From: Xestospongia bergquistia
Taxonomy: Eukaryota > Porifera > Demospongiae > Haplosclerida > Petrosiidae
DNA length: 64,000 nt
Assembly: GCA_963965975.1 (NCBI GenBank)
Contig: OZ014423.1
Coordinates: 2,170,001-2,234,000, forward strand
Direction of reading: 5' to 3'
The notes below the pieces were generated by a model that was not told where the DNA came from, made no database searches, and saw only the letters and a list, made by a program, of their open reading frames with translations. Below, in pieces: positions 1 to 64,000 of the stretch. Positions within the stretch are counted from its first letter, which is position 1, and every line of letters starts with the position of its first letter. Position numbers and translations under genes: made by a program.

Positions 1-1173
1 GCTTATGCTAGGAGCAGGCAGGCATCCTTTGTCTTTTGATGTATAGGATGTCCTTGTGTTGACAGTGTTACTTTGCAAGAGCCAAGGGAGACAAGTATAC
101 TAAGCTTTGTTGGTGTCATTTGATACAGATCTCTTCTGTCTGACAGTACAAACAATTGTGATGTCATTCTTACATATATAATATTATGATAATGGAAACC
201 TTTTTATTCTTTTTCTTCACATTAATTTATTTGGCCTGTGTTTGCAGACAAATACACTAAATCATTAGCCAGATTGAAGATATGTTAATGTTTTTTTAGC
301 GACACATACTAAATTTTTGTTATAGTATCTGCCTAATTTAAGGTGTGGTCCTCTAATGTTGGTGTACAATAAAGCTTGTGTTTTAGTCAGTTAGGTGACT
401 AATTGTCTGTATTTTCATAACAGAGATATTGCAAGTTTCCTGAGAAAGGTTTTGTTTGTATTAAATGTATAGTTTTATCACATTCCATGTTTACAAAATA
501 CTTTTAAGTTGTACTACTTCTATTTATTATCATAACTTGCCCAACCACTTCAAGTCAGGTTTTTACTGAGCGGCACCAGAAACTAGTTGTCATATGTTTA
601 CTATCACTTAATTATATGAAATATCTGTATTTTGGAGTGTGAAGTAGTTGTATTAATAGTCATTCACACTTTAGGTTTCATGTCAATATTATAGTGGGTG
701 ATATCCTGATGCAGCTTTTCTAGTGTATCTGTATTTAATATAATAGATAACATTATGTACTCATTGAATCGTGACCAATTAAGTCATACTTATGTTAGGT
801 GTTACAGATGGTTATGCTGAGAATTATAACAATAGACCCTATATGTGATGGTTGAGTAGATATAAGTTCCGAAGTTGACATTCTTAATTCTGTAAAATTA
901 ATACATATATGTACAGTTAACCATTTATGCAAATGGAATGATATAAAAAGGTATTGTTATACCACCGCCTTAATTAACGTGCTGATCATTGTTGAACAAT
1001 TACGTTATCGAATGTCCATTTACCTACTTGTTATGTAAGTGATCTTAATTTACTGATAGTATCAGTTCTTTATTGTGTAATTACTAATATTATTTATTTA
1101 CTATACATTTATGGTTTCTAAGCAGCAATAATTGAATGAAGTCTTATTAGGTAGTACTAATAATAATATCAAA

Positions 1174-1192
1174 GTCTCTCTCTCTCTCTTTC

Positions 1193-1245
<53 letters not shown>

Positions 1246-1257
1246 CCTCCCTCCCTT
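1174..1257. repeat. (CT)n microsatellite
   Basis: A run of CT dinucleotides with a few T and CCCT interruptions, directly visible. It creates a meaningless serine/leucine-rich open frame. Confidence 0.95.
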
Positions 1258-4200
1258 CTACTTACAGTCAGCAGACATTTTGTACATCCCTTATACAGTG
1301 TAAGTTATTCCTATAGTTAAGCATATTAGTTTACTCTCATACTAATTTGCTATTTAACAAATATCAGTGGTAATCAGATCATTACCATTGTGACACATAC
1401 ATCATGATCAATATACTACTAATATTATGACATATACTACCAATGTTCTAATATTTACTACTAGTACTATAACATTTACTATTGGTAGTATGACTACATA
1501 CATCATTAGTGTTTTGTGACTTTTGAAATCAAATAAATATTAGTGACTCTATAACCATCAAAAATGTGTAGGAACTAAATCATGTTGGTCTACATAATTA
1601 TGACATTATACTTTAAAAGTGCACATATTTTCACTTGTTGTTGTTAACTAATTAATATGACTTTGACTTAATGATCCATTTAAGTATATCTAATAATAGA
1701 ATATTATGCTTTAGCATATTATCTAATATAAATAAGACATTTTTATATATAATAATTGTTAGGATTTTGAAAATTAAGCGATGACTTATCATTCTGTGAA
1801 GCCTTCCTCAAACTTCACTATGAAGTTGTACAATTACCAAATTCATATATGGATATAATATAATAATGAAGTGATATTATGACATGATAAAAATTTTCAT
1901 TATTCCCAACATTTTGAACCATTGATGTACTTCTCTGTTCAACTATATTAAGGTTATTGTTATGTTATAATCTGTGTGTCTGAATGTATTATATAATATA
2001 TTGTACTAGTGCTTACAAGATCAGTACAATGTCATAAGTTATAAAACAATTGTCTTTTTATTGTCACACTCTAGATGGATAATTTTCACTTTAACATTAT
2101 ATAGGAATGTTTACTAATACTTCATTGGTTTAGTTATTAGGTAGTTTCCCTTATAATTTTCACAGCATTATACAGTTACCTTGGTATTGGATCTTTCTGT
2201 TGGCAAATAATTTAGGTTATGTCCTTGAATATAAACATCAGGCCTTTTAAACATGGGAATTGTATGACCTGTAATTACTAGACAATTGTACGTCATTTAT
2301 CAATTAGCTAATTAGAACTATGTTGGTCAGGTTGTCCTGTACTATAGTCATGTGAGATATCCTTTTTGCCAGTTCATATTATGTCAATGTGTCACTTAAA
2401 GTTGACACTCACAATAGTTTGTTCTAGGGAAAGATAGTAATTGTCCAAGTTTATTTCCTGTTATAATGAATACTTCTTACCAAAAAAGATAATATAGTTG
2501 ATAATTTAATTGAGGGTCAAATTTCCTGTGCAATACACATCAACAAATTTACCATGTTTGGGGAGGAGATAATTATTAAGCAACTCTAATTGTTTTGGCT
2601 TTCTTCCTTCTTAATAATGTTTTTAGTTGTATAGGGAATTTTTGAAGGGACAGAGTTTTGGTTTCTGTTTTATTACATTGTAGTAGCATTTGTAGGTATG
2701 CAATGACGTGTGTGTGTTGTTTGTACATGTGTGTGTGCATGCCTGTATGTGTGGTAATGAATAGGAATCATGTGGCTTATGGTAATGGGAAATTAATTAA
2801 GTGATGGGAATAGTTTCAGTTCAGTATCCTTCTTGTTCTAATTATTTTTATTAACCTGATTTTTCATTAAGTAAAGATTCTATTTCTCTCATTGATTTGT
2901 TCAGGAAAAATTGTTAATAATTTGGTAATGTCTCGTTTCTCAAATTTCCTTGATATGACTACGTAATTTTGTTAAGCAAGTAGGAGGTTATATATCTGCC
3001 ACTCATGTCACGTCTCAACACAATTGTTATATCCAACTACTCAATTCTCCCATTAATGATTTCATCCTGTTCTCTCAACATGTGTGAGAAGGCTTACTTA
3101 ACAAGATAGTATGTTCTAGTAAATTCTCTCCCACTATATTAATTCAATTGCAATAATACACACATGTGACGCATGCACAAACTAACTGATGGAAGGTGTG
3201 AGGAGGAGAGTGATGGTAAGTGGGATAATATCTTAGCATCATACTAAGCTAGTATCAATGTACATTTACTGTATAAATTATTATGTACATTGTATTTTAC
3301 TCTAAAATTTAATGGGGTATCATATTGCTCGCTGGCAATGGTAGTGAGTAGATATTGGTCATCCTACATGTGGTCAGTTGTATCATGTCTGGGTAATTAA
3401 CTCATTTAAGAGGTATTTAACGAAAAGATAATTGTGTATACAAGTCAACATTTGATGTGTGGAGTGGAACATGACTATTTCTTTGATAAAAGGTAGTGCA
3501 CTTTGTCTGGGAGTGTTGTGTGTATCATACAATCCATGTAAATTAGATATTTTACTCAATACTACAGAGTTTATTGTGTGTTACAAATATGTCAAAGTTC
3601 CTACACAAACATCACACATACAGTCATTGTCAACTAATTAATTGACAACTTTAAAATCAATTTACTATAATTGATACTTTTTGCAATGTCAGGGAGCGAA
3701 TGTGTGAGGGAGCGCTAAGGAAGGGAAGGTCTGGCACTTTGTAAGCCTTAAACACACTTCCCTAGTTGCTATATACACTATACTCTATGTTCTTGTGTAT
3801 ATTGTTTGTGGAGGGGCTTTCATCTCCTTTGTAAGTCAAGCACATCTATAGTAACTGTTTGTATATTTACATTGAATAAACTGTCGCTAACATGAACTGT
3901 GTTGATAAGTAAAGTGTAATGCATATAGTGTAGATAGACAGTGTATTGAGAAACTGATTGGATTAGATTATCATTGTTATACGTATTCGTTTCAGACTGT
4001 GCATTACTATTGTTATATTCCCTCACATAATATTGATGTATACATTACGCTCCCTTAAGAAGTGCTGACATCTTTCATTAAACGATGAACATTATCAATT
4101 TAGTAAAGGATGTTAACATTTATTAACATCTTGTATCAAATATACACAGCTAAAAGTGAGCCTGGAGTGGAGTGATATTACATAATCATATCTACTAGCA

Positions 4201-6877
4201 ATATTTGGATCTATCATTTCTGTTTGTATTTGTTTGTTGAGCCATTGTTTGGTGTCTGACTGGGCCTACCTTTAAATGGAGTTATATGTTTCAAGGTGGG
4301 GACAGTAAGGAGGGTATCAATATGTGTTGTTTATAGTGGATCTTATTCCATAGAGTGCTATTATACTGGAATGTTTAATGAGGATATTAAAAGAGCTTTT
4401 TTATTCGTAGACTATGTTTGTTGATTTGACAGTACTTATTTTGTAAATATTAAAAACCAGTCCACATCATAAGAAATGTTAGACTGTAAACTAATAGGAA
4501 GTAATTATTAACTATGTACTAGTGGAATACTTATAATAACAGCACATGTTACTAAGTGCATAACAAAACTCAGTAGTGCTCATATAATCCATTGAGTATT
4601 CACACCTAGTCCCTAATGTCTCTCTTTGACATAAACAACTGTTTCTATGAAGAGTAACAAATTATCATTTTTCTAAATCTCAATACTCTACAGATTTAGA
4701 AGAAAGTGTTTATAAGATATTATGTAATACTCCATAGATTTGGAGAAAACATTGAAAAAACATTTAAACATTCTGTCATCAGTAGAATACATTTGTGTAC
4801 ACAACCATTTGCTGTAATATTATAAAAGTATGTCCTTATAAACTTATGTAAACAACAAACTTATACACATCAACACATTTGTCAGAATGCATCAATAACG
4901 ACAACTTAACATTGCCATCTCACTACTAAGAACACCAGTTACTACCCAACAAATAACTGTATTATAGCCTCATTGAGTATATCTTGAAATGAGGATCATT
5001 GATCATGTCCATATAAGAACCACTGTTCAAATATTAGTTTACATCTAGTGTTAGTTTGTGTAGGAACGGAGTGATAACTCTGATAGTGTATACTACTGAT
5101 TAAATTAAGTCTGGTTAACTGAACTTAGTGTTTACATTAAGAAGGTTGGAGTGAGAGTAATATGAACGTCTAGAGGTATAAACAAATACTCTACTACTAA
5201 TAACAACGTCACTTTGCAGTTTGTATATACCTCTTGCACTATCTGTTCAGTGATGATGATGATGCTGTTAACAAATATATATATATAATGATACTACCCC
5301 ACATTAGTTATATATACATACACACACCTACACTAACAAGTGAACAATGCTTAAAATAATGATTTGAATTTAGTGATTTTATTTTATTAAATGCTATTTG
5401 TAACCTGTTTTGAACAAATAACAATCAAGTTGTTGTTTATCACAGCAACAGGAATTATTTGTACTTAAACTACTTAATGACGTAACATTATAGTAGTCAA
5501 TAATGAATTACATTTGAAGCCTTAATACTTATTTGCTGAAAAAGTCTATTCTATTATTAGCTTGTTAGTTAATTGAGCCCACGTTTGATATTTTCAAAAA
5601 CAAATAGAATGATGCCTTCTTTAAAAACTAGATATAGCTTTGTGGTTCCAAATATGAACCAATAGTATGTTGACTGTTTGGCCTCTCAATTCATTGAATT
5701 AATGTGTTTTAACCAAACCCAGAAGATAACACATTGACATTTTCAGCCTTATTGGGGACCTTCAAAGCACATTTCTCTCAATCAATGTTTGGGGGAGTTG
5801 TCGTTATAAAGGAATTTCCAGTATACATCCTGATAATCTAGGCTTCCTGCTCTCCCCCTTTATATAAATATGTACATATATGTATATATAATAATGAGGT
5901 GTTAGGTATGGTTCTAATAAGTACATTCCATCTAAAATGAAACAAAGCCATGTTATGATAAGGATGCTAAACAAAGCTATGTTAATTTGATTATGGGGAG
6001 TAGAGGTTTTATTAGTTTTATTAATTATTGAATCAAGTTTATTCATAATAGAATGTTAATTTATTATTTTAATTAACTGACTGTGGCTCAAACTGACATC
6101 AAATAGTATAGAATTTTAATCTAATTTGCAGTAACATAATGTTTAAGTCTATGAAAGTATATAATGTGATACACAGTACTGCAATTGGTTATAACATTGT
6201 AGCATTGATGTTAGACCTTTGTTTAACCTTAGATCATTGCTTTTTGTTATTAGGTATAAATACTGTCATTGTTGTTATTGTTACTGGGTCATCTCATAGT
6301 GTATTGTATATACATGTTAATATTGAGTAATACATGATTTATATAATAGAATAAACCACTAATGTAGATACTCTTCCTCTGTTATTATTGTTGAATGAAC
6401 TAGATGGAATTAGTGGATGATATCATTCTTCTTTCTCTTTTGATGATATCATTATGTAATACATTTTATATATTGATTACATAACAAAACATAATGTAAT
6501 TATATATGGCCAGTGGAGTTAGTGATATTACTAAGTTGATACGTGGTTTAATTACAGCATATGTACCATGTAACCTTTATACATGATTTTCTAACCCTAA
6601 CCCCTCAAATGTTAGCATATATAATACAATTACAATATATCATTATAGCTCTATTAATCTTTCATGTAGGATTACATGGCACACTACCCTTAATTACAGT
6701 AACATATTATATTGGTTTGATATTACATCCATTATTAAGATAGTGGATACAAGTCTGTGCTCAAATAGCAAAGATATATTCAACTCCCACACATACTATA
6801 TACCTAATAATATACACCATTCTATCAGTAATATATCTAGCAGTGATCTCAATGAGGCTAGACTAGTAAATGAGGCT

Positions 6878-7205
6878 AGAAAGAGATGTTATCACTACTC
6901 CACTTCAAAGTAATAGGTGGTTCAGTGACTATGACAATAGTTATTATCTCAATAACCATTGATGATATCACACATCAATTTACATGTAATGGTTATATAT
7001 AACAATAGCTGATATGTTGTAAGGTTAAAGTTCAAAGTCTTATACGTAGGTTAATGTGATATGTGGTCTCAATAGGACAAGGGATAGTCAACGAGACCAG
7101 ATAGAGATAATAGCTATTGTTATATAGTAACTAGGCCACCACTATTACATTGAAGTAACGGAGGAGAATGTGATAGAGATAATATTATCTCATTAACAAT
7201 GGATG
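6878..7205. repeat. imperfect fold-back (possible decayed MITE)
   Basis: The left arm (from about 6878, containing a TACTCCACTTCAAAGTAATA-like segment, then GACAATAGTTATTATCTC) reappears as its reverse complement on the right (about 7085-7200). The arms are diverged and gapped. This is the arrangement of an old miniature inverted-repeat element, but the termini and any target-site duplication cannot be placed by eye. Confidence 0.4.
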
Positions 7206-7278
7206 ACATATAAGACTCAAGTTCATAGCATTACATGTGGTTTATAGTATATGTTACTTAACAGTAATAGAACATCTT

Positions 7279-7279
<1 letters not shown>

Positions 7280-7347
<68 letters not shown>
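7280..7347. repeat. (TAA)n followed by (TA)n microsatellite
   Basis: About 40 bases of TAA/ATA triplets run directly into about 27 bases of TA dinucleotide. The poly-leucine/poly-IY open frame on the other strand is an artefact of this repeat. Confidence 0.95.
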
Positions 7348-7350
<3 letters not shown>

Positions 7351-10300
7351 GTAGGGAGTAGTACTGCCTATGTAGGAATGTCATGAATTGTCCATTCAAA
7401 TGATTGGCAGAAAACACAGAATATTCTATCTTAATACTTCTCAGTCTTCCTCCCTATATTTATATAATATTAAGGATTTAATACTTGGGGAGATATGATA
7501 TAAGCAGTTTATTCCACTATAGTGTAGAGTATATACACTTTCTCTATTGATTAGGTTAAGCTTTTATTACAATTTAAGTAGCATTATCCTGTGTTATTTT
7601 TAGTTCCTAATTATAGTTGCTTATAAAAACAAAATTTTGTTGTACTATGGGTTTTTGAACAATGGGTTATATTTGTATAGTATCTTGTTCAACTCTGACC
7701 CGTAACATGGTACTATTGATTATTGCAATGAAATCATTTATTTACCCAATTCACTACATATACTGAAGTTTATTAATATCATTTCAATTTTAATGTGCTA
7801 GTGTTTATGCATTTTTCTTTGAAAATATCAAAAACAAGCTGGTAAGATTAAACTTTGATTACCTCACACACTATCTACTCTTATTTCATCTCCCCCCACA
7901 TTGTCTAGCACTAATATTGATTTTCTATCATGTCTAAGATTTAAAACATAAATAATTTTATAACAGATGATCTCAGTCCTTGATAACACTTAGTAATTAT
8001 AGACTTATTACTGGTCTCAGGAGAGCCTGAGGGTAAAACATTATATACATATATATATCATAAACAGTAGTATCAACTAATTTTGATATGATAAAGTGAT
8101 AATATCTCTAACTAATGATTGTGGGCTAAACAGTGAAAGATAAAGTAAGCGATGACTTATTTGATAGCCATCATCATGACTGTGAAAGAGGAATAGGCTT
8201 TCTAGTTGTTTATGATACAATTCCTAAGTGAATACGCCCATCTGTTGTCTAATTTCTATAAATTAAACAAAGAAATTATAATTGTTTATATCTAATACAG
8301 CGTGTTGTTTGTGTGTGTGTGTTCTAGTTGGTATATTTAAAGTGGTGTGAATAAAATGGCTGGAATGATTGGAGCGAGTCCAAAAGAAACAGTTGACATC
8401 TGACAGTGATCACCTAATGTAAACAGTCATGATTCAATGTTTGGTATGTTCCCTAAAATATGACTTGTTTACATAACAATAAATTGATTATTAATAGTTT
8501 TGCGTGTGTGCAATATTTTTATCGTAAATACTGACTGTAAAACATATTTATAATAATTAATTTTAATTAAAGTATTAACACTTATTCCAAGAGTAAATAA
8601 TGACAATATCAGTAAACGTTTTCCCCTTAATGGAAGTGATAAAGTGTTTAAGGGAATTATTGGAAAATTTAGTCATGAAAACCTTATAGTAACGTATCTC
8701 GTTTGAGAGGTTTCCATGTGTATGTAAGGTGATACATGAACAGACCACCTGTAAAGGTGACCGTCATCCATGATATTCATAGTTTATCATAGACATTGAT
8801 AACAGATTGAATTATCACAGATAATATCTGACTAGCAAAACAGTTGGTATATATCAAATTAAAGTAATAAAAACTGTAAAGAAAAGTCAATATGTATTTA
8901 CAATTATTCAAATTTGCATACATAACCCATGATGTTTGATCCCTCACTTACTCACAGATAGCTCTTTTATTCATTTATCTCTTTATTTATTGATCACAAC
9001 TTCTAACAGAATAGAACTAAGGCTAATCAAATTATCTCATAATTCTTACAAGCATAATTTTGTCATTCTCGAAAATTGATACTTGAGGTTGATGAAAAAT
9101 AGGATAGTTTTTTGATGAAAGATTGACATATTGTTTATCCGTGGTTGACATCTAGTAAGGAAGTGAGTAAGACTCCCACTAATTATGCCCACTCTTTTAG
9201 TCAACTACATGTAAACTTCAGACAACACAGATGTCTAAGACAAGTTTGTAATGTACTTCGGCTTCTGTGCTCTGTACAACAGCTGTGAGCAAACATGTTA
9301 ATCGAGTTTGATAATGCTCTTGAGTAAGCTATATATTAGCATACTATGTCCAATGTCTATCAATTTGGGAATCCATCTATAGATTCTAGACATAGCCTAA
9401 CCGCAAACACATGCAGAAATGAAGCACAATAAGTGTACAAAAGAAAGGAAAAAATAACAATAAAATTCTAAGTTAATTTGCCAAAGATTCCTGTCACTTA
9501 ATTATATTGATTACTGTAATACCTGGCAGTACAGTATATAAGTATGACTTATCTCATGTTCAACTGGACTAAAATATAACAATTGGTTCACTTTACTTCC
9601 TTCCAGAAAATGGTTAACATAACTTAATATAGTGCCTGCTCACATGATAAAGCTACTCAACATTTATGAAACCATACATTAGATAAATGGTATTAATTTG
9701 AGTTTGTTCTAGTAATTGAACTGAATATGATGACTTCAGTATTAGTAAGAAGTAGGTGGGTCATAGTATGTATATTCCCAGTAAATGCAGACTGCACTGT
9801 TTTCTTCTGTGGTATTCATCATAATTATAGTAACTAAATATATACTCATCATATGGTAGCTATATACTATACTCATCAAATGGTAACTAACTATGTACTC
9901 ATATATGGTAATGAACCATCTCTAACAGTTCTTCAGATTTAATGTTCCATTCTCTTATAACTATATTGAAGATATAGAGGAAAAACAGAGAAATAGTATG
10001 TATGGACAAATATATTAACATACATTAGTCTATTAATGAACCTTGCTAACTATTTATCTATGTGTCCATCCATTCATCCATCTATCCATCCATCCAAACA
10101 CTAAATGCATGTAATTCTGATCTTATTATTGTTGCTAATATTACCAAATATGTGATTACCCATTGCCCACATCCTGTTTATTATAATTATACATATATAC
10201 TGATCTGTTTAGAATAATTAATAAGGAAATATACCACTTAAAAGACTACTAATATAGTTGTTATATCCCTGTATTAATTGTTTCTATATGGCTTTACATT

Positions 10301-11166
10301 CTGGATATAAGGAATTCATGTTTGGACATTAATAGTGTAATTGATGAAATTTATAATTTGACATTAATACTTGGAGTTTAATATATGAGAATCAAGTTAA
10401 AGGAATCTATTACCATTACTTAATCACTGGTACATTAGGTACATTAGAAGATATGGTGCTATATCATAAATACATGCATAATGTACCAGCTGAATTAACT
10501 CTATACCAAATTTGTTAACAACATTGATACTTTGATACTGACACTAATAATTACTTCTCTTACTAGGAGTTTACTCAAGTAAGCTCTGTTAGTAAAATTA
10601 TATTTAATGTTAAACAATGCATGAAGTCATAAAATTTAAATGAGGTCAGATTTCTGTCTAAAAGTAAACTGATATTTGATATTTTGCGTAAACAAGGAAC
10701 GTTTAAGAAGCCTGCTCTGGTCAATATACTATAATGCACAATTTATACAGTTACTATGACAACATACACTGTAAATCAAATTGTGGGCAAACCATACTGT
10801 ACATGAGGGTATTCATGTCGAGTATGTGGTCTATTTGTTATTGAGAATTATATTGTATTCAAAAGCTAAGTACAATATAGTCAGAGAAGGCCATTGCAAC
10901 AGATGTAAGGAGTTACTGTCAAGACAAAACAGAGCTTGGCCGCACTATGTGGATGTGAGCCAGAGTGAATTGAATTAAAACTTGTGTGTCAAGCCAAAAC
11001 TTTGCAAGTTCAAACATTATTATTTACCTTTCACTGTGTTATTAGTTGTACAGGTGATGTATTTTTCACATAAAACAGACGGTCACAGGCCCAACCGATG
11101 AAGCTGGCAGGTGGCCTAACTGACCACTGATAACCATTATAAGAAATTATCACTAAGATAGTCTCT

Positions 11167-11212
11167 ACCTCTATAGATTTACATTAATATATATAAGCCT
11201 CTATAGATTTAC

Positions 11213-11248
<36 letters not shown>
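11167..11248. repeat. duplicated 34-bp segment ending in (TA)n
   Basis: The segment CCTCTATAGATTTACATTAA followed by TA repeats occurs twice in direct succession. The second copy runs into a longer (TA) tract. Confidence 0.85.
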
Positions 11249-11250
<2 letters not shown>

Positions 11251-11771
11251 ACTCTATTGTTTAATTGCATTATCTAATATTATGTTTTTCCATTTAGACT
11301 GTCATGTCACCCTTATAAAATAAAATTGTGCAACAGATTGATAAAAGGAACAAGAAATAAAATTCCATTGTAATGATGTGTAATGAGCCAATTTATTGAG
11401 ATTATTCTAATCATTTGTTTTATAGCATATATAGGATATTTTGAAAAATATAATTTTATGTTGTATAATTGAAAAAAAGATATCATTTAATTATTTTTGT
11501 AGCTCTGATAAAAGTATTAATTAAAAACAGTATGATTTAATATAAACTACAACATTCTAACAAAGGAATGAGATTAATATAAAATACGAGATTATTCTAA
11601 CAAAATTAATAAGTTGTACAGATAATAAAGTATATAATTAAGGGAAATGATGCCAACTTTCAAAGACATTTTAGTGACAACAAACTACAGAAATTAGTTC
11701 AACATTAATAAAAGAAATATTATACAAAATTTGTGCAAAAATTGGTAGATGAAATGTTTTGAGACGAAAAA

Positions 11772-14700
11772 TTACCTACAGAGTTTAATCAGAATATCAG
11801 CTAGTTCTTGACTATAAGGATATAGTCGAGACATTGTGTACCCCACTCTTGTATCTGTTCTGACAATAAAAATGTATTGTTGGCTTCTGTTGATATCTGG
11901 GGGGGTAACTATCGATCCTGAAGGTTCATGAATATCAATCACAGAGGGAAGTGATGCATAGGAGTATTTAGAAGAGGACGGAAGGATTTTTTCTATTTTT
12001 ACATGATTTCTTGCAAACGAAGACTCATCTTTGGTGATCTGACGACGAAATTTACCAACAAATACAACTAGAGAGATAGAGAGAGTTAAGTTATGAGTGT
12101 GGTCTCATGTCAAATGATCTAATACTAGCAGAGAGAGAGAGTTAAGTTATGAATGTGGTCACATGTCATAATGATCTTATACTAGCAGAAATTGTACTAC
12201 TAAGAATAAGTACACACAAACACACCTGTAACGTTGCTGGTACACAATGCAGGATCACTTAAATGTGTAGACGAGGTGGGAGGTTGGCTGTCTAGGGAAC
12301 GACGTCTCCTCGATGTGGGCACTGTAAAGATAATGGATAATGAAGATTGCTCAAATAAAGAGGTTATGCGCCAAAAAATTTTAATGTGCAACAAATAGTT
12401 TATGTAACTCACTCAATACAGGTATCTGATAGGCAACAGCCCCAGCACTGTTGACAGCTTCACACTCATACATTCCAAAGTCACTTGGGAAGTAGGGTTC
12501 AATTTTTAATACACTGAATGTGCATCCTTCATTTTCAGGAAGGTGATCAGTAATTTCTATCCGACCATTAGTAACAACAAGTTGATTATTAAACTTCCAT
12601 GTCACTGTGGGTTTAGGGACACCTCTGAAAAAACAAGTTAGGTCAATTTTGGTATACGTAATAGATGTAAGTGGCCAAGGAAGAACAACAGCTTTTGGAG
12701 CTTGAGTGCCAGTGACTGGAGAAGAAAAGAGACAAGAGTTCAATTATGTCATCTAGACTAAATCCCACTTAAGTCAGTGGCACAACAGCTACTGAGTAGA
12801 GCACATGACACCACATGTCTGTCTACTAACAATACATAATTCTATGCACTGATGTGATGACTGACAGATTGACAACACATTTAAGTAAAGTATGTACACA
12901 ACACAAGGTTTACAAAATTTCATTGACAAACATGCAACTGAGGTCATTCATTACAACTGAAATTACTACACTGTTCTCATGTTCTCATCTTGTAATGTAC
13001 ATAACTCTTGATACAATAGTAGGCCAAACATATATTTGTGGCTTTTTTATAGCAACAAAGCCTTTAAAATTATCATAGACCCATCCTATCAAGCATACAA
13101 CTCATACCTTTAATCTGTACTTTTCCTATAAGAGGGACTACAGTACGTTTCACAGTACAAGTGTAATCACCAGCATCATCTGTATGTACTACTTTAAAAT
13201 GAAGAGCATAGGATGTTTTGTTCAAATTCCATGATACATTTCCATCTTTTTGTGGTTTAGGACTCCAATTAACATCGGCTTGTGATGGAAAGGATGGTTC
13301 CATCTTACATTCGACAAGGACATCTTTGTCGCCATTTCTAGCTTTAATTTCTCCCTTCACTTCTTTTCCATTGTACAAAATTACCAGACCTATTGTGTAA
13401 AGAAATAATAGTATTTAAATATAAGATCTACATCTAAGTACAATAATCATTATCTAAGTAACCAAATAAGGTGATATCAATCCTTGCCACAAAATGATAT
13501 CATGTCCTATCACAGGATGTATAAAAGTAAGATTAACAGTATTATTAATCTACTTGGTAATTGTTAATATAATTTGACACAATAAATATCATTTGTATAG
13601 ACAGCCCAATACTGAAAGACATATACTACATCACTTATTTACACATGAAGCCATTATGATTACTTCACTTAATGCCAAGGAAGTTCACAGCCATTTAGAA
13701 CTTGCCTTATAGTGGCTGTCTCCTAGGAGACTCAAAAGGGAGGCAGGTGGTTATATATACTAAGATAACAACACATGAGGAACATATGAGGTAAGACTAG
13801 TGAGTGAAATTATCTAAACATACACTTATCAAGTGACCTATCTAAATATTGTGGAGTTTTAAGAGCTGCACCTGGACTTTTAACACAGTGTCAAAAGAGT
13901 GTTAGCACAACCCACATTTAGAATTGATAACCACAAGTTAAATGAATTCACATTTTAACATCAATAACATTTCCTTTCTCAGTACTTACGTCCACACTTT
14001 GGTGCTTCTCCTTGCCATTGACCATTTTCCATACAACGTCTGACAAGACTGCCTTGCATAAGTGAAAAATTGTCTTCACAAGAGTACATCATGAAACAAC
14101 CAGGTTTTGGCTCTCCAATGCAAGTTTTTACTATAATCCTGGCTTTAATAAATCCTTCAGGTTGAGGACAAGTAACAGCTGGATAGAGAAAGAGAAGGAG
14201 AGAGAGATTGCATTTTGAGGAAACAGAATTACTCAATTTCTTTTATAGACTCAAAAAAACAATCATGAAATAAAATATTAATTGATTGATCCTTATAAGG
14301 GAAGAAATGAAGATGTTTATATACACATACCAACTAAACAATGACACATACACATCCATGCATACATGTACACATGTGACAGCGTATGTAGGAGGAATGT
14401 GGGAGAGAGTTACACTGAATCATTAATGCTGAACAAAATTAAACTTTAAAATATCCAAAGACAATGCTATTATATAACAAGGCAATAATTTTCATTTCTT
14501 GTTTGGAAAATACTACTGAATGTAGGAGTAGTAGATTTGTGTGACATACACAACTATTGCCATCTAATACACTCGGAATGGTAACTGGAGCTAACTGTGA
14601 AGAGAAGGTACTATGTGATAATTAGATCTAAACACAAAAGGCAACCTCTGCTAATGGACAAGTGCCAAAATTAATATTTAAGATTCTATCTATGCCAAAA

Positions 14701-16036
14701 GTTGGAACAGGATCTTTGCCAAATTGAGCTCACTCTTTGGCCAAATAATTATCATATTATTCATCTAATTAGCAGAATTAAGTTTCAATTTAATTATACT
14801 TACTTGAAGGATCAACACATTTTGGTTCTTCTCCAGTCCAAGTTCCATCAGAACTACAAGACCGCTCTGATGGGCCAATCAAGGTATAGCCATCGTTACA
14901 AACATATTTTAAAACTGGTAGATCATTGGAAGATTTTCCTTCGACATAACGTCCATTTTTAGGTTGAGGAGGTTTTGGACAAGAAAAGACTGTTTAAAGA
15001 AAAACAAGATAAGGACAATGGTCATTAAGATATTGTATTACACAAAAAGGTGTTACTATAGATACAAAGGAAGTTACTAATGTTTATTCAAGTATTACAC
15101 TTAATGCAACCTTGCTTACTACAAAAGAAGACCAGGACTTGTTACAGATGGAGTAAGTACTAATGAGACTATAGTAAACACCAGCTGCTCTTCAGACAGT
15201 CAATGGAAACTGCTACCTTTTTTTATTTAGCAAGCAAGGCAGTAGGTGTTTGCTAAATAAAAAAGGGAGTAACAGTCTCCAACAGTGCATGCAAAAAGGA
15301 TTTCAAATGGTTCATGCACTATGCAGTACTTGTCTGCACAGTTGACTAGTTACATTGAAATATGAGCCTATTAGGTTACATGCATACAGCAATGTTTCCT
15401 CTACTGTGAAGGGAGGGATAGACACAACCATTATCTGTTAAAATGTGCAACAGCAACCAACATTATAACAAAGCAGACTGCACTGCAAAAATAGCCAAAA
15501 CACACTCTAATTACTATTGCCAGCAAGATGCACTATATTTGACAACACACTACTATAATATTCTTTGATGTTTCTGCTATGAAAGGGAAGCAAAGATTGT
15601 AACCAAGACCTCAACATCAATAAATCATCAAGGACTTGTTCTTAACAGTTATACTGTAAGGACAATACTTTTCATTGCATTTAGACAAAACACAATCTGC
15701 TTCTAATGCATTCTTCTAACGTACCTGGAGGAGATGTACATTGTGAGATGCATTCGTCTGAAGAGTTGAAGGCGTTAGAAGTGTTCTGTGGTAATGGACA
15801 CGTCGTGTAGTTCATGCAATAATTTTCTGTTGTGTTGAAATAAAATACTTGAACGGGGTTTTCGCATTTGGTGAGTACTATTGGTGGGGTCAGACACTCG
15901 TTGCTTCCAGATCCTTCTCCTGTTGAAGTACAAAACATTATACAATAGGCAAATGCTGTAGTTTCAGCTCACCTGAAAATGCTGATGCACAAGTAAATAG
16001 TAAAACTGCACAGATTATTATGGCCTTTGCACGCAT
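11772..16036 (-). CDS. secreted Kunitz-sushi-sushi-Ig-Ig protein
   Basis: Eight coding exons: 16036-15973, 15919-15725, 14989-14804, 14178-13990, 13389-13108, 12715-12413, 12321-12226, 12067-11772 (536 aa). Residues 1-20 are a signal peptide (hydrophobic core IIICAVLLFTC). Residues 30-82 hold six cysteines in Kunitz-like order (C30, C40, C56, C62, C78, C82), with 15 residues between C2 and C3 as in BPTI but shorter and longer later spacings. The residue after C2 is Glu, and the usual Gly-Pro before it is missing, so classical trypsin inhibition is unlikely. Two sushi/CCP modules follow (about 88-150 and 150-210), then two Ig-like domains (about 213-305 with DAGDYTC; about 308-400, I-set-like, with WKFN and DFGMYEC). 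The tail carries RRRR (411-414) and no transmembrane segment or GPI-like end. All introns are phase 1, the classic sign of module shuffling. The function is probably extracellular adhesion or recognition; I know no named ortholog. Confidence 0.85.
12075..12185. repeat. tandem duplication in intron
   Basis: A segment of about 54 bp (GAGAGTTAAGTTATGA..., GTGGTC, CATGTCA, ATGATCT, ATACTAGCAGA) occurs twice in a row with a few substitutions. It lies inside the last intron of the Kunitz-sushi-Ig gene. Confidence 0.8.
15203..15281. repeat. long imperfect hairpin in intron
   Basis: The left arm GGAAACTGCTACC plus a T-run and ATTTAGCAA pairs with TTGCTAAATAAAAAAGGGAG and TAACAGTCTCC on the right, across a loop of about 15 bases. 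It lies in the intron between the Kunitz and first sushi exons. It may be a MITE remnant. Confidence 0.65.
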
Positions 16037-16438
16037 AGCTTCCTCTCTTTGAACAGCAACAATATAGTTGAGAATAAAAATTCTTGCAATTCTCGAATAA
16101 ATTATTCTAGTGAAGTTTCTTTTCTGACTGCAACTGCCTTACTTGAGCCCCTTTTATTGCTACAACACCAATTTAGCAGCCACGCCTCTCTTTATTGATT
16201 AGCGACGAAATTCATAAATTAGGAACACGAGCTCCGGTATTAGAAATGTGACACAATGTATGAGAAATATGTTGTCCAAGTAATTTCTTGCTTGTTCAAT
16301 GGTAATGTTGACAAGATGTTATTCACTTAAAGTAATATTGTGTAACTTGCTTGATTACATTAGTCAAACGAATTCAAAGTAAAGCAATCTATGATTTACT
16401 GGTAAAATGTCAGCTATTACAAAAATCCGTCTTAAATC
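16037..16438. other. spacer between NOP56 and the Kunitz-sushi-Ig gene
   Basis: About 400 bp between two genes read in the same (minus) direction. It should hold the NOP56 3' UTR and the promoter and 5' UTR of the downstream gene. A minus-strand AATAAA (plus-strand TTTATT near 16191) is a candidate NOP56 polyadenylation signal. No other gene is visible. Confidence 0.5.
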
Positions 16439-30506
<14,068 letters not shown>

Positions 30507-30590
30507 TTCTAACTATGTGTAATGCTGCTCCACGTGTTAAAGTGAGAGTAAATCTACTGCGCATGCTCAGTACAGACAACAGGCGTAAAG
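30507..30590. promoter_or_regulatory. shared NOP56/PSMD8 divergent promoter
   Basis: Only 84 bp separate the two divergent start codons. The gap contains CACGTG (30531-30536, an E-box) and TGCGCATGC (about 30558-30566), which resembles half of an NRF1 site. AAGATGGCGG over the PSMD8 start codon (30588-30597) matches the core of the YY1 motif. A bidirectional promoter is inferred from the geometry; binding is not shown. Confidence 0.7.
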
Positions 30591-31400
30591 ATGGCGGACA
30601 ATTCGTTGATGAAAGCTACTGATCTCTACAGAGATTTGGAGGCTGCCTGGTCTAAGAAGGATCTTCAAACTGTAGGACAACTTCTCTCAAAGCTAAAACT
30701 TCATCTTCTCACTCTCTCTTTCCTTCCAACGGGTACCAATGTAGCGGAAATGGATGAGAGACCACTCCTAATTGCTAGAAGCATGTTGGAAATTGGAGCA
30801 TTTTGGAGTCTCGAGTGTCGAGACGTATTCTCCTTTGAACGATACGTAGCTCAATTAAAATCATACTACTTTGATTATGCTAATATATTAAAAGAGTCTG
30901 ATTACAAGTATACAATATTAGGTTTGAACTTGATGCGTCTGTTAGCACAAAACAGACTTGGTGAATTCCATACAGAACTTGAACTATTTCCACCTGACCA
31001 ACTACGTAATGTTTACTTAAAGAAACCTGTTTCATTAGAGCAATTCTTGATGGAAGGAAATTATCACAAGATTTTCTTATCCAAAGAAGACATACCAGAT
31101 CCTTATTATGGTTTATTTGTTAATATCCTCATTGATACCATTCGCGATGAAATTGCTAATTGCACTGAGAAAGCATATTCTCAAATCTCATGCAATGAGG
31201 CAGCACGATTACTAATGATTGACAACTCCAAGGAATTCATGGACTATGCTAGTCGACGAGGATGGCAGCTTAATCCAACTCAAGAAGTATTTCTGTTTGA
31301 GCCTGAGGAAAGAAGACCGGAAAGTAGTGAAATGGTGAAGTCATCATTATTGATATCACAGTGTTTAGGATACGCTCGTGAACTAGAGAAAATTGTATAA
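30591..31400 (+). CDS. PSMD8: 26S proteasome regulatory subunit Rpn12 (PSMD8)
   Basis: An intact 269-codon frame with no intron. Rpn12 is a lid subunit of the 19S regulatory particle of the 26S proteasome. The whole length matches the family: an N-terminal helical repeat part, the YTILGLNLMRLLAQNRLGEFHTELE and YLKKPVSLEQFLMEGNYHKIF segments, then a PCI/CSN8-type part (IRDEIANCTEKAYSQISCNEAARLL) ending in a helix that contributes to lid assembly. The ATG lies in a strong context (AAAGATGGCGG). An AATAAA at 31509-31514 is the probable poly(A) signal. The gene shares its promoter with NOP56 and converges on NOA1. Absence of introns is unusual beside the intron-rich neighbours and could reflect intron loss. 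Confidence 0.97.
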   Translation: MADNSLMKATDLYRDLEAAWSKKDLQTVGQLLSKLKLHLLTLSFLPTGTNVAEMDERPLLIARSMLEIGAFWSLECRDVFSFERYVAQLKSYYFDYANILKESDYKYTILGLNLMRLLAQNRLGEFHTELELFPPDQLRNVYLKKPVSLEQFLMEGNYHKIFLSKEDIPDPYYGLFVNILIDTIRDEIANCTEKAYSQISCNEAARLLMIDNSKEFMDYASRRGWQLNPTQEVFLFEPEERRPESSEMVKSSLLISQCLGYARELEKIV

Positions 31401-31508
31401 TCTAATATCATTATTGTTAAACATCTTGCTTCCAATGATAATAGTTTAATATTTTAATTATTTCTGTAATAAGCATACTAACTAACTTGTCTGATACAAA
31501 ATCATCAA

Positions 31509-31514
31509 AATAAA
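31509..31514 (+). terminator. candidate PSMD8 poly(A) signal
   Basis: AATAAA about 110 bases after the PSMD8 stop codon, 19 bases before the convergent NOA1 stop codon. If it is used, the PSMD8 transcript may overlap the NOA1 3' end. Confidence 0.55.
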
Positions 31515-31532
31515 GCACAAAATAGAAAAATG

Positions 31533-33961
31533 TCACTTTGATCTCGTCAAAGTTTTCTTCCCCCGAAAAACTGTTCTATTCCCTTTTTGTGAACGACGTC
31601 CCCTCTCATTAATAGCATTAGGAAATAGTGATGGTGTCCTTGTATATATTCCTTTTCCTTTGGGAGTGTGGCCTTGTACTTTAATAACTTGTCCCTCTCC
31701 TATAGTGACAGCTATCCATCCTGCACTAGATAGTATGATGTCTCCTAGACATTGTTTCCAACCGATACCAGTTAATTCAAACTCTAGTGATTCCAACTGT
31801 GGAAATTGACTTAAACGATCAGAATCACCCATTGGGATCTAGAGAGTACAATGTAATGTATTAGCATGAAAGTTAACCAAAAATAAAAGCATTGCTATTA
31901 ATTAACAACTAGATGAGTCATTACAGAGATAGATTAGGCTTCACTCAACCCAATACCAACAACAATACTCTACAAATGGGTTCATGTGTAATATGTATGC
32001 ATGTAATAAGGTAACATTATCCATGTACATACTTTCAATAAAGGTTGTCCTAAGTTACGTCGATAGAGTTCATCAGCTTTGTCTGTACGTGTTGTATGTA
32101 AAGGTAGATAAGAGGAAGCAAAGACAGTGAAATAAGCTGAGACAGGACCCTAGATAGGGAGAATACAATCATTATTAACTGTATGTGTCTCCATCTCATT
32201 GTTTGTCCATCCACCCATCAATTAATTCATCCATTTGTTCTATTAACTAACTTCCTTGTAATCTAGTCTTGCTAAACCACCAATAAAAATTGACTGTCCA
32301 GGTTTCAGGATCAAGGTACGAGGTGACAATGGTTTCTTAGGAAGAACTAAATTCAGTTCTTTTGTAGTTAAATGATTAATGAGCTAAAAAAGAATTAAAA
32401 CTTTATCAGTGACCTACAACACTTACACTACTTTGTCTATTACTTCAAGTACTAGAGAGCTCACTTGCATATTATTCACTGCTCCTGGAGTATCACGAAG
32501 CCAGAACCTATTTTGAGGCAAGCCCTCACTCTTTACTTTTTCATATTTCTTTAAACCAATTTCCTCTAGAACATTAGCTACATCGAGCAAGTCCTTTCTA
32601 GGTAAAGAGGTCCTGTCCATTAAAGGAGTGGTCATAGTTGCAGACTTTGTTGTTTTGGAGTCTTCTCCAATATCCTCTTCAAAGAGATTGTTGAACAAAT
32701 ACTCTTCTAGAGACTTCTCTTCTCTCTTTGCTTGAGCTAGCAGCCGCCTCCTCTTACCAATGGATAATAAAGGAAAACTCAATACCCCAAGTGTTGTTCC
32801 AGGCCAATGAGAGATAGTAGGAGCAGGAGCAGGGATTTTACTAATAGTTTTAACATCTCCAGGTTTTGCTCCACACAAAGAATGAAGAAGAAGACTAAAA
32901 AGAGAGGATTTACCAACATTAGTGCAACCTAGAAGATAAACATCCCCTCTGTTACCCCAATCTGTAGTAATAGCATCTGTAAGCTCATCCATACCTCTCT
33001 TAGTTTTTGCACTTACAAAGAACAACTTTGTCACTCTCAAATCAAGAAAGTGTTTTTGAGCTTCACTTAAAATGTGAGTTTCAAGTCGTTTGAGAGCTTT
33101 CCGATTTAAATCAGGTAGAAGATCAACTTTGTTAGCTATGAAGTAAACAGTACTATGAGGATTTATTATTGTATTAAGTGCTGGAATGAAACTTGAAGGA
33201 AAGTCTATAACATCCACTATGCATAAAATAAGAGCTTGTCTGTCTCTCAAACTTGACAAATGTCGTTTATATTCATCTGCTGGTAGAGTCACATCAAGTG
33301 CTGTATTATAATGCTTTAGGTAGAAACAGCGTTGACAAATGGGTGGGTCAATAAAGGAGTTATCAGATGGTTGTCTTGGTGATTCTGAATGCTTAGAGCA
33401 ACTTGAAGTGTTAACATCCAGTGGAGTAACTCCCTGTTGGTTTAAATTTGATTGGAGTTGATGTATTAAGTCATGTAATTTTTTAGTTGGTACATAACCT
33501 TGTGTATTAGGTTGAGTACATTGTAACATTGTACCACATCCATTACACATGATACTACTATTAATGTCAACTGAACTAAACTCATTGACATGGACAATGT
33601 CTGCATCTGGTTTATTATTACTCTCTTTACATTTGTTTACTAATGATGGGTCATCCTCATTATTAGGCAAGTACAATTGATATTTGTTGTCTGCTGATGA
33701 TAATGTCTTCTCATTAGATTCATTATTTGTAAATGATTGAGTGTCTTTACCCTTAGTACATAGTGCTCTCCTTGTGTTCACTACAAAATACTGTCTATTG
33801 AAGGTATATGGTCGAGATGTAGTTGTGGAGACAAAACACCTACCACGTGCTCCATCAAGTGACTTCTGAATGTAAGTTCTACCTAAGAAAGTGAGGAACC
33901 GAGACAAAGACATGACCACGTGTTTCCACAAGGTAGCCAGCCCCGCCCACATGCTTTTCAT
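31533..33961 (-). CDS. NOA1: NOA1, mitochondrial circularly permuted GTPase
   Basis: Four exons: 33961-32429, 32383-32252, 32149-32033, 31838-31533 (695 aa with the first ATG, close to the human length). NOA1 is a mitochondrial GTPase needed for mitochondrial ribosome assembly and respiration. GTPase motifs come in permuted order: NKVD (277-280, G4), then GCTNVGKSS (345-353, P-loop), WPGTT (386-390) and DTPG (490-493, G3). A treble-clef-type zinc site precedes it (C139, C142, C209, C212). The C-terminal part (NLVLPKKPLSPRTLILKPGQSIFIGGLARLDYK and onwards) matches the family. The N-terminus is basic and hydrophobic like a mitochondrial presequence. Met17 (ATG at 33913-33911) is a serious alternative start, because a CACGTG box ends 4 bases upstream of it. 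The PDCD11 stop is only 46 bp upstream on the same strand. Confidence 0.95.
33917..33922 (-). promoter_or_regulatory. CACGTG E-box at NOA1 5' end
   Basis: A palindromic CACGTG 4 bases upstream of the second in-frame ATG of NOA1. A further CACGTG lies at 33844-33849 inside the presequence coding region. If the promoter sits here, translation must start at Met17. Confidence 0.45.
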
Positions 33962-34007
33962 TTTATATCAAAAAATGGCGTTAATAAATGACATTTCATA
34001 AACATAA

Positions 34008-37000
34008 TTAAATACTCTCCAAAGAGCCTGTTCTAGCATTAACATAAGCCTTTGCTTTATCTCTAACAGTTGCCATTTGTGCAGGAGAACCATACATCTT
34101 TTCAAACTCCATGTATCGCTTGAAAAGAAATTTCATTTTCTTAACTGAGACTTTGAGGTTAATGGCTCGTTCAAATATTTCTCTGAAACAAAAACAGTAA
34201 TATATTCAAATAAGTCTGTTTATACACATTGTAAATTAAATAACACTGTCTTTAATACTGCAACATCATTATTGGATTATAACATGGGGCATCCACTATT
34301 TTCCCTTTTCTATCGAGTTTCTTACCTAACTCTGTCTGTCTGCCCTTTCTTTATCATCATATCAAGATACACAGACCACAGGTCAACTCTTCGAGGATAG
34401 CACGACAACAAGCTCTCAAACATAGTACAACCTCGTTCTATTTCTCCATACTTAAATTCATATTGAGCAAACTTTGATATGACATCAATATCTAAACAAA
34501 AGAAGATAGCAATTAGTATTGTAAATATAACAATAGTTATTTATTACGTTGTTTCTTAGTCAGACTTTTTAAACTTCTCTGTATTAGACCTCGAGCTACA
34601 TCAACTCGACCATGTTCCATCAAGTAGAGTCCATATCTAGTCCAGACTTGAACTTGATTACTGAACTTCTTAGTAATTGTATTATAAAGTTGATCAGCCA
34701 ACTATCAACAAGATAATATAAAATGACAAGCACACAATAAGTGTTGCTAGTATTAGTAACTATAGACTTACATCTAATTTCTTTGAGTTTACATAGATAT
34801 CAGCTAATTTGTAATATACAGAAAGTGGTTCATTTTGTTGGATTGCTCTTTGGAAGACTTTCATGAGACTCTCGTGTGTACCATAAAGATTTTCCAGATT
34901 CATAAGACCCACCCACAAATTTAATTTCTCTTGTTCCTCTCTTTGGGAGTATGGACAGATAGGTAATGTTAATGGATATATAAAACACATACCTAAAAGA
35001 GATGGTAGTCAGTCCTCTTTCTGCTATTGTCCTTGCTTTGTCAACTTCAGCAGTATGTAAATAAAAGGCCATGTATTGGAGCCATAGAGCTGAACTGAAT
35101 GAGACATAATATAGATAATAATTGACTATGTTTATTCTACCTGTTTGGATTAGCTACCAACATTCTGTCAAAGTCATCTGCAGATTCTGGTATTCTTGAA
35201 ATATCAAGTAACTCATGTTCTTTCTAAAACACAAAATACAAACACGATATCAAGTTATCACAGAAAATCTACAATACCTTATATAGTCGGAGTTCCTCAG
35301 CTTTTTTGGCTGCTTTCTTTTGTCTTCTTGTTTTCTTTCCACTAATCATCTGAAAAAATTAGTTTTAATGACAATATTCAGAATTAATACACATATTAAT
35401 GTACAATCTAGATATTAATGTCAGATAGCATAGTTAGAGAGACTAGCTTCTTACTTCTTCTTCTTCTTGGTCATCCATTTCACTGTCACTACTCTGTGTT
35501 AGTAATGAACTATATGTAGTAACATTCCAGTTAAATCCTCCTTGAACTGGTAAAGTTGGCAATGACTCCTCTTCAATTACTTCTTCCTTCTTCTTTTTTG
35601 ATTTCTTAGTAGATGTCTTTGTCTCTTTTCTCTTCTTTGGTTTAGGTTCCTCAGTATCAACTATCATTACATTGTCCTCAACAGTTTCTACATCTTCTTC
35701 CATAGACTCCATAACATTTTCTAATTCAGCACTGTCTTCTTCATCTTCAGAGCTAATATATATAATATATAATACACATAACGTACATTCTATACCTAGA
35801 GTCTTCAGATGAGCTGACTCTCATTAGTTTTCTTCGTACACGTTCTTTTTTTGTTTTCTTCCAAGTTTCTTCTCTCTGTCTTTCTTTCTCCGCCGCAGCA
35901 GGATCAATGTCAGAGAGTTTAAGTGACAACTCCACTTGACCTTTTTCTTTGTCAATTCTAGAGACATAAGTTTAACTTTGCTAGTCAAATTTAATAATTA
36001 ACTTACGATAACACTTTAGTTCTTACTAACTCTCCTTCATTTACACTAGACTGGTAATTCTGGATAAACCGGTCTGATATGTTAGCTATCATTACACGAC
36101 CGACTACATTGTGTCCTAACTTTATAAATACACCCACAGAACTAACAGCCTTAACATAGCCTCTTAAGATCTCTCCCTTTTCTAAATCCTCAATACTTAA
36201 TATTTCTCGATCAGGTTGAGAATCTTGTGCAATTTTTGGTAGACATTGTGGAGTCTCTCCAAGATGAGAATGTCGAAGTGAAAGGACAACTTTGGTTGCT
36301 GTAATTTCAAGTACATGGAAACTGCGTGTGTGTGTGTGCGTGAGAGAGAGAGATAGAGAGAGAGAGAGAGTACAACCAAATACACACATATAGAGCTATG
36401 TACCTATAACTTTCTCCAATTTTAAAGTATTGAAGTGGATTAGCAAAAAAATGATCTGATATATTTGTCACATCAACAATTCCAGGAAGTGGGAATGGTA
36501 ACTCCACCCTTAATCCTTGAGACAATACCTTATCAATTTTACCTTCTACAGTTGTACCAATTGACAAAGTGGGCGGGGTTCCTAAAGGAATCCCAAATTA
36601 ATGTCATAAATACATGTCAAGTAAGTACCTAGTAATGATCCCACATATTGATGTGACCATTTCCTTTTTGTATCACCTGCTATTCTGCTTTCCCCAAGAG
36701 TACATGATATTACTTGACCAACTCGATAATGTGACTTCAATTTTTTGATGTGTTGACTGCACCCCTCAGGAGTTAGAAGTGCAGGGATAATTACATTGAC
36801 ATAAGGTGTCACACCAACTAAAAGATTACTTGATGTTACCTAATACATAAGAGAACACTCATTTACGAACCAATAAATTATGTCAAAATTCGTTGGTGTA
36901 ACTAAAGATTGGGTGGGACAATACTCCCTTCTCTTACCTCTCTGACCACACCTACAATTTTGTCACTAATATTAGTCTTCATATTCAATATCTCATCAAT

Positions 37001-40000
37001 ACTATCTTCAGTGAGTGTATTATCATCCAATAAACTACAATAATATAATACATTATATAATACAAGCATATATATGTACCTCTCTTTAGTAGTAAGCTCC
37101 AAATGGACTGAACCAGGTCTAATAGCTAGTCTGCAAGTAAAATATACATGTATTATACATGTACAATACATGTATTATACATGTATAATACATGTATAAT
37201 ACATGCACAATACATGTATTATACATGTATAATACATGCACAATACATGTATTATACATGTATAATACATGCACAATACATGTACATGTATAATACATGA
37301 CATGTAAGTCGAATATTAGAGGTTAAAGGAATTGTATTGCAGTATAAACAACAAGAATAATAGCACCAGAATATATTCCATTTACTATTGCATTATCCTC
37401 ACTGGGTAAATGGACTACACCAGCAGTTATCTGGTAGTACTTTATATCATAGTACAATTCCTTTTAATTATCTACTAATAAATATTAGGTGTATAAAACA
37501 GAACATGTCCATACGTGTATTAGAGGGTAAATTACCTAGGATTGTTCTGTCTAAATTTTAATACTTTAGCTCTTATAGTATCCCCATTCTGATAACATGA
37601 CAATGGGAATGAACCCTGAAATAAAGAGTAAAATTAGTTGTTACCATATTTTGTGTACCTCTGTCATGTCATCTGTTACCATGGTAGCATGAACTCTCCC
37701 CTTCCAAGAACCATAAGAGACATTGATCTGATTATCAAGGATCTCACTAACTCTGAACAGTAAGACAAGATCATCAACAATTGAACAGCACATGTAATCA
37801 ATGTAATACATATACATGTACTACATGTAATACATATACATGTACTACATTGATTACACATATACTCATGTACAGTATATACTAGTGACTGCTTACATGA
37901 CTTCAATGATGTCTCCAATAGCAACTTTTAGTTGCTTAGCAAAGTCTCCTGATTCTCCTAGTATTACTATAGGAGGACCAGTTGTAGTACCAAGATATAG
38001 TGAGGATGAACTTTAAATGAGAGAGAGAGAGAGAGAATCATATATAATCATACATTATCTAACACTTACCTAATGACAGTGCCAGTGGTTCGATATCCAG
38101 GTTTTAGATACTTTAACTGAGAAGGGATAACACCCCACTGCCCCTGTAATTAAAACATTAATTCAACTCATTACTGCTGTACTATAGATCACTAGACTTA
38201 CCGAGTCAAACAGTCCATAAGCTATAGTACTACCTACAAGAGAGCTAGCAGTACAGATGAGGTAATAAGGAGTGACATGTTCTACTGTTAAAGATACAGA
38301 ATGACCTGCTTGGACCTATAAAAAACATTAGGAATAATCATAGAACATTACATATACTACTCATGTTGTACTATGCTACCTTAAACTGAGTTTGATATTG
38401 TGATATCCTTTTGGTTTTCTTTTTCAATTTCTTTGTCTTATCTTTCCTCCCATCATTAGCTGACACTAGCTTTGAATTCAATGTTACCCAATACTGACTA
38501 GTATTAACATCAATGTCTAATATACAACAAGTCACATGATCTCCCTCAGATAAACCCTCTTCTGTTGCCATGGAAACATAAGCTTTTGCAACTACACCAT
38601 CATCAAGTAGAAGGTGTAAAACATCACTTGAGACAGATGTGATCTGGTATAGTCAGTAATAGTGACAACATAATATAATATAACCTACTTCAGCAGTGAC
38701 TAAGGTGCCTGGTTGATGGATGGGTGTGTCCTTGGAGCTAGAGAGACTATCTGGTGTCAAGTATATTATTGTGCATTTATATGTGTCGCTTACCATTTAA
38801 CAATAGTTGGTCTCTCTCTTGAAGGAATGATAAGAAATGTTGCATTAACATATCCTGAGCATTCTCTGATGAGTGAATGAGAAATACTCGAAGATCAGAT
38901 GAACGAAGGCTAAGAAGAAAACGTTCTTTCTCCATATTAATTTCTTGAACCTAAGAGATAGATAGACATTATGGTCTGATCTTGTAGCTATTACCTTAGC
39001 AAAGACAGTCTGCATATCTCGGTAAACTCCAGTAGCTTCTGACAAAAATTCATCACTGAGGAAACGAATAGGAGACAGACCAGTTAGTCCATTGGGAAAC
39101 TCCACAAAACACCCATATGAAAATGTTCGTTTAATAACACCAGGGAATATCATACCAACCTAGTAATAAATGTCACATATGCATACATACACATGTCCAT
39201 CAACTCACCTTTAGTTCAGTAAATGAGTTAGGATAACTGTTATCATTTACAGCTTGTATCAATACTTTCTTTAAAGTACCTATAGCAGGATAAGATGGTA
39301 GTCTAGTACTAAGAATAAGAACATCTTTCAAAATGTAGGTCTGTCCATTCTCAGTGCCCTTAGCTAACATGTGTCCATAGAATGACAAGAGTTCTGAACA
39401 ATGTATAGGATAGTCAGATAAAAGGTCAAGAGGTAAAAACACTAATTCCCCAGTTATTGGATGACGTAATGATAGTCCATTATTAGCAACACCTGTAATC
39501 TCTAAGTCAATTATTTCACCAGCTCTAACATTATTCTCAACAAGAGAGGAGTCATTGGTGGGTGTGGTTAAAGTAGGATGATCCACTCGAAGAGACAGTG
39601 TTAACTTATTATTCTCATTGTCATTCTTCAATACAATACAGCGCACTATCTGACCAGTTTTAAATGAAGACTGTGGATCTAAAATGATTTGGGTGGAGCT
39701 AGAACTTAGTTCCATTTTAGGTACAAATCCAACCACATTGTTATAGAATCGTACTAAGATCCCATGATCTTGTATTACAATGATCTCTCCATCATGTACA
39801 TCACCAGGTTTGGCAGATGTTTTGTCTGTTAGTGGAGGAAGCTCTGATGATACCAAACTCTTCTTGCGTGTTAACAGGATAAACCTGTCTGACAGATTTA
39901 CAGTCAACACACGGCATTTTACTTTGTCTCCTTCAGCAAGTTTGGTTCGAGCACGCTTCACTTTGGCATCAGCCAGCTGAGCATCAGGACAAAATCCATC

Positions 40001-42173
40001 AAAATGATCACTCAAACGAATGAAGACGCCTTTCTCTGTGAGTTTAGCTATTTCACCCTCCACAATAACACCAGGTTTGACATCAGATATTTTCATGAAT
40101 GGTTTCTCCAACACAGAGTCTTGCAGACTGACAATAACAAACCCATCAATCAAGTTGAACTGGACAATACGACAAGAATGATGGCTTCCAACACTATGTC
40201 TCTTCTGTACCTTTTCAATCTTTTCATCATAAATGAATTTCATAGGGGCATACCCAAATGCACCATTACCTAGCTCTAATATGACACCATTACGAGAATC
40301 GACGTGAACAATTCTCACATCATGAAATATATCACCAATTTCCATTCCTTTAAACTGGTGTCCTATACCAGTCACTATCTCTCTTTGAAGTGTAAGACCA
40401 GCCTTCTTATTCAACACATCGACCCATAATATTCTTGCTTTGAGTTTCTTATTCACTGGAAACTTATCTGTGGAAAATTCCTTGTTTGATAAATGACGAA
40501 AGTGTACAGTACCCTCAAATCCTCCAAGATAATTAACTACTAATGCAGTGGGTGTGACTTGTTTGACGGTAGCATTAACAAGTAAACCAGGTAGTAGAGA
40601 TGAGAGAGGTAAGAAAGATTCAGATGAGAGAAGACTACTATACACAATGGTAGGATTGATAGATATTGGTACTGATCTAGCATCAACACCAGACAATGTA
40701 CAGCAACTCATTACTTGTCCGATATGAAGCCGTTTACCCTCACAATGGAGTTTAGTGAATTCAGATGCATTCTTCTTGAGGAGGAAACCATTTCTTTTAG
40801 ATATACCAAAGTCAATAATATAGCCGTGATCTTCAATACTCTGAACACAACCAGACAGTACCTACACAATTACAAGTATAATTGTTATGATGTAGATGAT
40901 ATTTTGTAGAATCCAGTTACTCACTAGGTTAGGGTATCTGGTGATTTTAGTAATCTTTTATAATATCAGAGAATTCATTGTAGTAAGTACTTAAAGGCTG
41001 GCACTCTAATACACTATAATAAACTGTATTTTATTCATGAAGGTTCATGTGTAATCATTGAGTGTTGGTCAAGATTTGCAAAAAGCTCAACACAAAATAT
41101 CACCTACATGCTTTCTCACATTAAGTGAGTGGGTGGATAAGCGTAACATGTACATGTTACTGTACATACTTGACATTTGAAATACATTAGATCGCATACC
41201 ATATTTGGTCGTAGGTTCTTTGCTACAATATGACTATTAACAAGACGTGGGTTAATTGTTAACTGGGCATGTCTTCTCTTGGTATCCATATTTAACACAA
41301 AACAAGGAAGGATTTGACCAACATGAAAAAGTCGAGATAGCTCAGTAAGAGGTTTGTCTTCATCTCTTTGCTCATCCTGATCGACTTGTTGCTGAGCTAA
41401 GTTTGCCAAGGGGTCTGAAATATCACCAATATTAACAGACCCTGTCATATTAAATGGCAGTGACATCACTAATCTATAAGACTGGATCTCACGAACAGCA
41501 GCTAACACTAACAATCCTTCAACAAGATGCTAGAAATAAAAGACACACAAATATTACTACAAATGCATCATTACTAGGTTTATACAACAGTGCCCCTTTA
41601 CCAATGACATATATGTACTATTATTCAAAATCATTACTATACAAATCAATGTACCTTTGAACTAAGGTAGTCCAATACTTTCATTGTCTTATATGATGAT
41701 TCTATGTCTTCATTGGTCTGTCTCTTTCCTTTCTTAGTTGAAGTATTTACAATGTCTTCCTCCTCCTCCTCATCTTCAACTGAAGACTAGGAGAGAGAAT
41801 GATATTATATGTCACTCTATCACTTAGTCTATTCTATTTTATTTGAAGGTCAATGTACCTTTCCAAAAAGGATATCCTGCTGGGCTTGATGACGTAGTCT
41901 CCGTCTTTCAAGAGGTGTGACTACTTCTTCTCCTCCTCGAGGAAAATCTTCTTCTACACGTATTGTAGTAGCTACTGAACTCCTAAAATAGAATATTATT
42001 AACTTATTTGAAGTGAAAGATTACATTTATCAAAATCCTTACTTCTCCCAGAGCTCAGATAGAGCTGTTTCTTTGTCTTCTTGAGCATTTACTTCAATCT
42101 TTTGTTCATCTTTCTTCCTTTTCTTATCCCCTTTAGAATGAGGATCATTTTGCAGAGGTCTTTTCTTTCCCAT
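34008..42173 (-). CDS. PDCD11: PDCD11/RRP5, S1-repeat and HAT-repeat rRNA processing factor
   Basis: Twenty-eight exons, phases closing to 1908 aa (human about 1871): 42173-42043, 41982-41859, 41786-41655, 41529-41200, 40861-39209, 39159-38995, 38950-38794, 38750-38689, 38643-38380, 38315-38202, 38143-38070, 38010-37897, 37752-37659, 37615-37536, 37130-37080, 37034-36938, 36839-36629, 36581-36404, 36321-36007, 35957-35796, 35752-35455, 35349-35278, 35223-35141, 35094-34993, 34940-34772, 34701-34548, 34491-34326, 34182-34008. RRP5 is a nucleolar scaffold needed for early pre-rRNA cleavages leading to both 18S and 5.8S/25-28S rRNA. A basic N-terminus (MGKKRP, then FPRGGEE) leads into many S1 RNA-binding repeats (about 110-1500; for example [28 protein letters not shown]). 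A lysine/acidic linker follows (about 1500-1630), then HAT/Suf repeats ([37 protein letters not shown]..., [21 protein letters not shown]..., [12 protein letters not shown]). Most introns are only 45-60 bp. Confidence 0.96.
36322..36372. repeat. (GT)n-(GA)n tract in a PDCD11 intron
   Basis: Alternating GT then GA dinucleotides immediately at the acceptor of a short PDCD11 intron. On the coding strand it forms the polypyrimidine-like (TC)/(AC) tract before the AG at 36323-36322. Confidence 0.85.
37140..37303. repeat. tandem ACATGTATAATACATG-type palindromic repeat
   Basis: Repeated copies of ATACATGTAT and its variants TACATGCACAA and TACATGTATTA, about seven units. It is self-complementary over the whole block and lies in the PDCD11 intron 37131-37535. 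Confidence 0.9.
37411..37467 (+). repeat. dispersed repeat, copy 1
   Basis: The segment ACTACACCAGCAGTTATCTG onwards to CAATTCCTTTTAA is about 80% identical to 52143-52204, including CAGCAGTTATCTGGT, TTTATA, CAT, GTACAA and TCC landmarks. No coding capacity. It is probably a fragment of an interspersed element. Confidence 0.6.
37793..37858. repeat. inverted repeat in a PDCD11 intron
   Basis: TGTAATCAATGTA (37793-37805) and TACATTGATTACA (37846-37858) are exact reverse complements. They enclose TACATATACATGTACTACATG-type palindromes. The intron RNA could form a long hairpin. Confidence 0.85.
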
Positions 42174-42275
42174 GTTGTCACTAGAACCACGTGTAGATAA
42201 TTATAGGCGTGGCACAGATCAAAGGTAAGTTATGAATATTCCTAACACTTCAGTATATTTTCGTTTCTTGACTCA
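42174..42275. promoter_or_regulatory. divergent promoter of PDCD11 and the orphan AKAP-like gene
   Basis: 102 bp separate the two divergent start codons. A CACGTG E-box at 42188-42193 lies 15 bases upstream of the PDCD11 ATG. GGCGTGGC at about 42207-42214 resembles a GC/GT box. Bidirectional function is inferred from the geometry. Confidence 0.65.
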
Positions 42276-42710
42276 ATGGCACGTTCTCTTCTTGATAAAG
42301 AGAAGCTCTGTCCAGTCATAGGTACTTATGAACCTAATGCATTTCTGCTATCGTTGAGAGAAGACGATGACTTGAGCTCTGTTCATAGTTATGGGATCCA
42401 CTGTGTGCCACATATTGGTAAGGAAGATAAAGACAGAAAGATATGTTCAAAAAATGGATGGAAGAAATATACAAATAAATATAATGAATGAACATATGGA
42501 AAACATAATAGACAAATGATGCAGACTATTTATGTATCATTTATAAAATTTGGCCAATTTCCTTATTTTTAACACTAAATGACTTGGTTTGTGTACTTCA
42601 TTTATGATGACTCCATTATTGTCAACTAAAGGCATATTTGTACACTTTGCCTGCTATTTAGTGTTATAGTTCAATTTTTTGCTTAGAAATCAAGAAGAGG
42701 TAAAGATATC

Positions 42711-42750
<40 letters not shown>

Positions 42751-45738
42751 TAATGACAATAATAATAACGATAATAATAATAATAATAGTAATAAGTTTC
42801 ATTGAAAGTTTGTTTGGATAAGAATAACTACAACTAATAAAATTAGTAACATTGTCAGAAGCTAATCTAGCCAGACCCTGACTTTCTAAAAACATTTGAG
42901 TACACTGATGTAAATGTTGTATTCAGTTGACTGAAGAACCAAGTCTTACCAGAAAAGACTACAAATTATCTTAGTGTAAAAACAAATTCACTAAGCATTC
43001 ATTAAGTAGGCAATGATATAGGAGGATAAATGGAGTAAGAGAATACTTCATAAACCATATTCCTGGAAATATTTACAGTAGGATTAGCATAGTGTGCTAA
43101 CATGGCAACACAATAGAATAGTATCAGTTACAACATGTATGATTTTGTCAGTACATGTTATCTGTGATGATATCACGTACGATACCTATACTACAACAGC
43201 TCAGTATTAACAAGTGTCATAGTCATATATTCAGATGGATGGTCTCATTCAAAATCTGAGTCATTTTGTTATTATGACCATTTTGTGCTTTGTATGATAT
43301 TTTAAGGACAACATTCCTTTTTATTGTTGGTCACAACATTTATTCCTTTGAGAGATACAGCTTCTGTTGAACTTCTTTCTACTTAACACTCCATGTTATG
43401 ATGTCTAATTGTCTAGGTGTTTATGGATCAAACTATTCATTGGCTTTACCAATGGTGTTGCTCTCTCTACCTCCATCTTTGTGGTAAGTTTGTGTGTCCA
43501 ATTATGCTACTCTTCTCTCTCTCTCTCTCTCTCATACACGCACACAGCTTTCTCAGACAGCTTCCACCTGATATTCTCAATGCACTAGACATCAAATTGG
43601 ATGAGCTCTACACTGATGTTCTGATCAAAACGGCTAGTGAACTAGTTCAAAGAGTTCTTAAATCAGCTATTACACGAATACAATCTCCTCCACTTACCAA
43701 ACCAAGAGAGAGAAGACATGGAACACTTGACAGAAGCTATGTTAATCATCTGATAGTGAGAGAACACTTTCAAAATACTGAAGAGTATCGTACAAAATCA
43801 GAGTCTGTATCTAGTGATGATTTTGAAGAGGAAGATAACAGGTGCATAGAAACCACAGTTATAGAAATGGAAGCTGTCCCTATGGACTATGAAGATTTAC
43901 TACGTTATACTGCTAAGAAGTTAGTTCGAAAAGTGATTCACTTAGCTTGTCAAAGATGGGAGTCTTTTGATAGACGTTCATCAATTGAACTAGACTATCT
44001 TGTAGCCCGTACAAAACGAATGAAGATTGACTCACCTTCACCATCTCCTTCTCCTTCAGTTCCCACACCACCTCCATCCCCAAATCAAAACCATACTAAG
44101 CAGGATCTTAACGAGGACAATAATTTAGGGGCTTGGTCACAGGCAGGAGACAGTGGTATTCAATTAATACCCAGTGATCTATTGTCATCGAATCCATCAG
44201 GGCTGTTTTCACCTGGTAGTAGTTCAGAAGATGATTTGTTAATGTCACAAAAATTAGGCAAGAAAAGACAGCGTAGTGGTTCTCATGATGCTACCTCTTT
44301 GAAGGATCTTGAATTATTTCATGATAAATATCGTCAACATTCTTGTCCAGAACCTATTATTAGTTTAAAGAACCAACACGAGTCTAATTCAACAGAGTCT
44401 TCTCCTTTGTTAACAGTTAGTGGGTCCTTAACTTCCTTTTGTCGTGAGAGAAGATCAATGACAGACTTGATAATAAATATGAGGAAAATGTCCATTATGG
44501 AAGTTGAAGATGAAGAAGATGAAGATGAAGAAGGAGACTATTTAGTATTAGAAGCTGTCACTAAGCCACTCCATACTAATGAAGACATCATTGAAAACAA
44601 ACAAGTCAAATTTTCTTCACGCAAGATGCCATCATTTCAAACAATTTCTAGTCCTATTCTAGAAGATACTGAGACTGATGCCTGTATTGAAGGACCAATA
44701 CCCATTCCACTTACACATCCTGATTTTCATGTCATTCCAAAACTGGACTATTATGTTATAATTCATAGCTATCCTCCACCTGGTCTATGTCAGAAGTTCT
44801 TATGTCACAATACGAATGAAATAAATCTGTTATTTCACTGTTGGTTGTATAAAGATATACCTGTAGACCCCACCCTCTCTGTATCGGAACAAGTCTGTAT
44901 GGGCCTGTTTGAACCTGAAGGAGTATTCCCAATTCACTTAGACTTACAAGATGGAGGTGTACCTTTTTATTACTTAGAATCTAGGTGAGATTATTACAAT
45001 AGGAAAGACAGTATTGGGTAGCCAGACTAAGCTATATTATGACTACAAACATATATATATATATTGTCTGAGTATTGCATGAATAGTCACTAGGATTGTG
45101 TAATGGAAACAAGTATAATACAATAGAGGCAAAGCTCAATGCTATAAAATGCTTATACACATATTATATACAGAATACAAGTAGAATCTAGCCTGTATCT
45201 AGTGTGTTCCAGGATCAGCTTTCTCTCTTAACAGACCTCATAAATGCTATTGGTATTTTAGCCTAGAGTTAATCCCTTTAATTTGTTAATATATCTTATT
45301 CAGTGTTTACAGACTCATATATTGCATTGATGTACAATGTTTGCTTAAATTATAATAACATAATACTAACTTATCATATTGTCAACATTGGGAGTTTGTT
45401 TTATTACAAGTTTGTGATAAATTGAATTAACTGCCCCTCCTCCTTCCTTTAGAACTGTTTGTATTCATAATTGTTGTTTTTCTCCTGAGAATGCTCAGCT
45501 TCAGCTTCAAGAGGGAGTCACATGGAGTCACTCCTTCTTTTCTGCTGCAAGTTATGGTGATTGTAAAGTACTGGCATTTCATGTTGTACCTGTCTCTAAA
45601 GAAGTAGAACAAACTATTAGTTATCAATTGAGTCAATGTGGTAGTACATTAAGAGAATTGTTGAATAGTCTTAGTATTTTGTGTCCAAATTTGAGTCAGA
45701 AATTATATTATTTATTATGGCCTCTTGTCAACAATTAG
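42276..45738 (+). CDS. unrecognised 643-aa protein with two AKAP-like helices
   Basis: Four exons: 42276-42417, 43417-43483, 43548-44984, 45453-45738 (643 aa; phases close). I do not recognise the family. Residues 92-115 (around TASELVQRVLKSAITRIQ) and 186-207 (around LRYTAKKLVRKVIHLACQRW) are amphipathic helices. Both fit A-x2-L-V-x2-V-[LI]-x2-A, the hydrophobic spacing of PKA-RII-binding helices in A-kinase anchoring proteins. The middle is low-complexity: serine/proline (PSPSPSPSVPTPPPSP) and acidic (EVEDEEDEDEEGDY) stretches with basic phosphosite-like patches (RRSM, RRSSIEL). The last 200 residues (from DFHVIPKLDYYVIIHSYPPPG to the stop) look like a folded beta-rich domain with conserved-looking aromatic and Cys residues. 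No signal peptide or membrane segment. It shares a promoter region with PDCD11. Confidence 0.8.
42710..42788. repeat. (ATA/TAA)n microsatellite
   Basis: About 26 ATA/TAA triplets with a TAATGACAATAATAATAACG interruption, in the first intron of the orphan gene. Confidence 0.95.
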
Positions 45739-45966
45739 TGTGTTGTTTTGAAATTAAAATTCTTTTTATAATAATTATTTTTCTCCGTATGTCAAAAATC
45801 ATCTTAATTAACTTTAAATTAATTATTAAGGGGTGTGGTAATTCTTCCCAAAAACAAGAAGACAAACCGCCTTTGTACAGAATATAAGTCCAAACTGGAG
45901 TTTAACGCCATTAAACCGTCTGTTGACCTCTCTCAAGAACAAGAGAGAGGAGAAGAGGAATGGAAG

Positions 45967-48900
45967 ATGCCGAGCTTCGTAGACAAAAGTCTACCAAAAG
46001 AGACTCTAGAATGTATGGACCAATTAAGACGAAACGAAGAACTCTGTGACGTTGAGTTAGTCGTGGATAATCAATGTTTTAGAGCACATAGAGTGGTTCT
46101 AGCTGCCTCGAGTATGTACTTTAGAGCCATGTTCTGTCGCCAAATGGCCGAGAGTGGACAGAGAAGGATAGTTATTCAAGGTGTTGAAGCTGATGCCCTA
46201 GCTGCTCTCATCAAATTCGCTTATACTTGTGTATTGGAAATAAACGAAGAGAATGCTCAAAGTCTTTTAGCAGCTTCAAATTTTCTTCAAATGTTACATG
46301 CTCGAGGAGCTTGCTGCCATTTTCTCAAAGATCGTCTAGATATCGTTAACTGTCTTGATGTAGCTGACTTTGCCGAGTTCCAATCATGTGAAGACCTTTT
46401 GGAAGCTGCTCTGACTTACAGTAGACGCCATTTCACTGAGGTTTCACAAAGCGAGCGTTTTATACAAATATCTTATGCTCGTATCAAGCACTTTCTCTCA
46501 AGCAACGACCTCCATTTAACTGACGGTGAAGAACCTGTTTTCAATGCTTTAGTACGCTGGGTAAAATATAATCCTTCTGAACGAACCAATCACTTTTATG
46601 AACTATTAGATCATGTTAAATTACCTCTGCTGGGTCAAGAGTTTTTTGCTGTCGAAGTGGCAGCTAATGCTTTGGTTAGTAGCAATGAACAATGTATGAA
46701 ATTAATACGAGAAGCTGCCCGAGCTCTTTATAATGACTCCTGTCCCAATAACTTGTCCCACTTGAGTCGTCTACCTACTCAAATCCCAATGAAATGGTGG
46801 CCGAGGGAGACACTACGAGCAGGAGAAGTAATTCATATATTAGGTAAACTATTGATATGTCAATGAGTTATGCATTAGATTGTAGACATGATAAAAGCCT
46901 CATACACTTACTTTGTATATATAACTAGACATTGTATAGTAGTCTGATCTGTTGATCTGAGACTAGAGTTAAAGTATACTATTATGTATCAGACTGTGGT
47001 AGTAGTAGAAGTGTGGGATGATTGTATTACAGTAACTTATTTCCAGTGTGAATACAAACTCTCTAAATAGTCTCATTTTTTGTCTTGTGCGGTAGAGTAA
47101 GCATTGACAGTTCTAGATTACCATGTGATTATTGTGATAAGTGTAATGAGAGTTGTACCTTGTAATATTAGAACATTGTTCTCTTCATTTTGTGTCCCTT
47201 TTGACTATATCTCCAAAGTATATAAGTACTGATGATGGAGTCCTTCAATTTGTTCCATTTCTTAGTAAAGTCTAAAGTCCACTATTAGATCATCAATGTT
47301 TACTACTATATATATTATATTATATTATTATATTCATTGTTGGTATATTGTGATAGTATTTGTGTTGACTAGCCTAGATATTAGGTATATATGTAATTTG
47401 TATTATTGTCTGGTACACGTTGTTGGGAACTTTGTGTAGTATGAGTTAAGCAAAATATTATTGTAATTACATACCACACATGGGTCATTGCTCTTACTGT
47501 GTTCAATGATTGACTCTCTCTCTTTCTCTCTCTCTAAACTAGGTGGTGTATCAGAGCATGAGACACTAGGTAATGTTGAATGTTATGATCCTGAGACCAA
47601 CCGTTGGGTAGTAGACCTTATACCACAAATGAATTATAGGAGAAGTGGAGTAGGTGAGAATAAATTAGGAAACAATGTGGGAATGTGGGATGTTGACTAC
47701 TAACTATTCCTGTGATTATTAACTTGTGTACTAGGTGTGGCTGTTCTGCAAGGTCTACTGTTTGCCATAGGAGGTTATCTAGAGGGTAAAACGAGCACTG
47801 ATGCTGTAGAATGTTATAATCCTCGTACTATGAGGTAAGCTCATCATATCATATGACACCACCATGACATCATATTGTGTCATCACATCATTCATGTGAC
47901 ACGGACATTAGTCACATGATTATCACATAATTATGTACTCTCTTCTCGTATCATTAGATGGACTCAGGTATCAAGTATGCTAACAGCTCGTATGAATTTA
48001 GGTGTAGGTGCTATTAAAGACATGAGAGATGCTGTAACAGGAGCTACATTTAGTGCTATATACGCTATTGGAGGTTACAGTGGCAAATCTATTCTAGGTA
48101 CTGCTGAAAAATATGATATGCAAACAGATACTTGGACGGATATAGCACCAATGAAAACCCCAAGACGTAATGTTGGTAAGAACAAATTGACACAAGCCCA
48201 TATCAAAGGAGAAAGTATACATTATAAACTTATAGTTTAATAATTATGTGTATATTAACAACATGTTAACAACTTAAAATATCATAGCTGTAGTCTGCCT
48301 TATAGAAAACATAATTTAGTGATATCTCTACATTGAGAATGTCAACTAATACACTAAACTATTAGGATACAATAAGTAGTCTGCTCTCTGAATATAGACG
48401 AAGAAATATCGTTAATTGCTTTGTGTTGTAGGTGTGGCTGTTATTGATAATCTTCTCTATGCTGTGGGTGGTAGTAATCGTGATGATGGTACTCGCTCAA
48501 ACTTGAACTCGATGGAACGTTACAATCCTGATCGAGATGAGTGGGAGGAGATGCCTCCAATGCATCGTAGTCGTGGTGCAGCTAGTGTCACTGCATTGGG
48601 TGGATGTCTATATGCTGTTGGTGGATATGACTCGGGTAAGTAGAATCAGATGTAATCTGTGTGGTGTTAATAGAAACTGACATCAGTAGTGATTTAGTAT
48701 CACACAAGAGTTGGTTGTTTTATTGAGTTGGTGCATCATCAACGAGTTAACTGTTTGTTGTGTGGAATCAATAGTACACACACTTCTTAGTATAATCCTT
48801 TCTCTCTTTTTTCAGGTCAGTGGTTATGTGAGGTAGAACGATTTGATCCACGTACCAATCAATGGTCTATGATAGCTCCAATGCATCACAGTAGAACTGG

Positions 48901-49171
48901 AGTAGCTGTGACTGCCCTCAAAGGTATAGTGAAATACACCTACGTACGTAAGTATGTCGTGTCTCTCTCATTAGGCGAAGTCTATGCTATTGGTGGTTAC
49001 AATGGAGTTAAAACAGTAGATGTAGTTGAGAAATTTGATCCCGAGGAAGGTACCTGGAAAGAAGTAGCTCCTCTTACATATGGTCGAAGTGTACCTGGCA
49101 TTGCTGTGGCATATTTATGGCCTGTACTATCAACTATGAGAAAATTTTGGGAGAATGAATCACAATTATGA
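45967..49171 (+). CDS. kelch-like protein (BTB-BACK-kelch), CUL3 adaptor
   Basis: Seven exons: 45967-46843, 47543-47653, 47735-47834, 47958-48175, 48432-48635, 48816-48923, 48975-49171 (604 aa). KLHL proteins recruit substrates to CUL3-RBX1 ubiquitin ligases. BTB domain (about 10-125: ELCDVELVVDNQCFRAHRVVLAASSMYFRAMF), BACK (about 130-240, NHFYELLDHVKLPLLGQEF), then six kelch blades (about 290-590), each with the GG doublet and Y...W pair (AIGGY, AVGGS, AVGGY). The frame is open upstream of the chosen ATG, but MPSFVDKSLPKETLE is the first Met and fits KLHL N-termini. Closest in style to KLHL17/18/20; I cannot assign an ortholog. The 51-bp intron 48924-48974 has no stop in frame. Poly(A) signal AATAAA at 49379-49384. 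Confidence 0.93.
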
Positions 49172-49378
49172 TCTCTGACCCCTTCTTTTGTCTTGTGGTT
49201 GTTGTATTATAGATTTATTTAGATTTAAATTATTGATAGGTTTACAGACTAAGACTCATTCAGTCATTCCCATACTTGCATTCTTAATTCTTAATTTCTT
49301 ATATATCTAAGCACACACAGTTATATGTGCTTGTGCCTATTCTTAAAACTTCCTCTCTCTGTTTTGTTTGAAGTTATT

Positions 49379-49384
49379 AATAAA
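49379..49384 (+). terminator. candidate poly(A) signal of the kelch-like gene
   Basis: AATAAA about 207 bases after the stop codon, just before the convergent MAK16 stop at 49457. Confidence 0.5.
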
Positions 49385-49456
49385 AATCTATGACCCCGCT
49401 TCAACATACCTGTCCCATTTTGAACAATATTAATTCATAAAGTATTATTAATTATG

Positions 49457-51559
49457 TTATAAAGTGGCTCTTAATTTTGGTTGAGGTTCTAATTCTGTTT
49501 CATATTCAATTTCTACACGAGGTCGTTTCTTCTTTAGTGTTGATCCACTCACTGGATCCTTGCCTTTATCTTTAGACTCCACCTCTTCTTCTAACTCTTC
49601 TTCACTTGAGGAATACTCAAAATCCTATACAACAAAAAAAAGGAAACTAGATACTTGAACTAAATGTCAAATATATCATTATGGGATATATATTTTGTTC
49701 ATAAGTCAACTAAGAGCAATTAGTCTAGACTAAACATGTAAAGATAATTATTGTTGGTATAATTCAGTTTATATTATGACAGAAATGTTTATGAGTTCAA
49801 AGTCTATGAATTTAAGAGAGGCTTGTTTACCATATGTGATTAATATAGTGAGTATGTCTAATTAACTTACTTCAATGTCTGATATATCACTCTCATCAAC
49901 TTCATCATCAGCTACAAATTCAGGGGCTTCCTCCTGAAATGACAACTAATTGCGTTTGGTTTTCATAGATAAAAATAACCTCTTCTGATTCTATTTCTTC
50001 TTCTTCCAATGCTTTCTCAAATTCTTTATGATCGATATTATAAATGTCACCATACTAACAACAGATGATGAGATTACAAAATTGAAACTGCCTGACTATC
50101 ACATGACTAACTTACAGTTCCTTTCTTTAGACGTTCTAGAAGTTCTCGTTCAATAGATGTCTCTATTTTGGCAGCTATCAAAGCTTTAGCCTACACATTA
50201 ATATTACAATACTAATGAAATCATTATAACAATGATACCTCTCTACGTTTTTCTCTTTTCTCCACTTTTCTATTTAGAGGGATTATTTCTCTCCTGTAAA
50301 GTTAAAATAAAATTAAAAATATTGATTATTGGGATGGACTCACTGAGTTTTAAGTTTTAATTTTCTTTTCCTGATCAAATACTAAACAAAGAAATGACAA
50401 TGGCGTAACATGTACTAGAACTTACCTGTGTAATCTTTGTAAATCTTTGTTTACAGCGATGTCTCAAATATTTGGGCCAATAGATCAAGTTTCTATCTAT
50501 CTATTAAATAAAATATAATCTTTATTATAATACTCTCTCTCCATCTCTCTCAGAACATGGATTGAATTGTGGAGAGCTATTCTTACTTGTTTCAAAGCAG
50601 TTTCATAATTATGTGAGAGTCTTATCTTTTCCCACATATTAGCTGGTTGATGAGCTCGTTCAATTGTTTTCATCATTAGAAATACTTTACCTACATTACA
50701 AGTAGTAATGACTTTGATGATAGGATCCTTTACTGCAATGTAGTATAGTATAGTGTAGTGTAATGTAGTGTAGTGTAGTGTAGTGTAATGTAGTGTACTG
50801 TAGTGTAGTGTAGTGTAATGTAATGTAGTGTACTGTACTGTACTGTACTGTAATGTAGTGCAGTGTAATGTAATGTAGTGTAATTTAGTGTAGTATAGTG
50901 TAGTGTAGTGTAATGTAATGTAATGCAGTGTAGTGTAGTGTAGTGTAATTTAGTGTAGTATAGTATAGTGTAGTGTAATGTAATGTAATGCAGTGTAGTG
51001 TAGTGTAGTGTAATTTAGTGTAGTATAGTATAGTGTAGTGTAATGTAGTGAAATTTAGTATAATATAGTGTAGTGTAATTTAGTATAGTATGGTGTAGTG
51101 TAATGTAATGTAGTGAAATTTAGATTTAATATCATGTAATGTATTTATTTCATATTACACAGTGGCTATTAGGAAGTCCATATTTCATTGTGTGTAGTAA
51201 TTTTAGTGGGTGGGGATCATATCATAAACACATGAACTTCCTACTAAACATATATATATATCAATTCCCTTTATATTAATATTAAATCATATCTTACCAT
51301 GGAACTCTCTTATTGTGGCATATCTACTGTTAGCTAATGGACAAGTTGATCTATTACATAATCCTGTGAGATTGTATGTATGTCGACAAAAGGTGGTATT
51401 TCTTGTCCTAAAGAAGTACAAAATTGAAGATATAATTACTACATTGTCTTACTTTGTTTTAAAGGAACAAAATCCATTATTAATGATATCCCATATAACC
51501 TAGAGGGCAATGATAATTTTAATGGTTCACTAGCACAAACTCACAGAATCGCTCTGCAT
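49457..51559 (-). CDS. MAK16: MAK16, 60S ribosome assembly factor
   Basis: Eleven exons: 51559-51545, 51499-51453, 51407-51298, 50690-50587, 50500-50426, 50381-50344, 50293-50239, 50190-50116, 50054-49980, 49933-49871, 49624-49457 (274 aa). MAK16 acts in early pre-60S particles in the nucleolus with RPF1 and partners. The N-terminus [19 protein letters not shown] is diagnostic. Then come the four-cysteine zinc/iron-sulphur-like module ([23 protein letters not shown]), [47 protein letters not shown], and [20 protein letters not shown]. The tail is acidic and ends [13 protein letters not shown], as in animal MAK16. The third intron is inflated by a TAGTG repeat. Divergent from ATP5MK, convergent with the kelch-like gene. 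Confidence 0.95.
50737..51120. repeat. (TAGTG)n / (TAATG)n pentanucleotide minisatellite
   Basis: About 75 pentamers TAGTG, TAATG, TACTG, TAGTA and close variants, with a higher-order repeat of about 60-65 bp visible in the second half. It fills most of the MAK16 intron 50691-51297. Confidence 0.95.
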
Positions 51560-51818
51560 TCTGTAGCACGTGTCTTGGGTAGGGCGTGGTTGTGGGTGGA
51601 GCCTATCTATTTGTGGGCGGGTGCAAGTAGTGGCAGTGTGTGTTCAGAATTGAGTAGGAACTTTCCTCATTATTGAATTGGTAAGAAACAAAAACATTAA
51701 CTTTTATGTAAAAAATAGGATATATTCTGTTTCTGTCGGCTAATAAATCTTTGAAACTCATTATGAGCATTAAATAGAAATAGCTTGTACTATGTGTTTG
51801 CACCCTATAGATCACGTG
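51560..51818. promoter_or_regulatory. divergent promoter of MAK16 and ATP5MK
   Basis: 259 bp between divergent start codons. CACGTG at 51567-51572 lies 8 bases upstream of the MAK16 ATG, and another at 51813-51818 abuts the ATP5MK ATG. GGGCGTGGTTGTGGGTGGAG (from about 51581) is a GC/GT-box-rich stretch. A plausible 5' UTR intron of ATP5MK runs from the GTAAGAAAC donor near 51681 to the CCCTATAG acceptor at 51810. Confidence 0.65.
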
Positions 51819-53240
51819 ATGGCAGGAGGAGAACAAGTAGCTCTTTCTGGCTGGAGAGTTTATTTTAATGCTTTTACAACAACCGGAAGGAGAAACGTAT
51901 GTACATAACATACTATTTTTGTGGCTAGGAGTTCATGAGTATCATGAAACAATACTTATGAGCTCCTGGTGTGACTATAGATAAGGGAAGAGGGAAGGGT
52001 TGGAAACGGATGTCGACTGAGGAAAATGTCTACATATTAGATTATGGATAATATAATGCTAATGGAAGTGTATTGCAAAATATACAAAAAATAGTAGCAC
52101 TCAAAATGTATTATCATATTCTAATAGTGTCATTAGTGAGTGAACAGACTATAGCAGCAGTTATCTGGTGGTACTCCTTTATACCATGGTACAACTCCTT
52201 TAAAAGTTACACTATAAAGGTTAAACTAATAGTTCATCAATGACATTGTCAGCTGGGACATTTCTTTCTCTACTGAATTTAGTAATACACAATGTAATTA
52301 TATTGAAAAGTTTGGCAACAGTTTATTGTTATAGTAGCATTTGACAAACAGTTCAAAGGGAATCATACACGCCAGAATTTGCGGCATTTCCCATTCAAAT
52401 ATATACAAGTTATTCAGTTGTTTTTGGGACAAATGGCACTCAATAGCTGTCGATCATTATCTACAATGTCCAAGGTTTAATATTTAGATTTTAAAGTGAT
52501 ACTACTAATTTCTTAAGGTATTCAATTTAGGGTTTCATTTAAGAAGAGTTTCAAGGAGGGGGGGAGGCATTTAACTTTGGAGTAGACAACCTACCATCTA
52601 GTACATATATGTATAGCATCTATCAAAATATAACAATGAGATTAACTTGTTAGAATTTTCTGGTAAAGACCTTGAAAGTATTGTTGATGTTTGGAAGAGA
52701 AATCCAAATTAATTGCTATCTGACTTTGTTTTTGCTTTTGTTTACGTGTAATGTATAGCCTCATATATATATACTGATCATTTTACATTTACATAAAGTT
52801 GAAATAATAGATTTGTCAAGGGGGGCCAAAACCTAAATGAAAACCTGTAATTTCTGTTGAAATCAGTGTATATATCATATGACGTGTCTCTGTTTGTTTA
52901 ATCTACTCAGCAAAAAGGCTTTGATGGTATAATTTTCACATTATCTATTAAATTCATTAGTATAAGTTATAGACATTTAATTCCATGATAACTTTGATAG
53001 TAGTGATCAAAGTCTTAAAGAATCCCATGAAGTCCACTATAAAACTATCAAAGCACTACATTTAGCTGAACAAGCAAACTATAGTTAATCATCAGTAACA
53101 AGCTGATCTAATTGATACAACTATTATCTCTATCCTAGATTGTCATAGCAACCTATACATCTCTATTTGGCACAATCTGGCTTTATAAAAGGATGAAAAG
53201 AAGGCGTGCCCTTAAAGAAGCAGCCACACCCACTTCATAA
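51819..53240 (+). CDS. ATP5MK: ATP5MK (DAPIT/USMG5), ATP synthase membrane subunit k
   Basis: Two exons, 51819-51896 and 53139-53240, joined in phase 0 to 59 aa (human 58). The protein is a small single-span component of the membrane part of mitochondrial F-type ATP synthase that helps link synthase dimers. The sequence follows the family: LSGWRVYFNAFTTTGRRN (human pattern FTGIKKYFNSYTLTGRMN), then IVIATYTSLFGTIWLY as the membrane helix (about 27-43) and a basic tail (KRMKRRR). The frame is too short to stand out without splicing. The 1.24-kb intron holds one dispersed-repeat copy. Confidence 0.9.
52143..52204 (+). repeat. dispersed repeat, copy 2
   Basis: Partner of 37411-37467 in the same orientation. 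It shares CAGCAGTTATCTGGTGGTAC-type sequence, then TTTATACCATGGTACAA and TCCTTTAAA. It lies in the ATP5MK intron. Confidence 0.6.
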
Positions 53241-54569
53241 CTGACTTGTTAGTATCATAGTGTTATTATAGTATTGATTGACCATACATATAAAAACTAG
53301 TTATTAGAATTCTCTTACAATATAATACCAAATATGGTGGTTATTGAAAAATGAACTGTTACGAAATCAGCTATTGTTATATATGAAAATGTTAAGATAA
53401 ACTATGATCTTGTGATCTTGTGACTATTGTTTTCATTAGTAGAAATGTAATATACTGTAGATATTTCTCAATATTTAACATCCTAAATCATCCCTGGGGA
53501 CTTTCATAATTAAAGTAAAGGAGGACACATAATGTACTGAGCTATAATTGTATTCATCAGATCTTTCCCCATTAAGTAGCTTTTATCATTCTTGAGGTTT
53601 AATTACATTAGAAATTTGTATGACGTAACATGTAGTACATACTTGTAACATGCATACGTTAATAATTAAAGATGTTATCACTCATTATATACTTATATAG
53701 TACTTTTATACACACTTCTATTATCATATTGTTTTTGATGTATGAGTGGATCAAGTATGACCTAATAAAGTAATATATTATGTCATCCAAAGCACAACAT
53801 TAACACAAAACATTTATTGTCATGTGCATACCTTATACAACTGTATGGATGTGCTTATAATATGTTTAGTAAAACAGCTGCCAAAAGTATTACAAAACAA
53901 ATGAGATTAACCAGTATCATTACAGGAAGTTACCATTGGTACTTCTGGCAGTTGTATGATATTTGACTTCGCTATACAACAACATTGCTTGCACTACCTG
54001 TTCTATATTTGACCATAATATACCTACTATGAAGAATGGTGTACATCTATTAATAGAATTAGTACAAGTTTAGTAGGTTCTTGCTCTACATCTCTGCCAA
54101 CTGATCCAACAGCACAGCAAGTAATAATAAACTGATATTGTAATTGTTATTATTACATTGTTAATATTTTGTCTAATTATGGTCATTTAATTTCTCTGGA
54201 GTCTGGACATAAATGGAAATGTGATGATAGTTGTATGATTTCTTATATTATATTATAACAGAGTCTCTTATGGACATAAATGGAAATGTCACGGTATATA
54301 GTTGTAACTAAGTATGTAGTAAAGTTATAACAGATAATATGTAAGAGAGACAGAATGTCTGAGCATATGGTATTATTATATGTATGTGTGTGTGTGATGA
54401 GTAGAGAGACAATTATACAAAATATAAGAACTAAGAAACCAAATCATATTGAGCTATATTATAAATGGAAAATCAGCAAATTAAAAGCCAGTACCAAGTC
54501 AAATATATGTAATTTATAAACACACAAATGTAAGCATACAGAAAGAGAGAGAGAATACAGAACCTGCTG
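53241..54569. other. intergenic, no gene seen
   Basis: Between the 3' ends of ATP5MK (plus) and the first coiled-coil gene (minus). AT-rich; two short near-identical phrases (GGACATAAATGGAAATGT) occur at about 54207 and 54275. No supported coding or RNA feature. Confidence 0.5.
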
Positions 54570-55329
54570 TCATGAGCTAATGTTGTGAGCAGGTGTAGCA
54601 ACTGGACTACCACTGGGAGTAATATACTCATCATCATCCTCTATATCACTGTACATACTGTATCTCTCAGTTAACATAGATTCTGGACGAGATGAATACC
54701 CAGAACTTGTTGTCATAAAACTGAAACGATTTGGATCCATTTCATCAATAGTAGCCAGTTGTTTTGGTGTTCGAGATCGAAGTTGTACTGTTGTTAGTTG
54801 TCTAGATAGCTCATTAATCATTTCATCTTGGACTTTAATATAAATATCTTGAGCTTCAAGATGCTTTTCTTTTGCTCTGAGAAGTTGCTCTCGTGCACTT
54901 TCTTTCTTACGTTGTAGTACACTGAATGATCTATTCTCTATTAGACATGGATATTTTCTGGTAATAGCTTTAGGATTCTCTTGGAGAGTAAGAGGTTCCA
55001 AATGACTTTTTCTCTTTGTCTCATAAATAGCTACCAATTGTTGTACTCCTGGTCTTCCTTGTTCCTGAATACAAGTGGTACGTTCTTCATGTGTGAATTC
55101 TTGAGGTGTTGTAAGATTCTAGTTTTAAAATGAGAAGAGGTACCTTTATAAGTCTATACCTAGCAATCTCAAATACATTTGTGTTTAGAGGTCAGGAACT
55201 TTAAAAATCATAATTATATTAATATTATAATTCTACTTGTCATCTATACAGCTTAACATAATTACTTACTGTTGCTGGATCATTATGTCTCTCATCAGAG
55301 TTAGAAAACACTGGCAATGAAGAAGCCAT
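54570..55329 (-). CDS. small coiled-coil protein A (202 aa), unknown
   Basis: Two exons, 55329-55270 and 55118-54570, joined in phase 0. I do not recognise the family. After a disordered N-terminus (MASSLPVFSNSDERHND) there is a charged helix with heptad character at about 91-132 (KKESAREQLLRAKEKHLEAQ, DIYIKVQDEMINELSRQL). A serine-rich, acidic tail follows with SSGYSS (158-163) and EDDDEYITPSGSPVATP. No membrane segment. It lies just downstream of coiled-coil gene B on the same strand, and a broken copy of its 3' end lies beyond gene B at 58.2 kb, so this locus has undergone local duplication. Confidence 0.75.
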
Positions 55330-56097
55330 TTCACTTGAATTCACTTTAGACAAGAACTACTTTGACGTCTGTTTTTAATAGCAAACGGTTTTACAAATTC
55401 GTTTTTAATACAACCACCAGGATGCTCAGACAGGAAGCTTGACTTAGTTTTGGCAGCCTTGTTACGTAACCTTAATACCATAATAACTAATAACTTAATT
55501 ATAAGGAGAAGTAGGTTTTACTATGTTGGGTATTGTACTGATTAGTCACCCACAGAACTGTAAAGAACTTGAATATCTTCTTTGCATATATACTCAACTT
55601 GTGGGCAGACTGGATCAATAATAGCCATATTTGGAAGATCCTAATACAATTCTTATCCTGCTAAAAGTTTCCATTTTACCATAATTGCCCATATAGACAT
55701 TTATGTCCTAACTATACCACATATGACTTGATGATGTCATGCATCATGTCTGAGACAATAAGTCTCATCACAATGCCTTAAAGTTGGCAAGTTGCCAATA
55801 ATGTATGATGTCCTATAAATCATGAATAGATACATCACGTATATCTTCTGTTGAATTCATTGGGTTTATCCTTCTTAACAGGTCATTATTAATTATATTA
55901 GTTGCATGTAAATGATACACAGGAAATAGGATAGATTCTTTTGATTTAAGAAATAGCGTCAATCTTTGAAATAACTCTACTAACAATAACTTAACAATTG
56001 CTAACAAAAACAATATATTATAGTATAAAAATTTAGCATAATAACTAGTATGATAATTTTGTCTATTTTACATGTTAAATAACACATATAAAAAAAT
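55330..56097. other. spacer between coiled-coil genes A and B
   Basis: About 770 bp of AT-rich sequence. It must hold the 3' UTR of gene B and the promoter of gene A. I see no further gene or repeat in it. Confidence 0.45.
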
Positions 56098-57289
56098 TCA
56101 AGAGTCAATAGTAGCTTCTGATATTGACTTCATTGGGACAAAGCTATCGCAACCTTGATTAGTATCAAGTTGAGATGAGCTGGTCTCTCGACTTGTCGCT
56201 AATGAATTAAAACCAGAATCAGTTATAGGGAAAGATGAAATAGAACATTCATCTTGAAACTGAAGTTGTAGGCTTTCAGTACTTGTTATACTAACACCAC
56301 TGTCTAATCTTGGACGATTGACTGCCTGCTGCTCATATGATCGTGTCAGAGAGATATTGTGATGTGCCTCTTTGAGTGATTGTTTTAACTCCTCGTGAGA
56401 TGGTTCTCGAAATGCTTCAATGGATTCTTCAAGTGATAATCCAGTTCTGGATCGTCTTCGAGCATTCCTCTCGTCCATTTGCATCTTTGATATTAAATCT
56501 TCAAACCTTTCATCTAAAGTATCTATTCTTTCTCTGTGCTGAGCTTGAGTAACTCTTAGAGTTTCAAGATTCTCTTTAACAGAGATTAGATGCTTATTGT
56601 CAGCTTTATGTTTCATGTCTGCCTCAAGTTTATTCATTCTTTTCTCATAAGCAGCTAGTTCACTTTGATTTTGTTGGAGCACAATGTCATGTCTTGACTG
56701 AGTCTCTTGTACTTCTTGAAAACTAATTTTAGTTTTGACAGAAGTGACTACATCTTGAACAACCAACTTTGAAATGGTGTGGTAATAAGCAACTCTTTCT
56801 TGCTCAATATCTTGGACCATTTTCTGGTAACTGGTATTTAAACATTGTATTTCCTTTTGGGCCTCCTCAAGCTCTGTCTTGATTTCAAGCAGTTGCTTAG
56901 TTTCAGGTGTTGGGGACAAAATATTTTTGTTAGTAAGTATACTATCAACATGTATATGTGCTCTGTCAACATGTTCACTTGCTTTATTTGGCATCCAGTT
57001 TTTAAGTGATGGTGCTGAAACTACTGGTTCAGCTGTTCTGTCCTAAATAAAACAAACATCAGAATTTTATACTTCATGTGGTCCCTATCTATTATATTGA
57101 ATACAATATAAATTTAAGGACATATAAAGTAAATTATATAAGAATTACTGAACTAGTGTTATCATCAATAATAGCATCATTGCTGATATCATTAAAGTAT
57201 TCTATAATAGTAACATTTACCAAATTAACAGGTTGTTCACTAGTACACCAAATTACTTCTGTATGAGATTCCAACTCTGTACCAGCCAT
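56098..57289 (-). CDS. coiled-coil protein B (325 aa), unknown
   Basis: Two exons, 57289-57257 (MAGTELESHTE) and 57042-56098, phase 0. Most of residues 59-207 is a long coiled coil with regular leucine/hydrophobic heptads (LLEIKTELEEAQKEIQCLN, KLEADMKHKADNKHLISVKE). A basic RNARRRSRTG patch follows at about 204-212. The C-terminal 90 residues are serine-rich and disordered, with LDSGVS near 257-262 and TDSGFNS at 285-291; the latter fits the DSGxxS phosphodegron pattern read by beta-TrCP. Gene layout (tiny first exon, one long exon, coiled coil plus Ser-rich tail) resembles gene A next door, but I see no clear sequence alignment between them. No named ortholog recognised. Confidence 0.75.
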
Positions 57290-59087
57290 CCTAATATGGA
57301 AGATTACAAATGAATCTAGTTAACCTTGTGTGATCTCATATAATAACACAATGGAAATGAATACACTATATATTTCCTAACAACAAACAACAATTCTTAC
57401 TTTAATAATATACTTTTTTTAGCAAGAAATGAAAAGTTACGCTTGAAAGATTGAATTCTATGCTATGACAATTTTGAATGTAAGCCTTCTGCCATAATAT
57501 ATACTGATATATATATACTGTTCACAGAATGCAATGAGACCTCTTATTATAATTAAAGACCATTCTTTGTTCAAAGCGCTACTTGTTCTATACTAATGCT
57601 TTATTTTGTTTTAACCTTGTAGTGATGACCTCTATACAGAAATACAAGTTTTGTCCATGTATGTAGTGCATATCTAATTCTACAGTTTTATTTCTTAAAT
57701 ATAATTATATATGAGAATGACTTTTTTTATATTCCAATGCCACAAAGTATTTTTGATCTGGATAACATAGTTTGCTTACTTTCCAAGTCTTGTGTTCTGT
57801 TGCAGTAAGTCACTGTTCAGTAGACTATGTTATCCTCCCTTCTGAAATAAGCTCCACCCTCACTGCACCCTGACCTCTGTAGAGTAACAAAGTTTAACGT
57901 GAACGATAAAATTTAAGGTTGAGGTATTAACAAAACACTCGCATGAAGATTAGAAGAGCTAGATTATAACAAGGACATGTAGCAAAGTTTTTTGATGGCA
58001 CATATAACAGAGACAGATCATCTAGTATATGGTATACGCATTATATATAATATATATTATAGTACTAATAGTGTTAATTTGTAATAATTATATTGATGTT
58101 GTATTGGGACTGCTACATAGTACATGAAAGTGTCAACAATACAAAATCAATTAAAATATAATAATGCATATACCAGTAAGATAATTATTTAATGCAAAAA
58201 TTGTTACATGAAACAAAACCAAACCTGGTGTCATAGAACATCATTAACTATTGTTGTGAGTGGGTGTGGCAACTGGAGTATCATTGGGTATAGTGTACTC
58301 ATCACTGTCCTCTATAGTATCTCTCACTCTCACTTAGGACAAATTGGTTTTATTACAGTAAACCACACCTAAACAATTGATCAATCAAATTAGTTTAACT
58401 AAAACTAATAGTCACATATCAACATTTTGGCGTATGCTTGTACTACCATGTAATTTCTTTTGTATACATTAACATTTTCAACATATAGATATTTTGACAT
58501 ATTGACATTGTGGTACTTGGAACTGAAATTATAAGAATGAGCACATAACTTTATATGATGTTACATATATTATACTTTTATTGATTGCACTTTTCCAAAC
58601 ATGGTCAACTGGAATTGCTTACTTTTTCATAACAATGACTAATATGTGATGTGTTGGGTGTGGCTCAGAACCAAATTCACCCTAGTGTGCAAGATGTGAT
58701 TTCCAATTGTTCCTTAAAATTGTCACCAAGAAATAAAAGTCATATCTTTCCTGCTTCTACTGTACCAGTTTGCTAGAATATTGGTAGTCCAGCATAAGTC
58801 TATCTACAACTTTGTGATATATGGATAATGTTTAGAAGTATGGCCACACATACTTTAAGTATATTGCTTACAATATTACCTAAACAATATAAATAAAACA
58901 ATTTGTTTAAAAAACATAGTTGTCAGTGCTATATGCTTGCATTTTTGATATGTTCTCTATACATAAAGCATTTATGTTGAATCGTGATTGCCTATTTAAA
59001 TTACAACTAATCAAGGTTAAGATATATAATATTACATGAATAGTTCTCTATAGTTGCTGCTTACATATACAGAATAGATATACTCGA
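57290..59087. other. intergenic between gene B and the CARD-ankyrin gene
   Basis: Divergent spacer of about 1.8 kb. It holds the gene A-like pseudogene fragment at 58223-58335 and a short palindromic TATATAATATATATTATA near 58044. Otherwise AT-rich and featureless to my reading. Confidence 0.5.
58223..58335 (-). pseudogene. broken copy of the 3' end of coiled-coil gene A
   Basis: The minus strand reproduces the end of gene A, including DEYxxP, the PVATPxHN segment and the following sequence past the stop (ACCTGSTGTCAT on the plus strand), at about 75-80% nucleotide identity. Relative to gene A it lacks about 14 bases in the RYSMYS region, which shifts the frame, and nothing upstream of it matches the rest of gene A. 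It is a truncated duplicate, on the same strand as gene A. Confidence 0.7.
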
Positions 59088-62000
59088 ATGTCTTTTACTA
59101 ATTTTGTACAGTTGGACATTAATGGGACTCGTATACCAAAGCTTTTCTTTCCGCAATTTACTGCAAATTTCCGTTTATTATTGGATCAAAAATCCCCCAA
59201 ATCCCTAAAGTGTTGTTTCCTGACTATTGTTATGGCTGCGCTTACATTTGGAATAGAGCTTTTAGAGAAATATTCAACTAAATTATACGATACCTTAATA
59301 TTCGATGATGATGTTTTGCACTCTCTTATCGGTAAATTTAACAGAAAGGAGGTTATTGGTGATGAAGAAACTAAGTCTCTACTACGTTTGGCTGAGCAAG
59401 AGCCACTAAAAGGTGCTACTAAGCTTTTGCAGGAATTAAAAATTGCTGTAAAGAGCTCGAGAGAAAAGTTTGCAATAATTTCTAAAACATTTAATGGCGA
59501 GAAAGCCTTACAACCAATTGCTAAAGGAATAAAAAAGTGTTTGGTATGTTAAGTTAATTATTTGTTATTAATTAATTTATGTTAATAGAACAAAAAAGTA
59601 TCAGCTGCTATTACTGAAAATGGATGTATCAATGAAATATTAGAAATGGTTAAAAGTGGAGCAGACCCAAATTCTATTAGTGTAAATATATTAATCATTG
59701 TGTGGTTTATATGTTAATACTAGTACTGAATGGGAGTCATACTTTAAGGTGACATATTGAGTTATAAAGTCATTTTGTAGTCAATATCAGCAGACATTGA
59801 CCAGATTTTTTCTTCTTGGATCACCAGTCAATAGGTTTCTTTTGACCTAGCTGTGTAACTGACTTTATAAACAGCTAAATAACTTTATATATAGAGCCTC
59901 TAAGTCTAATACTCTCAAGCAAACACTTATTTCTTCAGTAGATGATAAATTATGACTGTTATTGTACATGGTGCAATACATTGACCTAAATTATGTGATG
60001 TGGTTGGTTAATTACACTTAATTAAGAACATTCTGATTACACTATTGATTGCATTTCATTTCAATAATGTTTATGTATTCCATAATTGGAAATTAATAAT
60101 TATTATAGTAATCATTAAACTTTGCAAGAATTTAGGATTAAAGTATGGCACTGTTCATTATTGCTAGCAATTTCACCCACTTCATGTGTCAAATTTGAAG
60201 TATTTATATTAAATGTTGTTATATATTTAAACAGTCTGGAAAAGGTGCACTCCATTATGCTGCAGAGAATGGTCATTGTAGCAGTGTTCAGATATTATTA
60301 GATCTTGGAGCTGAAGTTGATACTAAAGACAAGGTTCATCATTTTTTATTGAAAATAACTTGATTATTGTCTATATTTAGAATGGCAGAACTTCACTTCA
60401 TTATGCTGTTGATCGTGGTCACAATGATGTTATTATAGTATTGTTAGAGTATAAGGCTAATGTAAATATTACTGATATTGTAAGTTCACTCCCTCACATT
60501 AAATTTTATGTTACTTTGAATTATAGGATGATATGACTGTTCTTCATATTGCTGCATACAATAATGATGTTGATGTTATTGAAACCATTTTAAGGCAAAG
60601 AGTTGATATGAATATTACACTAGCAAACAAAGTTAGCATACTATTACATGTCAATCAATAATTTGTAATCAATAGCATGGAAAAACAGCTTTACACATAG
60701 CTGCTACTAGAGGAAATTTGCAAGCTGTTGAAAAGTTGGTTTCATTCAATTCGAGATGTGTTAATATAGTTAATAAGGTGGTAAGTAGATATTTGTTATC
60801 TAATGATGATATAGATATTTCAGAATGGTAAAACTGCTTTGCACGATGCTTCAAAGATTGGTAATAATGACATTGTTAAAACATTAAGTCGCTGTGAATT
60901 TGCAAACATTAATTTAAGAAATGAGGTAGGATTAAGCAAAAATGGATAATATCATGTTTATACCTTGCTATAGAAAGGGAGAACTACTCTACATTATGCT
61001 GCTGCTAATGGTCATAGTGATGTTGTTCAGATCCTTTTAACTCACGGAATAGACACAGAGATCAAAGATGAAGTAATCAGTCTTGCAACTTTACTGTAAC
61101 CAATTTCTCTTATATAGACTGGAAAGACTGCTTTTGATTATGCTGTGAAGAAAAATCATACTGCTGTTCTTCAATTATTGTCAGATCATAAATCTCATGT
61201 AAGCATCTATATTAAAAATAAGTATATATTTAAATTTTAAGAAAGTTTTGTCAATGTTTATATTTGTTTAGACCAATCAAAAAATCCACAAAGCACTAGG
61301 AGACGAGAATATGAAAGTTGAATTATTAGATGATGAAACCAAAGAGCCAAGGGTACATGAATATAGCAACCGAATACAAAATGGGATAGAGCTGAAAGTA
61401 CAACAACTAGAGATGATAAAAATGGTTGAAGACGAGCTAGGTTATTTGAAATCACGCTGCTTTACTTTGGAAAGGGAAAAGGAAGATCTTACAAAGCAAC
61501 TATATACACAGAGAGAAATAAGAACGAAATCATTTATGGAGATAGACAACTTAAAGAACCAAATAAAAGAAGAGCAACGAAAGTTAGAAAACAGTTATCA
61601 ACATCTAATAGAAGAGAAAGGAAAAAATAGATGTGAGTAGTTTATATGTGTGTATAATTTTATCATAACAACAGATCTTGAGGCAAGGATTCATAAATTA
61701 GAGGAAGAACATAAAATCAATATTAGTCTGACATCTAGACAAGAGCTAAATGACCTTCAAAACTCAAGACAGAGAAAAGAAGTACAAACTGACATAGTCC
61801 ATAGTAAAGGTAAATAAAGTATAGTAATACTCACTATGGTTATTTCTCTGTAGAATATGAAAGCAACATTATTTGGCGAAAACTAGCCATTGCTATTGTG
61901 TTGATTATCTTTTTATTGGAAGTTGGTGCTCTTTGGGTATATCATTCAAGTTGGAGTTGGGATGAGAGTCATTCCATCTGTAAGTCTACATTAATACCAA

Positions 62001-63333
62001 GTACTATATGATATATTATTACTTCAAATATTATCTCTGTTATAGTTTCAAATACTAATACTCCAATGATGTCATCTGTTAAAGTACAAATAGCAGATCA
62101 AAATTGTGAACAGGTGGTACAGAAGGATTTTGACATTCCTCAACAAACAATGACATCATGGCTTACAGCAGATATAACTGTTTGTATTGGTCCTTCTATA
62201 GAGCCTCACCACACAGCTAATATAAAGACATTACAACTGAAAATATGGCATAGTGTTAGATCTAAGAGTCAATCCTATTATTTATACGAGTAAGATAAAA
62301 ACAATGTTATGTGTTATGTAACACTATGGACTTATCTAGCATCTATTCAGAAACCAACACTGCACTGAAGATTATAGGAAGCTATTTACAAAGAAAGACA
62401 GCCAGTGGAAATTATGAATGGGAATTGTGGCTTTTACTACACACTGAAGACCCGTTAGAAAAAGTAAAAAATAAACTTATGTTAAACATGTTAAAAATTT
62501 TCTACAGTTGTTAGAAAACACTGGATTTAATAGGTCTGTATGGCAGAAAGAATATTCTTTTCCCATTTATTTTGAAAGCAAAATGATTACTATAGACATA
62601 AGTGGATATAAGAATATAGAATGGAAAATTAAAGAATTCAGAGGCCCCCTAAAAGTAAGCCAACAATCAGTGACTATCTAAATTTATTTTCATTTCAGCA
62701 TCATATTGATGATATACTTAGAAAGCAACTTGTATTCAGTGTATGGATACTTGTTGCATGGACAGGGAATTCAACACCAAGATCAACTATTCTTAAAGTA
62801 CCTATTATTGGGACAATACAACCAAAGGAAATATCTTTTATGTTGGACATCAAACCAGGTATATTACTGCTATTATTGATATATTATTATTCAACATGTA
62901 ACTAGATGTACCTAGTCAAAGATCTGATGTTAGTACAAATAAAGGCAATGATGGTGGTAATGGTGTTACCATGCTATTTGTGATTAATGATATTGATGCA
63001 TTTTTTTTAGGATTTATTCCTGATGATTCATCACAACTGCTCCTTCATCTTCATAGTATTTCAGAATTTATACTATTCTGTGAGCATCTTGGTCTTGGTT
63101 CAAATGAGTGTCGTAAAATTGAAAAAGAAAGATCAGGAGATTTAGGAACTCAGAAAAGTGATATGTTATGGAAATGGCGAGAGAGAGGCAGGCACACATG
63201 GAGAGACTTTATTAAGCCATTTGCACTACTAGTCAAGTGTTCTAAGGCTAATGAATTGGCTAAGAAGTATCACGTTACATTTAATAGTAATGATGAAGTT
63301 GTAAAGATGTGTCCTAAAATTAATGATGAATAA
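59088..63333 (+). CDS. CARD-like / ankyrin / coiled-coil / TM / death-like protein
   Basis: Eighteen exons: 59088-59543, 59589-59681, 60235-60333, 60381-60479, 60527-60631, 60676-60780, 60824-60925, 60974-61072, 61118-61198, 61272-61632, 61675-61809, 61854-61979, 62046-62289, 62340-62463, 62508-62654, 62699-62858, 62906-62956, 63011-63333 (969 aa; phases close). Met49 (59232) is an equally likely start because the fold begins there. Residues 50-135 look like a CARD (LLEKYSTKLYDTLIFDDDVL, EVIGDEETKSLL, KGATKLLQELK). Eight ankyrin-repeat units follow (153-413; GKxALHYAAxNGH type), then a coiled coil (about 430-575), a membrane segment (589-608, LAIAIVLIIFLLEVGALWVY), about 230 residues of unknown beta-rich sequence, and a death-like domain (about 868-955: HLGLGSNECRKIEKE, MLWKWRERGRHTWRDFIKPF). 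Probably an innate-immune or cell-death signalling protein; not a known named gene to me. Confidence 0.85.
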
Positions 63334-64000
63334 GCTTTGGCTTTTTTTGCTGTTATACCTTTCTATGCTGCTTTTATTTATATAGTGGTTATTTGTACAG
63401 CTTTTATGAGTATATGTGATGTGCACATGTTTTGTTGTTTAACTAACCACTGACATTTAATTCTTTATATGTGTACCTGCTGTTTTATTTGCTGTCATTT
63501 TAACTTTGTTGCTATCTACTTTTATTTACTACATTTTTTATTGCTTACTAGTTTTTATTATAATTATTGCTTTAGTTTTGTTTGTTTGCTGCTCCCATCA
63601 TATGTCTCTTACTATTCCTTTCTTAATTTGAGTTATATTTGCTATTATATTAATTTGCTGCCATTTCACTTACTATTTTTTTTTATGATTTGTGTATCCA
63701 TTTGCTAATTGCTATTGTATACATTTGCTGCCATTTCACTTACCATTCATTTCATAATTTGTGCTACTTCCTATTGTATCCATTTGCTAATTGCTATTGT
63801 ATACATTTGCTGCCATTTCACTTACCATTCATTTCATAATTTGTGCTACTTCCTATTGTATCCATTTGCTAATTGCTATTGTATACATTTGCTGCCATTT
63901 CATTTACCATTCATTTCATAATTTGTACAACTTGCTATTGTATTTTAAACTTGTGCTACTTGCAATTGTATAGGCATCATAATCTTGAAATCTTGATGGT
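63334..64000. other. 3' flank of the CARD-ankyrin gene
   Basis: The 3' UTR and flank of the preceding gene, T-rich on the plus strand. It is dominated from about 63.66 kb by the 82-bp tandem repeat listed separately. The open frames here are products of the repeat. Confidence 0.5.
63660..63946. repeat. 82-bp tandem repeat, about 3.5 copies
   Basis: The phrase CATTTGCTAATTGCTATTGT begins at 63699, 63781 and 63863, an exact 82-base period, with CATTTGCTGCCATTTCACTT inside each unit. A decayed partial unit precedes it (about 63650-63698), and looser TTTGCTGTCATTTT-like sequence lies further left. Confidence 0.93.

Follow-up and report, generated by a model that had tools for sequence, protein, structure and literature searches.

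A predicted sponge protein with ankyrin repeats, a membrane segment, an eroded ZU5, a UPA-like part and a death domain

The window analysed here, a 64,000-nucleotide stretch of the Xestospongia bergquistia genome, contains a predicted gene whose product would run in the order N-terminal region–ankyrin repeats–coiled-coil-like linker–membrane segment–eroded ZU5–UPA-like–death domain. At roughly even confidence, we read its sequence as that of a membrane-tethered, uncleavable offshoot of a PIDD/NLRP1-like death-domain family, which may act in signalling as a platform or as a decoy. The ZU5–UPA-like block had gone unnoticed in a preliminary description of the same DNA, and it ties the gene to PIDD, NLRP1, UNC5 and ankyrins.

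Gene model and its checks

Inspection of the junctions, made on the sequence only, gave a predicted gene at 59088–63333 with 18 exons, 968 codons open throughout and 17 clean GT-AG introns (Table 1), so that the single continuous frame proposed in the preliminary description stands as a model. All introns measure 42–73 nt except intron 2, and the exon 14 acceptor at 62340 keeps the reading frame intact. It is very unlikely that the model fuses two adjacent genes, because the one gap outside this range splits the ankyrin array itself, and because the junction between the coiled-coil-like region and the membrane exon, QTDI..KE/Y, recurs with its phase in the paralogs L026 and L028 (L027 has KE/C). 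The paralogs support the position at which exon 18 starts, since tblastn matches begin at residue 862 in 10 of the 15 paralog loci (at 864 in two and later in three). At the other end, the context of an alternative in-frame ATG at 59232 is by eye better than that at 59088, and the first 48 residues are therefore doubtful.

The paralog models came from our own exon-chaining script, which was partly trained and also tuned on this gene. It recovered 9 of the 18 exons at first, 7 at an intron penalty of 6 and 14 exactly at penalties of 8 and 10. With the final penalty of 8, its output departs from the model by extending exon 1 upstream, adding one extra 5′ exon, making exon 6 three bases longer and reading through exons 17–18. 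In several of these models (e.g. L024, L025, L030, L034 and L038) the far 5′ end probably takes in neighbouring genes.

The source assembly comprises 146.5 Mb in 21 contigs, and the window occupies C13:2170001-2234000. An 82-bp minisatellite (3.1 copies) lies at window positions 63693–63943, 360 bp 3′ of the stop codon. By eye, we take the neighbours at 30552–49171 to be an Rpn12-like proteasome subunit, a NOA1-like GTPase, an RRP5-like S1 protein and a BTB-kelch protein.

Table 1. Features of the predicted gene (positions in the window)
Feature	Position	Strand	Remark
Exon 1, N-terminal region, aa 1–152; in-frame start alternative 59232; helical by low-confidence prediction	59088..59543	+	CARD unproven
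Exons 2–9, ankyrin repeats, one per exon, all phase 0, aa 153–412	59589..61198	+	
Exons 10–11, charged coiled-coil-like region, aa 413–577, ends in RKEVQTDIVHSKE	61272..61809	+	heptad signal weak
Exon 12, hydrophobic membrane segment, about aa 587–607	61854..61979	+	preceding junction and phase common to L026, L028
Exons 13–14, shortened ZU5-like region without HFS; extra 50-nt intron 62290–62339; UPA-like part begins in exon 14	62046..62463	+	
Exons 15–16, UPA-like region	62508..62858	+	hhalign to paralogs, intron phases; tblastn E 0.002 for last piece
Exon 17, linker	62906..62956	+	
Exon 18, death domain and stop codon	63011..63333	+	

The C-terminal domain is a death domain

Searches with single sequences gave an uneven picture of the C-terminal domain. 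Exon 18 alone scored 20.7 bits against Pfam Death (PF00531), below the cut-off of 22.6; at E 1 the same model matched 7 of the 15 family members (best 1e-6) and left 8 without a match, and the C-terminal domain of L031 alone gave no Pfam row at E 10. Fold and profile evidence outweigh these missing matches. A 15-row family profile searched against the PDB matched the Fas death domain at 1e-4 and that of PIDD at 0.0018 (3 of the 13 rows of this search are not death domains), the structure model of exon 18 is confident and has a six-helix death fold, and core columns are conserved. The domain is a death domain, and the C-terminal block that had been described as death-domain-like is real.

This part of the protein matches 15 other places in the same genome. 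By death-domain identity its nearest relatives are L024 (57%), whose own domain has an early stop, and L025 (55%). In a death-domain tree the window copy falls in no supported group and sits on a long branch (0.59). L036, a fragment with a stop, was omitted from the family alignment; it lies near coding sequence that looks retroelement-like by eye. A search of genome contigs for bacterial relatives of the death domain gave 8 pattern matches, none of which was confirmed.

A ZU5–UPA-like block shared with in-genome paralogs

Close paralogs have the layout [variable N-terminus]–membrane segment–ZU5–UPA-like–death domain. In their spliced models, a large exon of about 185 codons (ZU5) and two short exons lie between the hydrophobic segment and the death domain, and the two short ones take the position that UPA has in PIDD, UNC5 and ankyrins. 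Pfam UPA (PF17217) matched neither the window protein nor four relatives, nor anything genome-wide, where no control matched either, and a PDB search with the ZU5–UPA alignment (A2) returned only chance-like matches. We write "UPA-like" because Pfam and the PDB gave no confirmation, and the identity of this part is drawn from its place between ZU5 and the death domain.

By sequence comparison, the stretch between the membrane segment and the death domain of the window protein is homologous to this module. Residues 605–862 matched the paralog ZU5–UPA alignment with an hhalign E of 3.8e-10, and the UPA-like part alone scored 70.8 against a maximum of 20.6 in 60 shuffles (control run on aa 607–861). 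Taken on its own, the ZU5-like part gave a weak match (E 0.0029, hhalign probability 11, score 24.7 against a maximum of 18.8 in 60 shuffles), and the window protein has no Pfam ZU5 match. Its ZU5 region spans 368 nt, compared with 554 nt in L026, and has an extra 50-nt intron. The five intron phases from the TM/ZU5 to the linker/death-domain junction are 1, 0, 0, 1, 1 in the window gene, L026, L028, L031 and L034, and the first two are different in L038. Six paralog models entered this comparison, five of them full (four agreeing at all five junctions), and L025 has only the linker junctions.

The ZU5 domain is abundant in this genome: at E 0.1, exon-level matches to Pfam ZU5 number at least 126, of which four are not over the cut-off. 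The ZU5 exon of L026 matches at least 149 places at E 0.001, some of which are also Pfam ZU5 matches. Taken singly, L039 and L046 are over the Pfam cut-off, L043 is just short of it, and L044, L026 and L031 do not pass. The best PDB match of a wider ZU5 profile (alignment A4) was the ZU5 of ZO-1 (E 0.0038); unrelated chains came next, from 0.045 upwards. ZU5 exons are often clustered, for instance at C6:8382601-8641633 and C1:13.2-17.6 Mb.

Loss of the putative cut site

The autocleavage motif is HFS in PIDD and SFS in CARD8/NLRP1 (PMC3210808). HFS, the motif of PIDD and Nup98, is present in 9 of the 10 close paralogs in which a full ZU5 can be recognised (L026–L031, L034, L035 and L038), a count that includes near-copies (L026–L028; L029/L030; L034/L035) and hence not only independent genes; the tenth, L044, has HFC. 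L037 was left out of this count, its ZU5 being recognised by no search, and reads LKFS by eye. Among the wider ZU5 exons, F-S stands at the cut column in 8 of 9 (L047 has HSC), with the full HFS only in L041. At the ZU5/UPA border the window protein has neither HFS nor SFS; its only F-S or F-C pairs are at 620, 804 and 884, all away from this border. Judged by its sequence, the window copy is probably uncleavable there.

A self-cleaving PIDD/NLRP1-like receptor that still cuts, at another residue, seems quite improbable: F-S is widely kept in the family and the UPA-like part is retained, but the border lacks F-S and F-C, and compared with L026 the ZU5 exons have lost 186 nt. Decay could just as well explain the missing cut site. 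That the gene is drifting to a pseudogene or non-functional copy, with loss of the ZU5 core as part of that decay, is an unlikely alternative. The shortened ZU5 and the long death-domain branch fit it, and erosion recurs in the family, since ZU5 is truncated in L032 and L033, which retain only its end, and goes unmatched in L024 and L025, which lie on the same contig as the window gene and gave no ZU5–UPA match at E 1. Against it stand the 968 open codons with their 17 clean introns, the confident death-domain model and the conserved core columns.

The N-terminal half

The front of the protein bore out the preliminary description in part. Its ankyrin units are certain, as tandem 33-residue repeats that match Pfam Ank_2 at E 7e-49 and number eight by eye. 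Of the coiled coil, a charged, coiled-coil-like region can be kept, its heptad signal being weak. The CARD-like fold assigned to the N-terminus found no backing: with E values up to 10 allowed, searches of Pfam, the PDB and the genome matched nothing except exon 1 itself, exon 1 is absent among the 16 in-genome CARD (PF00619) matches at E 0.01, and its single-sequence structure model has a pLDDT of 44. Against seven hand-picked helical candidate domains, a mixed and poorly aligned set, exon 1 reached an hhalign probability of 0.07, with 96 of 200 shuffles as good; its pairwise scores against four of the seven were equalled by 150 to 561 of 1000 shuffles. BLASTP of exon 1 against L045 gave E 0.60.

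At E 0.01, tblastn matched neither the ankyrin nor the exon-1 part at any of the 15 paralog loci, each taken as 10 kb, and the ankyrin front is therefore peculiar to the window copy among those loci; many other ankyrin genes lie elsewhere in the genome. The earlier statement that no family is known with the full domain order thus needs qualifying, since in-genome paralogs share the block from the membrane exon onward; it holds in that none found at the 15 loci shares the ankyrin front.

An LC8-like QTD motif, present once in the window protein and three or four times in L026–L028, was considered as a dimeriser. We set this reading aside because the link between the motif and LC8 is a presumed one and a single copy could be due to chance.

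Membrane segment and topology

A strong hydrophobic segment lies between the ankyrins and the ZU5-like region, which supports as a membrane segment the 20-residue helix described earlier. With the single pass predicted from the sequence, the membrane would separate the ankyrins from the death domain, which counts against the reading of the protein as a membrane-tethered signalling scaffold. An N-inside orientation, with cytosolic ankyrins and with ZU5, UPA and death domain in the lumen or outside, where they would serve extracellular or lumenal contacts, appears rather improbable. Lys/Arg counts over 20 residues on either side of the segment lean this way in 6 of the 9 proteins counted (window 3 before/0 after, L038 5/0, L025 3/0, L035 4/2, L034 3/2, L031 2/1), whereas those of L026–L028 lean the opposite way (1 before, 2 after), and AMRGR(I/T)KL directly after the segment in L029 and L030 also argues against it. 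Because positive-inside charges are mixed across the family, we make no topology call. N-glycosylation sequons after the segment are not enriched (14 against 15.4 expected by shuffling, summed over six proteins and leaving out the near-duplicates L028 and L035); L031 alone has 5 against 3.0 expected. A lumenal death domain argued from glycosylation sites was accordingly rejected. Known death domains act in the cytosol, which also speaks against a lumenal one.

Variants within the family

Other loci combine the same parts differently. L025:6833-7836 is compact, consisting of a death domain (Pfam 2e-11), a membrane segment, a linker and a second death domain. L031:3059-8320 joins a Roc-like/COR-A region to a death-like block, membrane segment, ZU5, UPA-like part and death domain; its COR-A match (1.1e-8) is just over the cut-off, Roc is weak, and the death-like block ahead of the membrane segment matches Pfam Death at 0.039, below the cut-off. 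L026–L028 have helical units in tandem that by eye resemble death folds (Pfam gave no significant match for those in L026), and in L046 ankyrin sequence precedes ZU5, with no membrane segment seen by eye within 2.6 kb. The ZU5–UPA-like genes at L039:127-597 (minus strand) and L045:1975-2310 end in a helical, perhaps CARD-like domain instead of a death domain; the CARD match is 0.096 for the L039 end domain, and L045 has none. At L030:5812-6043, tandem QFGPETKD-like repeats are seen by eye immediately before the membrane segment.

Relation to known systems

PIDD1 has the domains LRR-ZU5-ZU5-UPA-death domain. The window protein resembles it in the death domain and the ZU5/UPA-like block before it, and its close paralogs keep HFS; it differs by having ankyrins and not LRRs (no LRR Pfam row was found), a membrane segment and one eroded ZU5 without HFS. 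UNC5 receptors carry an Ig and TSP ectodomain before the TM, and ankyrin proteins (ANK1-3) are not known to have a membrane segment.

In NLRP1 and CARD8, FIIND (ZU5-UPA) is followed by a CARD (PMC3210808, PMC7794386). The likeness lies in a sensor-like N-terminus, a ZU5–UPA-like block and a C-terminal death fold, and the difference in that the window copy has a death domain instead of the CARD, a membrane segment and no cut site. UNC5 carries ZU5-UPA-DD (PMC3210808), and the window protein shares with it a membrane segment followed by ZU5, UPA-like part and death domain, with ankyrins and a coiled-coil-like linker on the N-terminal side. Ankyrin has ZU5-ZU5-UPA-DD (title of PDB 4D8O); the window copy differs in its eight repeats by eye, the membrane segment between them and ZU5, and the single eroded ZU5. 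A true ankyrin or UNC5 relative, linking the membrane to the cytoskeleton or to guidance cues, would account for ankyrins combined with ZU5/UPA/death-domain parts and for a membrane segment ahead of ZU5 as in UNC5. This identity is extremely unlikely, as there are eight repeats, the membrane segment comes between ankyrins and ZU5, neither Ig nor TSP appears among the 12 Pfam rows at E 10, and the closest relatives located are paralogs from the same genome whose N-termini differ.

Amphimedon shows an expansion of death-like/TRADD-N proteins with ankyrins, and another TRADD-N clade has fusions to FIIND and to a UPA-Zu5 module (PMC8195603). Our gene is similar as part of a sponge death-fold expansion with ankyrins and other variable parts. 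The Amphimedon set, as presented in that source, is defined by TRADD-N, whereas PF20694 matched nothing in the present genome at E 0.01 and the window protein has no TRADD-N row; the Pfam model may not cover the NCOA6-type clade. Putative membrane-bound NLRs and NACHT-Zu5 are described from sponges (PMC12909245), and ZU5 with NACHT from cnidarians (PMC8260672). A full-text literature search found no description of the present domain order in the titles and abstract openings of the matches listed; relatives may figure in the figures or supplements of PMC8195603.

Proposed mechanism and significance

We infer a cut-and-hold mechanism for the full paralogs, by analogy: their ZU5 would cut itself as in PIDD, NLRP1 and CARD8, and the UPA–death-domain fragment would be held and later released. 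With no cut expected at that site in the window copy, its UPA–death-domain part would stay covalently attached to the membrane. Clustering through ankyrin-bound partners or through the linker may be the trigger, and the clustered protein would then either seed a death-domain assembly at the membrane where it sits or, as a decoy, damp the cleavable paralogs. In CARD8 and NLRP1, UPA lowers the concentration needed for CARD filament assembly (PMC7794386). The lineage-specific innate-immune or cell-death scaffold suggested earlier remains reasonable as a scaffold with a real death domain; its CARD end is unsupported, and a role in immunity or death is inference.

A broader generalisation can be put forward tentatively, as one that may well prove wrong. 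Interchangeable N-termini (ankyrins, a Roc-COR GTPase with a death-like block, tandem helical units) might be joined through a membrane segment to a self-cleaving ZU5–UPA–death-domain cassette, forming a receptor class. The ZU5 exon and the linker exon each begin in phase 1, so dropping the cassette would keep the frame; such phase 1 to phase 1 losses might have produced uncleavable DD-TM-DD and ANK-TM-UPA-DD forms, which would serve as built-in brakes or as constitutive platforms and would place death folds on either side of the membrane.

Self-cleavage of ZU5–UPA is the switch behind the NLRP1/CARD8 inflammasomes and PIDD. If our reading is true, one animal genome would hold ZU5 in more than 100 exons, with one clade placed behind a membrane segment. 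That clade would include cleavable-looking and uncleavable forms, natural variants with which one could test how the switch arose and what follows when the cut is lost.
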